The notes beneath the pieces are model-generated. The model did not search any database. It was not told where the DNA came from and was given only the letters and a program-made list of their open reading frames with translations. DNA of 53,979 nucleotides, from NCBI GenBank assembly GCA_027364845.1, contig DAHXOO010000017.1:1-53979 (forward strand), written 5' to 3'. Positions 1 through 53,979 of the stretch are shown piece after piece (within the stretch, counting starts at the first letter, position 1; each line of letters opens with the position of its first letter). Origin of the DNA: Pseudomonadota bacterium (GTDB taxonomy: Bacteria > Pseudomonadota > Gammaproteobacteria > Acidiferrobacterales > UBA6901). The position numbers were made by a program, and so were the translations under genes.

Positions 1-341
1 CTCCTTGATCAAGGCACGCGAGGAGGCTGATCGCTTTGCCGACAGCTACGTCGATCGTGCCGTCGCGGTGCACCTAAAAAAGCGTGCTCGTAGAGCACGG
101 CCGGCAGTTCCCCGCTGTCTGTCTATCTCCCCCTCGCTCTGCGGCACCCGCAGGTTCGATCGGTTTTGCGCAGCACCCCCCAACGGGCGAAGAGGTGGTC
201 GCCTGGGCGAGAATACGGGATGCCGTGCTGGGGGCAGATGGCGCGCATTGTGGTACACGATGTGGCGCTGCTGACCGAGAATTTCGGTGCAGCGCCTCTG
301 CGCTGTAGCGCCCGGACCGATACCGCCTAGGCCGCACTCCT

Positions 342-503
342 CGGTCGCTTTGGGTTGATACTGCCAACCGGATCCGGATACTGGAACTTCCCGTCACCAC
401 CCTGGCCGCGGGTCAACCAAAGACGTAGTGCCAACCTTTTAACCTGAACCGTTGATCCGCCGTTGCCCCACGGCGGATCCCGCACAAATCTGGCCAGCCC
501 TAA
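342..503. repeat. Copy 1 of a diverged mobile-element remnant
   Basis: Positions 342-420 match 4122-4206 over about 80 bp with scattered substitutions and a small gap. Both share the stretches CGCTTTGGGTTGAT, GATCCGGATAC and GGCCGCGGGTCAACCAA. Similarity resumes at about 448-503 against 4314-4366 (CTGATCC or TTGATCC followed by CGTTG-CCCAC). This copy has a perfect 9-bp inverted repeat at 454-462 and 471-479 around TTGCCCCA. The two copies probably come from one insertion element that has decayed; no intact transposase remains. Confidence 0.55.
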
Positions 504-574
504 GCCCCCGCCATGCCGCCGCACGAAATGGCGTGTGGCGTACGGTTACGTCATGGCCGGCACACGGATGATTT

Positions 575-594
575 GTGCGTCAACGCACCGACAG
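575..594. promoter_or_regulatory. Palindrome GTGCGTCAACGCAC, copy 1
   Basis: GTGCGTCAACGCAC followed by CGACAG forms a 6-bp dyad around CA. It lies about 200 bp upstream of the DUF1328 gene. Nearly the same string occurs at 2186-2199, with related dyads at 2265-2280 and 2534-2547. The recurrence near small stress-protein genes suggests a shared protein-binding site. This is inference from recurrence and symmetry only. Confidence 0.4.
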
Positions 595-794
595 GAAACC
601 GTCTGATGGATAGTGTGGCGAGTCAGATCCTGCCAAGCGTGACGCCCGATCTGGCAGCGCATGAACCCGCAACAGCTTGGGTCCAGTTCGTGCATATTTG
701 GCCGGATTCAAATCAGATCATGCATTGCTGTGATTCGTCCAATCCCGCCACTAGGGTACGTGGTACCGTGTGGTCGAAGTTGAGGAACGACAAA

Positions 795-959
795 ATGCTG
801 TACTACGCAGTGATATTCCTGGTCATCGCACTAGTGGCCGGCATTTTAGGCTTCACCGGAATTGCCGGCGCCGCAGTTGGAATTGCCAAGATACTGTTCA
901 TTGTGTTTCTGGTGCTGTTTATCATCTCGCTTTTTTACAGTCGACGTGGCAAACATTGA
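795..959 (+). CDS. DUF1328 small membrane protein (YtjA type)
   Basis: This 54-residue protein is almost entirely two hydrophobic segments (about residues 3-24 and 29-48) ending in a basic tail, SRRGKH. The pattern [14 protein letters not shown] then GIAGAA.GIAKILF is characteristic of the DUF1328/YtjA family of tiny inner-membrane proteins, usually 50-60 residues long. The ATG at 795 was chosen over an upstream in-frame start at 513 because it gives the family length and is preceded by a GAGGAA ribosome binding site at 783-788. The biochemical function of the family is unknown; its genes often sit with other small stress proteins, as they do here. Confidence 0.85.
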
Positions 960-1066
960 TGATTACATGCTCTAGGCACCAACCCTGATTCAGTCTGGCA
1001 AGTCACACAGCACATGTACCGGGCGCTTGACTGACGAGTGCCTCACACACTTCAAGGGACAAGACA

Positions 1067-1267
1067 ATGAATAACGACATCACCCAAGGAAAGTGGTCAC
1101 AGCTACACGGCAAGCTCAAGCGGCAGTGGGGCAAGTTCACTGACGATGACCTCAGCCAGATGGATGGACAACGCGAATATCTGGTAGGCAAGGTGCAGGA
1201 ACGCTACGGCATTGCCAAAGACGTGGCCGACGCTCAGGTTGCCGAATTTGAGCAGTCGCTGCGTTGA
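1067..1267 (+). CDS. CsbD family stress-response protein
   Basis: This 66-residue hydrophilic protein has the CsbD/YjbJ layout: an N-terminal GKW..LHGKLKRQWGKFTDDDL segment, then a middle DGQREYLVGKVQERYGI stretch and a short helical tail. CsbD-like proteins are small, abundant, soluble proteins induced by general stress, and their molecular role is unsettled. The gene is separated by about 110 bp from the DUF1328 gene and by 75 bp from the DUF3096 gene, all on the plus strand, so shared control is plausible. Confidence 0.9.
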   Translation: MNNDITQGKWSQLHGKLKRQWGKFTDDDLSQMDGQREYLVGKVQERYGIAKDVADAQVAEFEQSLR

Positions 1268-1342
1268 GCCAGATCAGGTGGCAGATTTTTGACCGGTGAA
1301 CTGATCCGATGTGACATCACGTGACAGAAGGGCAACATAATC

Positions 1343-1495
1343 ATGAACTTGCATCTGAGTATCGGGCCGGTAGTTTCGCTGATTGCCGGCGTGCTGATTT
1401 TGATCATGCCGCGGCTATTGAATTACATCGTCGCGGTATATCTGATCATCATTGGGTTGATCGGAATCTTCGGCACTGGCGCCGTGCACCTCTGA
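1343..1495 (+). CDS. DUF3096 family small membrane protein
   Basis: This 50-residue protein consists of two hydrophobic helices joined by PRLLNY. The pattern GPVVSLIAGVLILIMPRLL followed by YIVAVYLIIIGLIGI is typical of DUF3096, a family of about 50 residues found in proteobacterial stress clusters. The ATG at 1343 gives the family start MNLHLSIGP; a longer overlapping frame starting at 1321 is out of register with it. There is a possible AGAAGGG ribosome binding site about 11 bases upstream. Function is unknown beyond being an inner-membrane protein. Confidence 0.85.
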   Translation: MNLHLSIGPVVSLIAGVLILIMPRLLNYIVAVYLIIIGLIGIFGTGAVHL

Positions 1496-1709
1496 TTCGC
1501 AACCACTGCAGGATCTGCCGTATTCCCGTCAACAAGATCTTGCATGATGGTGGATCATCCGGGTCATTGCCCGTTACGTACGGGATAGCGGGCCGCGCAG
1601 CAAGCACACCCATACTCGCTGCAGCGTAGCCAAGTTCAGACTTGCGCTGAACCTGGCGACCTGGACAAGTCCAAAATGGACTTGTCAGAGATTCCTATGG
1701 AGAAACGAC

Positions 1710-1865
1710 ATGCTTGGCATGATATTGCTGATCGTACTGATCGTACTTTTGCTCGGTGCAGTGCCGAGGTGGCCGCACAGCAGAAGCTGGGGTTATGGTC
1801 CCAGCGGCGTCCTGAGCATCATCGTGATCATCGTGATCATCCTGCTGCTCATGAATCGTATCTGA
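1710..1865 (+). CDS. DUF3309 family small membrane protein
   Basis: This 51-residue protein has two hydrophobic helices separated by a short polar loop, PRWPHSRSWGYGPSG. That loop and the overall length match DUF3309, whose members typically read GAVPxWPHSRxWGYGPSG. The start at 1710 follows TATGGAGAAACGAC, which contains a GGAGAAA ribosome binding site. The C-terminal coding part contains a short tandem repeat of GATCATCGT at the DNA level. No function is known. It is the fourth tiny membrane or stress protein in a row on this strand. Confidence 0.85.
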   Translation: MLGMILLIVLIVLLLGAVPRWPHSRSWGYGPSGVLSIIVIIVIILLLMNRI

Positions 1866-2185
1866 GTCGCTGCTGTGCCGTTTGGGTTTCAGGAATGCCG
1901 CACGGAATTTTTCGACGCTCACACTCAGGGTGCGCACTGTTTTGGAAACAGGCGATCACATTCATTTAATTCTCAATAATCCGGACTTGTAGCATGGAAA
2001 TTCCGTGCTGGCAGCAAACACTGCCCTCTCTGTTCTGCATTGGCACCAGCGCCGGTACGGCTCGTACAACGCGCATTCATAAACGCGATCACCATTGGTA
2101 CTGATTCCATGGCGGCGCAACACTGCGCATTGCCGCCAACCTGATTACGTGGCTCCGTCGGTGATCGGAAGAAACTTATTTTTTT

Positions 2186-2199
2186 GTGTGTCAACGCAC
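2186..2199. promoter_or_regulatory. Palindrome GTGTGTCAACGCAC, copy 2
   Basis: GTGTGTCAACGCAC is followed by AGACGC. It differs from the copy at 575-588 by one base, and the flank differs slightly (CGACAG against AGACGC). A weaker relative, GATGCGTTAACGCGCA, follows at 2265-2280. A shared operator is inferred, not shown. Confidence 0.4.
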
Positions 2200-2533
2200 A
2201 GACGCACAAGCGCCGCAGGCGCAATCTGCGTCCTGGCATTACATCGTAGCAACGCGTCAACGGCGATGCGTTAACGCGCAACGATCCGGTTCACTCATGA
2301 TGATAAATTCCATGGGTACCAGGAATCAGGACGCACTACGACATCAAGCCGTGACTAGCACGGGGCAGGAGCCCCAAATGGCCGTGCACGGACGCATTGT
2401 CGGACTTTCCGCAAAGCAGGAGCAACGCGGGAAGCGCGCCGGATTTGGCGCTTCGGGGCAGGTCCGGGATGGACTTGCCCTTACTGTTCAAGTTCAGCGC
2501 TTCATGCAGTTCACGAAGCGGTGACCGCATCAA

Positions 2534-2547
2534 GAGTGTCAACGCTC
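2534..2547. promoter_or_regulatory. Palindrome GAGTGTCAACGCTC, related copy
   Basis: GAGTGTCAACGCTC keeps the TGTCAACGC core of the copies at 575 and 2186, with compensating changes in both arms that preserve the dyad. It ends about 87 bp before the ATG at 2635, a distance compatible with a promoter-proximal operator. Confidence 0.35.
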
Positions 2548-2634
2548 ACCAGTGGTCGTTGCAACTTTTCAGCCCTCTCACTAAGGGCCCACTCAGCAGA
2601 GTTGACGTAATTAACATTAAAGGAGTTTGAAATA

Positions 2635-2829
2635 ATGAACATTAAAATCCAAGACGAGCACAACAAGTCTCCCCCGGACCCAGACAAGGAGCACGAGCCG
2701 ATGCCGGTGATGCCCGAGAGTCGTGAAAAACTTGAATTCGGGCCACCCGAAAAGCCCGACGACGACAGGCGCCGTCATGGCCAGAAGGCATCAGAAAAAA
2801 GTGCCCTCCCGCGTGCGGGTGGTCATTAG
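2635..2829 (+). CDS. Small hydrophilic hypothetical protein
   Basis: This 64-residue protein is highly charged and proline-rich (DPDKEHEPMP, GPPEKPDDDRRR) with no hydrophobic segment, so it is probably cytosolic and disordered. I do not recognise a family. The start is well supported by an AAAGGAGTTTGAAATA leader with a near-consensus GGAG at 2620-2623. It lies on the same strand as the small stress proteins upstream and 135 bp before the exported protein at 2965. A related palindrome sits upstream, which suggests it belongs to the same response. Confidence 0.6.
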   Translation: MNIKIQDEHNKSPPDPDKEHEPMPVMPESREKLEFGPPEKPDDDRRRHGQKASEKSALPRAGGH

Positions 2830-2964
2830 GCCCGACACAAGTCGGTACTCGGCTATACCGCAGCAAACACTCCGTGGCAACAGAGGACCTGAATTAATTT
2901 AGACTTTAATGTTTTGCGCCATATTGAAAGATAAGGTAACCCTTTAACTCCAAGAGACCAGACC

Positions 2965-3426
2965 ATGAAAAAGAAAAACCGCTTTCTACCAATGTTCGGC
3001 TTACTGACCGTGTTTGCGGCCAGCGCCATGATTCCGCAGTACGCTTCTGCTGCGGGTGCCAATCTGGATTGCAAAATGCACTTCAAAACCACGAGCTGGT
3101 CGATCATTTACAAGCATATGGCAGGCACCGGCCTGGTGACCTGCGCCAATGGAACATCTATGCATGTGAAGATCGACGCCCAGGGCGTTGGCCTCACCGC
3201 CGGTAAGTCACGCGTCGACAATGGCGTCGGCACCTTCACCGACGTGCATAATATTAGAGACGTGCTGGGCTCGTACGCACAGGGCGAAGCCAGCGCCGGT
3301 TTGGTGAAATCAGGCTCCGCGCAAGTTTTGACCAAGGGCACAGTCTCGCTGGTGCTGACAGGTTCGGGGCGAGGCGTGGATCTTGGCCTTAGCGTCGGCA
3401 AGTTCACCATCAGCAGGGCCAGATAA
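2965..3426 (+). CDS. Conserved exported protein of unknown function
   Basis: The 153-residue product begins with a classic Sec signal peptide: basic MKKKNR, a hydrophobic core to about residue 22, and an ASA cleavage site near residue 29. The mature part has only two cysteines (DCKM and VTCANG), placed as a possible disulfide, and a glycine-rich C-terminal half with GVGLTAGKSR, LTKGTVSLVLTGSGRGVDLGL and GKFTI. I recall unnamed proteobacterial exported proteins with this pattern but no characterised function. The ribosome binding site is AAGAGA, 8-13 bases upstream. It is likely periplasmic or outer-membrane associated. Confidence 0.75.
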   Translation: MKKKNRFLPMFGLLTVFAASAMIPQYASAAGANLDCKMHFKTTSWSIIYKHMAGTGLVTCANGTSMHVKIDAQGVGLTAGKSRVDNGVGTFTDVHNIRDVLGSYAQGEASAGLVKSGSAQVLTKGTVSLVLTGSGRGVDLGLSVGKFTISRAR

Positions 3427-4359
3427 CCCTGTCGATCGATCTGTCCCATGGTGGTATGAGGCTTGATTGAATGTAGCGACAAGCGCAGAGAAAGTCTGCG
3501 CGACATCGTGATCACCGAGCGGATGCGTGACGTACTCACAGCATTTCCAGCCGCAGTGGGGCAGCGGCTGGGACCGATCGCGTGAACTTCGAGTCCCTCG
3601 GCGCCCGCTGTCGGGCGTACCGCGGACCCGATGACGATACCCGCCCGGTCATCACGCTGATGCTCAAGGGGTGATATCTGACTGGACATCCAAACCGTAA
3701 CTGCGTTCACATGCGGCATATTCGGACGCCTGCATTACCAATGGGAGGCTAGCGCAACTTGCGCAGTTCGCTCCATTTTCGCTTATGCCGAAGTGCGTTG
3801 TAATGCGCGCCGATGTCCCTGCACTGCACGACAAGAAAAACGATCGCGAGGCCTACCGCACCGGGCACACTCGGTGTGTGCGGCAGCGTGTCATCCAGCA
3901 GACGGTGGCGCATCTCGATTGCTGAGCAGACCACCAAATGGTACGTACTTTCTCATGCCGCACAGCGAACATGCTCCGCTTGAACCTGGTTATTGATGAC
4001 CGGCAGCGGCTTCTGGCACCGATGCAGATGGCTGCGCACGGTACCGATGAGTTCGGTCTGGCTGGCCGGACGGCTCCTGGCCAGAACCCCATAGTCTTGA
4101 CGTCGCGGTTGAACCGCTCATCGATCGCTTTGGGTTGATGCTGCCCAAACTGATCCGGATACCGGAACTCGCCGTCACCGCGCCGCGCTGGCCGCGGGTC
4201 AACCAAGTTCGGATTTCCCCCCCAGCGACCGCCTGATCACAGCTCACCCATCGCATCATGACCCGCACGGGTCAGAGATACATTCGCTTTGAACACGGGC
4301 CCTTTCACGCCGAATCGCTGATCCATCGTTGACCCACAAGGGATTCTGCGCAAGCTTGG
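3427..4359. other. Gene-poor stretch with mobile-element debris
   Basis: No intact gene is present. A short frame around 3590-3660 reads like coding sequence (NFESLGARCRAYRGPDDDTRPVITLML) but stops on both sides and has no start. The right half holds transposase-like fragments in several frames (3953-4083) and the second copy of the repeat shared with 342-503. Confidence 0.5.
3953..4083 (-). pseudogene. Transposase C-terminal fragment, possibly IS630-like
   Basis: On the minus strand one frame reads SQTELIGTVRSHLHRCQK, then QAEHVRCAA and a stop. This resembles the C-terminal end of IS630-type DDE transposases, where a helix with IRNHLRRRQ precedes FFxxxxxRYAA and the stop. The rest of the enzyme cannot be read without several frame changes. 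It adjoins the copy-2 repeat at 4122-4206, so both are probably parts of one dead element. The family assignment is tentative. Confidence 0.35.
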
Positions 4360-4366
4360 CTAGGAT
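4122..4366. repeat. Copy 2 of the diverged mobile-element remnant
   Basis: This is the partner of the copy at 342-503. It carries about 80 extra bases between the two conserved blocks. Both copies have the same orientation and are 3.8 kb apart, flanking the small stress-protein cluster. The similarity is imperfect, so the copies are old. Confidence 0.5.
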
Positions 4367-4944
4367 GGCGTCGACGCCGGGAGCGGACGGCCCTCAAGCG
4401 TCCAGGCCTGCAGCGGCCGATGGCGCGCTCCGGCGGCATGGGTTTGTGACTCGGCAAGGACGAATCCCTCCACCGACCAGTCCACGGGTACAAGGGTCAC
4501 CGCACCAGGATTGCGCACGAGCTTGCGTGCCACCGTGAGGTGCGCCGTGTACGGCCGACCCTCCGACACGAAGCCGCAATCGCCCGCGCTCCGCTGCAAC
4601 GCCGCCACCAGATCCCGCAGGGGCTGAGGCGGACGGCTACACCCGAACCACAGTACACGCGGCCCGGGCCAATAGCCGGCAACATCGAACTCCAGGCTAA
4701 ACCTCCCAGTCTTGACCGCCCCGGCGGCTGCCTCCAGGCAGCGGCGCTGATCCTCGTCGACTTGGCCGAGAAAGACGAGCGTGAGATGCAGGTTCTCCGG
4801 CAGCACCAACCTGCCGGCGCCGTGCGGTAGCGTCGCCCGCGCCAGCGCGTGCAGGCGGCGCTGCAATGCCGGTTCCGGCCAAAGTGCGAAGAACAGGCGT
4901 TGCCCCGCCTGATCATGGGATTCAGTACCCACCGGATGCGCCAT
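4360..4944 (-). CDS. thpR: RNA 2',3'-cyclic phosphodiesterase
   Basis: This 194-residue protein belongs to the 2H phosphoesterase superfamily (ThpR, formerly LigT). It opens with RLFFALWPEP, the usual start of the family, and carries both catalytic HxTx motifs: HLTL near residue 57 and HLTV near residue 137. The enzyme hydrolyses 2',3'-cyclic phosphate RNA ends and was first seen as a tRNA 2'-5' ligase activity. The length fits the family (about 180-200). The gene starts 8 bp after the stop of a decayed htpX on the same strand, so the two were probably once cotranscribed. Confidence 0.88.
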   Translation of the reverse strand: MAHPVGTESHDQAGQRLFFALWPEPALQRRLHALARATLPHGAGRLVLPENLHLTLVFLGQVDEDQRRCLEAAAGAVKTGRFSLEFDVAGYWPGPRVLWFGCSRPPQPLRDLVAALQRSAGDCGFVSEGRPYTAHLTVARKLVRNPGAVTLVPVDWSVEGFVLAESQTHAAGARHRPLQAWTLEGRPLPASTPS

Positions 4945-4952
4945 GCGGTGCT

Positions 4953-5251
4953 CTAGGCGTGCGCCTGAAGCGCCGCGATGCGTTCATCGAGCAGCGGGGT
5001 GAGGCATAAACAGCCGCGACAGCCCATGTCCGATCCTGCGTGAAATGCCAAACGCCGCCATCTGCCCGAACAGATGAGCCCCGTTAACTCCCAGCTTCAG
5101 GCGCTGCAGCGCGCCAATCATGTTCTGCGTTCCCGCGAGCCGCCCGCATCTGCGCGGAGCTCACGCTGGCGGCTGAACCCATGCCGATAACGGCCGCCAG
5201 GACCAGCAATACTGCGATGTTGGTGGCCAAAAACAGAACGATGCGTTTCAT
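4953..5251 (-). pseudogene. htpX: Decayed htpX (membrane zinc protease) with a large internal deletion
   Basis: Both ends of an HtpX gene survive. The N-terminus, from the ATG at 5251, reads MKRIVLFLATNIAVLLVLAA, almost the family consensus for the first membrane helix. About 75 bp further on, another frame reads HLFGQMAAFGISRRIGHGLS then RLFMPHP, and after one more frame change LLDERIAALQAHA and TAG at 4953. This matches the HtpX tail, LFxTHPPLxERIAALR. The remaining stretch is far shorter than the roughly 290 residues of HtpX, and the HExxH active site is gone. A frame from 5512 covers the N-terminal part but is not the natural start. Confidence 0.7.
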
Positions 5252-5432
5252 ACATATATATTTAAAGGTACGTGAAGCCCAGATATGAGGATGATCGCGT
5301 GGCGGTTCAAGCCCGGCAAACCGGGCAAGCCGTGCCTCCGGCACAGATCGGGATTTTGGTGGATTTTGGGGTATAGTGGATCCTTGCCGGCCAGCCCGGG
5401 GCCGGGAACCAGCGGAACCTGAGGAGGCAGTC

Positions 5433-5882
5433 ATGCCTATAGGGGAAATCTGCAACCGCGAAGTGGTTTTCGTCACGCGCGAAGATACGATCCTGGAGGC
5501 GGCCTTGCTCATGCGCCAGCATCACGTGGGCGATCTGGTGGTCGCAGAGGACCGGGAGGGTGTCCGTTTCCCGGTCGGGATACTCACCGACCGCGATCTG
5601 GTCATTGAGATCCTGGCCGCCGACATCGGGGTCGAAACGGTCACCGTCGGCGACATCATGAGCCCGGAACTTGTCACCGCGCGCGAGTCCGACGGCGTTT
5701 ACGAGACGATCCAGCGCATGCGCGCCAGAGGGGTGCGGCGGATTCCGGTCGTCAACGACCGTGGCAGCCTGGAGGGGATCATTGCGGCCGATGACCTGCT
5801 CGGACTCCTGGCCGACGAAATCATGGGCCTGGCCAAGCTGGCCGGGCGCGAACAGGCACGTGAGCGCGTGGCACGGCGATAG
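5433..5882 (+). CDS. Twin-CBS-domain protein
   Basis: This 149-residue cytosolic protein consists of two CBS domains in tandem: about residues 1-60 (MPIGEICNREVVFVTREDTI to GILTDRDLVIEIL) and about 70-130 (VTVGDIMSPELVTARESD to GIIAADDLLGLL). CBS pairs bind adenine nucleotides such as AMP, ATP or NADH and act as energy sensors. The start at 5433 follows a strong GAGGAGG site at 5421-5427; an in-frame start at 5376 lacks one. It precedes phosphoribulokinase by 212 bp on the same strand, so a link to carbon-fixation or energy status is possible but unproven. The C-terminal tail is charged and helical. Confidence 0.88.
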   Translation: MPIGEICNREVVFVTREDTILEAALLMRQHHVGDLVVAEDREGVRFPVGILTDRDLVIEILAADIGVETVTVGDIMSPELVTARESDGVYETIQRMRARGVRRIPVVNDRGSLEGIIAADDLLGLLADEIMGLAKLAGREQARERVARR

Positions 5883-6094
5883 TGCCGATTGACGGGATTT
5901 AGTGGCATAATATCAGGGCATTGAGCACCAGTCTGGACCAAATTAAGTTACTGCCAAGCCGCTGCCACGTCAGTCACTGTCTTCCTGACGCCAGTCTTGC
6001 GCCCGGGAGCGTGCTGCCGCGCCCCAGGCGTTGCCACGTTACCGGTCCAGAGTACCCGAATTCGCAATTTATGAGAGAGTGAAGGAAAAACAGC

Positions 6095-6967
6095 ATGTCC
6101 AAGAAACATCCGATCATTGCAGTGACGGGCTCTTCGGGAGCCGGCACCACCACGGTAAAGCACGCGTTCGGCGACATATTCCGGCGCGAGGAAGTCAATG
6201 CGGCGATCGTCGAGGGCGACAGTTTCCATCGCTATAACCGCGCCGAGATGAAGGAAGCGATCAAGGCAGCGTCGATCACCGGAAAGAATCTCAGTCATTT
6301 CGGGCCGGACGCCAACCTCTTCGACAAGCTCGAGCAGCTGTTCCGGGAATACGGGGAAACCGGAAGCGGCAAGATCCGACTGTACCTGCACGATCAGAAC
6401 GAGGCCGCTCCGTACAAGCAGGAACCCGGCACCTTCACCCCCTGGACCCCGATTCCGCAAGGGTCCGACCTGCTGTTCTACGAAGGGCTGCATGGCGGCG
6501 TAGCCGATGCGGGTGTAGACGCTGCCCAATGGGTCGACCTGCTGATCGGAGTGGTGCCTATCGTAAACCTCGAGTGGATCCAGAAGATCCACCGCGATAC
6601 CGCACAGCGCGGCTACACCGCCGAGGCGGTGACCGACACGATACTGCGCCGCATGTACGACTACGTGCATTTCATCACGCCGCAGTTCTCGCGCACCCAC
6701 ATCAATTTCCAGCGCGTGCCCCTGGTAGACACGTCCAACCCGTTCATCTCGCGTGATATCCCGACTCCGACGGAGAGCCTCATCGTCATCCGCTTCCGCG
6801 AGCCACGCAAGCAGAACTTCCCCTACCTGCTGCAGATGATCGACGGCTCGTTCATGTCGCGCCCCAACACCATCGTGGTGCCGGGAGGCAAGATGGGTTT
6901 TGCCATGGAGATCATCCTGACCCCCATCATCCACGTGATGCTGGAGGCAAAGCGCCACGTCAAGTGA
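6095..6967 (+). CDS. prkB: Phosphoribulokinase
   Basis: The 290-residue product matches the class I bacterial phosphoribulokinase (also called CbbP), which makes ribulose 1,5-bisphosphate from ribulose 5-phosphate and ATP in the Calvin-Benson cycle. It has the P-loop GSSGAGTTT at residues 12-20, the following VEGDSFHRYNR stretch that includes the catalytic Asp, the Arg/Lys-rich DGGHGV-type region (FYEGLHGGVADAGV) and the conserved C-terminal VVPGGKMGFAMEIILTP. A GAAGGAA ribosome binding site lies upstream. Its presence implies autotrophic CO2 fixation, although no RuBisCO genes occur in this window. A hairpin follows at once. Confidence 0.95.
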   Translation: MSKKHPIIAVTGSSGAGTTTVKHAFGDIFRREEVNAAIVEGDSFHRYNRAEMKEAIKAASITGKNLSHFGPDANLFDKLEQLFREYGETGSGKIRLYLHDQNEAAPYKQEPGTFTPWTPIPQGSDLLFYEGLHGGVADAGVDAAQWVDLLIGVVPIVNLEWIQKIHRDTAQRGYTAEAVTDTILRRMYDYVHFITPQFSRTHINFQRVPLVDTSNPFISRDIPTPTESLIVIRFREPRKQNFPYLLQMIDGSFMSRPNTIVVPGGKMGFAMEIILTPIIHVMLEAKRHVK

Positions 6968-6986
6968 GCGGCAGCCTGACTGCCGC
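6968..6986. terminator. Hairpin between convergent prkB and radical SAM genes
   Basis: GCGGCAG and CTGCCGC form a perfect 7-bp stem around a five-base loop, starting directly after the prkB stop codon. There is no T run on either side, so it is a weak terminator candidate. The convergent gene ends at 6997. Confidence 0.4.
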
Positions 6987-6996
6987 AACGCGCACG

Positions 6997-8106
6997 CTAT
7001 AACAGCGACAGCTGGCCGCCGGTACACGGCGGCCGGAAGCTGCTGGTATCGAGGTCAAGGTCGCGCCGCTGGAGCCCCAGACGGCGGCAGGCTCCGTCAA
7101 ATCGGCGCTCGATCAGGTCCGCCAGCGCCCCTTCCCCGCGCATGCGCGATCCAAACCGGGGGTCGTCGTCCTTTCCGCCGCGCGCCTGGCGCAACAAGCT
7201 CAGTACATGGGCCGCTCTCAGGGGGTAATGGCGGACCAGCCACTCCTCGAAAAGATCGCGCACCTCGTGCGGCAGACGCAGCAGCCCGTAACCGGCCTCG
7301 CGGCAACCCGCTGCACGCGCAGCGTCGAGGATACGCTCGAGATCGGTGTCGTTCAGCGCCGGGATGAGCGGCGCCACCAGTACCCCAGTGGGAACCCCGG
7401 CAGCAGCCAGCGCAGCCAAGGCCGCAAGGCGCCGCTGCGGCGCCGCGGCGCGCGGTTCCATGCGACGCGCGAGAACACGATCCAGGCTGGTGACGGACAC
7501 GAACACCTTCACCAACCGCTTCGCGGCCATGCGCGCGAGCAGATCCAGGTCCCGCTCCACCAGCGCGGACTTGGTGACGATTGTGCATGGATGGTTGCAC
7601 TCGGCCAGCAGTTCGAGCAGCGAGCGGGTAATGCGCCAGCGACGCTCGATCGGCTGATAGGGATCAGTGTTGGTACCGAGGGCGATCACCTCGCAGCGGT
7701 AGCCGGGTCGCGACAACTCCTCCCGCAAAACCTGGACGGCGTTGTCCTTGGCATACAGACGGCTCTCGAAATCGAGGCCCGCGGACAGACCGAGGTAGGC
7801 GTGGGTCGGGCGGGCATAGCAATAGACACAACCGTGCTCGCAGCCTCGATAGGGATTGACTGACTGCGAAAACGGTATGTCCGGCGAACGGTTGCGCGTG
7901 ATCACGGAGCGTGCCCGCTCCACCGAGACGATGGTCTGCAGCGCCGGCGCCTCCGCATCCGCGGTGGTCCAGCCGTCGTCCTCCGCACCGTGGCGCAGGG
8001 ATTCGAAACGCGCCTGCGGGTTGCTGCATGCCCCGCGCCCGCGCGCCCGCGCGGGCTTTGCACAATCCGCTCCAGCGCTGCCAGGACTCGCTTTTCGCTG
8101 CTTCAC
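6997..8106 (-). CDS. PA0069 family radical SAM protein
   Basis: This 369-residue enzyme carries the radical SAM cluster motif C-x3-C-x2-C in RGCEHGCVYCYARPTHAYLG, where the 4Fe-4S cluster cleaves S-adenosylmethionine. Flanking signatures NPYRGCEHGC, GTNTDPYQPIER and the C-terminal RFDGACRRLGL are typical of the PA0069/Rv2578c family. The substrate of that family is not established; it is distantly related to spore photoproduct lyase. The GTG start at 8106 was chosen because a GGAGG lies 8 bases upstream; a longer frame from 8223 is open but the added residues look non-coding. Confidence 0.88.
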   Translation of the reverse strand: MKQRKASPGSAGADCAKPARARGRGACSNPQARFESLRHGAEDDGWTTADAEAPALQTIVSVERARSVITRNRSPDIPFSQSVNPYRGCEHGCVYCYARPTHAYLGLSAGLDFESRLYAKDNAVQVLREELSRPGYRCEVIALGTNTDPYQPIERRWRITRSLLELLAECNHPCTIVTKSALVERDLDLLARMAAKRLVKVFVSVTSLDRVLARRMEPRAAAPQRRLAALAALAAAGVPTGVLVAPLIPALNDTDLERILDAARAAGCREAGYGLLRLPHEVRDLFEEWLVRHYPLRAAHVLSLLRQARGGKDDDPRFGSRMRGEGALADLIERRFDGACRRLGLQRRDLDLDTSSFRPPCTGGQLSLL

Positions 8107-8415
8107 CGCCTGAACCTCCGACGTCCCGCGCCCACCCGCATCCGTGGCATCGCTCCGGCCGCGGATACGATGACACCCGGGAGCAGCGGTATGCAATAGC
8201 CTCAGCGGAATATTCCGCTGCACCGCAAAAACCGGGTTGCACGAACCGCTTCCTTACCGCTGGATTCGAACAGCTTGCGTATTTCCGATGTAAGGCGGGT
8301 TTGAGGGCAGTCTGGGTCTGGGATCCCGGCGAGCCGGCCTCGCGGCTCGCTGCAGTCGTCGACCCCGGCGGCAGTGGTCTAACCGCTCGCTGCAATCAGC
8401 TGCGGGCGGTACTGC

Positions 8416-9312
8416 TTACAACAGGTAATGATCGAGCAGCAGCGCCGCGAACAGCGCCGACAGATAGACGATGGAATAAACGAACGTGCGATGCGCCAGC
8501 GCATCGCTGTAACGCCGGTACAGCTGCACCGCGAAATGCAGAAAACCCGCACCCAGCACCAATGCGGCGGCGAGATACAGCAGGCCGCTCATTCCCAGCG
8601 CGTAGGGCACGAGAGAGGTCGCGATCAGGATCAGGGTATAGAGCAGAATATGCAGCCGCGTAAACCGCTCGCCGTGCGTGACTGGAAGCATCGGAACCCC
8701 GGCGGCCGCGTATTCGTCACGACGATAGAGGGCAAGCGCCCAGAAATGCGGCGGCGTCCAGGTGAATATGATGGCAAAAAGGATGAGGGGTTCGCGCGCC
8801 ATATGTCCGGTCACGGCCGCCCATCCCAGGATCGGGGGCATGGCCCCGGCGACTCCGCCGATGACGATATTCATAGGCGTAGCGGCCTTCAGGAACCCGG
8901 TATAGATGACGGCATAGCCCACGAAAGCCAACAGGGTCAGCCACATGGTAAGCGGATTGACCAGCGCGTACAGAATCAGCAGTCCGAGCGCCCCAAGCAC
9001 CGACGCAAAACCCAACGCCTGATGCACGCTGACCTGCCCGGACGGCAGCGGCCGCAGGCAGGTGCGCGCCATGACGATATCGATGCGCCGCTCGATGAGA
9101 CAGTTGAACGCAGCGGCGGATCCGGAAACGAGCGCGATCCCCGCAAGCGCCGGCAACAACACGGACAGCGGCGGCAGTCCCGGGCGCGCCAGCAGCGCGC
9201 CTATGGCCGCCGTAAACACGATCAGCGCAGTCACCCGCGGCTTGCACAGCAGGTAGAATCCCCTGAAACTGTCGACCGTCTGGCGCCGTAGCGTCGCTGT
9301 CAGCGTCATCAT
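8416..9312 (-). CDS. cyoE: Protoheme IX farnesyltransferase (heme O synthase)
   Basis: This 298-residue multi-pass membrane prenyltransferase (UbiA family, CyoE/CtaB) attaches a farnesyl chain to heme b to give heme O, the first step to the heme of aa3- or bo3-type oxidases. It begins [15 protein letters not shown] and carries the signatures [20 protein letters not shown], with the Asp-rich prenyl-diphosphate site, and a second loop with [16 protein letters not shown]. About nine hydrophobic segments are visible. It is the last gene of the oxidase operon, 143 bp after ctaE. That gap holds an imperfect hairpin at 9349-9378, which could attenuate expression. No heme A synthase gene is nearby. 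Confidence 0.95.
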
Positions 9313-9455
9313 AATTAATCCCGGCTACTCTGACCGGCTTTATCAGGGGACCGGTGCGGCGACTGCACCAGTCCGGTCACTCGCCTTTCTCCCGGAGAAC
9401 CCGCAGGCAGCACGCACGCACGACCCCTGGGGTCATCTGCAGCACTCCGTCCTGG

Positions 9456-10313
9456 TTACAGGTAGTAGACAAATACGAACAGCAGCAGCCAGACCACGTC
9501 CACAAAGTGCCAATACCAGCTCACCGCCTCGAACGCGAAGTGCTGATCCGGCTTGAAATGGCCTTTGATGCAGCGCACGAGAATCACGCTGAGCATGATC
9601 ACACCAATCGTCACGTGCAGACCGTGGAAACCGGTCAGCAGGAAGAACGTCGCGCCGTACACGCCACTGGCAAGCGTCAGGCCGAGCTTGGTATAGGCCT
9701 CGTAAAATTCGTGCGCCTGGAAGCCGAGAAACATCAGGCCCAGCGCGACGGTAAGGGCCAGGCCGGCGATAGTGGTGCCGCGCTTGCCTGCTTTCAGGCC
9801 CCAGTGCGCCCAGGTGACTGTGACACCTGAACTCAGCAAGATCAGCGTATTGATGGCCGGGATGCCCCAGGGTGAAACCGTGGAAAACGGCTTGCCGAGC
9901 GGACCGGCAGATGGCCAGGCGGCAGTGAACCCCGGGTACGGCGTAAACGTCCGACTTAGAGACGCAAGCGACACCACCGAAATGTTACGCTCGTAGAACA
10001 GCACGCCGAACAGCCCCGCGAAGAAGGCGATCTCCGAAAGAATGAACCAGACCATGCCCATGCGGAAGGAGCGGTCCTCCCAGGCGTGATAGACGCCGCC
10101 CTCGCTTTCTCCGACCACATTTCCGAACCAGTGGAAGAGCACATAGACAAACAGGACCCCTCCCAGAAGCAGTGACCACGGGCCAGCCTTCAGGGCGTTG
10201 ATCTCCAGGACCGCTCCCATGGCTACCAGGAAAATTGCGCCGGACAGCATCACCGGATACGGGGACGGCTTTGGAACGTAGTAGTGGCCCTTGCTCTGCG
10301 TTGCTGCTGGCAT
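9456..10313 (-). CDS. ctaE: Cytochrome c oxidase subunit III
   Basis: This 285-residue integral membrane protein has seven hydrophobic segments and the subunit III signatures KPSPYPVMLSGAIF, FILSEIAFFAGLFGVLFYE, HEFYEAYTKLGLTLASGVYG, TGFHGLHVTIG and the C-terminal FEAVSWYWHFVDVVWLLLFV. Subunit III stabilises the oxidase and supports proton uptake but carries no redox centre. An AAGGAGA site precedes the start at 10313, 28 bp after ctaG. Confidence 0.95.
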   Translation of the reverse strand: MPAATQSKGHYYVPKPSPYPVMLSGAIFLVAMGAVLEINALKAGPWSLLLGGVLFVYVLFHWFGNVVGESEGGVYHAWEDRSFRMGMVWFILSEIAFFAGLFGVLFYERNISVVSLASLSRTFTPYPGFTAAWPSAGPLGKPFSTVSPWGIPAINTLILLSSGVTVTWAHWGLKAGKRGTTIAGLALTVALGLMFLGFQAHEFYEAYTKLGLTLASGVYGATFFLLTGFHGLHVTIGVIMLSVILVRCIKGHFKPDQHFAFEAVSWYWHFVDVVWLLLFVFVYYL

Positions 10314-10341
10314 CTCAGTCTCCTTCTAAGGGAAATACCCG

Positions 10342-10929
10342 TTATGTATGCTTCTTCACGGGGAAGAAGGCGTACGACACGATGATGCTCCGTACGTCCT
10401 TCGGAATATGCGGGCTGACAAAAAAGACCAGCCGCATGTTCCGGGACTCGCCCGCCTTGATTGTCTCCTGGTGAAAGCAGAAGCATTCCAGTTTCTTGAA
10501 ATAGCGCGCCGCTCTGCCGGGTACCACGCTCATGATCGCCTGTCCGGTTTCAGCATGATTCGACGGATTGCTGACGAGGTAGCTGGTCCGGGTCACTGCC
10601 CCGGGGTGCACCACAATGTAGTTATGCAGCGGCTTGAACCGCCAGTTCAGGCCAGGCATGACTGTGCTGGTGAATCCCACCTTGACCTCGCGCGCACGGT
10701 CTGCCTTCATTCCCACGACCGCGCTGGCTTCGACCGGACCCCCAGTCTTGCCATTCAGTCCGGTCAGTTTGCAGAACGAGTTGTACAGCGGCACCAGCGC
10801 GAACCCGAATCCGAAGAATCCGAGTACCACTACCGCCAGAATAAAAGTGACCCGACGATGGTGGCCCCCTTCCGTCGGGCCGGCAGGCCCTGCGGAAGGG
10901 GTGCGACCGGAATCTACATGCCTGTCCAT
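10342..10929 (-). CDS. ctaG: Cytochrome c oxidase assembly protein CtaG (Cox11)
   Basis: This 195-residue protein has one membrane anchor (about residues 29-48, FILAVVVLGFFGFGFALVPL) followed by a periplasmic Cox11 domain. It carries the copper-binding CFCF motif in LECFCFHQE and the preceding YFKKL, plus MPGLNWRFKP and the C-terminal VSPHIPKDVRSIIVSYAFFPV. Cox11 delivers copper to the CuB site of subunit I. Its ATG overlaps the ctaD stop by one base (TAATG), a sign of translational coupling with ctaD. Confidence 0.95.
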   Translation of the reverse strand: MDRHVDSGRTPSAGPAGPTEGGHHRRVTFILAVVVLGFFGFGFALVPLYNSFCKLTGLNGKTGGPVEASAVVGMKADRAREVKVGFTSTVMPGLNWRFKPLHNYIVVHPGAVTRTSYLVSNPSNHAETGQAIMSVVPGRAARYFKKLECFCFHQETIKAGESRNMRLVFFVSPHIPKDVRSIIVSYAFFPVKKHT

Positions 10930-12518
10930 TACTGGATTACCGGCTGCGTCTCAAAGGTGTGGTACGGAGGCGGCGAGGGCAAAGTGAATTCCAGGCCTTG
11001 CGCACCCTCCCAGACCTGGGTGGTGGCCTTCTTGCCGACGCCACGCATGACCTGGATGAGGTTGTAGACCAGCAGCAGCTGGGCGGAACCGAGAATATAG
11101 GCGCCGACGCTTGAAAGCATGTTCAGGTGCGCAAACTGCAGCGCGTAATCCGGTATACGCCGCGGCATGCCGGCAATCCCCAAAAAGAACTGGGGTATGA
11201 AGGTCAGGTTGAAGCCGATCAGGGTCTGCCAGAAATGCCACTTGCCGAGCGTCTCGTTGTACATCCGCCCGGTGATCTTGGGCAGATAGTAGTACGTCGC
11301 CGCGATGATACCCATGACCGGGCCGCCGAACAGGGCATAGTGGAAATGGGCAACCAGAAAGTAGCTGTTGTGGTACTGCTGGTCGGCTACCGCATCGGAC
11401 AGGATCAGGCCGGTCAACCCGCCCACGCCGAACAGAACGATATAGCCCAGCGCGAACAGCATCGGGGTCTCGAAGGTCATCGAACCCTGCCAGATGGTTG
11501 CAAACCAGCAGAAAAACAGGATGGCTACCGGGATCGAAATCGCCATGGTGGCATACATGAAGTACAGCTGCGCCGCCACCGGCATGCCCGACGTGAACAT
11601 GTGATGCGCCCAGACGACCACGGATAGCACGCCGATCGCCCAGAAGGAGTACACCTGGGCCTTGTAGCCATAGACCGGTTTGCGCGAAAAGGTCGACAGG
11701 ATATGCGGCATGATGCCGGTGGTCGGAAGCAGCAGGATGTACACTTCCGGATGGCCGAAGAACCAGAACAGGTGCTCCCAAAGCACCGGGTCGCCGCCGC
11801 CGGCGGCATTGAAGAAGTGGGTCCCGAAATGCCGGTCGGCAAGCAGCATGGTCACGCCGGCAACGAGCGGCGGAAACACCGCGATCAGCAGGAACGCGGT
11901 GATCAGCCAGCTCCACACGAAGATCGGCATTTTCATCATCGTCATGCCGGGGGCGCGCATGTTGAAGATCGTCACAATGATGTTGATCGAGGACAGCAGC
12001 GACGAGGCGCCCATCAGATAGACCGCGAAGATCGCGAAATCGACTCCCAGCCCGCCCTGCACCGACAGCGGCGCATACATGGTCCAGCCGGTGTCGATCG
12101 CTCCGTTGCCAATGCCGAACAACATCAGGATGAATGGCATGACCAGGAGCACCGCGGCCGGAGGCAGCAGCCAGAACCCCCAGTTATTGAGCCGCGGCAG
12201 GGCCATATCCGGGGCACCTATCATCATTGGAATGAGGTAGTTGGCAAGCCCGGTAGTGGCCGGCATTACCGCCGCGAACACCATCACCAGACCGTGTACC
12301 GTGATGATCTGGTTGTAGAGCTCCGGCGAAAACAGCAGTTGCGGCTTCAAAAGCTCGGTGCGGATCAACATCGCCAGTATCCCGCCCACCAGGAACATTA
12401 TTATCGAGAAACCGATGTACAGGCGGCCGATATCCTTGTGGTTGGTCGTGAACAGCCAGCGGGTCATCCCGCTTGGATGCTCGTCGTGGTGTGCGTCATG
12501 GGCATGAGCTGCGTTCAT
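10929..12518 (-). CDS. ctaD: Cytochrome c oxidase subunit I
   Basis: The 529-residue catalytic subunit of an aa3-type heme-copper oxidase reduces O2 to water and pumps protons. It has twelve hydrophobic segments and the full set of metal ligands: TVHGLVMVF for low-spin heme, HPEVYILLLP with the covalent His-Tyr pair, WAHHMF for CuB, and VAHFHYALFGG for high-spin and low-spin heme. The N-terminus carries a His-rich cytosolic segment (HAHDAHHDEH), and TNHKDIGRLY opens the conserved core. An AGGAGA-like site precedes the start, 24 bp after ctaC. Presence of the HPEVY tyrosine argues for an A-type enzyme. Confidence 0.96.
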   Translation of the reverse strand: MNAAHAHDAHHDEHPSGMTRWLFTTNHKDIGRLYIGFSIIMFLVGGILAMLIRTELLKPQLLFSPELYNQIITVHGLVMVFAAVMPATTGLANYLIPMMIGAPDMALPRLNNWGFWLLPPAAVLLVMPFILMLFGIGNGAIDTGWTMYAPLSVQGGLGVDFAIFAVYLMGASSLLSSINIIVTIFNMRAPGMTMMKMPIFVWSWLITAFLLIAVFPPLVAGVTMLLADRHFGTHFFNAAGGGDPVLWEHLFWFFGHPEVYILLLPTTGIMPHILSTFSRKPVYGYKAQVYSFWAIGVLSVVVWAHHMFTSGMPVAAQLYFMYATMAISIPVAILFFCWFATIWQGSMTFETPMLFALGYIVLFGVGGLTGLILSDAVADQQYHNSYFLVAHFHYALFGGPVMGIIAATYYYLPKITGRMYNETLGKWHFWQTLIGFNLTFIPQFFLGIAGMPRRIPDYALQFAHLNMLSSVGAYILGSAQLLLVYNLIQVMRGVGKKATTQVWEGAQGLEFTLPSPPPYHTFETQPVIQ

Positions 12519-12542
12519 GTCTAGTCTCCGCGAACAGGATTG

Positions 12543-13787
12543 CTAGGGTTTCTGGGTTGCGGCCCGTGCCGCCTGCACTTCAGCCGGCTGAATGACATCA
12601 CCGGTGTGGTTGCCGAAGTCGTTGCGTTCAAAAGTGACCGCCGCCGCAATGTCTTCATTGCTGAGCGAGGAACTGAACGCGGGCATCGGCGTGCCGGCGA
12701 TGCCTTGCAGCACGATATTGATGTGATCGACCACCGGCCCCTCGACAATCTTGCCGCCGGGCGTGATGAAGCCGCGTTTACGCAACGCCGCGATCATGTT
12801 CGGCGCGGCCGAGAACGGCTGGCCGGACGCAATCGGCGGGAACGTTCCCGGAATACCCATGCCGTTTGCCTGATGGCAGGCCGCGCAGTTGGCGGTAAAG
12901 ACCTTCTGGCCCATCGTGACGAGTTGCGCCTTGGTATAGGTCACCGCAGTGGCGGCAGCCTGCTGCGCTCTGACGGTCTGCTCTCTGGACTGTTCTTGGG
13001 CGACCCACTGCTTGAACTGATCGTCGGAGACGGCATCCACGACAATCGGCATGAAGGCGTGGCCAACACCGCACAGCTCGGCGCACTGCCCGCGATAGAC
13101 CCCGGGCTTGTCGATCTTCACCCAGGTCTCACGCAGAAACCCGGGGATGGAATCTTCCTTGACCCCGAAGGCCGGCACCCACCAGGAGTGGATGACGTCC
13201 TTCGACATCAGGATGACGCGTATTTTCTCGTTCACCGGGAGTACCAGCGGGTGGTTCACCTGCCGCAGGAAGTTCTTGTTCTTCGGCTCCTGGTCATGGA
13301 TCTGGGCCTGGGGCGTGGATATGGAGCTGTAGTACTTGATATGCAGGCCCGGGTACTGGTACTGCCACTTCCACTGCATTCCGGTCACCTTTACAACCAT
13401 CTGCGCGTCGGCCCGCGTGTTCGCCATTGCCAGCACGGCGTGATAGGCCGGAATACCCATGACGACATAGTCGACGAATGCAAGGATCAGGAACGGAATG
13501 GCGGACAGGACAAACTGGAGCTTGGTGCGGGGCGCCGTAAACGTCGCCGGCATAGCGCCGCGGCTCTTCCGGTGAAAGAAGAGCGAGTACAGCATGATAC
13601 TCAGCACCACGACGAAGACGACTGAGATGAAAGTCAGAAAAATGTTGTGAACCCAGAGTGTTTCCTTGGCAACGGGTGTGACCGGGGTCGGAAACTCCCA
13701 AGGATATCTGGCATATGCCGCATCAGGGGCCACCAATGCCGCCAATCCCAGCCCCGACAACAGCGCCAAAACTTTCCTAGCCGACAT
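12543..13787 (-). CDS. ctaC: Cytochrome c oxidase subunit II with fused cytochrome c domain
   Basis: This 414-residue protein has a signal peptide, two membrane helices (about residues 45-68 and 85-108) and a periplasmic cupredoxin domain. The CuA ligands are visible as VIHSWWVPAFG and GQCAELCGVGHAFM (Cys, Cys, His, Met). A linker rich in Gln and Ala leads to a C-terminal class I cytochrome c with CAACHQANG and a distal Met in TPMPAF. Such caa3-type fusions bring the electron donor into the enzyme. The ATG at 13787 follows GGGGG; the frame also opens at a TTG at 13802. It is the first gene of the operon, and an FNR-type site lies 346 bp upstream. Confidence 0.95.
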   Translation of the reverse strand: MSARKVLALLSGLGLAALVAPDAAYARYPWEFPTPVTPVAKETLWVHNIFLTFISVVFVVVLSIMLYSLFFHRKSRGAMPATFTAPRTKLQFVLSAIPFLILAFVDYVVMGIPAYHAVLAMANTRADAQMVVKVTGMQWKWQYQYPGLHIKYYSSISTPQAQIHDQEPKNKNFLRQVNHPLVLPVNEKIRVILMSKDVIHSWWVPAFGVKEDSIPGFLRETWVKIDKPGVYRGQCAELCGVGHAFMPIVVDAVSDDQFKQWVAQEQSREQTVRAQQAAATAVTYTKAQLVTMGQKVFTANCAACHQANGMGIPGTFPPIASGQPFSAAPNMIAALRKRGFITPGGKIVEGPVVDHINIVLQGIAGTPMPAFSSSLSNEDIAAAVTFERNDFGNHTGDVIQPAEVQAARAATQKP

Positions 13788-14627
13788 GCCAGATACCCCC
13801 AAAGGTCAAGTTTGCATTCATGCCTGTTCCCACGGTGCCCGGTAGATCTGCCGACCTGGCCTTCTCCCGGCAGCCGGCAAAGTGACCGCGCCGGCCGCTG
13901 ACCGGCGTCACGCGCACCTCAGGCCCGAAAAGCCATGGGAAATCACCACGATTGGTAAAATTGCGATGCAGAACGCGCCGCGTAAAGGATTTGCCGTTCA
14001 TTTATTATTGGACTAAATACAACACTTAAGGCCGATCTTTAAACGTCAAATTAGATTTGTAATATCCCTAAGAATTAAAACATCCCTAAGCATACAGCGG
14101 CGCAGTAGAACTCAGTGGGGGTCTCGCGATCATTGATCTAGATCAATGAAACTGCAGATATCAGTGGGTACCCCTCCTTGACAGAAACAGATCCGTCTGC
14201 TCTTCACGCAAGCGGCCCAGTCACTTTGAAGCAATCGGAAGGGGCGACTTCGTCGCGGTCCTGACCGAAGATCAGAAGCTGAGTCCAAATAGATGTGGCA
14301 ATCATCCTTGGCGTGCCCGTCTGTTCGCGGTAAATCGCGTGGAGACAGGCGAACTTCCATGACTCAATGTCGACAAGCACCGGCCACCGGAAAAACGCCC
14401 GTCGGTCACAAGGCTAAGATCGACGCACAGCGGATGACAAGGTATGCGAACTTGGGGCGTTGACGAACTTCCGAAGCCGCGGAGTGACGCTCAGCGAACT
14501 GTGGTTATGGATGGACGATACATCGCGACCAGAAAATTCATCCGGCACACTCGGTAACCGGGCATGGCTTTACGAACCCGTCCCCCGAGCTATCTGCGAG
14601 CGCGCCTCGCCAGCTCGATGACGCCGG
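13788..14627. other. Upstream region of the oxidase operon
   Basis: No supported gene is present in these 840 bp. The part from 14000 to 14100 is AT-rich compared with its surroundings and probably contains the ctaC promoter. An FNR/ANR-type palindrome lies at 14133-14146. Frames at 14400-14580 look coding in places but have no recognisable features. Confidence 0.5.
14133..14146. promoter_or_regulatory. FNR/ANR-type binding site TTGATCTAGATCAA
   Basis: TTGAT-N4-ATCAA is an exact match to the FNR/ANR/CRP-superfamily consensus for oxygen-responsive regulators, and the spacer CTAG makes the whole 14-mer palindromic. The flanking CA and TG extend the dyad to 18 bp. The nearest downstream gene is ctaC (start 13787, minus strand), so oxygen-dependent control of the oxidase operon is the simplest reading. 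The distance of 346 bp is long, so a missing small gene or RNA is an alternative. Confidence 0.55.
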
Positions 14628-16970
14628 TCAGCGCCAGTCAAGCGCCCGAAAGATACGGATCTTGAGGTAATCGGCAATTACCAGATAGACCAGCACCAGA
14701 ACCAATAATCCCAGCACCAGGCTTGGAGCGATCGCCGTCATCAGGATACCGCGACTTGCCAGGATACTGACGATCACGATGTCCGCGATCGAGCTCAGCA
14801 GAAGCCAGTGGCCAGGGCGCGAACACCAGAAATGGCGGCGCTCGCGAACCAGGTACACGGTACCCTGCCCGGAAAACACCAGCATAACGAATATCAAGGT
14901 CTGCAACTGCGGCAAAGGCAGGTGCAGCCATGCACGCGCCATGAAGAAAACCGAAAAGGATAAAATCAGCACAAGGCCCGCCAATATCCCGCCGGTTAGC
15001 ACGAGCGTGCGGATGTTCCAACGGTCCGGCTGGCGGGAGAAAGAGACTTGGTCGGTGGCAATCGACATGGTCACAAAATCATTGGTGAACAGCAGTAGCA
15101 CGATCAGCAGCGGCGTAATGATGAAGGTTCCGGTGAGCATGACGCCCACACTCAAAAAAACGGCGATCTCGATGGTCTTGATGATCTTGTTGAGCGTATA
15201 GGTGAGCATCCGCTGATAGATACGCCGGCTCGTTACCACCGCCGCCAGCGCGTCGCTCAGTCCAGGATTGGTCAGGACCAGACTGGCTGATGCCTTCGCG
15301 ACGTCTGTCGCGTTGGCAACGGCTATGCCCACCTCCGCCTGCTTCAGCGCCGGCGCGTCATTGACGCCATCGCCGGTCATCCCGACCACGTGGCCGAGAC
15401 GCTGAAACGCCTGCACCAAGTGGAACTTATCTTCCGGAAACACACGCGCGAAGACGTCGCAGTCCGACAGGCTGGCGCCGCCCTCACCACGCAGGACCTC
15501 CGGCGGGCACGCGCGGTCTCCGAGACCGACCTCGGCGGCAACGGCGCGGGCCGTCGCCAGATCGTCCCCAGTCACCATCACGACGCGCACACCGAGCTCA
15601 CGCAGGTTGTCGATCAGGCTCTTCGAGTCGGCCCGCGGCGGGTCCTGCAGCGCCAGCAGACCCATAATGCCGAGATCTTCACCCGTTCCCGTGGCCACCG
15701 CCAGAATGCGGTAGCCCTTGGCTGCCATCCGGTCCACGTCGGCATCGAGATCCGGTGCATGCGCACAGAGCGAGCACACGGCGCGCACCGCACCCTTGAC
15801 CACGCGCAGCCTGCTGCTGCCATCCCGGAACACCGCCTCCGAGCGCTTGGTTGCCGGATCGAAGGGAATGAACTGCAACCGCTCCAGGGTGTCCGTGTGC
15901 ACTGCGCGTGCGCGTGCCGCGTCGAGGATGGCAAGATCGATAGGGTCCTGGGTAGCCTCATCGCAGGCGAGCGCCGCAGCCCGCAGCAGCTCAGCTTCTG
16001 TATGCGGCGCAATCGGCTGCAGGCTGGCCAGTGCCAGCCGATTCGCGGTAATGGTGCCGGTCTTGTCACTCGCCAGTATGTCCATGGCCGCCGCTTCCTC
16101 GATCGCCGACAGGCGCGTGACCAGCACGCCGCTGCGCGCAAGCTCGCGCGCGCCCAGGGCAGTGGCAAGCGTGAAAGTCGCCGGCAGCGCTGCCGGAACC
16201 GAAGCCACCAGCAGAATGAGTACAAACGGGACCACGTCTGCCAGCGGCAACCCGGTGGACAGTGCATATACCAGTAGCGCCGTGACCAGCGCCGCATCGA
16301 CGGCAACCAGATATTTGACGATGGTAAAGATGATCGTCTGGAGATGGCTCACGGTCTTGGCGGTGCGAACCAGCTCGGCGGTCTTGCCGAAATAGGTTTT
16401 CCCCCCGGTGGCGGTAACCTCGCCCGTGGCCTCCCCGCGCTTGACCACGGCACCAGCGTAAGCCTGGGCGCCCGCTGCGGCCTCTACCGGAAGGGATTCG
16501 CCCGTCAGCGCGGACTGATCGAGCAATACCTGACCCTCGGTCAGGTGTACGTCCGCCGGGGAAAGATCACCCATGCGCAGATGGATCACGTCGCCCGGCA
16601 CCAGCGCTTCCGCTGCCACCTGCTGCCAGTGTCCGTCGCGCCGCACCCGGGCCCGCACCGCAAGTCGGCTCTTGAGCAGGGCCAGCGCCTGATTGGCGCT
16701 GCTCTCCTGCAGAAAGCTCAGGACCGCATTGACCAGCAGCAGCGCTGCGATGATGATCGCTTCATCTTTCTTTCCAAGGATGACTTCCAGGACGACGGCT
16801 GCCTCAAGCATCCACGGTACCGGATCCCAGAATTTGCCCAGGAGCGCCAGCAGTGGACTGCGCCGCTCTACGGCGACTGCGTTTGGGCCAAACTGCTCGA
16901 GGCGCCGTTGCGCTTCCGCGCTGCTAAGACCCGGAAGCGGCTGCGCTGCGCTTTGTGGCGATTCGTTCAT
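14628..16970 (-). CDS. Plasma-membrane proton-efflux P-type ATPase (P3A)
   Basis: This 780-residue P-type ATPase has the actuator motif LTGES near residue 180, the phosphorylation site DKTGTIT (Asp near residue 305), the nucleotide-binding KGAVRAVC and the hinge MTGDGVNDAPALK. Membrane helices flank these: two pairs before DKTG and about six after. Membrane segment 6 carries LLFTNDFVTMSIATD, the acidic region expected of H+-pumping P3A enzymes. It probably expels protons at the cost of ATP and so protects pH homeostasis. The start at 16970 (MNESPQSAAQPL) was preferred to 17063 because the extra residues do not resemble the family; no strong ribosome binding site is visible. Confidence 0.88.
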   Translation of the reverse strand: MNESPQSAAQPLPGLSSAEAQRRLEQFGPNAVAVERRSPLLALLGKFWDPVPWMLEAAVVLEVILGKKDEAIIIAALLLVNAVLSFLQESSANQALALLKSRLAVRARVRRDGHWQQVAAEALVPGDVIHLRMGDLSPADVHLTEGQVLLDQSALTGESLPVEAAAGAQAYAGAVVKRGEATGEVTATGGKTYFGKTAELVRTAKTVSHLQTIIFTIVKYLVAVDAALVTALLVYALSTGLPLADVVPFVLILLVASVPAALPATFTLATALGARELARSGVLVTRLSAIEEAAAMDILASDKTGTITANRLALASLQPIAPHTEAELLRAAALACDEATQDPIDLAILDAARARAVHTDTLERLQFIPFDPATKRSEAVFRDGSSRLRVVKGAVRAVCSLCAHAPDLDADVDRMAAKGYRILAVATGTGEDLGIMGLLALQDPPRADSKSLIDNLRELGVRVVMVTGDDLATARAVAAEVGLGDRACPPEVLRGEGGASLSDCDVFARVFPEDKFHLVQAFQRLGHVVGMTGDGVNDAPALKQAEVGIAVANATDVAKASASLVLTNPGLSDALAAVVTSRRIYQRMLTYTLNKIIKTIEIAVFLSVGVMLTGTFIITPLLIVLLLFTNDFVTMSIATDQVSFSRQPDRWNIRTLVLTGGILAGLVLILSFSVFFMARAWLHLPLPQLQTLIFVMLVFSGQGTVYLVRERRHFWCSRPGHWLLLSSIADIVIVSILASRGILMTAIAPSLVLGLLVLVLVYLVIADYLKIRIFRALDWR

Positions 16971-17278
16971 GGACAAGATTCTCGCCCCAAGCCAGTTTTC
17001 TCGCCAGGTTGTCGATGAAACCAAGCATGCGGCGTCCGCACCTCCGCAACGGCCGGGAAACACCCCAGCGCGCCTTTATGGCGCCGCCACGTCCTTCCGC
17101 ATGGGCCATACCTGACCCGTGAGGGCCGTCCTGGACGATCCTCGTCCTGCGTGCGCTGCCTTACGGAAAATAGCCTGGGCGGTGCGTGATCCAGCGCAAT
17201 GGCGTCACCGCCAAGCTCCTTGCCGCGCCAGGTCTGCCGCTCGTTCATTGCATTCCTTATCAGCGAATTTGCGAACCG
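16971..17278. other. Intergenic region, nothing recognised
   Basis: This 308-bp stretch separates two minus-strand genes. Frames on both strands are short and without family features. No clear terminator or promoter was found. Confidence 0.5.
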
Positions 17279-18952
17279 TTAAGTGGCGAGAACACCGGGT
17301 GCCACAAGTCGTGCCCGATAATCATGGGCGGTGCTGTTGCGGAACAGCGGCGCCAGGTCTCTCCAGGACATTACCTTGTAGTTCTTGTCGATGACACTCC
17401 CGTTCAGGTTCGACCCGACGTCAGGGGCGGCGCCCAGCTGGATTCTCGGCGTGCGGGTATAGAGGTTGTCGTGAAAGCTGATGGCCTTATATGCGCCAGC
17501 CTCCTGCTGCAGGAAATCCGGCATATCCGCATAGTACGGATTGGACTGGCCGACGTCATACAGATATTCCCCGACCACACCGGGCCACTTGCCGTGTTCA
17601 TACCAGAACTTTCCGGAAGTATTGACGCCACCGTCAACATACATTTCTGGCAGAATCAGGTGCGCTGTTTCGGTCTTCAGCGCAAAGATATTCCCGTATA
17701 TGTCGTCGTTGAATCCTCCGTAATGCTCCGTTCCATCACGAACTGCGCCTATGATCGTGTTGTGGGCGATGACCACATTGTCGGCATTGCCCAAAAACCA
17801 GTTGGTGTCGCCCATTCCGACCTTGATGCCTGTGCGCAGCACCATCCCCTTCGCGAAAATGATGTTGTTCCGGACGATACTGCCGGAAAGAACGATCTTG
17901 ATACCGGTTTGCACGTTGTATATCTCGTTTGAGAGCAGATACCACGGACCGTACTCCGGCAGTTTCGTGCCGATCCCGCGGGCGCAGTTATGGATCAGAT
18001 TACGGTAGAAGTAGACGTTGTTGTCCGGTGGTGTCGTGTAACCCGCAAGCTGGGCGATCGTCAGGCTATTCCCGTTCTTTGGAAAAGTATGCAGAGAATT
18101 GTTTGAAGAATAGACCTGATTCAGCTCGCTGTACGTACATCCGACATTCACTGAGTCCATGGCATAGTAGCGTAGCGGCCTGCCGCGCGAGTCATACCGG
18201 GCAATGCCATGAATATTGTTGCCAATGATGAAGTCGTTGCAATCGCCTCCATGGCGACGCATGACGTCCACGATGCCGACATTATCCTCACCCGTCAGAG
18301 CGACGTGATGCAGGTCATTGTTGAGTATCAGGTCGTGCGAGGCGCTCAACCAGATGATCCGGTCCAGGGCATTGCGCATATCCAGGTTCTCGATTACCCA
18401 GTAATCCATCGGCCTGACCGCAGCATTGCGGGCGCGGGGTCCATTGGCATCCTTCAGCTGAAAATCGATGGATGCGACGTTCCCAGCGGCCCAGTTCAAC
18501 TCTGCCGGATCGGTTTCTATGACAATGGGCTTACCCGGATTTCCAGAATTTCTTGGAATCAGTTCGCTGTATTTTTCGCCGAATTTCTGGCGCATGCAGT
18601 CCATGAAATAGGTTCCGGGTTCAAGATAGATGCGATCTCCCGGCAGTGCATCCCGAACTACCCTGATCAAATTGTGATAGGGATTATGCCGGGTACCGGC
18701 ACCGGTCTCGGGAACACCGGCGGCAGCACACCCGGCAACCGGGGCGACATATTTCGGTGGATTGCCCGGCGGAATAACCAGACTCATACCGGCGGCGGCA
18801 AGCGCTGTATCCACGGCTTGTCGGTCCTTTGGCGCCCCGGAAAATGTCGGAATCGATGGGAGAGTAGAATGCCGTACGGGAGGTCCTTTACAGCCAGACA
18901 GGACAGTGAAGACGAAGCAACAGCTGAACAGCACGTAAATGGTCGCCTTCAT
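17279..18952 (-). CDS. Lipoprotein with right-handed beta-helix domain
   Basis: The 557-residue product begins MKATIYVLFSCCFVFTVLSGC, a type II signal peptide with lipobox LSGC, so it is probably lipid-anchored. The mature protein opens with a TGAGTRHNPYHNLIRVVRDA segment and LPGDRIYLEPGTY, the usual entry to right-handed parallel beta-helix proteins. Repeating short turns with Asn ladders follow (IENLDMRNAL, LILNNDLHHVAL, FIIGNNIHGI, VYFYRNLIHN, YLLSNEIYNV, IVRNNIIFA, VVIAHNTIIG). Such folds bind or cleave polysaccharides, but no catalytic set can be named. The start at 18952 follows a purine-rich GGAAGGGGGAGAG; an in-frame ATG at 18970 is less likely. Confidence 0.8.
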   Translation of the reverse strand: MKATIYVLFSCCFVFTVLSGCKGPPVRHSTLPSIPTFSGAPKDRQAVDTALAAAGMSLVIPPGNPPKYVAPVAGCAAAGVPETGAGTRHNPYHNLIRVVRDALPGDRIYLEPGTYFMDCMRQKFGEKYSELIPRNSGNPGKPIVIETDPAELNWAAGNVASIDFQLKDANGPRARNAAVRPMDYWVIENLDMRNALDRIIWLSASHDLILNNDLHHVALTGEDNVGIVDVMRRHGGDCNDFIIGNNIHGIARYDSRGRPLRYYAMDSVNVGCTYSELNQVYSSNNSLHTFPKNGNSLTIAQLAGYTTPPDNNVYFYRNLIHNCARGIGTKLPEYGPWYLLSNEIYNVQTGIKIVLSGSIVRNNIIFAKGMVLRTGIKVGMGDTNWFLGNADNVVIAHNTIIGAVRDGTEHYGGFNDDIYGNIFALKTETAHLILPEMYVDGGVNTSGKFWYEHGKWPGVVGEYLYDVGQSNPYYADMPDFLQQEAGAYKAISFHDNLYTRTPRIQLGAAPDVGSNLNGSVIDKNYKVMSWRDLAPLFRNSTAHDYRARLVAPGVLAT

Positions 18953-19450
18953 GCTCTCTCCCCCTTCCATTTAATTATTTTTCGACCAAACCTCGATTCC
19001 CGCGACGGATACGGAACGCCGCCACTGCCCATTTGACATGGTCATCCCACCCGCCACGGCCACGGCCACGGCCACGGCGATTATCTTAACCGATGGTGCA
19101 TGCTTTACAATCTGCGCGGCGGCTGCAATCTCCAGGGATACTGGTGCACAGTAACGCTGGTTGAGTGCCACAAAAAATCCTGGCCCGTTCCAGGTGCCAG
19201 CGAAACGTTAAGTGTCTGGCAGTGGAAGTCAGCGATGACGGATTCGTGGCAATATCGGGCGGCCTGCTGCATGCGCGCGGCGCTCACGGATTTCGATGGG
19301 CGTCGATCTTGCCGGCATGCGGGTTTATTAGGCCAGAGGACCAGATCCACAGGGTCCGATTCACCGAAAAAAGCTTGACGGCTGGCGTGGCCATAGTAAG
19401 GTTCGCGGTGGTGGCCATCTTCCGACCATCTGGAGCCGCAAGCGTTGCCG
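18953..19450. other. Intergenic region with a short tandem repeat
   Basis: This 498-bp region lies between the divergent beta-helix lipoprotein and the potassium channel. It contains a tandem repeat, CCACGG four times, at 19054-19077. No gene is supported. Confidence 0.5.
19054..19077. repeat. Tandem hexanucleotide repeat (CCACGG)x4
   Basis: Four perfect copies of CCACGG sit about 100 bp upstream of the beta-helix lipoprotein start. Hexamer runs of this kind change length by slippage. At this distance the repeat could affect promoter spacing, but no promoter elements are clear. Confidence 0.7.
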
Positions 19451-20692
19451 ATGTTACCCGCTGACATGCTTCGTCCGCGTCCGCGCCAGCGTGTGCAACG
19501 CTTGCTATATCGCTGGCGTCACCGATCCCGCTGGGATCTCTGGTTTCCACATACGCCGCTGGCACTGGCGGTAGGTCTGCTGGGAATCGCGAATGCGCTT
19601 CCGGCGATCAGGCACGTCATGCAGCTGCACAGTGCCGGCGGCCCGCTCGGTCCGCAGTCCCAGTTGCTCAATATGGGCATGCTCCACAGCCTGCCGCAGG
19701 GCATAGCCGGACTGATGCTGTTTGCCATGGCCGTGGGTTTGGTACTGCGCTCACGACTTGCCTGGGTGACTGCCCTGCTCGTTGCCGTGGCCACGCTGGC
19801 TATAGGATGGCACACGCCCGCCTATTACTCACGGGCTTTGGTCGTCTTCAACGGCGCAACGCTGCTGGCACTGCTTCTGTTCCACCGGCGCTTCGACCGA
19901 TCGAGCCTGGCTGCGGGAACATTATTCGCGGTCATCAGCGTGTTGATGCTGCTCGGCTACGCGGTCTTCGGCGCCTATGTCCTGGGCGGAGGCTTCGCAC
20001 CACCCATCAAAAATCTGTCGACGGCGCTATACTTCTCGGTGGTAACTATGTCGACCGTTGGCTTTGGCGACATCGTGCCTACCAGTGTCGACGCGCGCCT
20101 TTTCACGATGTCGGTGGTCATCCTCGGAATCACCATTTTCGCCACATCCATTTCGGCGATCATCGTTCCGGCAGTGAGCAGTCGCATGCAGCGACTGCTA
20201 GACGGGAGAAAAAAGCTCATGCCACGCAAAAACCATTACGTTATCGTGGGCGACACACCGCTGGCGCGCAACACCTACCGGGAACTCAGGGCGCGCCAGC
20301 TTCCGGTCACCGTAATCGTCGATCAACCGCCGGCAGCTGCCGAATTTTCCGATGCCGACGTCGTGGTTGGCGACGGCAGTGACGTCGAGACGCTCAACCA
20401 GGCCGGGGCCAGTACCGCAATAGCCGTGCTGGCCCTGCGTGGCGATGACTCGGAAAATGCCTTTACAGTACTGGCAGTCAAGGAAGCAGGTGGCAACCCA
20501 CGTACGGTTGCTGCGGTTAATCACGGTAAAAACATGGCGCGTGTGCGCAGTGTGCGGCCCGACATGATCATTGCCCCACAAGTGATGGGCGGCGAAATTC
20601 TTGCGATGGCCCTGAATGGCGAAAATCTGGATCGCGAGACCATCATTGAGCGGCTGTTCAAGGTGAGCGATAAAGAGCCGGAACACCCGTAA
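19451..20692 (+). CDS. kch: Kch-type potassium channel with RCK domain
   Basis: This protein of about 413 residues matches E. coli Kch in layout and length. An N-terminal membrane region of about six helices ends in the pore with selectivity filter STVGFGDIVPTS, where E. coli has GYGD. A C-terminal RCK/TrkA-N domain starts with NHYVIVGDTPLARNTYREL, ends with QVMGGEILAMALNGE and controls gating. It should pass K+ across the inner membrane. An in-frame ATG at 20219 just before the RCK domain has its own ribosome binding site (see separate entry). The N-terminal start is uncertain: TTG 19445, ATG 19451 and ATG 19466 are all possible and none has a good ribosome binding site. Confidence 0.88.
   Translation: MLPADMLRPRPRQRVQRLLYRWRHRSRWDLWFPHTPLALAVGLLGIANALPAIRHVMQLHSAGGPLGPQSQLLNMGMLHSLPQGIAGLMLFAMAVGLVLRSRLAWVTALLVAVATLAIGWHTPAYYSRALVVFNGATLLALLLFHRRFDRSSLAAGTLFAVISVLMLLGYAVFGAYVLGGGFAPPIKNLSTALYFSVVTMSTVGFGDIVPTSVDARLFTMSVVILGITIFATSISAIIVPAVSSRMQRLLDGRKKLMPRKNHYVIVGDTPLARNTYRELRARQLPVTVIVDQPPAAAEFSDADVVVGDGSDVETLNQAGASTAIAVLALRGDDSENAFTVLAVKEAGGNPRTVAAVNHGKNMARVRSVRPDMIIAPQVMGGEILAMALNGENLDRETIIERLFKVSDKEPEHP
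20204..20221 (+). promoter_or_regulatory. Internal ribosome binding site and start for a free RCK domain
   Basis: GGGAG at 20204-20208 precedes an in-frame ATG at 20219 by ten bases, inside kch. Translation from here would give a soluble RCK domain of about 157 residues (MPRKNHYVIVG). In E. coli Kch and archaeal MthK an internal methionine at the same place makes separate RCK subunits that join the gating ring. Use of this start is inferred. Confidence 0.55.
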
Positions 20693-20999
20693 AGCAGATC
20701 GTCGTACCGGGACCGGGGTGTCGGGTTTGCTGAATCGGAGGCCAATCTGTCCACGCCTGCGGCCGGCGTGTGAGTCGTACAGTGGCGGTTCCGACCTAAA
20801 ACCCGGTCATGGGCGCGGGGAACCGACACAGCATTCATATGCCGGCCGGCAGCACCTCTTGTGTGGACAACCGGCCTGACCAGCCGCCCCGCGTCCCGGC
20901 ATGCGCATGCCCAATGCGCGTCACCGGTCGCGAACCGCCTGACCCGAAGATGCCGGACACGGCCTGCTCCGCTTCGCCGGAATCCGCGCAGAGGCAATG
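20693..20999. other. Intergenic region between convergent kch and hipA
   Basis: This 307-bp gap holds no supported gene and no obvious rho-independent terminator. Confidence 0.5.
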
Positions 21000-22313
21000 T
21001 TATTTCAGGTTCAACCGATGATTGCCTGATATTTCCTCCATCGTTTTATCGTCGACACCTGCCGCCTTCGCGAATTCCGGCCATCGTTCAACCGCGCTGA
21101 ACACATCATTGATAACCTCTTGGGGCTTCGCCAAGCCTATGGAGTCGCCTGCTGTCATCAGGTCTTCCTCCGTAAAATGATCGCGCTTTCCGTTCAGACT
21201 CATCTGGTGCTGATTGGTCCACTTGCCTGCCGGATTGTGCGAATAAATGACATCGTAGGCCGGCGACAGTTTCCATACCGCGTCGGGCGCCATCAGGAAC
21301 GAAATATTCTTGGTGTGATCATCCAAATCGCGGGCAACGATGTTGAACACCATTCGCCGATATTGCTGAGCAGCGTCCGCCTTGCTCAATCGAAGCCTGC
21401 GCATCACGGAAAATGCCTGCTCATAACTGTATGCTCCCGCCATATTAAAGTCGTAATGCGCGATGCCGCAGAGCGATTGCAGATGAAGCTTTTCGCCATC
21501 TACCCGATCGAAGCGCTTCGTCATGAAGTGAGCGCGCCCATTTTCTTCCAGCAAACGGCATTCAGTCATGTCGATGCCAGCCGCTTTTGCCATCAGGTAA
21601 TAGGCATATTCGATGCGGCCATATCCTCCCGGTTCGCCCAGCTCCAGGTCGGTGACGCCATCGAACTTGAGTACCCAATAATCGTATCCCTCTGGCGCCC
21701 TGGCTTGTCCGGACAGGACATTTCCCTTGTCATCCATGGCGATAACCGCCTTGGGACGTGCGCCACCCGCGGACGTACCGACACGCAGGATGTCCATGAT
21801 GGCGTCAGCATTCTCTTTTTCCGAACCCCCGAGGTTACCGCTCAGCACCTTGTGGTCGCGCATGACTTCCTGCGCCAAGTCGACCAGGGCAGATATCTCT
21901 ACCGGCACTGACTTGTCGTATTTGCCGATGATGGCGGGAGCGAACTCCAGCGCACCCATTCCACGCTTGCCCGTATAGCACAATCTTTCTACAGGACTGA
22001 AACCGACGCTGTCGCGTCCGTTCCGCGCCAGCCAGGCATCGATAATGCTGTTGCCGAATTTGTCGGGCAAGGCATCGGCAAGCAGGCCAGGCAATCCGAG
22101 AAACGTGTGCCTGTTCAGGGAAGGAAACGAAAAGATTCCGTCTCCGTTTCTGGCGTCGTCCAGACTCATATGGATGGGAGAGACGTCGATCCCTTTCGTC
22201 AGAAAGGTCCGGTCGTATTCGAAAACGCCGTACCCCAGATCGTCCAGCCATGAGACGGCTCCAACGACTTCACCCCACAACCTCACCAGCGCCGTATCGA
22301 GCCTTTTCACCAT
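21000..22313 (-). CDS. hipA: HipA-type serine/threonine kinase toxin
   Basis: This 437-residue protein has the HipA layout: an N-terminal couple domain (about residues 1-110, with GLPGLLADALPDKFGN), then the kinase domain with the Gly-rich loop LRVGTSAGGARPKAV near residue 180 and the YWVLKFDG strand. The catalytic loop is VARDLDDHTKNISFL; many relatives have RN in place of RD before the catalytic Asp-His pair. The family phosphorylates aminoacyl-tRNA synthetases such as GltX and induces dormancy, and is held in check by HipB. It overlaps hipB by 7 bp (ATGGTGA), so the pair is translationally coupled. Confidence 0.92.
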   Translation of the reverse strand: MVKRLDTALVRLWGEVVGAVSWLDDLGYGVFEYDRTFLTKGIDVSPIHMSLDDARNGDGIFSFPSLNRHTFLGLPGLLADALPDKFGNSIIDAWLARNGRDSVGFSPVERLCYTGKRGMGALEFAPAIIGKYDKSVPVEISALVDLAQEVMRDHKVLSGNLGGSEKENADAIMDILRVGTSAGGARPKAVIAMDDKGNVLSGQARAPEGYDYWVLKFDGVTDLELGEPGGYGRIEYAYYLMAKAAGIDMTECRLLEENGRAHFMTKRFDRVDGEKLHLQSLCGIAHYDFNMAGAYSYEQAFSVMRRLRLSKADAAQQYRRMVFNIVARDLDDHTKNISFLMAPDAVWKLSPAYDVIYSHNPAGKWTNQHQMSLNGKRDHFTEEDLMTAGDSIGLAKPQEVINDVFSAVERWPEFAKAAGVDDKTMEEISGNHRLNLK

Positions 22314-22639
22314 TCCGGCCGGTCCTTGGATTTGTCCTTGAGCCGCTTGCCCGATGCCCTTTCACGATGCCTGCCTTGCATCCTGGCCAGCTGCAAGGGG
22401 CTGATCGAAAGTTCCGGAATGAAGCTGTTCAGCTGCTCCAACGCCCCCAGCTCCCTCAGTACTGCGATGAGGGTGGATAGCTTCCCTCGTCCCGATTCAA
22501 GCGATTTAATGACATTGAGCGACAACGTCGTCGCCTCTGCCAGTGCGATCTGGGTCACGTTCTTGCGCAGGCGAAGCGCCCTGATACGGGCGCCAAGCTC
22601 AGCCTGTATCCCCCTGTCTGATAGTGAATATAAATCCAT
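22307..22639 (-). CDS. hipB: HipB-type antitoxin and repressor (XRE family)
   Basis: This 110-residue protein has an XRE/Cro helix-turn-helix (about residues 14-70: LGARIRALRLRKNVTQIALA then LSLNVIKSLESGRGKLSTLI). A basic, disordered tail (GRHRERASGKRLKDKSKDRP) follows. HipB neutralises HipA and represses the operon by binding palindromes upstream. The AT-rich region 22640-22830 contains suitable dyads. The gene lies directly before hipA with a 7-bp overlap. Confidence 0.9.
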   Translation of the reverse strand: MDLYSLSDRGIQAELGARIRALRLRKNVTQIALAEATTLSLNVIKSLESGRGKLSTLIAVLRELGALEQLNSFIPELSISPLQLARMQGRHRERASGKRLKDKSKDRPEW

Positions 22640-22651
22640 AATAACCGTAAA

Positions 22652-22668
22652 TTAGTTTTCTACACTAA
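22652..22668. promoter_or_regulatory. Dyad TTAGT-N7-ACTAA upstream of hipB
   Basis: An inverted repeat of five bases around a seven-base spacer starts 13 bases upstream of the hipB ATG. This is the expected place for an autorepression operator or promoter overlap. Assignment to HipB is inference. Confidence 0.35.
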
Positions 22669-22743
22669 AAATAATGATTTAATGATCCATAATTAGACCA
22701 TTATATATAGATCATAATTTGAAAATCAATAGCATATATTAAC

Positions 22744-22759
22744 AGCCTATTAATAGGCT
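22744..22759. promoter_or_regulatory. Perfect palindrome AGCCTATTAATAGGCT
   Basis: This 16-bp perfect palindrome lies 105 bp upstream of hipB. Its half-site AGCCTAT recurs once at 22785-22791. The repeat of one half-site around an AT-rich promoter region is typical of toxin-antitoxin operators bound cooperatively. Confidence 0.45.
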
Positions 22760-23133
22760 CTAGATATCAATAAATCAATTGATAAGCCTATTTTAAGGAT
22801 TTTATAAATTTATATACCAGACTTTGAGATGATGACCATGACGAACGGATATTGGCTTCCGGACGGATGATGTACCGGACAGGAAAGGTGAAACACCCGG
22901 GTTGGCCATCCCTGGTGCGCCGCGGTGGTCTCCACTTTGAGGGGAGTCTTCATAGAGGTTCACCTCCTGACCGAAACTCCCTCAAGGGTGCGTCGAGCAC
23001 GGAATTGCATCAAACCATTAGTTGTCTCGGTGAAAGAAGCCGCTTTACTGGGTACCCGACAGGACGGTTAGCTCTGACTACCCGCGGATATGCTCCTGCT
23101 CGCCCGATTCCATCCAGATTCTGCGCGCCGCGA

Positions 23134-24099
23134 TCAGCGATGGGGAACCGTCGCTCCTAGCCGGTGCGCGGTGGGGCCGAACAGCTCACGTTGCTTCGCC
23201 GCGATCAGGGCACGGATCTGCGGGAGCGCCGCGCGCGCCGCACGCTCACCAGCCTCGATCGCTTTCGCGCGCAGATCGAAGTCCATGCTGGGCACATTGC
23301 TCAGGTTGGGACGGATCACGATGTCGGCCCCAGCAAGTTCGTTCTTCGCGAGGGCGTGCTCCATGACGACAATCGACTGGTAGACAAGCGAACTGGTGTC
23401 GCCAAACTGCTTGACCGCGGTCGGCTGGCGTGTCACGTCGACCGCAATGACGATGTCGGCACCAAGCGCACGCGCTACCCGCACCGGCATCGGACTCACA
23501 AGCCCACCGTCAACGTACTCGTGTCCATCGAACACAAACGGCTGAAACACGCCCGGGACACTGCTTGAGGCACGCACTGCCATGCCGGTATCACCGCGGT
23601 CGAAGGCAACGAGCCGACCAGTGCGCAGATCGGTCGCCACCGCCACGAACGGCAGGCCGAGTCGCTGGATGGGCCGATTGTCCAGAAGCCGGTCGACGTA
23701 GTTCTGAAGCCGCCAGCCATCAACGAACCCGCGGTCCGGCAATGTGAATCTGATGACCTGATCGCGTCGCAGCGTCAGTCCCGCCTCGATCAGCGCCTCG
23801 CCGCGCAGGCCGCCCGCGTAAAGCGCGCCCACCACGCTGCCGGCGCTGGTTCCGACGATACCGTCGGGCCGGATCCCATTCTCATCAAGCACCGTAAGCA
23901 CGCCAATATGGGCGAAGCCGTGCGCAATACCACCACTCAAGGCAACTACCACGATCGGGTGATTGGTTCGCTTGATCCGCACAAGCGGCCCGGCGGTCGG
24001 ATATCCTACCGCCGGAGCCAGTGGTGGCAAAGTCGCGCATCCAGCCAATAAGGTGCCGACCGCAAGCAGGAACAAGCCTAGGAAAACCCGCGTTCTCAT
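23134..24099 (-). CDS. Patatin-like phospholipase lipoprotein (RssA/YlbK type)
   Basis: This 321-residue protein has a lipobox (LLAVGTLLAGCATL) and then a patatin domain. The nucleophile elbow is GTSAGS (Ser near residue 85) and the catalytic Asp sits in VDGGLVSPMPV. Patatins hydrolyse acyl esters of lipids. The oxyanion-hole segment reads ALSGGIAHGFAHIGVL where most relatives have GGGARG, so the conserved Arg is replaced by His. The start at 24099 has GGAGAAG six to ten bases upstream; the in-frame ATG at 24114 is less well placed. The protein is probably anchored to a membrane facing the periplasm. Confidence 0.85.
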   Translation of the reverse strand: MRTRVFLGLFLLAVGTLLAGCATLPPLAPAVGYPTAGPLVRIKRTNHPIVVVALSGGIAHGFAHIGVLTVLDENGIRPDGIVGTSAGSVVGALYAGGLRGEALIEAGLTLRRDQVIRFTLPDRGFVDGWRLQNYVDRLLDNRPIQRLGLPFVAVATDLRTGRLVAFDRGDTGMAVRASSSVPGVFQPFVFDGHEYVDGGLVSPMPVRVARALGADIVIAVDVTRQPTAVKQFGDTSSLVYQSIVVMEHALAKNELAGADIVIRPNLSNVPSMDFDLRAKAIEAGERAARAALPQIRALIAAKQRELFGPTAHRLGATVPHR

Positions 24100-24577
24100 G
24101 AGCTTCTCCGACATTTTCCTTCGACCCGAACGGAGTATACGCGTTCACGCACGCGCGCATGCCTGGCGCCACGCAAAGACCGCCGAACGTCCGGTTTCCT
24201 CTGAAATTCGGTTGTGCCTGCCCGAATGTGGCCGAAGGGAGCCATCACCGGAAATTCCCCGACCTCCGACATTGACTGCAATCAATGCCAGGTCGCGCCT
24301 CCAGGGTTATATAAGGTACTCGCGAACAAACAGTGGGAGTTTCATGAAACCAACCACCGAATACCGCGCCGCCGCAGAAGTCGTTCGATGTGCCAGCGCG
24401 GATCTTGCCGCCTGACTGGCTGGCCGGACTGTGCGAGCGGCACGGGACCCGGGACATACGCCCTGTAACCGGGCGGCCGAAATCGTTGACCGCGGATGCC
24501 GATGGCGTACCTCTGGCTACATTGGCAAAGCACTGAATCCGCATTACCGCCAGCTACTCCGTTCCATGGAGAAACCT
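24100..24577. other. Intergenic region between divergent genes
   Basis: This 478-bp gap separates the patatin-like gene (minus) from the nitroreductase gene (plus). A 23-codon ORF starts at 24344 and another open frame runs on to about 24535, but neither has recognisable features or a convincing continuation. Promoters for both genes must lie here, but none is clear by eye. Confidence 0.45.
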
Positions 24578-25183
24578 ATGATCACTCCGTCGAAATCCGT
24601 TAAGCCAGAAGGCTCCATGAGCGTGATGGACGCCATCTATCATCGCCGCGCCGTGCGCCACTATGCGCCGCAAACGGTCGATTCGGGCATCATCCGGGCG
24701 CTGCTCGATGCCGCCGTGCATGCTCCGACCGCCCTGCACGAGGAGCCCTGGGCTTTTGCCGTTATTCAGGACAGGAATCTGCTGGATCGCTTGTCGAATG
24801 GCGTTATAGAGGCGGCGCGCCGCGAGGCACAAGGTCCACAGTCCGCGCACGAAAAACATCTCGCGCGGCTGCTGAGCCAGCCCGATTCCCATGTCTTCCA
24901 CGACGCCGGCACGCTGATTGTCATATACGCAAAATTTCCCGGTCCATTTGTCGTTGCGGATTGCTGGCTGGCCGCGGAAAATCTCATGCTGGCTGCCTGC
25001 GCAAGCGGCCTGGGTACCTGCGTCATCGGCTCTTCGGTCCCGACACTCAATACGCCATCATGGAAGGCCGAATTAAAGATCCCCGCCGCCATGACAGCCG
25101 TGGCACCAATCATCGTGGGCATTCCCGCCGATGAGACACCGCCTGTATCTCGCAAGCCACCAGAAATTCTCACCTGGGAGTGA
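24578..25183 (+). CDS. Nitroreductase family protein
   Basis: This 201-residue protein has the FMN-dependent nitroreductase fold. It carries AIYHRRAVRHYAPQTVD with the FMN phosphate-binding Arg residues, DAAVHAPTALHEEPWAFAVI, and the C-terminal AAENLMLAACASGLGTCVIG with the second FMN contact. Such enzymes reduce nitro groups, quinones or similar acceptors with NAD(P)H; the natural substrate cannot be deduced. The ATG at 24578 follows GGAGAAA and gives the family length; an upstream frame from 24431 is rejected. The flavin-reductase-like gene starts 19 bp downstream, so the two form an operon. Confidence 0.87.
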   Translation: MITPSKSVKPEGSMSVMDAIYHRRAVRHYAPQTVDSGIIRALLDAAVHAPTALHEEPWAFAVIQDRNLLDRLSNGVIEAARREAQGPQSAHEKHLARLLSQPDSHVFHDAGTLIVIYAKFPGPFVVADCWLAAENLMLAACASGLGTCVIGSSVPTLNTPSWKAELKIPAAMTAVAPIIVGIPADETPPVSRKPPEILTWE

Positions 25184-25202
25184 CTCCAAACCGGATACCG
25201 CC

Positions 25203-25739
25203 ATGACCAAAAAGTCCTTACCCTTGTCCCAGGTTTACCGTCTGATCGAGCCGGGACCGGTAGTAATGGTCACAACCACCAGCGGCGCTCGCGCGAATGT
25301 CATGACCTTGTCCTGGCACATGATGATCGATTTCGAGCCGCCGGTCCTGGCCTGCGTCATCAGCAACCGCGACTACACGTTCGAAATTCTGAAGAAAACG
25401 AAAGAATGCGTCATCAACATCCCGACGGTGGAACTGGCCAGAAAGACAGTGGCCTGCGGCAACACCTCCGGGCGAAAAATCGATAAATTCAAGAAGTTTG
25501 GCCTGACGCCGTCCTCGGCCGAACGCGTACGGGCACCGCTGATCGAGGAATGCTATGCCAATCTCGAATGCAAGGTGACCGACACGCGGCTCGTCAATCA
25601 ATACAACATCTTCATCGTCGAGGTGGTCAAGGCATGGATCGACCGCTCAAAAAAGGATCCCCGTACCATCCATCATCGCGGCCGCGGCACGTTCGCCGTC
25701 GACGGTGAAGTCATCAAGCTGCCTTCCAGAATGAAATAG
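25203..25739 (+). CDS. Flavin reductase-like domain protein
   Basis: The 178-residue product belongs to the FMN-binding split-barrel flavoproteins (flavin reductase like). It opens with YRLIEPGPVVMVTT and has ANVMTLSWHMMIDFEPPVLA followed by CVINIPTVELARKTVACGNTSGRKIDKF, the FMN-binding and dimer segments of the family. Relatives reduce flavins or act as ferric or flavin-dependent oxidoreductases. It is cotranscribed with the nitroreductase gene, and the two may share reduced flavin. The start at 25203 is better than the in-frame upstream start at 25131, which lies inside the nitroreductase gene. Confidence 0.85.
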   Translation: MTKKSLPLSQVYRLIEPGPVVMVTTTSGARANVMTLSWHMMIDFEPPVLACVISNRDYTFEILKKTKECVINIPTVELARKTVACGNTSGRKIDKFKKFGLTPSSAERVRAPLIEECYANLECKVTDTRLVNQYNIFIVEVVKAWIDRSKKDPRTIHHRGRGTFAVDGEVIKLPSRMK

Positions 25740-25812
25740 CGTGATCCGGCCTGACTGCCGGCGAGGAGAATATGGGCGTGCGGATGACCGACATCGTCCG
25801 TCGACAGATCCG

Positions 25813-25833
25813 GCGGCCGGTCTTTCCGGCCGC
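25813..25833. terminator. GC-rich hairpin between convergent genes
   Basis: GCGGCCGG and CCGGCCGC form a perfect 8-bp stem around TCTTT. It lies between the flavin-reductase gene (plus, ends 25739) and the DUF3501 gene (minus, ends 25934). No T run follows, so it may slow or end transcription from both sides without being a canonical intrinsic terminator. Confidence 0.45.
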
Positions 25834-25933
25834 GTCGCTAACGCTGGTACTGGCTCGCACCATTAAGTATGTCGCGGCTCCCTCCCTGGGCAAGCCATGG
25901 GGAGGCGTACCCTACGCGTTCCTGCGCACCGTC

Positions 25934-26524
25934 TCAGATGAGGTCACCCACGAGCGAACGGCGCACGCTTTCTGGCACGGCCCCGACCCTGTGTGCGTAC
26001 GCCTCGTGCTCGATGCCCATGCCGATCGCCGCACCCTGCTTCACCGCCGCAACCATCGCCGGCGTGAGCTCGAAGCGCAGGAAATGCACCGAGGAGGTCT
26101 TGTCCTCGGTGGTGCGCTCCAGATCCTCATCGGCGATCGCGTAAACGCGCGCAAAGCCCGCAGCCTGCACCCACGCGCGCTTCTCGATCCCGACCATATG
26201 CATCAGCGCCACACGCCGCTCCTCGATGTCGCCAAACTCGATCATGAACGTCGCCTTCCAGTTTGATCCGTCCGGGATGAGCGGGTTGTAGACACTGAGT
26301 TCGTCCTCGATGCCCTCGGGCTCGAATACCCGCTCGATGCGCAGCATTTCCTGCACCTGGTACTGCATCGTCAGGTGGTCCTCAAAGTAGAGCGTGGCAT
26401 AGGGGCCGATTGGCACCATGCGATCGCGCTTGTGGGCGAGCACTTCAGTGCGGAATGCCGGCCGCGCAACGGCGTACTGTTCGAGGCTCATCAGATTTTC
26501 ACGGATCAGGGTTTGCATGTTCAT
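25934..26524 (-). CDS. DUF3501 family protein
   Basis: This 196-residue protein matches DUF3501: LEQYAVARPAFRTEVLAHKR, VPIGPYATLYFEDHLTMQYQ, VQEMLRIERV and the central NPLIPDGSNWKATFMIEF. It is soluble, with no cysteines and no membrane segment. The biochemical role is unknown, but in many proteobacteria the gene sits beside rubrerythrin and an Fe-S oxidoreductase in an oxidative-stress module, as here with rubrerythrin 57 bp upstream. The ATG at 26524 (MNMQTL) follows GAGAGC; an in-frame start at 26533 is possible. Confidence 0.85.
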   Translation of the reverse strand: MNMQTLIRENLMSLEQYAVARPAFRTEVLAHKRDRMVPIGPYATLYFEDHLTMQYQVQEMLRIERVFEPEGIEDELSVYNPLIPDGSNWKATFMIEFGDIEERRVALMHMVGIEKRAWVQAAGFARVYAIADEDLERTTEDKTSSVHFLRFELTPAMVAAVKQGAAIGMGIEHEAYAHRVGAVPESVRRSLVGDLI

Positions 26525-26581
26525 TGCTCTCAACAGATCGAAGACCGGGACCGATTGCCCGGTCCCGTTCAGTTGACGTAG

Positions 26582-27001
26582 TTATTTGCCAAGGTTGTCC
26601 AGCGCCTTCTGGAAGCGGTTGGCGTGCGAGCGCTCGGCCTTCGCCAGGGTCTCGAACCAGTCCGCGATTTCCTTGAAGCCTTCCTCGCGCGCAGCCTTCG
26701 CCATACCCGGGTACATGTCGGTGTACTCGTGGGTTTCACCGGCAATCGACGCCTTGAGGTTGTCCGAGGTCGAGCCCATCGGCAGTCCAGTGGCTGGATC
26801 GCCGCATTGCTCCAAATACTCCAGATGGCCGTGAGCATGGCCGGTCTCGCCTTCCGCAGTCGAACGGAACACCGCCGATACGTCGTTGTAGCCTTCGACG
26901 TCGGCCTTGGCGGCAAAATACAGGTAGCGGCGGTTCGCCTGCGATTCGCCAGAGAAAGCATACTTCAGATTCTCTTCAGTCTTACTGCCTTTCAGTTGCA
27001 T
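26582..27001 (-). CDS. Rubrerythrin family protein
   Basis: This 139-residue protein is a ferritin-like four-helix diiron protein. The metal ligands are visible in two pairs: [14 protein letters not shown] and [15 protein letters not shown], then [12 protein letters not shown] and [12 protein letters not shown]. It lacks the C-terminal rubredoxin domain of classic rubrerythrin, like the short erythrins found in aerobes. Such proteins reduce hydrogen peroxide with electrons from a partner. It lies upstream of DUF3501 on the same strand and downstream of catalase, in a peroxide-defence block. A GGAGACTGAAGC leader marks the start. Confidence 0.92.
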
Positions 27002-27144
27002 GCTTCAGTCTCCAATTGTTCGGCGTGCCGGACCATCCAGCACGCATGCCAATATCGGGTATCGAGCGCACGAGATCCAATGAAGCCGGTCAATCGACGT
27101 GATAGCAATCGCCAATCAGCCACGGGGCTCTGCGCAGGCGATCC

Positions 27145-28617
27145 TCAGGCCGCTTTGACGTCCTTCAGGTCGATGCCGAGGCCCTTGGCAACCCGCTCGC
27201 CATAGGCCGGGTCCGCTTTGTAGAAATGGCGGACCTGGCGCAGCTGGATCTCGTGCGGCACGCCCTGCATGGCGTTAACCAGATTGCCGATCAGCCGCGC
27301 CTGCTCGTCGGCGGTCATCAGCCGAAACAGGTTGCCGGGCTGGGTCCAGTAGTCCTCGTTGCCAACCCAGTGGTCGTAGTGATCGGCGTCGCCGTGGATC
27401 TTGAGCGGCGGCTCCTTCACACTCGGATCCTCGACCGGCCCGCTGAAGCTGTTCGGCTGGTAGTTAGGCGCAGCCCCGAAGTTGCCGTCGAAGCGCGTCT
27501 GGCCATCGCGGTGATAGTGGTGCACCGGGCAGTGCGGCTTGTTCACCGGCAGTTGCGCGTAATTGATACCGATGCGATAGCGATGCGCATCCGGATAGGA
27601 AAGCAGCCGCGCCTGCAGCACCTTGTCCGGCGAGGCACCCATACCAGGCGGAAGATTCCCCGGTTCGAATGCCGCCTGTTCAACCTCGGCAAAGTAGTTT
27701 TCAGGGTTGCGGTTGAGTTCCAGAATGCCGACTTCGATCAAAGGGTAGTCCTTGTGCGGCCAGACCTTGGTGAGGTCGAACGGATGGATCACATAGGTCT
27801 CGGCGTCCTTCTCCGGCATCACCTGTACCATCACGCGCCATTTCGGGAAATCACCCTTTTCAATCGCGGCGTGCAGATCACGCCGGTGGCAGTCCGGGTC
27901 TTTGCCGGCGAGCTGGGTCGCCTCGGACTGGGTAAGGCACTGGATGCCTTGCAGGGTCTTGAAGTGCCACTTCACCCAGAAGCGTTCGCCCCTGGCGTTC
28001 CACAAACTGTAGGTATGGCTCGAGTAGCCGTTCATGTGACGGTAAGTCGCGGGGATGCCGCGATCACCGAAGAGCCAGGTCACCTGGTGCAGCGATTCGG
28101 GCGACAGCGACCAGAAATCCCATTGCATGGTGGCGTCACGCATGCCGGTGTTGGGCAGGCGCTTCTGGGAGTGAATGAAGTCTGAGAACTTGAGCGGATC
28201 GCGGATAAAGAATACCGGGGTATCATTTCCGACCATGTCCCAGTTTCCTTCCTCGGTGTAGAACTTGACGGCGAAGCCGCGCGGGTCGCGTGCGGTGTCG
28301 GCGCTGCCCAGCTCGCCGGCCACAGTCGAAAAGCGCGCAAACACGGGCGTCTCCTTGCCCGTTATCTCGAACAACCTGGCGCGCGTGTACTTGCTGATAT
28401 CACCGGTTACCTTGAAGGTACCGTAGGCACCCGTGCCCTTGGCGTGCACCACGCGCTCGGGTACACGCTCGCGGTTGAAGTGCGCCATCTTCTCCATCAA
28501 CTGATAATCGGTCAGTACTGGGCCACGCGGCCCGGCCGTGAGGCTGTTCTGGTTGTCGCTCACCGGCACCCCGGCGGTGGTGGTCATGACGGGACAACGC
28601 GGTTTGTCTTTTTCCAT
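27145..28617 (-). CDS. katA: Monofunctional heme catalase
   Basis: The 490-residue enzyme is a small-subunit (clade 3 type) heme catalase that splits H2O2 into water and oxygen. The active-site His is in [14 protein letters not shown], the Asn in [14 protein letters not shown], and the proximal heme Tyr in [14 protein letters not shown]. The entry [30 protein letters not shown] is typical of the family. There is no C-terminal flavodoxin-like domain, so it is not a large-subunit KatE. A strong AAGGAGA site precedes the start. The gene lies downstream of oxyR on the same strand, 223 bp apart. Confidence 0.95.
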
Positions 28618-28840
28618 GGTTTCATCTCCTTATCAGATTGAACGGAACTGGCTTGCCGTGCGGCAGAGAAAAAACGCTATCTCCGTCTTTCCGGGGACAC
28701 ATTGACCAACATCAAACGATATTTTTCTGCGCGCGACTTGGGGTTCAGAGTACGGGGGGCCAGCGGTGACTTCTAATTGAATGTCACCATGGGTCCAATA
28801 GTGGACGACTATGGGCGCAAGCCGGCCAGGTGTGCCGGAA

Positions 28841-29779
28841 TCACGCAGCGGGGCCGCCGAGATAGGTCACGCACTCGAGCGCACAGGCATGGATCGCCTG
28901 GCGCAATGCCTCGATGGCTCGGGGACGCGGGAAAGAGACGCGCCACGCGAGCGCCACACTCCTACGCGGTGGGTCTGAAAAGACACGAATCTCAGTGAGC
29001 GTCGAAGCATATTGCCCAGGGCCAGTGGCTGCTGTGCACGGAAGCACGGTGATGCCCATGCCGGAAGCTACCATGTAGCGGATGGTCTCGAGCGAGCTGC
29101 CTTCGACCGCCTTCTGCAGACCGCCCTCTGCCGCCGGCGGCCCAACGCAGCTCGGGCAGGCAGCCACCACCTGGTCGCGAAAGCAGTGCCCTGCACCAAG
29201 CAGCAACACGGTTTCAGTCGCAAGCTCTTCGGTCGCGATAGCCTGGCGCTTCGCCCATGCGTGGCTCGCTGGTACTAACACCCTGAACGGCTCATCGTAA
29301 AGCGCCACTGTCACCACGCCAGGCCCCTCGAACGGCAGACACACGAGCACGGCATCGATCTCGCCCTGCACGAGGCGCTCGCGCAGCCGAGCTGTATAGT
29401 TTTCCTCGATGACAAGCGGCATGCGCGGGGCGGTTTCGTGCAGGATCGGCACCAGACGCGGGAACAGGTACTGGCCTACGGTGTAGATCGCGCCGATGCG
29501 CAATGGCCCGGCTAGCGGATCCTGTGCCTGCTGGGCGATACGCTTGACGCCTTCGAGCTCGTCGAGCACGCGCCGAGCCTGCTCGACAATGCGTTCGCCA
29601 ACCGGCGTGACCGCGACCTCGGTTTTGCTGCGTTCGAACAAAGCCACGCCCAGCTCCTCTTCGAGCTTCTTGATCGCCACACTCAGAGTCGGCTGGCTAA
29701 CGAAGCACGCCTCGGCGGCACGCCCGAAATGGCGTTCACGGGCGAGGGCCACAATGTAGCGAAGTTCAGTGAGCGTCAT
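28841..29779 (-). CDS. oxyR: OxyR-type LysR regulator of peroxide response
   Basis: This 312-residue LysR-family protein has an N-terminal winged helix-turn-helix (about residues 1-60, TLTELRYIVALARERHFGRA then FVSQPTLSVAIKKLEEELG). Its effector domain contains GAGHCFRDQVVAACPSC. The two cysteines spaced by eight residues match the redox pair of OxyR (Cys199 and Cys208 in E. coli), which forms a disulfide when peroxide is present and then activates transcription. The next genes on the strand are catalase, rubrerythrin and DUF3501, a likely OxyR regulon. Confidence 0.93.
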   Translation of the reverse strand: MTLTELRYIVALARERHFGRAAEACFVSQPTLSVAIKKLEEELGVALFERSKTEVAVTPVGERIVEQARRVLDELEGVKRIAQQAQDPLAGPLRIGAIYTVGQYLFPRLVPILHETAPRMPLVIEENYTARLRERLVQGEIDAVLVCLPFEGPGVVTVALYDEPFRVLVPASHAWAKRQAIATEELATETVLLLGAGHCFRDQVVAACPSCVGPPAAEGGLQKAVEGSSLETIRYMVASGMGITVLPCTAATGPGQYASTLTEIRVFSDPPRRSVALAWRVSFPRPRAIEALRQAIHACALECVTYLGGPAA

Positions 29780-29895
29780 TGCACGTTATTCTACCGTGTT
29801 TCCGCACGCACATGCATTTAACGGCTGTCGCGACAATTGTCTCCTGAACACTCGCACCGCCGCGCACAACACGTTCTCCTTGAAGGGATTGGTGG

Positions 29896-30125
29896 TCAGG
29901 GCTTCTCAATCATGCCGAGTATTGGCTGCGTCAAATGCAGTTTCCCCCACTGGCGACCGGACACTTCCTTGAGCACGCGGTGTTTCTGCAAAAATGCCAC
30001 CGCATGGCGGGCCGTGGGGTTTGAAACTTTGAGCGTCTGCTCGGCGCGGGCGACGGTAACGTAGGGGTTCACAAACAGCTCGTCCAGGAGTGCCAGCGCG
30101 CGCGGCCTGTCGGCACGGCGATGTA
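29896..30125 (-). pseudogene. C-terminal fragment of a Fic-family protein
   Basis: One minus-strand frame reads ALALLDELFVNPYVTVARAE followed by QTLKVSNPTARHAVAFLQKH and WGKLHLTQPILGMIEKP, then a stop at 29896. This is the winged-helix C-terminal region found after the Fic AMP-transferase domain in many bacterial Fic proteins. The catalytic HPFxxGN motif and everything upstream are missing. It abuts a PIN-domain fragment in another frame, so the locus is a junction of two dead toxin genes. Confidence 0.55.
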
Positions 30126-30386
30126 GCAGGCATCATAGGCCGTGATCCGACGTATCAATGCAATGTCCAGGGCGTAATCAGCCAGAACCTGGGTAGGAAT
30201 CGCAGTCAGACCAAGGCCCGTTAGATCGCGCAGATGTTCCTGGGCCAATTTTGTATCGTAGGCAGATCGTCGCATGGTCCGGGGTGATTCTGTGAGCGCA
30301 ATCACCGCTTCAATCTGCGCTCGCTCGATTGGCTGGGGGAAAAAGACGTGCAGGGCGGCTGACGTTTTGACAGCAGTGTTGTACAA
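30069..30386 (-). pseudogene. VapC-like PIN toxin fragment
   Basis: A 105-residue frame carries TAIPTQVLADYALDIALIRR and ITAYDACYIAVP, which resembles the C-terminal half of VapC PIN-domain ribonucleases (the YDAxYxALA helix with a catalytic Asp). The N-terminal half with the first acidic residues is absent or scrambled, and the last residues run into the Fic fragment. It starts just inside the yefM operator region and points away from yefM. It is probably inactive. Confidence 0.4.
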
Positions 30387-30398
30387 TTAATTGTACAA
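30379..30398. promoter_or_regulatory. Operator palindrome of yefM-yoeB
   Basis: TTGTACAATTAATTGTACAA is a perfect 20-bp palindrome with two TGTACA hexamers. TGTACA is the core of the YefM-YoeB operator known from E. coli. It lies 26 bp upstream of the yefM start, directly after a consensus -35 hexamer TTGACA at 30367-30372, so binding would block the promoter. Confidence 0.7.
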
Positions 30399-30423
30399 TG
30401 AAGTCAGGTCGCCAGGTGAACCC

Positions 30424-30675
30424 ATGAAAACACTTTCCTACTCTGCTATCCGCAACAATCTGGCCAAGGCCATCGATCAGGTGACCGAAGACCATGCGCC
30501 GATTCTCATCACTCGCCAAAAGGGAACGCCAGCAGTGTTGATCTCGCTCGAAGACTTTGAGTCATGGCAGGAGACCGCCTATTTGATGCAAAATCCTGCC
30601 AATGCCGCGCACTTGCGGCGCGGGGTCGCGCAGGTGAAATCTGGCAAAACGCACCGGAGGAAGTTGCTTAAGTGA
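30424..30675 (+). CDS. yefM: YefM/Phd-type antitoxin
   Basis: This 83-residue antitoxin has the Phd/YefM fold: MKTLSYSAIRNNLAKAIDQV, then APILITRQKGTPAVLISLEDFESWQET and a charged flexible tail (QVKSGKTHRRKLLK) that would wrap YoeB. The ATG at 30424 was preferred to an in-frame start at 30391, which lies inside the operator. It ends with a 4-bp GTGA overlap with yoeB. It autoregulates the operon through the TGTACA palindrome upstream. Confidence 0.92.
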   Translation: MKTLSYSAIRNNLAKAIDQVTEDHAPILITRQKGTPAVLISLEDFESWQETAYLMQNPANAAHLRRGVAQVKSGKTHRRKLLK

Positions 30676-30932
30676 CCGCACGCTGGATGGATGATACCTG
30701 GGCGGATTATCTGCGCTGGCACAGCGAGAACCGACCGGTGTTCAAACGCATCAACCGTCTGGTTGAGGCCATCGAGTCAGGCCCGTTCCGGGGTATCGGC
30801 AAACCGGAATCGTTGCGCGGTGAGTTGTTGGGGTATTGGTCACGTCGCATCACCCAGGAACACCGGCTGGTGTACAAGGTGGCCGGAAAGACTGTGTACG
30901 TCATCTCGTGCCGCTATCACTACCGGAAATAA
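30672..30932 (+). CDS. yoeB: YoeB-type mRNA interferase toxin
   Basis: This 86-residue toxin is close to YoeB in length and sequence: DDTWADYLRWHSENRPVFKR, then IGKPESLRGELLGYWSRRIT, QEHRLVYKV and the C-terminal ISCRYHY. The residues expected for ribosome-dependent mRNA cleavage (Glu in GELLGYWSRR, Arg in EHRLVY, His near the C-terminal YHY) are all present, so it should be active. The GTG start overlaps the yefM stop by four bases. Confidence 0.93.
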   Translation: MTARWMDDTWADYLRWHSENRPVFKRINRLVEAIESGPFRGIGKPESLRGELLGYWSRRITQEHRLVYKVAGKTVYVISCRYHYRK

Positions 30933-30973
30933 TCAGCATCCCTAATAAGGCCTGCGCGTAGCGAAATACTACT

Positions 30974-31695
30974 TTGTACCATAATCCATGGTATGGATGT
31001 CCGAGGATCGTGCTGACCATTTCCACTACCTTTGGCATCCCGGTGGATAAGGATGGGGTGCGGCACGCCAAGACGCGCCCGGACCGGCCGGACCCGACGC
31101 TTGGTGGAGGTCCATCGTTGTTGAAGTTTATCGGTAAGAGGAAGGACCGCATGGGGAGCGTGGATTGGTGTCGTTGTGAATCGATACGCCTGAAGAAGCA
31201 TTGGGTGCTGGGGGTTATGGACCCGTTCACCCGGTGGATGATCGGGTTTGCCGTAACAGCAGGGGATGTCGATGGGCCGATACTTCGGATGCTGAACCTG
31301 GCCATTTACCGGGCAGGCACGCCTGAGGTCTCTAGGCGCCGATCAGGGTTCCCGGTTTACGTTGCACCGAGAGCGGGCCCACCTCCGGATTCTCGGTATC
31401 GAGGAAATCAAACCGATACTCTACGTACTGGTCTTGCGTCCCTTTGTCGAACGACTGATCGGGACGGTCCAGCGCGAGGCTCTTGATCCCGTTCTATGTT
31501 TGGACGGCAGCCGATTTGGAGCGGAAACTGGATGAGTTCAAGGACTATTACAACGATCACCGAGACCATGCGTCGCTCGATGGCCAAGCGCCAGATCAAA
31601 TCAGTACCGGCACCTCACCCTTTCCGGTTCAACTTGCTCAATTCTCCTGGAAACGGCGCTGCCACGGATTATTTCACACACCAGTGGTGGCATAA
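30974..31695 (+). pseudogene. Frameshifted integrase-core transposase remnant
   Basis: The plus strand reads NPWYGCPRIVLTISTTFGIP and WVLGVMDPFTRWMIGFAV then GDVDGPILRMLNLAIYRAGTP in one frame. After frame changes it continues with RLIGTVQREALDP, ADLERKLDEFKDYYNDHRDH and ASLDGQAP. This is the rve (integrase core) domain of an IS transposase; the expected SSDNDPLF segment is damaged and the N-terminal DNA-binding part is missing. At least two frameshifts make it inactive. It begins 40 bp after yoeB, so a mobile element once flanked the toxin-antitoxin pair. Confidence 0.7.
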
Positions 31696-31721
31696 TTGGA
31701 ATTCGCCACCCACACGCAACA

Positions 31722-32141
31722 TTAGCTGCCCTTGCCGCTATGACGCTGCGTCTGTGACTGCGACTGATACTTCAGGATCAGTTTCTCCACTTCGGATTTC
31801 ATCCCCACCGGCTCGATCATAACAATATGGCGGGCATCAAAAAAAGTCTTCGAGGGCGCATGCAGCTCGTTACCCCGCTTCACGAGCACGTTCTTTGTCA
31901 CCTTCGTTTGCGGATTTGTGGTCCTGACAATGTAGTAAACATCCGTCATTTCCGGATATCTGTCATCAAGCCCCGTAAGTTTTCCGTAATAAACTTGCCC
32001 GTTGTCGAGTAAGATAGCCTGAAAAGGTGTCCCGAAATTTGGCGAATTAGCGTCAGCACCGCCCTTCCACACCAAACCCCATGTCAGGGCAATCACCACA
32101 GCCGATAAGCAAGCAATAACTGCCATCGTCAATTTATTCAC
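31722..32141 (-). CDS. Membrane-anchored hypothetical protein
   Basis: This 139-residue protein has one N-terminal membrane helix (about residues 3-24, LTMAVIACLSAVVIALTWGLVW) and a soluble domain starting PFQAILLDNGQVYYGKLTGL then VYYIVRTTNPQTKVTKNVLVKRG. It ends in a Gln/Ser-rich tail. I do not recognise a named family. The GTG start at 32141 has GGAGG seven bases upstream; the frame opens two codons earlier. It lies 299 bp downstream of the giant repeat gene on the same strand. Confidence 0.75.
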   Translation of the reverse strand: MNKLTMAVIACLSAVVIALTWGLVWKGGADANSPNFGTPFQAILLDNGQVYYGKLTGLDDRYPEMTDVYYIVRTTNPQTKVTKNVLVKRGNELHAPSKTFFDARHIVMIEPVGMKSEVEKLILKYQSQSQTQRHSGKGS

Positions 32142-32440
32142 CAGCACACCTCCAAAATAAGATTACGGGATCAACCCGGCGGAAGAGTCTAAAAGCCACG
32201 CCGAACGTCGCTCGGCGACCGTTTATAGCTATTTCCTCAAAATAAGAACAATCACAGTTACGGAAGAAACCTAGCACACCGCCAACACGACACCAAATAG
32301 AAACTAATCTCGCGTTACCTCATACGATACCGCAGCGCTGCGTCATTTTTTTGCCGAAGGCTTGGCGTCCGGCTGGCACTTCGGCCGGGCACAGGCAGCA
32401 ACCACGATGGACCCACCGCAAGGCAGCAAGAGCAAGCGGG

Positions 32441-35400
32441 CTATGCGACCTGTCTCATCTTCCGCCTCATCATCCAAGACAAGGCGAGCAACCCGCTGGC
32501 GAACAGGGGCAGACTCGGGGGCACCGGCGTTGGGATCGGTGTAGCCGCGGTCACCTGCAAGTCAACTATGCCGCAGTCGCCGTCGTACAGCAGGCCCAGC
32601 TTGTCGCGGCCTCCGTTGATCAGAAGCGGAGCGCTCATGTCGGTGCCGGAGACTTCCGCGCCACTGCCGCTCACGCAGTTCGGGCCGGGGCAGTCGAACT
32701 CCAAGGTGGCGAACGCACCCGAGATATCCCCGTTGGCCGTCACCAAGCCGTAGTAAGTATCGCTCGAGCCAAAGGTAAAGCCATTGGTGAATGAACCCGT
32801 CAGTACGTCCAAAGTGCCATCGAGAGCGGCGGTTCCCGGCGAACCAGAGACATTAAGCCTGCCGTAGTTCCCGCTCATCGCAGTACCCGCGATCAACTCG
32901 CCCAACGTACCCGAGGAGGTTTGCGTGTAACTGCCGCTGATCAACATTGTGCCCGGCATCAGCGGCGAACCACCGTTGTTAGGGGTCAACGTCGAGCCAT
33001 TAACCACACCGCCCGAGGTCTTAAGGGTGCCGGAGAGCGTGCCTCCCGCGAGGTCGATTGTGCCCGAAACTGTCCCATTGCCGGAGAGCGTTCCACCCTG
33101 CAGGTCGATCGTGCCGGCAATAAGGGTGCCGTTGACAACGGTGCTACCGCCCGTCTGCGTGTACATCACCGGATCTATCGTACCGTTGGCATTTAACGTC
33201 ACGGTGCCTTGGTTGGTCATATTCCCATTCACGCTCAAAAAGCCGTTGTTCGTAAATGTGCCGCTATTGTTAGTTAAATTTCCGGTTACGGTCATGCTGC
33301 CGCTGCTGGAAATCGCGATGGTGCCTTCGTTGGAGAGATCGCGGTGCTTTCCGGCTTGGCTTAAACCTACATCGACGTTTCCGTAGTTTGCCACGTTAAG
33401 ATTGCTATTGGTTTGGATATCCATCCCCAAACTGTTGGAAACACTGGCCGCATCGGCATGAAGTTCTGCTTGGTTGCCAGAAGTGCCGCCAACAGTGGTT
33501 TGACCGCCGCTCGTTTGGACGAAAGCACCATTGGTCACGCGAAGCGCGCCATCGGCGGCAATGTCAATCGTACCGGAATTGCTCAGCCCCCCGGAGCCGG
33601 CCACGGTGATGTTGTCCAGGCTTGAATCAAATGTGGTTCCTTTTGTCGTGATCGTACCGGTATTGGTGAACAGACCGGCCTGCGAACTGCCGTTTGTAGA
33701 AACCTTCGCGCCGTTATCAACTTCCAGCGCGCCGGCATTGCTCGCGACGCTGGTGAGCGCACTGCTGCTGCCGGGGGCACCGCTCAGCTCAACAAAGGCG
33801 TTCGTTCCCGAAAGCGTCAAGCTGCCAGTGCTGGCAATGCTGGTGACGCTCGTGCCAAGCGCTAGGGCCGCCTGCGCACCTGAGCTCGGACCAGTAATCT
33901 TGACCGTGCCGTCCAGCGTTCCGCTGGTGACGAAGTCCTGCGCGGTCGCCATCGCGTTCGAGGTGATGCCGCTGTTGCCAACATTGAGCGTGCCGTTCGT
34001 ATTGTTCAGCGTTCCGGTGATCGTCAGGTTGCTGCCGCCGGAGCCGGTGGTGTCCACGTTTATCGCGCCTCCCACCGGATTTCCGCTTACCGTTATCGAA
34101 TTGCTAAAGTTGGCGGGCGCGCCGCTTGTGCCCACGGTGACGGAGCCGCCGCTTTCCAAGTGCAGGACCCCACCGTTGCTCATGTTGCCGGCGCTCGTTA
34201 GGGCGGCGCCGCTGGCTAACAGGTCAACCTGTCCGCCCTGATTGATGGTAGTTTTGTTGCCCACCGTCAATGTGTTGCCCGCGCCGATGGCGAGCGTGTA
34301 ATTGGTGGCGCTATTGGTGGCGTCGCTGGCCTCAACCGTCAGGCTCTTGATTCCGGTATTTTCGTTCAGTGTGACGGTGCCGCCGGTTCCTCCACCGACG
34401 ATGGTGTCCTGTTGACTGGTCGGCGCGCTGCCTTGCGACCAGTTGGTCTGGTCGTTCGAACCGGTCCAGTCGTCAGTGGTTCCGCCCCAGATATCGTTGG
34501 TCGAGATCTGGCTTACATCCAGGACGACAAGGCCTTGCGAGTTCTCATACTGCACATCGAGAGTCATGTTATTACCGATATCAAGCGGGCTCGTGCCGCC
34601 GCCGGTCACACCGTTATAGGCGAGCGTGGCGAACGTGCCGGAGAGGGCATTGGCTGGGAAATCGATAATGTCGAAGGTCTGCTTGTTCGCGAAAGTGAAG
34701 CCATCGAGTGTGGATATATCGAGTGTGCCGCCCAGTGTCAGCACACCCGTTACGTTGAGCACGCTGAATTGACCGGAGTTGGTTCCGCCGATGAGCTCAT
34801 TAAGCGTAGCGCCCGATTGATGGGTATAACTGCCGTTGATGGTCAGGGTACCGGGGTTAACGCCTTCGGGGCTGGCCTGCAACGTCCCAGCCACATTCAT
34901 TACATTCGCGGCAATCGTGCCCGTACCCTGCAGGGTACCGCCATTTATCGTAGCTCCGCCTGGCGCCGTCAAAGTGCCGCCAACGGTGGCGGTGCCGCCG
35001 CTTTGCGTATACGAGCCGGCACTTAGGCTCAGGTTCCCGCCGCTTGCAACTGTAGTGCTGCCGCCGTTCTGCGAATAGGAGACGCCGGTCACATTGAGTA
35101 CGCCAGTGCTGCCGATATCGACCGTGCCCGAATTGCTTGCGGTTCCATTTACCGTAAAGGACGCCGTCCCTCCCGCCAAACCCCCTAGATTGGTCGTTCC
35201 GGTGTTGGCAAACCCAGCTGCTGAAACCGTACTCGGTGAAGTAGCCCCTAGGTTAAGGCCGATATTGAAGGTCCCGCCGTTACTAACCAGCCCACCCACC
35301 GCCAACTTGCTACCGCCGCTACTCAGCGTGTCGTCCACGCCGACCGTGCCCGTACCGGCGATCGTGAAAGCACCGCCGGTGGCCACCGACGCTCCGCTCT

Positions 35401-38400
35401 CGAGTTCAAGCTGACCCGCGACGTTCGTCAGCCCGCTCAGCCCGCTGTTGTTGGCCACATTGTTGTTGAGGTTCACGAAGGAGTTGGCATCGTCCAAGTA
35501 CAGCGACGAACCCGGCGCGATAGCGTCAATGCCGTAAGTCAGCAGCAGCGCGGCGGTCGCACTGCCTGGACTGAAATCGCCGACGATGGCCACGCTGCCA
35601 TTGAGAGTGTTCGTCACGGTTCCGCCACTCGGCCCGCTATTAAAGGCAAACCCCTGCGCGCTCATCGAATCCGATGATGTGTCGCCCGGATACCCGATCT
35701 GGATTGTGCCACCGCCATTATCCAGCGTCCCGTTCACGCTCAGCGTGCCATTGCCGATATTGTTTCCGACGAAGATCTTGCCCGAGTTGGCGAGGTTAGT
35801 GGTGACGACGGATCCGATCGCGAGCTTCGCGCCATTGTCCACAGAAATGGTTCCCGAATTGGTGAGCGTAGCGATCACGTTGGTTCCAATGGCCACGCTG
35901 GCGCCGTCTTCCAGCGTGATTGCGCCCGCGTTGCTGGTAAGCCCGCTGAGCGCGTTATTGGTGAAGGGCGATGCCGTATTGGTGGTCAGAAAGGCATTCG
36001 AGTTCGCAAGCGTCAGCGAACCGGATGTCGCGATACCAGTGATTCCGGCGCCCAGCTCGAGCGCGGCCGCCGTCGTGCCCTTGGTCGGGTCCTGGCCCGT
36101 GATCGTCACGGCGCCGTCCAGGATATTCGAGCTCGAGCTCGTATCGAATGACGCCGCGCTTACCGTGGATGGAGCGCTGATGCCGGTGTTGCCAATATTA
36201 AGCGTACCGCCACTGTTGTCGAGCTCTCCGCTGATAGCCAAGGTGCTACCGCCGGTCGCCGGGGTGACTCCCAAGACCGCCGTGCTGGCCGGATCAATAT
36301 TGATCGCGCCGGTATTGGTTAGATTGGCCGGTGTCGCCGAAGTGCCGACGCTGACCGAGCCCCCTTGCCCGGCGGTACCACCTAGTCCCGACGTCGTGTT
36401 TTGTCCCAGCGTCAGTGTGCCCGCGTTGGACAGGGCACCGCCCACGTTTAATGCGGCGCCATTCGCCGTGACATCAATTTCGCCGCCCGCGTTGATATTC
36501 ACGGTATTGGTGATCGCCAGGGCATCGTTGATGCCGAGGGCGAGGTGGTAGGCGGAAGTCTTGCCCGGCTGTACCGTCAAACTCTGGACCGTGTCGCTGG
36601 CCTCGTTATACGTGACGGTGCCGCCGTTTCCGCCGCCGACGAGCACATCTTCGGTCGCCGTTGGCTTGGCTCCCGTGGACCAATTTGTGGGGTCATTCGC
36701 ACCGGTCCAATTGTCGGTGGCGCCTTGCCACGTGTCGAGCGACCCGACTTGCAGCGCCAGTTCGCCGCCGCCATTGTTGTAATTGACGGCGAGATCGAGG
36801 TTGTTGCCGATGCTGATCAGGCCGTTTCCGGGGCCGCTGCTCGTACCATACGTGAGCGTCGCGAAGGTACCCGAGAGCCCGTTGGGTGCGAAATTTACGA
36901 TGTCGAAGGTCTGGCCGGGCGCGAACGCGAAACTGTTGAGCGTGTTGACTTCCAGAGTGCCGTCCAGCGTGACCGACCCGGAAACGTTCAGCGCGCTGAC
37001 GTTCGCGCCGGGCGTCCCGGTTCCCGCGATGGCCTCCGCCAAAGTTCCCGTGGACGTTTGCGTGTAACCGCCGCTTATGTTCAGCACGCCGGGACTCGGA
37101 CTGCCCACCGGGTAATAACTGCCGCCCGCCACGAGGCCCGCGTTGATCACGTTGCCGTTAATCGTGCCATGCCCCTGAAGCACGCCGCCATTGATGTTGA
37201 CGGCCGGGGCCGTTAGCGTCCCGTCGACGTTCGTTGCCGCAAAACAGAGTGCTCCGCAGGTCTGCGTATAGGAATTGCCGCTGCCGGTGACGGTTAAATT
37301 GGCAAAGCTGCCTATGCTGGCCATGAGGACATTGGTGACATTTCCGCTGACCACCAAGCTGGCGCCATTGTTGGCCGAAGCGCCGGTCATTATCAGAATG
37401 CCGCTGTTGGCGAGTCCGCCCGCGCTCACGTTGGTGGCTGAAGTGAGGCCGCCGTTTCCGATGGTCAGCGTTCCGATGTTGCTGATCGTCCCGGAGACGG
37501 CCGCGCTGCTCCCGCCCGTGGCCGTACCCGCATCAACGTTCATCGTGCCCGCGGCTGAGTTCGTCAAATCCGCCGGCGTGGAAGGCGAGACGACGGCTAG
37601 CGTGCCACCGTTGGCCACGTTCAGCGTGCCTTCATTCGTCAACGCGCCGCCCGTGTTCAGCGAAGCGCCCGCCGCGGCCACGTCAATTGCGCCGCCTGAA
37701 TTGATCGTTACGGTTTTGGCCACGGCCAAGGCGTCGGAGGGACTAAAGCTGAGCGCGTAATCCGAGCTGGTTCCGGCGCCGATCGTAAGGCTGTCAATCG
37801 CCGCACTCGTTTGGTCGTAGGTGACCGTACCGCCGGCACCGGTCCCGATGGTAATGTCCTGGTAGCCCAGCGGCACGATGCTGTCCGACCATGCCGCGGC
37901 ATTGCTCCACGCACCCGAGGTTCCCTGCCAGCTCACGGCGGTCGGGGGCGGCGTTTCCAGAGTGAGCGCCACCTCCCCAAGAGAGTCCAGATAATCAGCG
38001 ACGATCCCTATCTGGGTCCCGCCTTCATTGATCACCAGCGGGCTACCGCCGGTGGTTTGCGCCGTCACGCAGCTAGGGCCGGGACACTCGTACTGGAGCG
38101 TGCTGAACGCGCCGGAAAGGGAGTTGGCCGGAAAATTGATGATGTCGAAGCTTTGGCCCACGTGGAATTGGAAATTGTTGATTGCGGCGATGTCTAGCGT
38201 GCCGCCGAGTGTCAGCTTCCCGACCGCCACGCCCGTCGTGAGCATACCGAACTGGCCGCCGCCGGTACCGCCGATGATCTCGCTCAGCGTCCCGCCGGCC
38301 CCCTGGTTATAGCTGCCGGCGATTGAAAGCGCGCCGGGCTTGAGGCCGTCGGGGCTCGCCTGCAATGTCCCGGCGACGTTCGATACATCGGCACCAAGGT

Positions 38401-38656
38401 AGCCCACCCCTCGCAGCGTGCCGCCGTTGAGCGCAACCCCGCCGGAATTGATCAAAATACCGTTGACGGTGGTCGTGCCGCCGCTTTGCGTGTAGGCATT
38501 CGCGCCGGTCACGTTAATCTCGGCGCCGCTCGCTATGCTGACCGTGCCCGAATTGCTCGCGGCGCCATTGACGGTGAAGGTCACGCCGGTCGAATACCCG
38601 CCTCCGATCACCGCCGTGCCGCTGTTGTTAAAACCGCTGGCACTCGCGATACTCAT
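32441..38656 (-). CDS. Giant beta-strand-repeat protein, C-terminal part with PEP-CTERM-like tail
   Basis: This 2071-residue stretch is the 3' part of one 5432-codon frame that also includes 38726-48739; the two are in the same reading frame and separated by a TGA at 38726-38728 and 23 open codons. It lacks a signal peptide, and the ATG at 38656 has no ribosome binding site, so it is unlikely to be made on its own. It consists of short repeats such as NSGTLNIG, YTQSGGTTTVNGTL and QTFDIVNFPANSLSG, grouped in modules that open with Trp motifs at 37936, 36736 and 34495. It ends PVPPSLPLFASGLLALSWMM and RRKMR: a variant PEP-CTERM signal (proline-rich motif, hydrophobic helix, basic end) for exosortase sorting. 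No cognate exosortase is in the window. Confidence 0.8.
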   Translation of the reverse strand: MSIASASGFNNSGTAVIGGGYSTGVTFTVNGAASNSGTVSIASGAEINVTGANAYTQSGGTTTVNGILINSGGVALNGGTLRGVGYLGADVSNVAGTLQASPDGLKPGALSIAGSYNQGAGGTLSEIIGGTGGGQFGMLTTGVAVGKLTLGGTLDIAAINNFQFHVGQSFDIINFPANSLSGAFSTLQYECPGPSCVTAQTTGGSPLVINEGGTQIGIVADYLDSLGEVALTLETPPPTAVSWQGTSGAWSNAAAWSDSIVPLGYQDITIGTGAGGTVTYDQTSAAIDSLTIGAGTSSDYALSFSPSDALAVAKTVTINSGGAIDVAAAGASLNTGGALTNEGTLNVANGGTLAVVSPSTPADLTNSAAGTMNVDAGTATGGSSAAVSGTISNIGTLTIGNGGLTSATNVSAGGLANSGILIMTGASANNGASLVVSGNVTNVLMASIGSFANLTVTGSGNSYTQTCGALCFAATNVDGTLTAPAVNINGGVLQGHGTINGNVINAGLVAGGSYYPVGSPSPGVLNISGGYTQTSTGTLAEAIAGTGTPGANVSALNVSGSVTLDGTLEVNTLNSFAFAPGQTFDIVNFAPNGLSGTFATLTYGTSSGPGNGLISIGNNLDLAVNYNNGGGELALQVGSLDTWQGATDNWTGANDPTNWSTGAKPTATEDVLVGGGNGGTVTYNEASDTVQSLTVQPGKTSAYHLALGINDALAITNTVNINAGGEIDVTANGAALNVGGALSNAGTLTLGQNTTSGLGGTAGQGGSVSVGTSATPANLTNTGAINIDPASTAVLGVTPATGGSTLAISGELDNSGGTLNIGNTGISAPSTVSAASFDTSSSSNILDGAVTITGQDPTKGTTAAALELGAGITGIATSGSLTLANSNAFLTTNTASPFTNNALSGLTSNAGAITLEDGASVAIGTNVIATLTNSGTISVDNGAKLAIGSVVTTNLANSGKIFVGNNIGNGTLSVNGTLDNGGGTIQIGYPGDTSSDSMSAQGFAFNSGPSGGTVTNTLNGSVAIVGDFSPGSATAALLLTYGIDAIAPGSSLYLDDANSFVNLNNNVANNSGLSGLTNVAGQLELESGASVATGGAFTIAGTGTVGVDDTLSSGGSKLAVGGLVSNGGTFNIGLNLGATSPSTVSAAGFANTGTTNLGGLAGGTASFTVNGTASNSGTVDIGSTGVLNVTGVSYSQNGGSTTVASGGNLSLSAGSYTQSGGTATVGGTLTAPGGATINGGTLQGTGTIAANVMNVAGTLQASPEGVNPGTLTINGSYTHQSGATLNELIGGTNSGQFSVLNVTGVLTLGGTLDISTLDGFTFANKQTFDIIDFPANALSGTFATLAYNGVTGGGTSPLDIGNNMTLDVQYENSQGLVVLDVSQISTNDIWGGTTDDWTGSNDQTNWSQGSAPTSQQDTIVGGGTGGTVTLNENTGIKSLTVEASDATNSATNYTLAIGAGNTLTVGNKTTINQGGQVDLLASGAALTSAGNMSNGGVLHLESGGSVTVGTSGAPANFSNSITVSGNPVGGAINVDTTGSGGSNLTITGTLNNTNGTLNVGNSGITSNAMATAQDFVTSGTLDGTVKITGPSSGAQAALALGTSVTSIASTGSLTLSGTNAFVELSGAPGSSSALTSVASNAGALEVDNGAKVSTNGSSQAGLFTNTGTITTKGTTFDSSLDNITVAGSGGLSNSGTIDIAADGALRVTNGAFVQTSGGQTTVGGTSGNQAELHADAASVSNSLGMDIQTNSNLNVANYGNVDVGLSQAGKHRDLSNEGTIAISSSGSMTVTGNLTNNSGTFTNNGFLSVNGNMTNQGTVTLNANGTIDPVMYTQTGGSTVVNGTLIAGTIDLQGGTLSGNGTVSGTIDLAGGTLSGTLKTSGGVVNGSTLTPNNGGSPLMPGTMLISGSYTQTSSGTLGELIAGTAMSGNYGRLNVSGSPGTAALDGTLDVLTGSFTNGFTFGSSDTYYGLVTANGDISGAFATLEFDCPGPNCVSGSGAEVSGTDMSAPLLINGGRDKLGLLYDGDCGIVDLQVTAATPIPTPVPPSLPLFASGLLALSWMMRRKMRQVA

Positions 38657-38725
38657 AATGGCAGGCGGCGTACCAAGCCCGAAGCCGCCGCTGCCGAGCG
38701 CGAACGTTCCGCTATTGTTCAGCGT

Positions 38726-38728
38726 TCA
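38726..38728 (-). other. In-frame TGA interrupting the giant gene
   Basis: On the minus strand the sequence around the stop reads STLAVN, TGA, TLNNSGTFALG. Equivalent repeats elsewhere in the same protein read LSVNGTLDNGGG and KLAVGGLVSNGG, so the lost codon was probably GGA (Gly) and one G-to-T change made the stop. No frame change occurs across it. Confidence 0.8.
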
Positions 38729-41700
38729 GTTCACTGCCAGGGTGCTGCCGCCGCCGGTAAGCAAAAATTCGTCCACCCCCACCGTGCCGGTGCTGGCGAT
38801 ATTAAGATCACCGTTGGTACTCAGCTGCGAACCATTCTCGAGCTGCAGGCTGCCCGCAACGTTCGTCAGTCCCGTCAGGGCGCTGTTGCTGCCAAACGCG
38901 CCACTCAGGTTTACCTGAGAATTCGCGTCGAGCAGCAGGAGGTCCGAGTTTGCCGCGATGCCGGTGATGCCGTTTTGCAGTTCGATCGTCGCCGCTGCCC
39001 CGCCGGCAGTGTCACTGCCGACGACATGAACCACGCCGGTAAGCGTGTTGCCGGCGAACCCGGCCGCGCTCAAGGTGGCCGACGAGGTGACGCCGGTATT
39101 GCCGACGGTGATCTGGCCGCCCGTATCGCTCAGCGTCCCGCTAATGTTGAGCGTGCTACCGCCCGCGAGCGCCGTGTCCAGAATGATCGTGCCGCGATTG
39201 TCAAAGCTCCTGGGTTCCGAAGCGGTGCCAATGCTTGCCACGCCGCCACTCTCCAAATGCAGCGTGCCGGCGTTGGTGAAGTCGCCGCCAGCGGTCAGCA
39301 CTGCACCGCCAGCTTCGACATCGATCTCAGCGCCCGTACCGACGTTTACCGTGCCGGCCGTCGTTAATGTTTCGGAGGGGTTGATCGCCAGCGTATACCC
39401 GGAGCTGCTGCCCGCCTCCATGTTCAGGTTGTAGACGCTGGCGGTCTGGTCCAGCGTCACCGTGCCACCGGTCCCGGTGCCGATGTTCACGAGTTGCGTA
39501 GGGCCGGGAACGCCGCCGGACCAGTCCGCGCCTACGCTCCAATTCCCCGAGACCCCCGTCCAATTGTCCGGCGTCACCACATCGAGCAGGACCTGGCCGC
39601 TCGAACCCTCGTACGCCAGCGCCAGAGCCAGGTTGCCGCCGAGGTTAAGCAGGCCGGTGCCGCTGATGCTCTGGCCGTTGTACTGCAGGGTATCGAACGT
39701 GCCCGAAAGCCCGTTCGGGGCAAGATTCATGATGTCGAATGACTCATTGGCCCCGAATGCGAAGCCATTCACCGTGCTCACGTTCAGCGCGCCGGCAAGC
39801 GCCGCCGGGCCGGAAATATCAATCGCGCCGAACTTGGTGCCGCGCGTGCTGGCCCCCTGCACGATTTCGTTCAGCGACGCCGCGGACGTTTGGGTATAGC
39901 CGCCGTTAATCGTCAGCAGGCCTGGGGCGGAGGGTCCGGTGGCGCCCGCGACCGCCGCCGCGTTCGTCACGTTGCCGTTGATCAGGCCGTTGCCCTGCAG
40001 CAATCCGCCATTGATGTTGACCGCCAGCGCCGTCAGGGTGCCTTCCACCAGCGTCGTTGCGGAGGCGCCGCTCTGCGTATAGGCATTGCCGCTGCCAGTA
40101 ATGGTCAGGCTGCCCGTCGGAGCTGCAGAGATGCCGACTTCACCGGCGTTGCTCAACCCGGCCACGCTGAGATTGCCGGCGCTCAGTCCCACGAATGATC
40201 CTTGGAAAAACCTTCCTCCGACGCCAAGACTTCCGCTGGCAGCGTTGGTAAAGAAGCCGGAGACGTTCGCGGTGTCACCGATATCAAGCATGCCGGTGTT
40301 GTTTGCCGCACCATTGATAGTCGTCGCGCCAAACACACCCCCGTCTGCAAGCATGACCCCGGTATTGGACAAACTGGCAGCGCTCAAAACACCCGTTCCG
40401 ACGACGATCCCGGCGCTACCCAAAGAGATATTCCCGCCGCTATTGATCAGCGCGCCGCCAACCGTCAGACGGCCGCCCGAGTCGATATCGATAGTGCCCG
40501 TGTTAGCCAAGTCCAGGCCGGCGTTGGTCGCGATCGATGGGCCATACACATCTAGATTGCCGCCGTTGTTGGCCAGGGTGTTGAACGCGCTGTTGTTCAA
40601 GCTGTTGTTCGGCGCAAGGCTGGTTGCGTTTATAGACGCGCTGGCGCCGATCAGCGTGACATAGACGCCCTGCGCGATGTTGGTGATCCCTGGGCCGGCG
40701 TATTCGAGCTCCGAGTTGCCGGAAAGAGAGTAGTCGCCGGCGTTCAGGGCGCCTCCCGCCGGCACAAAGGAACCTGCGGGACCGGTCACGTCGAGCAGGG
40801 CTTGCGCCGTGCAGCCCGCCGCCGCGCAACCGGAAAGCGTTATGCGGCCACTGTTGGCCAGGCCCACAACATTCAGCGTCGTGGCCAGGTCGCTATATGC
40901 TGAAGTTGCGCTGTTGAAGAAAGTGGTCTCGAGGAAAATTCCAAACGGATTGCCGCTCTGATCGAAGCCACTCGCGCTGCTTGACAGCGCACCATTAATG
41001 GTCGCACTTGCCCCCGCCGCCAAAATCAATCGGCCATCACTGGCAATGCTGGTCAGTCCGCTGAGTCCGTCGTTGGTGAAATTGCTCGTGTCGGTGGTGA
41101 TAAACGAGTTGGCGTTAGCCAGCGTGAGCGTTCCGTCAATGCTGGTGATACTCGTGCCAAGTTGAAGCACGGCCGGCGTGGAGCCGACCCCCGGATTCTC
41201 GCCGGCAATGTCTATCGAGCCACCCAGCGCATTGGCCAGCGTGGTCGTGCCGGAGGTCGTGCTGAGCGAGGCCGCGCTCACCGTGGACTGAGACGTGATG
41301 CCGTCGTTGCCGATCACGACCGAGCCGGTGTTATTCAGAATCCCGCTGATAGCAAGGCTGCCGCCGCCCGTCGAACTGCCGCTGTGATTAAATAATCCCT
41401 GGTCGACGACTACTCCGCCCTTGTTGACGAAGTTTGCCGGCGCCGAGTTTGAGCCGACCGTGACCACCCCGCCGTTGGCCAAATAGAGTAAGGACGAATT
41501 GGTGAAGTCGCCGCCGCTCGTCAGGGAGGCGCCGCTCGCTTCAAGCGATATTACCTGGGAGTTGCTGACCACCTTTGTCACGTTCAGTGTGTCGCCTGCA
41601 TCAATGCCGAGAACGTATAACGCGCTGCCACTGTTGCTCGTACCCGGCTCGACGGTCAGGCTGTTGATCGTGGAGGCGGCCACATTGTACGTTACCGTGC

Positions 41701-44700
41701 CGCCGGATCCGGTACCGACAAATACGTCCTGCGCGGGGGTCGGGGTCGCACCGGTCGACCAGTTGACGCCGTTACTCCAGACGTCGGTGTTCCCGATCCA
41801 GTTATCGAACGTCGTCGGACCCTGGGCACTCACATCCAGCAGCACCTCGCCGGTCGAATTCTGGTACACCACGGCGAGCGCCAGACCCCCGCCAATATCC
41901 AGCGGGCTTGTGCCGCTGCCGCTGGCCGCGAGATTGTTGTATTCGAGCGTACTGAAAGCGCCGGTGAGTCCGCCGGGGCTGAAATTCATCAGGTCATAGC
42001 TTTGATTGGCGGCGAACGAAAAGCCATTCAGCGTAGTCACGTCCAGCGCGCCGCCCAGGCTGACCGAGCCGGAAACATTGATCGCGTTGTAGCTTGTGCC
42101 GCGCGTGACCCCATTCTGTACCAACTCGTCCAGCACCCCTGCGGAGGTCTGCGTGTAATTGCCGTTGATCGTCAGCAGGCCGGGAGCGGGAGAGTAAGCG
42201 GCAGCGTTGGTTGCGACAATTGTGGCTCCGTTCACCACATTGCCGGTGATCGTGCCGTTGCCTTGCAGCACCCCGCCGTTGAGGTTCACCGCAGGCGCGG
42301 TCAGGACGCCTCCGACAGTCGTCAACGCCAGCGGGCCGCTCTGCGTGTAGGAGTTGCCGCTGCCAGTCACCGTCAAGGTGCCGGGAGTATAGAAGCTGCC
42401 ATTGCCGGCGGCGATATTAACCGTACCGGTGTTGTTGAACCCCGCCGCGCTGATAAGGCTGGTGGCAGTGCCCGCCCCCTGGCCTATACCCAGCAGGCCG
42501 GTGTTGGTGTTTGTAAACGCTCCGGTGGCGCTGAGCTGCCCGCCCGAATAAATACCGATCGTCCCGGAATTCGTTACGCCACCGCTCAGGGTAGCGTAAC
42601 CGCTGATTGCCGCTGTGCCGCTGTTCACCAGCCCGGTTGCGGTGACCGTTCCACTGTCATAGCCGTTATTGATTTCCAGCCCGCAATTAGTCTGTGCGTT
42701 AGGGGTAGCGCACGCCTGCCCCGAGAGGTTGGAGGCGTTTGTCAATATCCCGCCAACATTCAACGCGCCAGCGTCCAACGTAGGCGGCGAAAACGCGCCG
42801 TTGTACACCTCGTCGCCTGACACCGAAATCTGGCCCGTATTGAGCACATTGCCGGTCGTGCTTACCACGGCGCCGTTCAGAACCACTATCCCGGCGTTTG
42901 ACGCGAGGGTACTGAGTGCGTTGTTTGTTCCCGTTCCCAAGCCGGTTGCGGTGATCGAAGAATTCGAGTCTCGGAGATAAACCGTAGTCCCGCTGGGAAT
43001 GCTGGTAATTCCCGGCCCGGTGTACTCGAGTTGGCCGCCATACTCGATACCGTAATATCCCGAACTGAGTGCGCCCGAGGTGGAGACGAACGGGTTCGTC
43101 GCCGCAACTCCGGTTATGTCGAGCAATGCGGTGGTGCTTGTGCCGCCCGAGATCAACACGTAACCGTTGTTGCTGAACCCCGCCGCGGTCAGCGTGGCGC
43201 CAAGGTCGATAACTCCACTGTTCACGAGCGTGCCGCCGACTGTGAGATCGGTGGCCGGGTTTCCAGACGTTGCGGCACCGCCCATTTGAATCTCGCCCGT
43301 GTTCGTCAAATCGAGCCCGGGATTGGTCGCAAGCGATACACCCCCGTTTAATTCCATGAGGCCCGCGTTGCTGGCCAGCGTGTTGAACGCGCTGTTGGTC
43401 GAGCCGTTATTGGGCGTGAGGTTTGTCGCTTCTATCGAGGCATTAGAGCCATTCAAGTCCAGCCAGACGCCCGTTCCGAGGGACGTGATGCCTGGGCCTG
43501 AGTACGCAATCTCGGTGTTGCCGTCAAGCTGATAGGTGCCCTGATTTAAGGCGCCCGAAGCGGGAATGAAAGACCCTGCCGGGCCGGTCACGTTCAGGAG
43601 GCCCTGCCCGGTGCAGCCCGCAGTAAGGCAGCCGGAAAGCTCTATTGCGCCGAGGTTGGTGAGGCCCGCCACATTCACCGTTCCGGAGCTTCCCACAATC
43701 AGGTCGCCACCTTCGATGATCAGGGCACCGCCGATTGTTAACGTGCTCCCGCCCTGGCCCCCGGTATCCACTTCCAGGCTGCCGTTGCTGATGAGATTGA
43801 GGCCGGCGTTGGTTTGGACCTGCGCGCCATCGGAGAGGATGACGCGGCCGTCGTTCCTGGCCAGCGTATTGAGCGCGCTGTTCCCCCCTGAGGGGGTGTT
43901 GGGGGTCAGGCTCGTGTCGTTAATTGAAGTATTCGCGCCGTCGAGCAATACCACCTGATTGCCGATGCCGCTGATTCCCGGCCCGGAGTACTTGATCTGC
44001 GCGTCCCCTTCGAGAGAATAGTTCCCGGCATCGAGCGCTCCGGAGGCGGGTAGCCACGTGCCGGCAATGTTCAGCACGGCCGGGACGTTGGCCGGTTGAA
44101 AAAACTGGGTCGACGCACCCCAGACCGTCAGCTCTCCGGTGTTGATGAGATTTCCGGCGTTGACCGTGGACGGCGACGTCAGCACAGAGTTGCCTATCTG
44201 TGCAGTGCCGGCATTATTGAGCGTCCCCGAAACCGTGAGCGTCGTACCACCACGGCTCGACAGGTTGTCGATATTCAGCGTTGCGTCCTGGTAATTCGTA
44301 AGATTACCGCTGATAACCGACGGACCGGCCGCCACGAAATTCGCCGTATTCGCCGTGCTGCCGAAGACAACATATCCCCCAGCAGGCAGGCCATTGATGA
44401 AATCTCCCGCTACGGTGAGCGTGGCCCCATTTTGCACGCTGAGCGTACCAGCATTGGTGAGAATCCCGCCCCCACCCACGTTCAACGCGGCACCGTTGGC
44501 CGCGTTCAGCGTGCCGACATTGGTGAGGTTGCCGTTGCTGCCACCTTGACCGGTAGCCAGGGTGTCGCCGCCGTTTTCGATGTCGATTTCGCCGCCGGCC
44601 GCGATGTTGGCGCTCGCATTTGCGGTCAGGTCTTCGCTGGCCGCGCCGAAGGAAAGCGTATAGCCGTTGGTAACCGTTAACGTGTTGACCGCAACCGGGC

Positions 44701-47700
44701 TCACACCGGCATCCAGCGTTACGATCCCGCCCGTCGAGTTGCCGATGGTCACATCGGAGATGGGGGCGGGAATCGCGCCGGCCGACCAGGCCGATGTGTC
44801 GGCCGTGCTACAGGTCCCGGCGCCGGTGTTCCAGATGTCCGCCGTTGCGGAGGGCACAAAGCTGCCCACACTCAGCACCACGTCGTTGCTGTTGTAGGTG
44901 AGGTCGAGCGCCAGTCCGCCGCCAATATTCAGCATGGGCCCGCTGGCGAGCTGGCCCTTGTATTCCAAGCCGCTGAAAGCGCCGGAAACGGTTCCCGTGG
45001 TGGAGGTGACATCGAGGATGTCGAAAGTTTGGCCCTGGGTGAACGTAAACCCGGACGGCGTGCCGATATCCAGTGCCCCTGTCAGAATGGCGTTGCCGTG
45101 GACATTCAAGGAACTGAACTGGCCGTTGGAGATTCCGTTGACGACCTGATACAGCGCCCCGGTTCCCGCTTGGGTGTAATTCCCGTTAATCGCCAGGCCG
45201 CTGGCAGTACTGGTAATGCCGCCCTCCATCGCGCCCCGGTTCAGGACGTTGCCGTTGATAGTCCCTGCGCCCTGAAGCATGCCACTATCGACATTGACCG
45301 TGGCTGCCGTCAGCGTGCCGGTAACAGTCGTTGTTCCTCCTCCGCTACCCGCAATCTGCGTGTAGGAACCGCCGCCGGCGACCGCAAGCGTCGCGAAGTT
45401 GCCGCCGAAACCGATACTGGGGCTGCCGACATTTACGCCCCCCAAGGTGCTGACGTTGCCGTGCACCGCCAGCGTCGCCGTATGGCCGGCGGTAGCGCCG
45501 ACGAGATTGATCGTGCCGGTATTATTTAGCCCCACCGCAGTGACCGCGGCCGTCGAGGACCCGATGTTTCCCGAATTCGAAATTTGCATGACGCCGTTGT
45601 TGTCGAGCACCCCGCCGATATTCAGGCTCGTACTGCCGGACGTGAGCGCGCCCGCGTCAACCGTGATCGTATCGTCATTGGTAAGATCGAGGCCTGGATT
45701 CGTACTGACGTTGACGCCATCCTGGATCGTGAATGTACCGGCGTTACTCGCAAGCCCGCTCAAGCCATTGTTGCTCAAAGGCGAGGTGCCGCTGAGGGCC
45801 ACATAGGAATTGGAATTAGAAAGGGTAAGCGAACCGTGGTAGCTGATGCTTGTGATCCCATTGCCGAGTATCAGCGCCGCGGTGTTCGAGCCGCTGCCCG
45901 GGTTCTCACCGGCCACGGAGACACTAGCCGTCAAGGCATTGAGGGCAAAGCCCGCGGCGCTGAGCGTGCTCGACGACGTGATGCCTGTGTTGCCCACGGT
46001 GAGTGCGCCGCCGTTCACGTTCTCGATCGTTCCGCCAATACTCAGGCTGCTGCCGCCGCTGCCCATATTCGGCGCGTCCACGTTTACCCCGCCGCTGTTA
46101 ACGAAATTCAGTCCCGCGCTGGTGCTCACCGTAGCGCCGTTTCCAAGTGTCAGCGACCCGCCGTTATCCGAAAGCCCGGTGAGCGCGCTATTGCTCGATG
46201 TGCCTCCTGCCAGCCCTACGCGCGCATTGGATCCGTACAACGTGAGGCTGCCGCTGCCGCCGCCCAGGACACCGGCAATGGTCGTAATCCCGCCGCTTCC
46301 ATATTCGAGCAGCGCGTCATTGGAGACGGAATAATTGCCGATAAGCGTGCCCGGGGCCGCGCCCGCGACATTCAGCGTGGTCTGTACGTTGGCGGCGCCC
46401 GTCAACACAATGGAAGCGTTGCCAGGCCCGGGTGTCGAGACGCTCCCGTCGTTGATGAGCGGCCCGTTCACCGTTACCGTCGTCGGGTTCGTGATGTTGC
46501 TGTTTCCTATAAAAAGGGCCGCGCTGTAGCTGTTCGTAACTGCTCCACCGAAACTGACGGTGCTCCCGCCCTGCCCGCTTGAATCCAGTTCCATCACGCC
46601 GCTGTTGGTGAGATTCAAGCCGGCATTTGTACCCAACGAACCGCCATTGCTCAGGTCAAATTGGCCGGCGTTAGCGGCCAGCGTATTCAAGGCACTGTTG
46701 GTGCCGGACGCCGCGTTGGGAGCAAGATTGGTCGCATTGATCGAGGCGTTGGCGCCATTAAGGTTGACCGTGACGCCGTTGCCGATGGCGGCGATGCCCG
46801 GGCCGAGGTACTCGATCTCGGCGTCATTCGTCAAATTGTAGGTACCCGAAGTGAGCGCCCCGGACGCCGGTAAGAACGGATTTGCAAATTCCTGTGCCGT
46901 AACGTCAAGCAGGGCCTGCGTACCCGATGACCCCGTAATGTTCAGGGTCCCGTAATTGCTGAAGAAAACGGAGGTGACGGTGGTCGGCTTCGTAATCGCG
47001 CTGTTGCCGATATTGAAGGTTGCGCCCTGGCCGTTTTGCAGCATGCCGCCGATACCCACGGTGCTTCCGCCCGCTTGCGTCTGGTCCACGTCCACCGTGC
47101 CGGTATTGAGGAAATTAATGCCGGAATCGGTGCTCACTGATGCGCCATTCGCCAGCTCGAACGTGCCCGCATTACCGGCCAGGGTGTTGAGCGCGCTGTT
47201 GACGCCCGAGCCGGTATTTGGCATAAGACTGGTCGCATTGATCGAAGCACCGGAGCCATTGAGATTGACCGTAACACCCGCGCCGACGCCGCTGATGCCC
47301 GGCCCGCTATACTCGAGTTCGGCGTCGTTGGTGAGGTTATAAATACCCGCGTTCACAACCGCCGGCGGCTGCAGGAACGGATTGGCGGATGCCGATCCGG
47401 TCAGGTCGAGCAGGGCCCGGGCCGTAGGAGAGCCGGTGATGTTCACCGTGCCGAAGTTATTCAGTCCCGCGGCAGTTATCTCGGTCGGCTGGGTAAGGCC
47501 GCTGTTGCCAAGATTGAGCGTGCCGTTGCTGCCACTTAGGCTTATAGTGTCCGGCCCGATGCTGAGCGACGTGCCGGTGTTGCTAATCACGCCCGTTACG
47601 CTAAGCGTGCTCCCGCCGCTGTAAAGCTTACCGCCGCTACTGTCACCGCTTGAGTCCACATTGGTAGTGCCAAAATTGCCGTAATTTCCGGCAATGGACA

Positions 47701-48739
47701 GCAACGCGCCCGATAGTAAGTTAACCGTACCCGAATTGACGGCAGGAAAGGGTTGGGCTGGAATGCCGTTGTTAAACGCCACGCCGGTTATGTCGAGCGT
47801 AGCGGGCACGTTCGACGTTCCGGTGACGTTGCCGTGCACGTTCAGAGTACCCGTGTTCACCAGCGCCCCGACGCTTGCCGTCGCCGCGCTCGTGATATTC
47901 CCGTTGCCGCTCCCGATATTGACGTTACTGGTGTTCGTCAGCGTGCCGCCAATGCTCAGGGTACTGCCGCCGGTTGGCGTCGGGCTGTTGTCCACGTTGG
48001 TGGTCCCGGAGTTACTGTAATCTCCGGCAATCGACAGCACAGCGCCACCGGTCAGATTAACGTTGCCGCCACTACTGTTGACCCCCGCGCCGCTGATGCT
48101 TAGCGTCGTCACTACAGTAGAGACAGTATCGCTCCCCGCCAAATTCAGAGTGCCGGTGTTATTGAGCGAACCGGCGCCTGCGGTCACGGCGCTGGTGATG
48201 CTGCTGCTCCCGATGTTGGCTATGCCGGCGTTGGTTAGCGCTCCGCCGGCCGTCAGTGTCGAACCGCTTGCAAGCCCAAGGGTGCCGCCGGAGTTGATCG
48301 TCAACGCGCCGCTGGCGGTCAGCACCGAGCCATTTGAAAGCGCGAGGGTACCGCCGGAGTTGATCGTTACGGTGCCGTTAGTGCCGCTTCCGGCCTGCAC
48401 GGTGAGCGTGAAGGCCCCCAACGTAAGGATGTTACCGGAATTCAGGATCAAGTCGCCGATGGTGGCGTTGATGTCGAGCGTGACGTTGCCCGTCGAAGTG
48501 TTCCCGATGGTGACGACATCGGTATCGCTATTCGGAATGCTGGTCGTCGACCAAAAACTGGCGTTGTCCCAGTTTCCCGTTCCGCCAATCCAGTTGATGG
48601 CATTTTGCGCTGCGGCGGATGGAGCAAGCGCGAGCGCTCCTGCCGTGAAGAGGGCGAATGCGAGTGCCCGCACGGAAACTTTGCGTGTTCCCGCTCTATG
48701 GGACTCTACGGGCGGGAAAACTATTGCAACGCGGCGCAT
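38726..48739 (-). CDS. Giant secreted beta-strand-repeat protein, N-terminal part
   Basis: This 3337-residue frame starts with a long signal peptide (MRRVAIVFPPVES, then a hydrophobic core and a PSAAAQ cleavage site near residue 45). The mature part is almost cysteine-free, rich in Gly, Ser, Thr, Asn, and built from repeats of the autotransporter-associated beta-strand type (for example INSGGTLALSNGS, NTGTVNI, YTQSG, GTFDTLQYNG). Module openings with Trp motifs lie at 48595, 44839, 41807 and 39568. The product is probably a long beta-solenoid exported by Sec. It stops at a TGA in mid-repeat; the same frame continues for another 2094 codons (32441-38725). Without that part it would lack the PEP-CTERM tail. 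The start has no ribosome binding site; a leader ORF lies 18 bp upstream. Confidence 0.85.
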   Translation of the reverse strand: MRRVAIVFPPVESHRAGTRKVSVRALAFALFTAGALALAPSAAAQNAINWIGGTGNWDNASFWSTTSIPNSDTDVVTIGNTSTGNVTLDINATIGDLILNSGNILTLGAFTLTVQAGSGTNGTVTINSGGTLALSNGSVLTASGALTINSGGTLGLASGSTLTAGGALTNAGIANIGSSSITSAVTAGAGSLNNTGTLNLAGSDTVSTVVTTLSISGAGVNSSGGNVNLTGGAVLSIAGDYSNSGTTNVDNSPTPTGGSTLSIGGTLTNTSNVNIGSGNGNITSAATASVGALVNTGTLNVHGNVTGTSNVPATLDITGVAFNNGIPAQPFPAVNSGTVNLLSGALLSIAGNYGNFGTTNVDSSGDSSGGKLYSGGSTLSVTGVISNTGTSLSIGPDTISLSGSNGTLNLGNSGLTQPTEITAAGLNNFGTVNITGSPTARALLDLTGSASANPFLQPPAVVNAGIYNLTNDAELEYSGPGISGVGAGVTVNLNGSGASINATSLMPNTGSGVNSALNTLAGNAGTFELANGASVSTDSGINFLNTGTVDVDQTQAGGSTVGIGGMLQNGQGATFNIGNSAITKPTTVTSVFFSNYGTLNITGSSGTQALLDVTAQEFANPFLPASGALTSGTYNLTNDAEIEYLGPGIAAIGNGVTVNLNGANASINATNLAPNAASGTNSALNTLAANAGQFDLSNGGSLGTNAGLNLTNSGVMELDSSGQGGSTVSFGGAVTNSYSAALFIGNSNITNPTTVTVNGPLINDGSVSTPGPGNASIVLTGAANVQTTLNVAGAAPGTLIGNYSVSNDALLEYGSGGITTIAGVLGGGSGSLTLYGSNARVGLAGGTSSNSALTGLSDNGGSLTLGNGATVSTSAGLNFVNSGGVNVDAPNMGSGGSSLSIGGTIENVNGGALTVGNTGITSSSTLSAAGFALNALTASVSVAGENPGSGSNTAALILGNGITSISYHGSLTLSNSNSYVALSGTSPLSNNGLSGLASNAGTFTIQDGVNVSTNPGLDLTNDDTITVDAGALTSGSTSLNIGGVLDNNGVMQISNSGNIGSSTAAVTAVGLNNTGTINLVGATAGHTATLAVHGNVSTLGGVNVGSPSIGFGGNFATLAVAGGGSYTQIAGSGGGTTTVTGTLTAATVNVDSGMLQGAGTINGNVLNRGAMEGGITSTASGLAINGNYTQAGTGALYQVVNGISNGQFSSLNVHGNAILTGALDIGTPSGFTFTQGQTFDILDVTSTTGTVSGAFSGLEYKGQLASGPMLNIGGGLALDLTYNSNDVVLSVGSFVPSATADIWNTGAGTCSTADTSAWSAGAIPAPISDVTIGNSTGGIVTLDAGVSPVAVNTLTVTNGYTLSFGAASEDLTANASANIAAGGEIDIENGGDTLATGQGGSNGNLTNVGTLNAANGAALNVGGGGILTNAGTLSVQNGATLTVAGDFINGLPAGGYVVFGSTANTANFVAAGPSVISGNLTNYQDATLNIDNLSSRGGTTLTVSGTLNNAGTAQIGNSVLTSPSTVNAGNLINTGELTVWGASTQFFQPANVPAVLNIAGTWLPASGALDAGNYSLEGDAQIKYSGPGISGIGNQVVLLDGANTSINDTSLTPNTPSGGNSALNTLARNDGRVILSDGAQVQTNAGLNLISNGSLEVDTGGQGGSTLTIGGALIIEGGDLIVGSSGTVNVAGLTNLGAIELSGCLTAGCTGQGLLNVTGPAGSFIPASGALNQGTYQLDGNTEIAYSGPGITSLGTGVWLDLNGSNASIEATNLTPNNGSTNSAFNTLASNAGLMELNGGVSLATNPGLDLTNTGEIQMGGAATSGNPATDLTVGGTLVNSGVIDLGATLTAAGFSNNGYVLISGGTSTTALLDITGVAATNPFVSTSGALSSGYYGIEYGGQLEYTGPGITSIPSGTTVYLRDSNSSITATGLGTGTNNALSTLASNAGIVVLNGAVVSTTGNVLNTGQISVSGDEVYNGAFSPPTLDAGALNVGGILTNASNLSGQACATPNAQTNCGLEINNGYDSGTVTATGLVNSGTAAISGYATLSGGVTNSGTIGIYSGGQLSATGAFTNTNTGLLGIGQGAGTATSLISAAGFNNTGTVNIAAGNGSFYTPGTLTVTGSGNSYTQSGPLALTTVGGVLTAPAVNLNGGVLQGNGTITGNVVNGATIVATNAAAYSPAPGLLTINGNYTQTSAGVLDELVQNGVTRGTSYNAINVSGSVSLGGALDVTTLNGFSFAANQSYDLMNFSPGGLTGAFSTLEYNNLAASGSGTSPLDIGGGLALAVVYQNSTGEVLLDVSAQGPTTFDNWIGNTDVWSNGVNWSTGATPTPAQDVFVGTGSGGTVTYNVAASTINSLTVEPGTSNSGSALYVLGIDAGDTLNVTKVVSNSQVISLEASGASLTSGGDFTNSSLLYLANGGVVTVGSNSAPANFVNKGGVVVDQGLFNHSGSSTGGGSLAISGILNNTGSVVIGNDGITSQSTVSAASLSTTSGTTTLANALGGSIDIAGENPGVGSTPAVLQLGTSITSIDGTLTLANANSFITTDTSNFTNDGLSGLTSIASDGRLILAAGASATINGALSSSASGFDQSGNPFGIFLETTFFNSATSAYSDLATTLNVVGLANSGRITLSGCAAAGCTAQALLDVTGPAGSFVPAGGALNAGDYSLSGNSELEYAGPGITNIAQGVYVTLIGASASINATSLAPNNSLNNSAFNTLANNGGNLDVYGPSIATNAGLDLANTGTIDIDSGGRLTVGGALINSGGNISLGSAGIVVGTGVLSAASLSNTGVMLADGGVFGATTINGAANNTGMLDIGDTANVSGFFTNAASGSLGVGGRFFQGSFVGLSAGNLSVAGLSNAGEVGISAAPTGSLTITGSGNAYTQSGASATTLVEGTLTALAVNINGGLLQGNGLINGNVTNAAAVAGATGPSAPGLLTINGGYTQTSAASLNEIVQGASTRGTKFGAIDISGPAALAGALNVSTVNGFAFGANESFDIMNLAPNGLSGTFDTLQYNGQSISGTGLLNLGGNLALALAYEGSSGQVLLDVVTPDNWTGVSGNWSVGADWSGGVPGPTQLVNIGTGTGGTVTLDQTASVYNLNMEAGSSSGYTLAINPSETLTTAGTVNVGTGAEIDVEAGGAVLTAGGDFTNAGTLHLESGGVASIGTASEPRSFDNRGTIILDTALAGGSTLNISGTLSDTGGQITVGNTGVTSSATLSAAGFAGNTLTGVVHVVGSDTAGGAAATIELQNGITGIAANSDLLLLDANSQVNLSGAFGSNSALTGLTNVAGSLQLENGSQLSTNGDLNIASTGTVGVDEFLLTGGGSTLAVN

Positions 48740-48757
48740 TAGAAGGTTAGGTCACTT

Positions 48758-48838
48758 TTAAGTCAGTGTCATGGCCGCTAAGATCGGAACCGCGCGCCAA
48801 GCCACCACCCTGGTCACCCACGTCATCAGTGTTTTCAT
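48758..48838 (-). CDS. Possible 26-residue leader peptide upstream of the giant gene
   Basis: A 26-codon ORF starts MKTLMTWVTRVVAW and ends at a TAA 18 bp before the giant gene's ATG. It has a near-perfect GGAGG six bases upstream of its start, while the giant gene has none. Two readings are possible: a translated leader coupling ribosomes into the giant gene, or the N-terminal scrap of a lost secreted protein, since it looks like the start of a signal peptide. Neither can be decided here. Confidence 0.35.
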   Translation of the reverse strand: MKTLMTWVTRVVAWRAVPILAAMTLT

Positions 48839-48903
48839 TGTTTTCCTCCATAGTCATAATCTTTCTTTCCCACTCATGCTTTTCAAGCTTTACCCCAACA
48901 CCT

Positions 48904-48939
48904 CAGCGACAGCCGAATTAATTCGACCCCGTGTCGCTG
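48904..48939. terminator. Hairpin directly after the restored PEP-CTERM stop codon
   Basis: CAGCGACA and TGTCGCTG form an 8-bp outer stem, with CGAATTAATTCG as an inner palindrome. The stem starts one base after the TAA at 48940-48942, the stop of the tail frame of the VPLPA/PEP-CTERM protein. This placement suggests a terminator for that gene. No clear T run follows. Confidence 0.5.
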
Positions 48940-49048
48940 TTAACAACGGGCCAACCACCTTTTGGCTGTGGCGCTCTTAGGTCGGGCGCAAACAGCGAGC
49001 CCGAGGAGGCCCGAGACGAAGAGCCATAACGCCGGCGGCAGCGGCACA
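48940..49048 (-). pseudogene. Out-of-frame PEP-CTERM (VPLPA) tail of the upstream gene
   Basis: In the frame ending at the TAA at 48940 the minus strand reads VPLPPALWLFVSGLLGLAV followed by CARPKSATAKR, a textbook VPLPA/PEP-CTERM sorting tail. The main frame of the gene (48977-49882) misses it by one base. Removing one base from the run of five G at 49049-49053 (plus strand) would join YAAP directly to VPLPP. Confidence 0.75.
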
Positions 49049-49882
49049 GGGGGCAGCGTAGTTGTAGCCGCTGGTACTTGAGACGGTGACGCCGGAATAC
49101 AGTCCAGTGAGGGTGATCGAGGGATCGATCGCGAGCGGCGCAGTAAGGGAGGGATCTGAATAATTTGTCGCAGTGATTTCTGCAATGTAGGCGACCTGGC
49201 CGCTCGTCAGGTCGCCAAGTGTGACGGGAACCGAAAAAGTAGAAGTGCCGGGGGAAAAAAGAGTAGGGCCATATGTGGATTGACTGAGTAGCCCGGTACA
49301 GGAAGATATTCCTCCACAGTCAAAAGGCGATCCCGAATATGACGACTGACCAAAGCTACCCGTATTGTATAGATCCAGACTATAGCCCGCGTACCCGGCC
49401 GCACCATATGTGGCTGTTCCTATCGAACCCGTAATGGTCATGGTGAGGGTGCCGAGAACGGTATTGGTATTAATAGTACCGCCGGTGGGCAAATTCCCCA
49501 GAGTCAGCGTGTCCCACATTTCGGCGGTACCGCCAGTACTACCATTACTCCCCGTGAGGCTCAGGCTGAGCTGATCACTGGCAAGGCTGGCCGTCGCGCT
49601 AGCGGAAGCGTAAGGGGACGCAGGGTCGGAGATGGTGTTCGTTTGACCCAAAATTCCGTCAGTGTAGTAGAACCCCGAGGGCGAACTGTAGCCGCCAACA
49701 GCCGTTCCTCCGTCGTAATAGGTGTCTGAAATGTACGTCCCTTCGGTAATCGCGGAGGACGCAAACGCCGACGTTCCCGCTCCCAGGGTTCCCGCCAACA
49801 GCGACCCACTCAAAAAAAGCACCCAGAGGAAGCGATGGGTCGTGCCGGGCGCGCGGTGAAGCTGGACTTGTAGGTATTTCAT
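48977..49882 (-). CDS. Secreted protein, PEP-CTERM type, tail lost by frameshift
   Basis: The 301-residue frame starts MKYLQVQLHRAPGTTHRFLW, a signal peptide with a long n-region and a hydrophobic core ending SAFASS near residue 42. The mature part is Ser, Thr, Gly and Tyr rich (GGTAVGGYSSPSGFYYTDG, GSTGGTAEMWDTLTLGNLPT) with two cysteines (FDCGGISSCTG), as is common in PEP-CTERM proteins. After NYAAP the frame is lost and a different tail (CAAAAGVMALRLG) is read, whereas the adjacent frame gives a perfect VPLPA tail ending at 48940. The ATG at 49882 follows AAAGGGGGATCC; a longer frame to 49915 is less likely. Confidence 0.75.
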   Translation of the reverse strand: MKYLQVQLHRAPGTTHRFLWVLFLSGSLLAGTLGAGTSAFASSAITEGTYISDTYYDGGTAVGGYSSPSGFYYTDGILGQTNTISDPASPYASASATASLASDQLSLSLTGSNGSTGGTAEMWDTLTLGNLPTGGTINTNTVLGTLTMTITGSIGTATYGAAGYAGYSLDLYNTGSFGQSSYSGSPFDCGGISSCTGLLSQSTYGPTLFSPGTSTFSVPVTLGDLTSGQVAYIAEITATNYSDPSLTAPLAIDPSITLTGLYSGVTVSSTSGYNYAAPCAAAAGVMALRLGPPRARCLRPT

Positions 49883-49939
49883 GGATCCCCCTTTGCGATA
49901 AATCTTGTTATCCAAGGTTTTTTATTCATGCACCATCTT

Positions 49940-50119
49940 TCATGACCAGAAATGGGCGTCTGTTCTTTCCATCTCCGCAATGGGCAGTACGCCTGTACTC
50001 CAGTCGGTCGTAGTATTCCAATTCCCGCTGCTGCCGACCCAATTGACGGTGGCCGCCTGAACGGCCCCTGCACCCAGCTTCAAGCTTGATATCACCACCC
50101 ACCGCACGAGCGCTTTCAT
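49940..50119 (-). CDS. Orphan 59-residue secreted fragment with the giant gene's module opening
   Basis: This 59-codon ORF has an excellent ribosome binding site (GGAGG, six bases before the ATG). It begins MKALVRWVVISSLKLGAGAV, a signal peptide, then reads ATVNWVGSSGNWNTTTDWST and GVLPIAEME. The Trp motif matches the module openings of the giant protein (NWIGGTGNWDN, VNWSTGATP). It then stops. I take it as the surviving 5' end of a paralogue of the giant gene, or a truncated copy. It lies 57 bp upstream of the PEP-CTERM gene on the same strand. Confidence 0.6.
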   Translation of the reverse strand: MKALVRWVVISSLKLGAGAVQAATVNWVGSSGNWNTTTDWSTGVLPIAEMERTDAHFWS

Positions 50120-50185
50120 GACAATCCTCCTCTCTCCTTAATTAAAGCGATTGTATGATTGCAGCCATCTTAATGACCCAGTCGT

Positions 50186-50212
50186 GACCGAGGTGGAATG
50201 CCTTCCTCGGTC
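50186..50212. promoter_or_regulatory. Hairpin in the leader of the orphan secreted ORF
   Basis: GACCGAGG and CCTCGGTC form a perfect 8-bp stem around an 11-base loop, 67 bp upstream of the ATG at 50119 on the minus strand. It could be a transcription terminator of an upstream gene, an mRNA leader structure or a protein-binding dyad. The sequence does not decide. Confidence 0.35.
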
Positions 50213-50564
50213 CGTTGGATTCTACTTCTTCTCGATTTGCCGCAACCCGATCAGCACATCTTGATTCTTATTATTGAGACGGTATGGTACCTATACGGGG
50301 GTTACAGATAGGGTACAGATTCCTTCCGGAGGGGGGCGGAACGATGGAAATTCTTGATAGAGCCACAGCAGGATCTGCGGAAGATACATAAAAACAATAT
50401 ATTACGCAGAATCTAGCTAGCAAAATACGTAAATAACCGGTGATCACGTCGACCCAGCACTCCACATTGTCATACTAATACTCTCTTCCTGCTACACAGA
50501 TGGCACGCAGGTAGGCTATTCCGTCTCCATAAAGAGTCCTGTAGCGTTCAGCTTCGTTTAGTGG

Positions 50565-50885
50565 TCGGGCATATGGTGATCGATGCCATCGCGCTCAATG
50601 CCCTGAAGCTCGTCCGATAACATCAGCTCGCTAGGCACCCAGGCAACACCTGCGCGACCACAACCCTCTGAGGATCCGCTCGGGGCCCCTACGCATAGCT
50701 ATACATAAGGGTCGATAGCGGACGTCGGAACAACGTCGGCCAGTTCCCGGTTGCGTATTCATGGCACGCGCGATCCCGCGCAGGTGAAACGATCCATCGG
50801 AATGCAGTAACATCCGGCCCAATACCTGCCGGCGGTAAGCCCCAAAAAACACGGTTCCGAGATCGGTGGTCGACTTTGTTCTCAT
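50565..50885 (-). pseudogene. Decayed wHTH regulator or nucleotidyltransferase-type protein
   Basis: The minus-strand frame from 50885 reads TVFFGAYRRQVLGRMLLHSD followed by GSFHLRGIARAMNTQPGT. This is the winged helix-turn-helix start of small regulators that often carry a nucleotidyltransferase domain (usual form: LFGxxRxxVLxLLLxxPDxSFxxREIARxxGxxPGT). The expected continuation NRELADVV lies in another frame and soon meets a TAG. The nucleotidyltransferase part is not recognisable. Confidence 0.45.
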
Positions 50886-51182
50886 TTCGGCTACAACTGT
50901 CGCCTATTTCGCTACATCCTTCAATTGAGTTAGGGTGTCCAAAGCGAACCGTCCACTCGGCTCGCGCCATTTGCCAATGACGCTACATGAAATTGTCTGC
51001 GCCGGGGCCGAATGGGCTATCCTCCCAGAAACAACGTGGCCGCAGGTGGCTTCCGACGTCGGCGGCGATGTAAATGGGAACTCGCCATGCACAGGATCGC
51101 GCCGGACAGTGGACGATGACCATCAACGAACGATGGCGCATCTGCTTCCGATGCAAGGATGGAGATGCTTATGCAGTAGAGT

Positions 51183-51235
51183 GTTAATTTGCATCTAATT
51201 CTGACCCAGGGGGTCAGATTTGGGTGCAAATCAAC
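51183..51235. repeat. 53-bp near-perfect inverted repeat
   Basis: Two 25-base arms match at 21 of 25 positions around an AGG loop. The inner 8 bp (TCTGACCC and GGGTCAGA) are perfect. Such structures arise when two copies of a transposon end abut after loss of the interior, or as miniature inverted-repeat elements. It lies 94 bp upstream of the BNR-protein start, so it could also affect that gene's promoter. Confidence 0.6.
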
Positions 51236-51328
51236 AGGGAGGGTTCTTTGACGCCGCACCACTGTCGATTTAGGCTAGCGTCGTTCGACGATTTTGCGGT
51301 AAATCATATCGCAGAGGAGGACCGATTC

Positions 51329-52537
51329 ATGGCACGCACTACCAGGAAATCACCCACTCGAAAGCATGGACCCATGGTCCGCGCCAAACCAGCCGCACAC
51401 CCTCGCCCACCGCGCCGGGCGCTGGTGCTGGTCGCCACGCGCAAGGGTGCGTGGCTGTTTCGCGGCGACAAGCAACGAAAAACCTGGCGCGCCGAAGGTC
51501 CGCACTTTCTCGGACACATCATCAATCATCTCGTGCTCGACCCGCGCGACGGGCGCACGCTGCTGGCGGCGGCGAAGACCGGCCACCTCGGTCCAACGGT
51601 GTTTCGCTCCACGGATTTCGGTCGCAGCTGGAAGGAAGCTGCACGGCCGCCGGCTTTCGCCAAGACGCCGGAAAGCGAGAAGGGTCGCGTGGTCAATCAC
51701 ACCTTCTGGCTCACGCCGTGCCACGCGAACGAACCGAAGGCGTGGTACGCCGGGACCTCCCCGCAAGGGCTGTTCCGCTCCGACGACGGCGGCGACACCT
51801 GGGAGCCGTTCTCCATCGTTAACGACGACCCGCAGTTCCGGGCCTGGATGGGCAGCGAGCAGGAAGGCACGCCAGACGGACCAAAAATGCACTCGATCAT
51901 CGTCGACCCGCGCGACCCAAAGCATCTCTACCTGGCCATGTCGGGCGGCGGCGTGCACGAAACACTCGACCACGGACGAACCTGGACTCCCCTGGTAAAA
52001 GGGATGGAAGTTGTTGAAGGTTTCGACGCAGCCAATATCGCCTTCCACGACCCGCATTGCGTCCAGCTTTGTCCGAGCAACCCGGACCGCTTGTATCAAC
52101 AGAATCACTGCGGCATCTATCGACTCGACCGGCCGTCGAAGGAGTGGACACGCATCGGCAAACACATGCCAAAGCATGTCGGCGACATCGGCTTTCCCAT
52201 GGTGGTGCACCCGCGCGATGCAGACACCGCGTGGGTGTTTCCGATGGATGGCACGACCGTATGGCCGCGCACGAGCCCGGAGGGCAAGCCCGCCGCGTAC
52301 GTGACCCGCAACGGCGGCAAGACGTGGCAACGCCTCGATGCCGGCCTGCCAAAGAATCAGGCATGGTGGACCGTGAAACGCCAGGCCATGACCGCGGACG
52401 CGCAGAATCCTGTGGGGCTCTATTTGGGGACGACGAGCGGCGAATTGTGGATGAGCCACGACGAAGGTCGTCGCTGGACGTGCATCGCGCGACACCTTCC
52501 CGAAATTTACGCGGTGGAGGCCGCGGAAGTCGGCTGA
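51329..52537 (+). CDS. BNR/sialidase-fold (VPS10-type) beta-propeller protein
   Basis: The 402-residue protein has no signal peptide. It is built of Asp-box (BNR) repeats: FRSTDFGRSW, FRSDDGGDTW, HETLDHGRTW, VTRNGGKTW and MSHDEGRRW, each with SxDxGxxW-like turns that form propeller blades. It opens with RALVLVATRKGAWLF, frequent in this group. Proteins of this type are often annotated as exo-alpha-sialidase, but no sialidase catalytic set is visible, so the function is open. The start at 51329 follows a strong GAGGAGG; the in-frame upstream start at 51224 overlaps a hairpin and is unlikely. A MoaD/ThiS gene follows 4 bp later. Confidence 0.85.
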   Translation: MARTTRKSPTRKHGPMVRAKPAAHPRPPRRALVLVATRKGAWLFRGDKQRKTWRAEGPHFLGHIINHLVLDPRDGRTLLAAAKTGHLGPTVFRSTDFGRSWKEAARPPAFAKTPESEKGRVVNHTFWLTPCHANEPKAWYAGTSPQGLFRSDDGGDTWEPFSIVNDDPQFRAWMGSEQEGTPDGPKMHSIIVDPRDPKHLYLAMSGGGVHETLDHGRTWTPLVKGMEVVEGFDAANIAFHDPHCVQLCPSNPDRLYQQNHCGIYRLDRPSKEWTRIGKHMPKHVGDIGFPMVVHPRDADTAWVFPMDGTTVWPRTSPEGKPAAYVTRNGGKTWQRLDAGLPKNQAWWTVKRQAMTADAQNPVGLYLGTTSGELWMSHDEGRRWTCIARHLPEIYAVEAAEVG

Positions 52538-52541
52538 ACCA

Positions 52542-52799
52542 ATGAAAGTGCTGATCCCAACGCCGCTGCTCTCCTACACCAAGGAGCGCGAGGTCGAAGC
52601 CACCGGCGCCACACTCATCGAACTGCTCGCCGACCTCGATCGCCAATACCCCGGCCTGCGATTCCGCGTGATCGACGAGCAGAACATGATGCGCCCGCAC
52701 ATGCGATTCTTCGTCAACAATGAACAGGTATTCGCCATAACACACTCACTCCGCCCGACCGATTCCGTGATCCTCGTGCAGGCATTGAGCGGCGGGTAA
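52542..52799 (+). CDS. MoaD/ThiS family sulfur-carrier-like protein
   Basis: This 85-residue protein has the beta-grasp ubiquitin-like pattern and ends in the diagnostic Gly-Gly (VQALSGG), which is adenylated and thiocarboxylated by a MoeB/ThiF-type enzyme. It reads ATLIELLADLDRQYPGLRFR in the first helix and FFVNNEQVF, LRPTDSVILVQALSGG in the last strands. Members supply sulfur for molybdopterin, thiamine or other products. It forms an operon with the BNR protein (4-bp gap), so the two probably act together in an unidentified pathway. No activating enzyme is nearby. Confidence 0.88.
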   Translation: MKVLIPTPLLSYTKEREVEATGATLIELLADLDRQYPGLRFRVIDEQNMMRPHMRFFVNNEQVFAITHSLRPTDSVILVQALSGG

Positions 52800-53048
52800 T
52801 GGCGCGCCCGCTCCGCCCGCGGTCATGCGAGTGAAACCTGGGAACTCACCTTAGCAATCCGCGCAGTTTCCCGCGGCGGTGCGTCCGTGGGTACATGTGC
52901 GCAGGGACCGCCGCCGCGCGTACTGTCCAAAAACCAGAACGCGGAATGCTAAACTTTTACCATTGCGCCGCGGCGTGAACTTTGACGATTCAATATTTGG
53001 ACAATACGGGGATGGGAGCGAGAACTGTTGTCATCGCTTAGCGAACAC

Positions 53049-53713
53049 TTAAACACACTGGTTAGCCTTGTTCGACCACTCCAACTGAACGGCATACGGG
53101 CCGATGGTTTTCGTCTTCCAAGCGCAGATGTCGCCGATCTCACCGTTGGCCTCGTCGTACCAACCCTGACCTGGAATCGGATCGGTGATGGCCTCGCACA
53201 GTTCATGTGAACTGGCGGAGGTCAGCGCCTCAAAGACCGACAGGCCACCGGTGCACCCGCCGCAACCCGGATTAGGCATCACCGCGTAGAAGATCTGTCC
53301 CGAGATATCGTTGTGATAACCACAGAACCCCTGACAAGAGGCGCTGCCACCTTGGACGACCTTCACCCCGGGTGGAAGGAAGACGAAGTACAACGTGTTG
53401 GCTGTGGGGTGGGGAACGGCCGGGTTGCTGGCAATCTCCTGTTGCAGCATGTGCTGAATGGCGGTGTCCGACACGGAGTACTTTAGTTTGGGCGTGGCAA
53501 TGGTGAGCGTGCCCGTGCGCGTACCGTGGCTAATTTGGTAGGCCGACACGTTGTATTCCGCCAGTTGATCGATTAGCGGACTCGTGAGAATGAAATCGAA
53601 AAACTGGTTCACCTGATTAACAAGTGTATTTTGCGCCTTCTGCTGCCAAGCCGGCCCCCAGAAGATCGTGAAAACTTCGACGGCAGCGATCAGCGGACCG
53701 TTTCGGTAGCTAA
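53049..53713 (-). CDS. Conserved protein with SHELCEAITDP motif, 5'-truncated
   Basis: The minus-strand frame can be read from about 53713 (LSYRNGPLIAAVEVFTIFWG) to a TAA at 53049, about 220 residues; the first internal ATG is at 53612. It includes ASSHELCEAITDPIPGQGWY and DEANGEIGDICAWKTKTIG, ending WSNKANQCV. The His-Glu pair and downstream acidic residues suggest a metal-binding, possibly peptidase-like site, and six cysteines suggest an exported protein. I know this pattern only from unnamed hypothetical proteins. Upstream a TAG follows at once and the ISAzo13-like element starts, so the 5' end has been cut off. Confidence 0.55.
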
Positions 53714-53979
53714 GGGACTGTGAAACAATAACCTAGACATTATGCTGAATTGGCAGTACATTTTGTCGCATGGATCTGCGAGAAAAAGCGCTGCGCGAGA
53801 AGTTTGCGGTGGTACTGCCACTGATGAACGAAAGGCAGCGGCGGATCTGGGCCGCGGTCGAGGCCCGAGGTTACGGGCGCGGCGGCGTGCAGGCCGTGGC
53901 GCGCGCGGCCGGGATGAGCCGTCAAACGATCTACCGGGGACTGGAGGATCTGGAGGCGGGCGTGCCCTCCGAACGGGTC
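53714..53979 (+). mobile_element. Left part of an ISAzo13-like insertion sequence
   Basis: The element probably begins near 53714 (GGGACTGTGAAACAATAACC), where the reading frame of the neighbouring minus-strand gene ends, and runs past the window edge with its transposase gene on the plus strand. The exact end cannot be fixed without the right terminus. Confidence 0.45.
53770..53979 (+). CDS. ISAzo13-like transposase, N-terminal part
   Basis: From the ATG at 53770 the frame reads MDLREKALREKFAVVLPLMN and then ERQRRIWAAVEARGYGRGGV followed by VARAAGMSRQTIYRGLEDLE, a helix-turn-helix start typical of ISAzo13-family DDE transposases (usual form: DERxRRLxAAAEAxxxGRGGVxxVxxATGxSRxTIxRG). It is open to the window end at residue 70, so the catalytic domain lies outside. 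Confidence 0.75.
   Translation, partial: MDLREKALREKFAVVLPLMNERQRRIWAAVEARGYGRGGVQAVARAAGMSRQTIYRGLEDLEAGVPSERV

Follow-up and report, generated by a model that had tools for sequence, protein, structure and literature searches.

Giant genes are described as strain-specific in a passage of PMC11573180 that cites Reva and Tummler (2008). In-frame stops are reported to occur in many bacterial genes and usually not to persist for long, and the case is made that a good number of them are read through (Belinky 2021; PMC7918605, in the excerpt cited here). Assembly errors have been found to account for many pseudogenes with internal stops (Cooley and Wright 2024; PMC11017572, likewise as excerpted). 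A further described class with features in common with the locus reported here is that of the exoproteins sorted by PEP-CTERM signals and exosortases.

Here, we analyze a giant gene in the window, the 53,979-nucleotide stretch of DNA that forms contig C88 of a 3.15-Mb draft genome (184 contigs, 96% completeness). Like the giant repeat-built surface proteins of environmental bacteria (giant genes, Reva and Tummler 2008; huge proteins, PMC11573180), it has more than 5000 codons, a secreted-looking and repetitive product, and no ortholog in the relatives searched, but it is interrupted by one stop codon. With the single in-frame-stop genes of the two excerpts (PMC7918605, PMC11017572) it shares one stop in an otherwise intact frame, and it differs from them in being known from one genome only. 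It resembles PEP-CTERM/exosortase-sorted exoproteins in its signal-peptide-like N-terminus (by eye), its type of C-terminal tail, and the presence of an exosortase in the genome, whereas its tail scores under the curated cut-offs and is severed from the start of the protein by a TGA. The most likely reading, at somewhat better than even chances, is in our view that a giant adhesin-like gene, which only this genome was seen to carry, has recently suffered a genuine nonsense lesion. On balance, the interruption is more probably an everyday mutation or an assembly error than a novel kind of decoding.

Frame and repeats across the stop

The minus strand from 48739 to 32441 is a single frame of 3337 codons, a TGA and 2094 open codons (ORF list and translation; Table 1), which agrees with the 5432 codons counted in a preliminary description of this DNA. 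The ORFs at 38726–48739 (3337 aa) and 32441–38656 (2071 aa) are both on the minus strand and share this frame, and the first ATG 3' of the TGA comes after 23 open codons, so that the earlier account of two ORFs in one frame, split by one TGA and 23 codons, is borne out by the coordinates. In 1500-base steps across the stop, the GC content is 0.51–0.58 at codon position 1, 0.54–0.58 at position 2 and 0.70–0.80 at position 3, and is alike on either side of the TGA. No second stop or frameshift was found in the 6285 bp 3' of the TGA or elsewhere in the 16.3-kb gene; together with the even codon-position GC, this upholds the claim that frame and composition are otherwise intact over 16.3 kb.

Stops flanked on each side by 300 or more open codons of the same frame number three in 156 kb of stretches from the same genome and none in 128 kb of sister stretches. 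The giant-gene TGA is one of the three (3341 and 2094 flanking open codons). Another, at 12545 (420 and 537 open codons), lies between two cytochrome-oxidase-like ORFs and is, by eye, an ordinary gene end; the last is in another stretch of the genome, L086 (720 and 497 open codons). Neighboring ORFs in the same frame are by themselves little proof of one gene, and the alignment of repeats across the stop is the stronger point.

Self-comparison revealed that the giant protein consists of diverged repeats. Residues 3271–3404, around the stop, align to residues 4417–4544 of the same protein with 52% identity, running straight across the stop and taking in 134 of the 141 residues centered on it (query 4–137), and many weaker repeat copies likewise align across it. 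The 30-base context of the stop is single copy in the genome. Using a simple motif for the local strand-turn, we counted 26 occurrences in the giant protein, one of which is the stop; the others carry glycine in 21 cases and aspartate, alanine, lysine and asparagine in one each. This fits the earlier proposal, made from sister repeats, of a glycine codon (GGA) at the TGA. Because a repeat unit spans the stop, other copies have glycine at the site, and codon-position GC is even, 48739–32441 is, as judged from its sequence, one gene that was broken once.

Table 1. Features of the giant gene and its upstream neighbors (window coordinates)
Feature	Coordinates	Strand	Description
Giant gene, 5' part	38726..48739	-	Start, signal-peptide-like N-terminus (by eye) and repeats; 3337 codons up to the in-frame TGA
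In-frame TGA	38726..38728	-	Inside a repeat unit; glycine in 21/25 other motif occurrences
Giant gene, 3' part	32441..38725	-	2094 open codons, same repeats, PEP-CTERM-like tail, terminal stop
PEP-CTERM-like C-terminal tail	32444..32530	-	Scores under curated cut-offs
Small secreted-protein gene, adjacent upstream of the giant gene	48977..49882	-	Frame leaves the sorting tail; carries one base that the L071 and L072 paralogs lack
VPLPA-CTERM-like tail of the small gene	48943..49056	-	Out of the main frame; TIGR03370 21 bits, cut-off 25.35
26-codon ORF	48758..48838	-	GGAGG-type ribosome site (by eye); in the giant gene's frame, ends just before its ATG

Predicted fold and sorting signals

We modeled a read-through piece of 467 residues with AlphaFold2, using five other stretches of the same giant gene as alignment input. 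The model is a chain of short strands with a mean pLDDT of 74.3 and a pTM of 0.78; ten-residue blocks over residues 1–350 have pLDDT values of 71–96, except for three at 58–63, and the model is poor past roughly residue 350. The stop corresponds to residue 225 of the piece and falls in a predicted strand. A Foldseek search with this model returned nothing at E ≤ 0.001, and the TM score to the query was at most 0.30 among the best 50 of 54 matches, but several of the best matches belong to the beta-helix class, such as the passenger domains of antigen 43 and TibA, so that the likeness to these proteins is one of fold class. The Fil_haemagg profile (PF05594) reaches 18.2 bits on one stretch of the giant protein, below its cut-off of 21.5. 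The predicted structure suggests a beta-solenoid.

Against TIGR02595 (cut-off 16), the C-terminus scores 15.8 bits as a 29-aa tail and 13.4 bits as a 59-aa tail; the scores are 8.9 bits for TIGR03370 (cut-off 25.35) and 16.2 bits for PF07589 (cut-off 20.7). The C-terminal signal is PEP-CTERM-like only, below the curated cut-off. The N-terminus looks like a signal peptide by eye and, with the TGA, is on a different polypeptide from the tail, while the 3' part starts mid-repeat and has no signal peptide, again by eye. The preliminary description had placed a signal peptide in the first part and a PEP-CTERM-like tail in the second; both likenesses stand, but scores below the TIGR02595 and PF07589 cut-offs do not establish a true PEP-CTERM signal.

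The same genome encodes an exosortase on contig C33 (PF09721, 238.2 bits, above cut-off). A loose profile search (E ≤ 1) yielded 10 VPLPA-like tails in this genome, 3 of them above cut-off; at this setting 5 of 14 control genomes were hit as well, in no case above cut-off. Six of the 10 tail-bearing genes look intact, one appears to run off its contig, the one on C163 is a remnant, and in two (the small gene in the window and one gene on C114) the tail lies in a different frame from the upstream part; a paralog of the small gene on C100, which is not among the 10, looks intact. Sister species carry large VPLPA-CTERM repeat proteins in open frames, one of 1383 aa in G002 (L074) and one of 1402 aa in G004 (L081). 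The former is weakly similar to the giant protein (best E 8e-6), mainly through a small module near the N-terminus in which 54 residues align at 35%; the latter gave no match at 1e-3 and is alike by eye only.

Search for relatives

DNA across the stop, searched in 96 genomes including its own, matched 5 of the 95 others, each over only 23–65 bases; the genus has 4 further genomes in this set, and none of them was matched. The protein across the stop was found in 1 of 57 genomes of the order, its own, and in none of the 56 others. Weaker signals came from the C-terminal 219 residues, which have weak matches in 3 of the 56 other order genomes, and from the 275 residues after the stop, which have weak matches in 5 of 273 other genomes of the class (274 genomes were sampled from a larger group); the open frames that hold these matches range from 158 to 3104 codons, and some are other large proteins. 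A search of genome contigs identified one Pirellulales locus at 38% identity, and a plasmid search gave no match. The check proposed earlier, finding the intact gene in sister genomes, turned up neither an intact gene nor any copy at all (4 genus genomes by DNA, 56 order genomes by protein). As no orthologous copy was found, the ancestral codon is read from the internal repeats only. Absence of orthologs is the usual pattern for giant genes, according to the passage of PMC11573180 cited above.

Origin of the stop codon

In the reading that we favor, the giant gene would encode a surface protein that is secreted, built from repeats, probably folded as a beta-solenoid and closed by a PEP-CTERM-like tail; the bacterium has an exosortase, and one recent nonsense change would have split the gene. 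Translation of the allele with the TGA would stop after 3337 residues. The signal peptide would still direct export of this product, but with the final 2094 residues and the sorting tail missing it would be released, degraded or non-functional. The 3' half, with no signal peptide discernible by eye, would not be exported even if translation restarted. We infer that the base at the TGA is real, that the product is exported, and that anchoring is lost. The locus looks like a case of variable surface genes being lost, because the neighboring sorted-protein gene also looks broken.

The intact remainder of the gene bears on the age of such a lesion. Random substitutions make a stop in 523 of 30033 cases upstream of the TGA and in 360 of 18846 downstream (1.7–1.9%). 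With no second lesion in the 6285 bp 3' of the TGA, at most about 157 (2.5%), 57 (0.9%), 35 (0.55%) or 20 (0.3%) neutral substitutions would have accumulated there since the stop arose (95% upper limits), assuming indel/substitution ratios of 0, 0.05, 0.1 or 0.2, respectively. The absence of further damage is weak dating, and is compatible with a recent lesion, with an error and with continued use alike. The preliminary description had left a choice between a recent change, an assembly error and occasional readthrough. Of these, a recent or artefactual lesion is supported, and readthrough is less likely.

The main rival, to which we give an appreciable though clearly smaller probability, is that the gene is intact in the organism and that the TGA is a wrong base, or the base of a minority strain, in the contig. 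The draft state of the genome in 184 contigs and the repetitive nature of the gene favor such a consensus error, as do two more sorted-protein genes of this assembly that appear to carry one-base lesions and the attribution of many internal-stop pseudogenes to assembly errors in the excerpt of PMC11017572. However, with stops arising from so small a share of random substitutions, one error that left a stop as the sole visible damage would imply a high error rate or bad luck. In addition, no broken frame was seen among the core-type ORFs of the window or the long ORFs of L071, in an unsystematic inspection by eye.

We regard it as unlikely that near-cognate tRNA-Trp decodes the stop some of the time, so that the main form is secreted and a minor one is full-length and anchored. 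Stops without other damage are argued to be poor pseudogene markers in the excerpt of PMC7918605, and here the 2094 codons 3' of the stop are without decay. The tRNA-Trp has a 5-bp anticodon stem and a 7-base loop and looks canonical by eye (a fold program drew another structure), so the mechanism given for a 4-bp-stem tRNA-Trp, as set out in the cited part of PMC13092985, does not apply. Among 34 tRNA matches, an incomplete set without, for example, tRNA-Ile and tRNA-Tyr, none besides tRNA-Sec has a UCA anticodon, which counts against readthrough, as do RNA folds 3' of the stop that are no better than shuffles and a stop that is conserved in no relative, no relative being found among the 56 other order genomes. 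Since the tRNA set is incomplete, a suppressor tRNA could lie in missing sequence. The base after the TGA is an A, in readthrough's favor; UGA-A is a leaky context in E. coli, and by this analogy some background Trp readthrough is likely. Considerably less probable is that the TGA is a maintained leaky switch, with mostly a released 3337-residue rod and an occasional 5432-residue exosortase-sorted form, and with the adjacent sorted protein varied likewise by slippage before its tail.

An ATG 23 codons 3' of the stop would allow two separate genes that share one frame by chance, but this is very improbable because the repeat unit runs across the stop and the second part begins mid-repeat without a signal peptide (by eye). 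Least probable of all is that UGA is read as selenocysteine: tRNA-Sec and SelB (472.5 bits, above cut-off) are side by side on contig C151, so that this organism may use UGA as a Sec codon, but RNA folding at and downstream of this stop does not surpass that of shuffled sequences (z 0.86, −0.21, −0.81), no Rfam match occurs within 501 bases up to E 10, and cysteine occupies the site in none of the 25 other motif occurrences. The SECIS-like hairpin was sought after the UGA by general methods (folding against shuffles, and Rfam) rather than by a dedicated bacterial predictor, and was not found. The tRNA-Sec lies at 808–904 (−) of L123 and adjoins a full-length SelB gene (L124); the SelB match in the sister G002 (L125) is divided between two frames. 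The programmed readings of the TGA tested here are not supported. A UGA-recoded genome was rejected: catalase-, OxyR-, patatin- and P-type-ATPase-like ORFs in the window end in TGA, so the genetic code is standard (we take the patatin assignment from Pfam and presume the other three names by eye).

Neighboring genes and other lesions

The main frame of the small secreted-protein gene upstream of the giant gene reads past its own tail, which is in another frame, and paralogs on C100 and C163 are without the extra base at the frameshift point. This gene, which the preliminary description did not mention, appears from its sequence to be disrupted by a single base immediately ahead of its VPLPA-CTERM-like tail. 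Two adjacent sorted-protein genes thus appear to be severed from their tails by one base each. Were it true that both neighbors lose their tails by separate one-base changes in living populations, this would suggest changing selection on surface anchoring itself. The giant gene is in any case a clear example for caution over a single in-frame stop in a draft genome, and an example of giant, sparsely distributed surface genes coming and going.

Elsewhere in the genome, a sorted-protein gene on C114 (19072–19967; about 5073–5968 of L088, +) is split between two frames before a VPLPA-CTERM-like tail. A frame-tracking HMM reported no event in 200 kb of this genome or in 200 kb of G004, and it left the known stop of the giant gene unflagged too. 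Shadow frames swamped a tblastn survey for lesions against ORFs of sister genomes, which reached about 36 kb of 451 kb (overlapping stretches included), and both surveys were set aside as uninformative. A concentration of lesions in the sorted-protein genes of this genome is thus no more than an impression.

In G002, a relative of the small gene adjoins a large VPLPA-CTERM gene; in G003, one adjoins a similar gene whose start lies at the end of a contig. We do not claim common ancestry for the pair of small and large genes, the intergenic DNA not being alignable with the window. The catalase–OxyR side of the window aligns to contig C26 of G003 at 85%, and no giant gene was seen in the first 8 kb of that contig. 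Two in-frame stops lie between the 26-codon ORF, whose ribosome site looks strong by eye, and the ATG of the giant gene, which has no clear ribosome site of its own by eye. Elsewhere in the window, a HipA-like gene (Pfam) at 21003–22639 (−) is preceded by a small helix-turn-helix-like ORF just upstream (by eye), an arrangement of the toxin-antitoxin type.

Follow-up and report, generated by a model that had tools for sequence, protein, structure and literature searches.

A VPLPA/PEP-CTERM surface-protein paralogue with its sorting tail one base out of frame

The displaced sorting tail of one gene, a paralogue in a small family of VPLPA/PEP-CTERM surface proteins, is probably due to a single-base frameshift that arose recently where body and tail meet, in a genome with an eroding PEP-CTERM repertoire. 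The gene lies in the window, i.e., the whole stretch of 53,979 nucleotides that was analysed, which represents contig C88 of a 3.15-Mb draft genome of 184 contigs.

A sorting tail outside the reading frame

The open reading frame of the PEP-CTERM-type protein is located on the minus strand (49882..48977); it starts with ATG, is preceded by AAAGGGGGATCC, and encodes 301 amino acids that end in SGYNYAAPCAAAAGVMALRLGPPRARCLRPT before the stop codon at 48977-48979. The signal peptide (assigned by eye) and the body are in frame; the body has no other interruption, and the gene has a good ribosome-binding site. Signal peptide and body are followed by 23 out-of-frame residues (CAAAAGVMALRLGPPRARCLRPT), which have no counterpart in the paralogues, and the C-terminus of the encoded product has neither the motif nor the hydrophobic segment nor the basic residues of a PEP-CTERM protein. 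The VPLPA/PEP-CTERM sorting tail, VPLPPALWLFVSGLLGLAVCARPKSATAKRWLARC followed by a stop codon, is found in the neighbouring frame (49047-48940, minus strand), where it is recognizable by its match to TIGR03370 and by its codon-position pattern. Both profile matches, to TIGR03370 (VPLPA-CTERM; E = 0.0018, 18.2 bits) and to PF07589 (E = 0.068, 13.7 bits), fall below the curated cut-offs of 25.35 and 20.7 bits, respectively. Nevertheless, the tail is no chance match, because the DNA similarity to the paralogues crosses the junction into the tail. The earlier note had described such a tail, one base out of the frame of the open reading frame and next to a run of five G's; its coordinates, the run, and the tail are all correct.

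Two relatives of the gene are present in the same genome. The paralogue at C100:362-1282 is complete and open, with a body 57% identical to that of the window gene and an intact tail, VALPAATWMFGSGLLGLLSVACRKRRR followed by a stop codon, in frame; the copy at C163:3408-3602 is a 3' fragment that is truncated at its 5' end. Among the 22 codons of the tail, the differences at the three codon positions number 9, 5, and 12 between the window and C100, and 10, 4, and 12 between the window and C163. The minimum at the second position suggests that the tail was held in its old frame until recently. In a DNA search of 60 relatives, the window gene matched its own genome and one tail-sized sequence and nothing more; plasmid records did not match the body, and no relative was confirmed among the GTDB species genomes.

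The members of the family also share an upstream element, TGTACCCTATCTGTAAC, which is located on the minus strand at 50301-50317 of the window, at C100:1464-1480, and at C163:3621-3637. The genome contains exactly three copies of TGTACCC(T/A)ATCTGTAAC, all upstream of family members and each on the strand of the member that it precedes; the four congeners have none. The element contains TGTACC and TGTAAC with a spacing of 11 bases. It is possibly an activator site, comparable to the 17-base motif 1 of Haft et al. 2006 (PMC1569441). The idea that it marks a terminus of a widely distributed insertion sequence was dropped, because the 18-base form has only three exact matches in the entire GTDB collection, fewer than the approximately seven expected by chance (a rough estimate); they are found in Bacteroidales and Desulfobacterales and never in the congeners. 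About 180 bases after the element, a 59-aa open reading frame (50119-49940, minus strand) resembles at its start (MKxLxRWVV...VQAATVNWVGSSG) the adhesin from congener G002 and breaks off after approximately 46 residues.

The junction of body and tail

The junction contains a CCCCC run on the minus strand (49053-49049; GGGGG on the plus strand), and five C's are present at this site also in both paralogues. In C100 and C163, the sequence GCC CCC GTG reads in frame into the tail, whereas the window reads GCC CCC TGT G. Alignment places the unmatched letter, a T, at 49048, directly after the run; it has no match in either paralogue. The earlier note had proposed that deletion of one base within the run at 49049-49053 joins YAAP to VPLPP; the tail is indeed one base off, but the letter that is extra relative to both paralogues is this T and not a fifth C. 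It is possible that a C was instead inserted into an ancestral GCC CCT GTG with an additional third-position change, a placement that needs one change more.

The location of the run bears on the suggestion that slipped-strand mispairing at the five C's toggles the protein between an anchored and a released form. The run sits at the junction of body and tail, and short poly-C tracts are able to vary, as documented by the C5/C6 tract of NMB1760 in Neisseria (PMC5084427) and the variable C6 tract of bvgS in Bordetella (PMC1891110). However, tract variation grows with length and is found mainly at 8 or more bases (PMC5084427), C5 runs are commonplace in the 54-kb window (n = 34), with the tract no longer than expected by chance, and the same gene has longer runs elsewhere, namely a T7 and a T6 next to a C5. 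The frame also does not follow tract length among the copies: the two in-frame paralogues carry C5 as well, and the presence of this run in in-frame and out-of-frame copies alike indicates that the frame is independent of run length. Moreover, VPLPA tails are located in long open frames nearly throughout among the matches listed for 60 relatives, and the other breaks in the genome sit elsewhere in their genes, away from any long run, or consist of a stop codon. A phase-variable switch is therefore very unlikely. The T7 run, which is the longest homopolymer of the gene, lies within the region coding for the signal peptide (49812-49818, minus strand).

The sequence at the junction has a second possible reading, a programmed +1 ribosomal frameshift at CCC_UGU, in which tRNA-Pro would slip from CCC to CCU so that some ribosomes reach the frame of the tail. 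In Listeria phages, CCC_U is an established site of +1 shifting (CCC_UGA and CCC_UCC; PMC5009743), the frame of the tail is preserved, and a stable hairpin is located downstream. This hairpin (48904..48939, minus strand), which the earlier note had placed directly after the tail, is real (-17.9 kcal/mol, z = -3.6) and lies 3' of the stop codon of the tail. However, approximately 110 bases separate it from the shift site, and a comparable structure is absent from both paralogues. In addition, the A-site codon is UGU and not a stop, both paralogues encode the tail without a shift, and the arrangement is found in no homologue. Programmed frameshifting is considered extremely unlikely. The hairpin was also rejected as an intrinsic terminator, because it lacks a T run and is absent from the terminator scan.

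Broken PEP-CTERM genes and the assembly

Damage to PEP-CTERM genes is not restricted to the window gene. Two adjoining PEP-CTERM genes of the same genome (G000:C114:19177-20460; L093 and L094) show a frame change before each tail, and their VPLPA tails near 19893 and 20384 are in a frame different from that of the preceding N-terminal open reading frame. For the first of the two, congener G003 carries an intact orthologue with identities of 78% and 84% on either side, and by alignment the broken copy is short of one base. VPLPA tails are located in short frames in 4 of 10 cases in this genome vs none of 19 in congeners G002-G004 (Fisher p = 0.009; the test was picked post hoc and the numbers are small). 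The family of the window gene itself is present in congeners G002 and G003 only as relics: in G002, the 5' half and the tail of the copy are missing, and in G003 the copy contains several stops. An exosortase (PF09721, E = 1.1e-70) is encoded in the same genome at G000:C33:34367-35125, and several intact PEP-CTERM genes remain.

The neighbour of the window gene is a giant adhesin-like gene (48739 to 32441, minus strand), a single frame of 5432 codons with one internal stop and a PEP-CTERM-like tail of its own; the terminal sequence, TPVPPSLPLFASGLLALSWMMRRKMRQVA, was recognized by eye, with weak HMM support. An in-frame TGA at 38726-38728 (minus strand), at a position where the other repeats of the gene have mostly Gly, removes the last 2094 residues of the protein, including the tail. 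An indel had been suspected in this gene and was rejected, because the lesion is one in-frame stop. The interval from the hairpin to the giant gene holds a signal-peptide-like remnant, MKTLMTWVTRVVAWRAVPILAAMTLT followed by a stop codon (48838-48760, minus strand).

The earlier note had offered a phase-variable switch as well as decay or an artefact as explanations. The other broken PEP-CTERM genes and the relics in the congeners favour decay, whereas the identical C5 run in the in-frame paralogues speaks against the switch. It is likewise highly improbable that several PEP-CTERM genes of one genome have frame changes close to their tails because exosortase sorting is lost and regained at the population level, with surface proteins anchored or released, via short indels and not long repeat tracts. 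Among the papers searched, none combines PEP-CTERM, exosortase, and frameshift; four mention both PEP-CTERM and phase variation, and neither term appears in the title or abstract of any of these.

The main rival to a young frameshift is an assembly or sequencing error, with the real gene in frame and the extra letter a consensus mistake. The genome is a draft of many contigs, the remainder of the gene is intact, and its tail looks selected; with a cleanly open body and a good ribosome-binding site, a polymorphism or one wrong letter in the consensus could explain the lesion equally well. By contrast, each of the 45 full-length ABC_tran domains in the genome is in an open frame of at least 224 aa (40 open reading frames, all unbroken, with a total of ~49.5 kb summed by hand), which renders a generally indel-rich assembly, and thus general indel noise as the cause of the frame break, unlikely. 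There is no indel in these ~50 kb or in the 16.3-kb giant gene vs three in ~9.8 kb of small PEP-CTERM genes, and another lesion is a nonsense substitution and not an indel. If three random indels were distributed over the ABC-transporter frames and the small PEP-CTERM genes (~9.8 kb), the probability of finding every one of them in the latter would be p ~0.005 (post hoc); when the giant gene is grouped with the PEP-CTERM genes, the value is p = 0.04 (also post hoc). A local error is considered rather unlikely.

Expected product and comparison with known systems

If the frameshift is genuine, as seems probable, the open reading frame would still specify signal peptide and body but none of the features on which the exosortase depends, namely the VPLPA motif, a hydrophobic segment, and a basic end. 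The result would be, at most, a secreted product without tail, presumably exported via its signal peptide and, because the required tail is missing, set free in the periplasm or degraded instead of being sorted. That the tail still looks selected for the former frame would be due to the young age of the lesion. The lesion would form part of a wider erosion of PEP-CTERM genes in a genome where the exosortase and several intact members persist. The case itself is modest, an ordinary frameshifted paralogue, and it teaches that paralogues should be compared before a tail one base off beside a short homopolymer is called a switch. That broken PEP-CTERM genes are overrepresented in this genome provides a small lead on the turnover of exosortase substrate sets.

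The window gene resembles the phase-variable surface genes of Neisseria and Bordetella (PMC5084427, PMC1891110) in that a frame change in a surface-protein gene lies beside a poly-C run, but its run comprises just five bases and has the same length in the in-frame paralogues. With the +1 site of Listeria phage PSA (PMC5009743), it shares CCC followed by U and a second frame that a +1 shift would reach, but it lacks the following stop codon, an adjacent stimulator, and a conserved arrangement. Compared to the VPLPA-CTERM and PEP-CTERM proteins sorted by the exosortase EpsH (TIGR03370, PF07589, PF09721; Haft et al. 2006, PMC1569441), the tail differs by its position outside the frame of the gene and by HMM scores below the cut-offs; also, ~13 residues extend beyond its matched part, which is longer than usual, since fewer than 10 residues follow the match in 87% of proteins (Haft et al., PMC1569441). 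The likeness to these proteins comprises the signal peptide, a tail of motif, hydrophobic stretch, and basic end, the many paralogues, and the presence of an exosortase gene in the genome.
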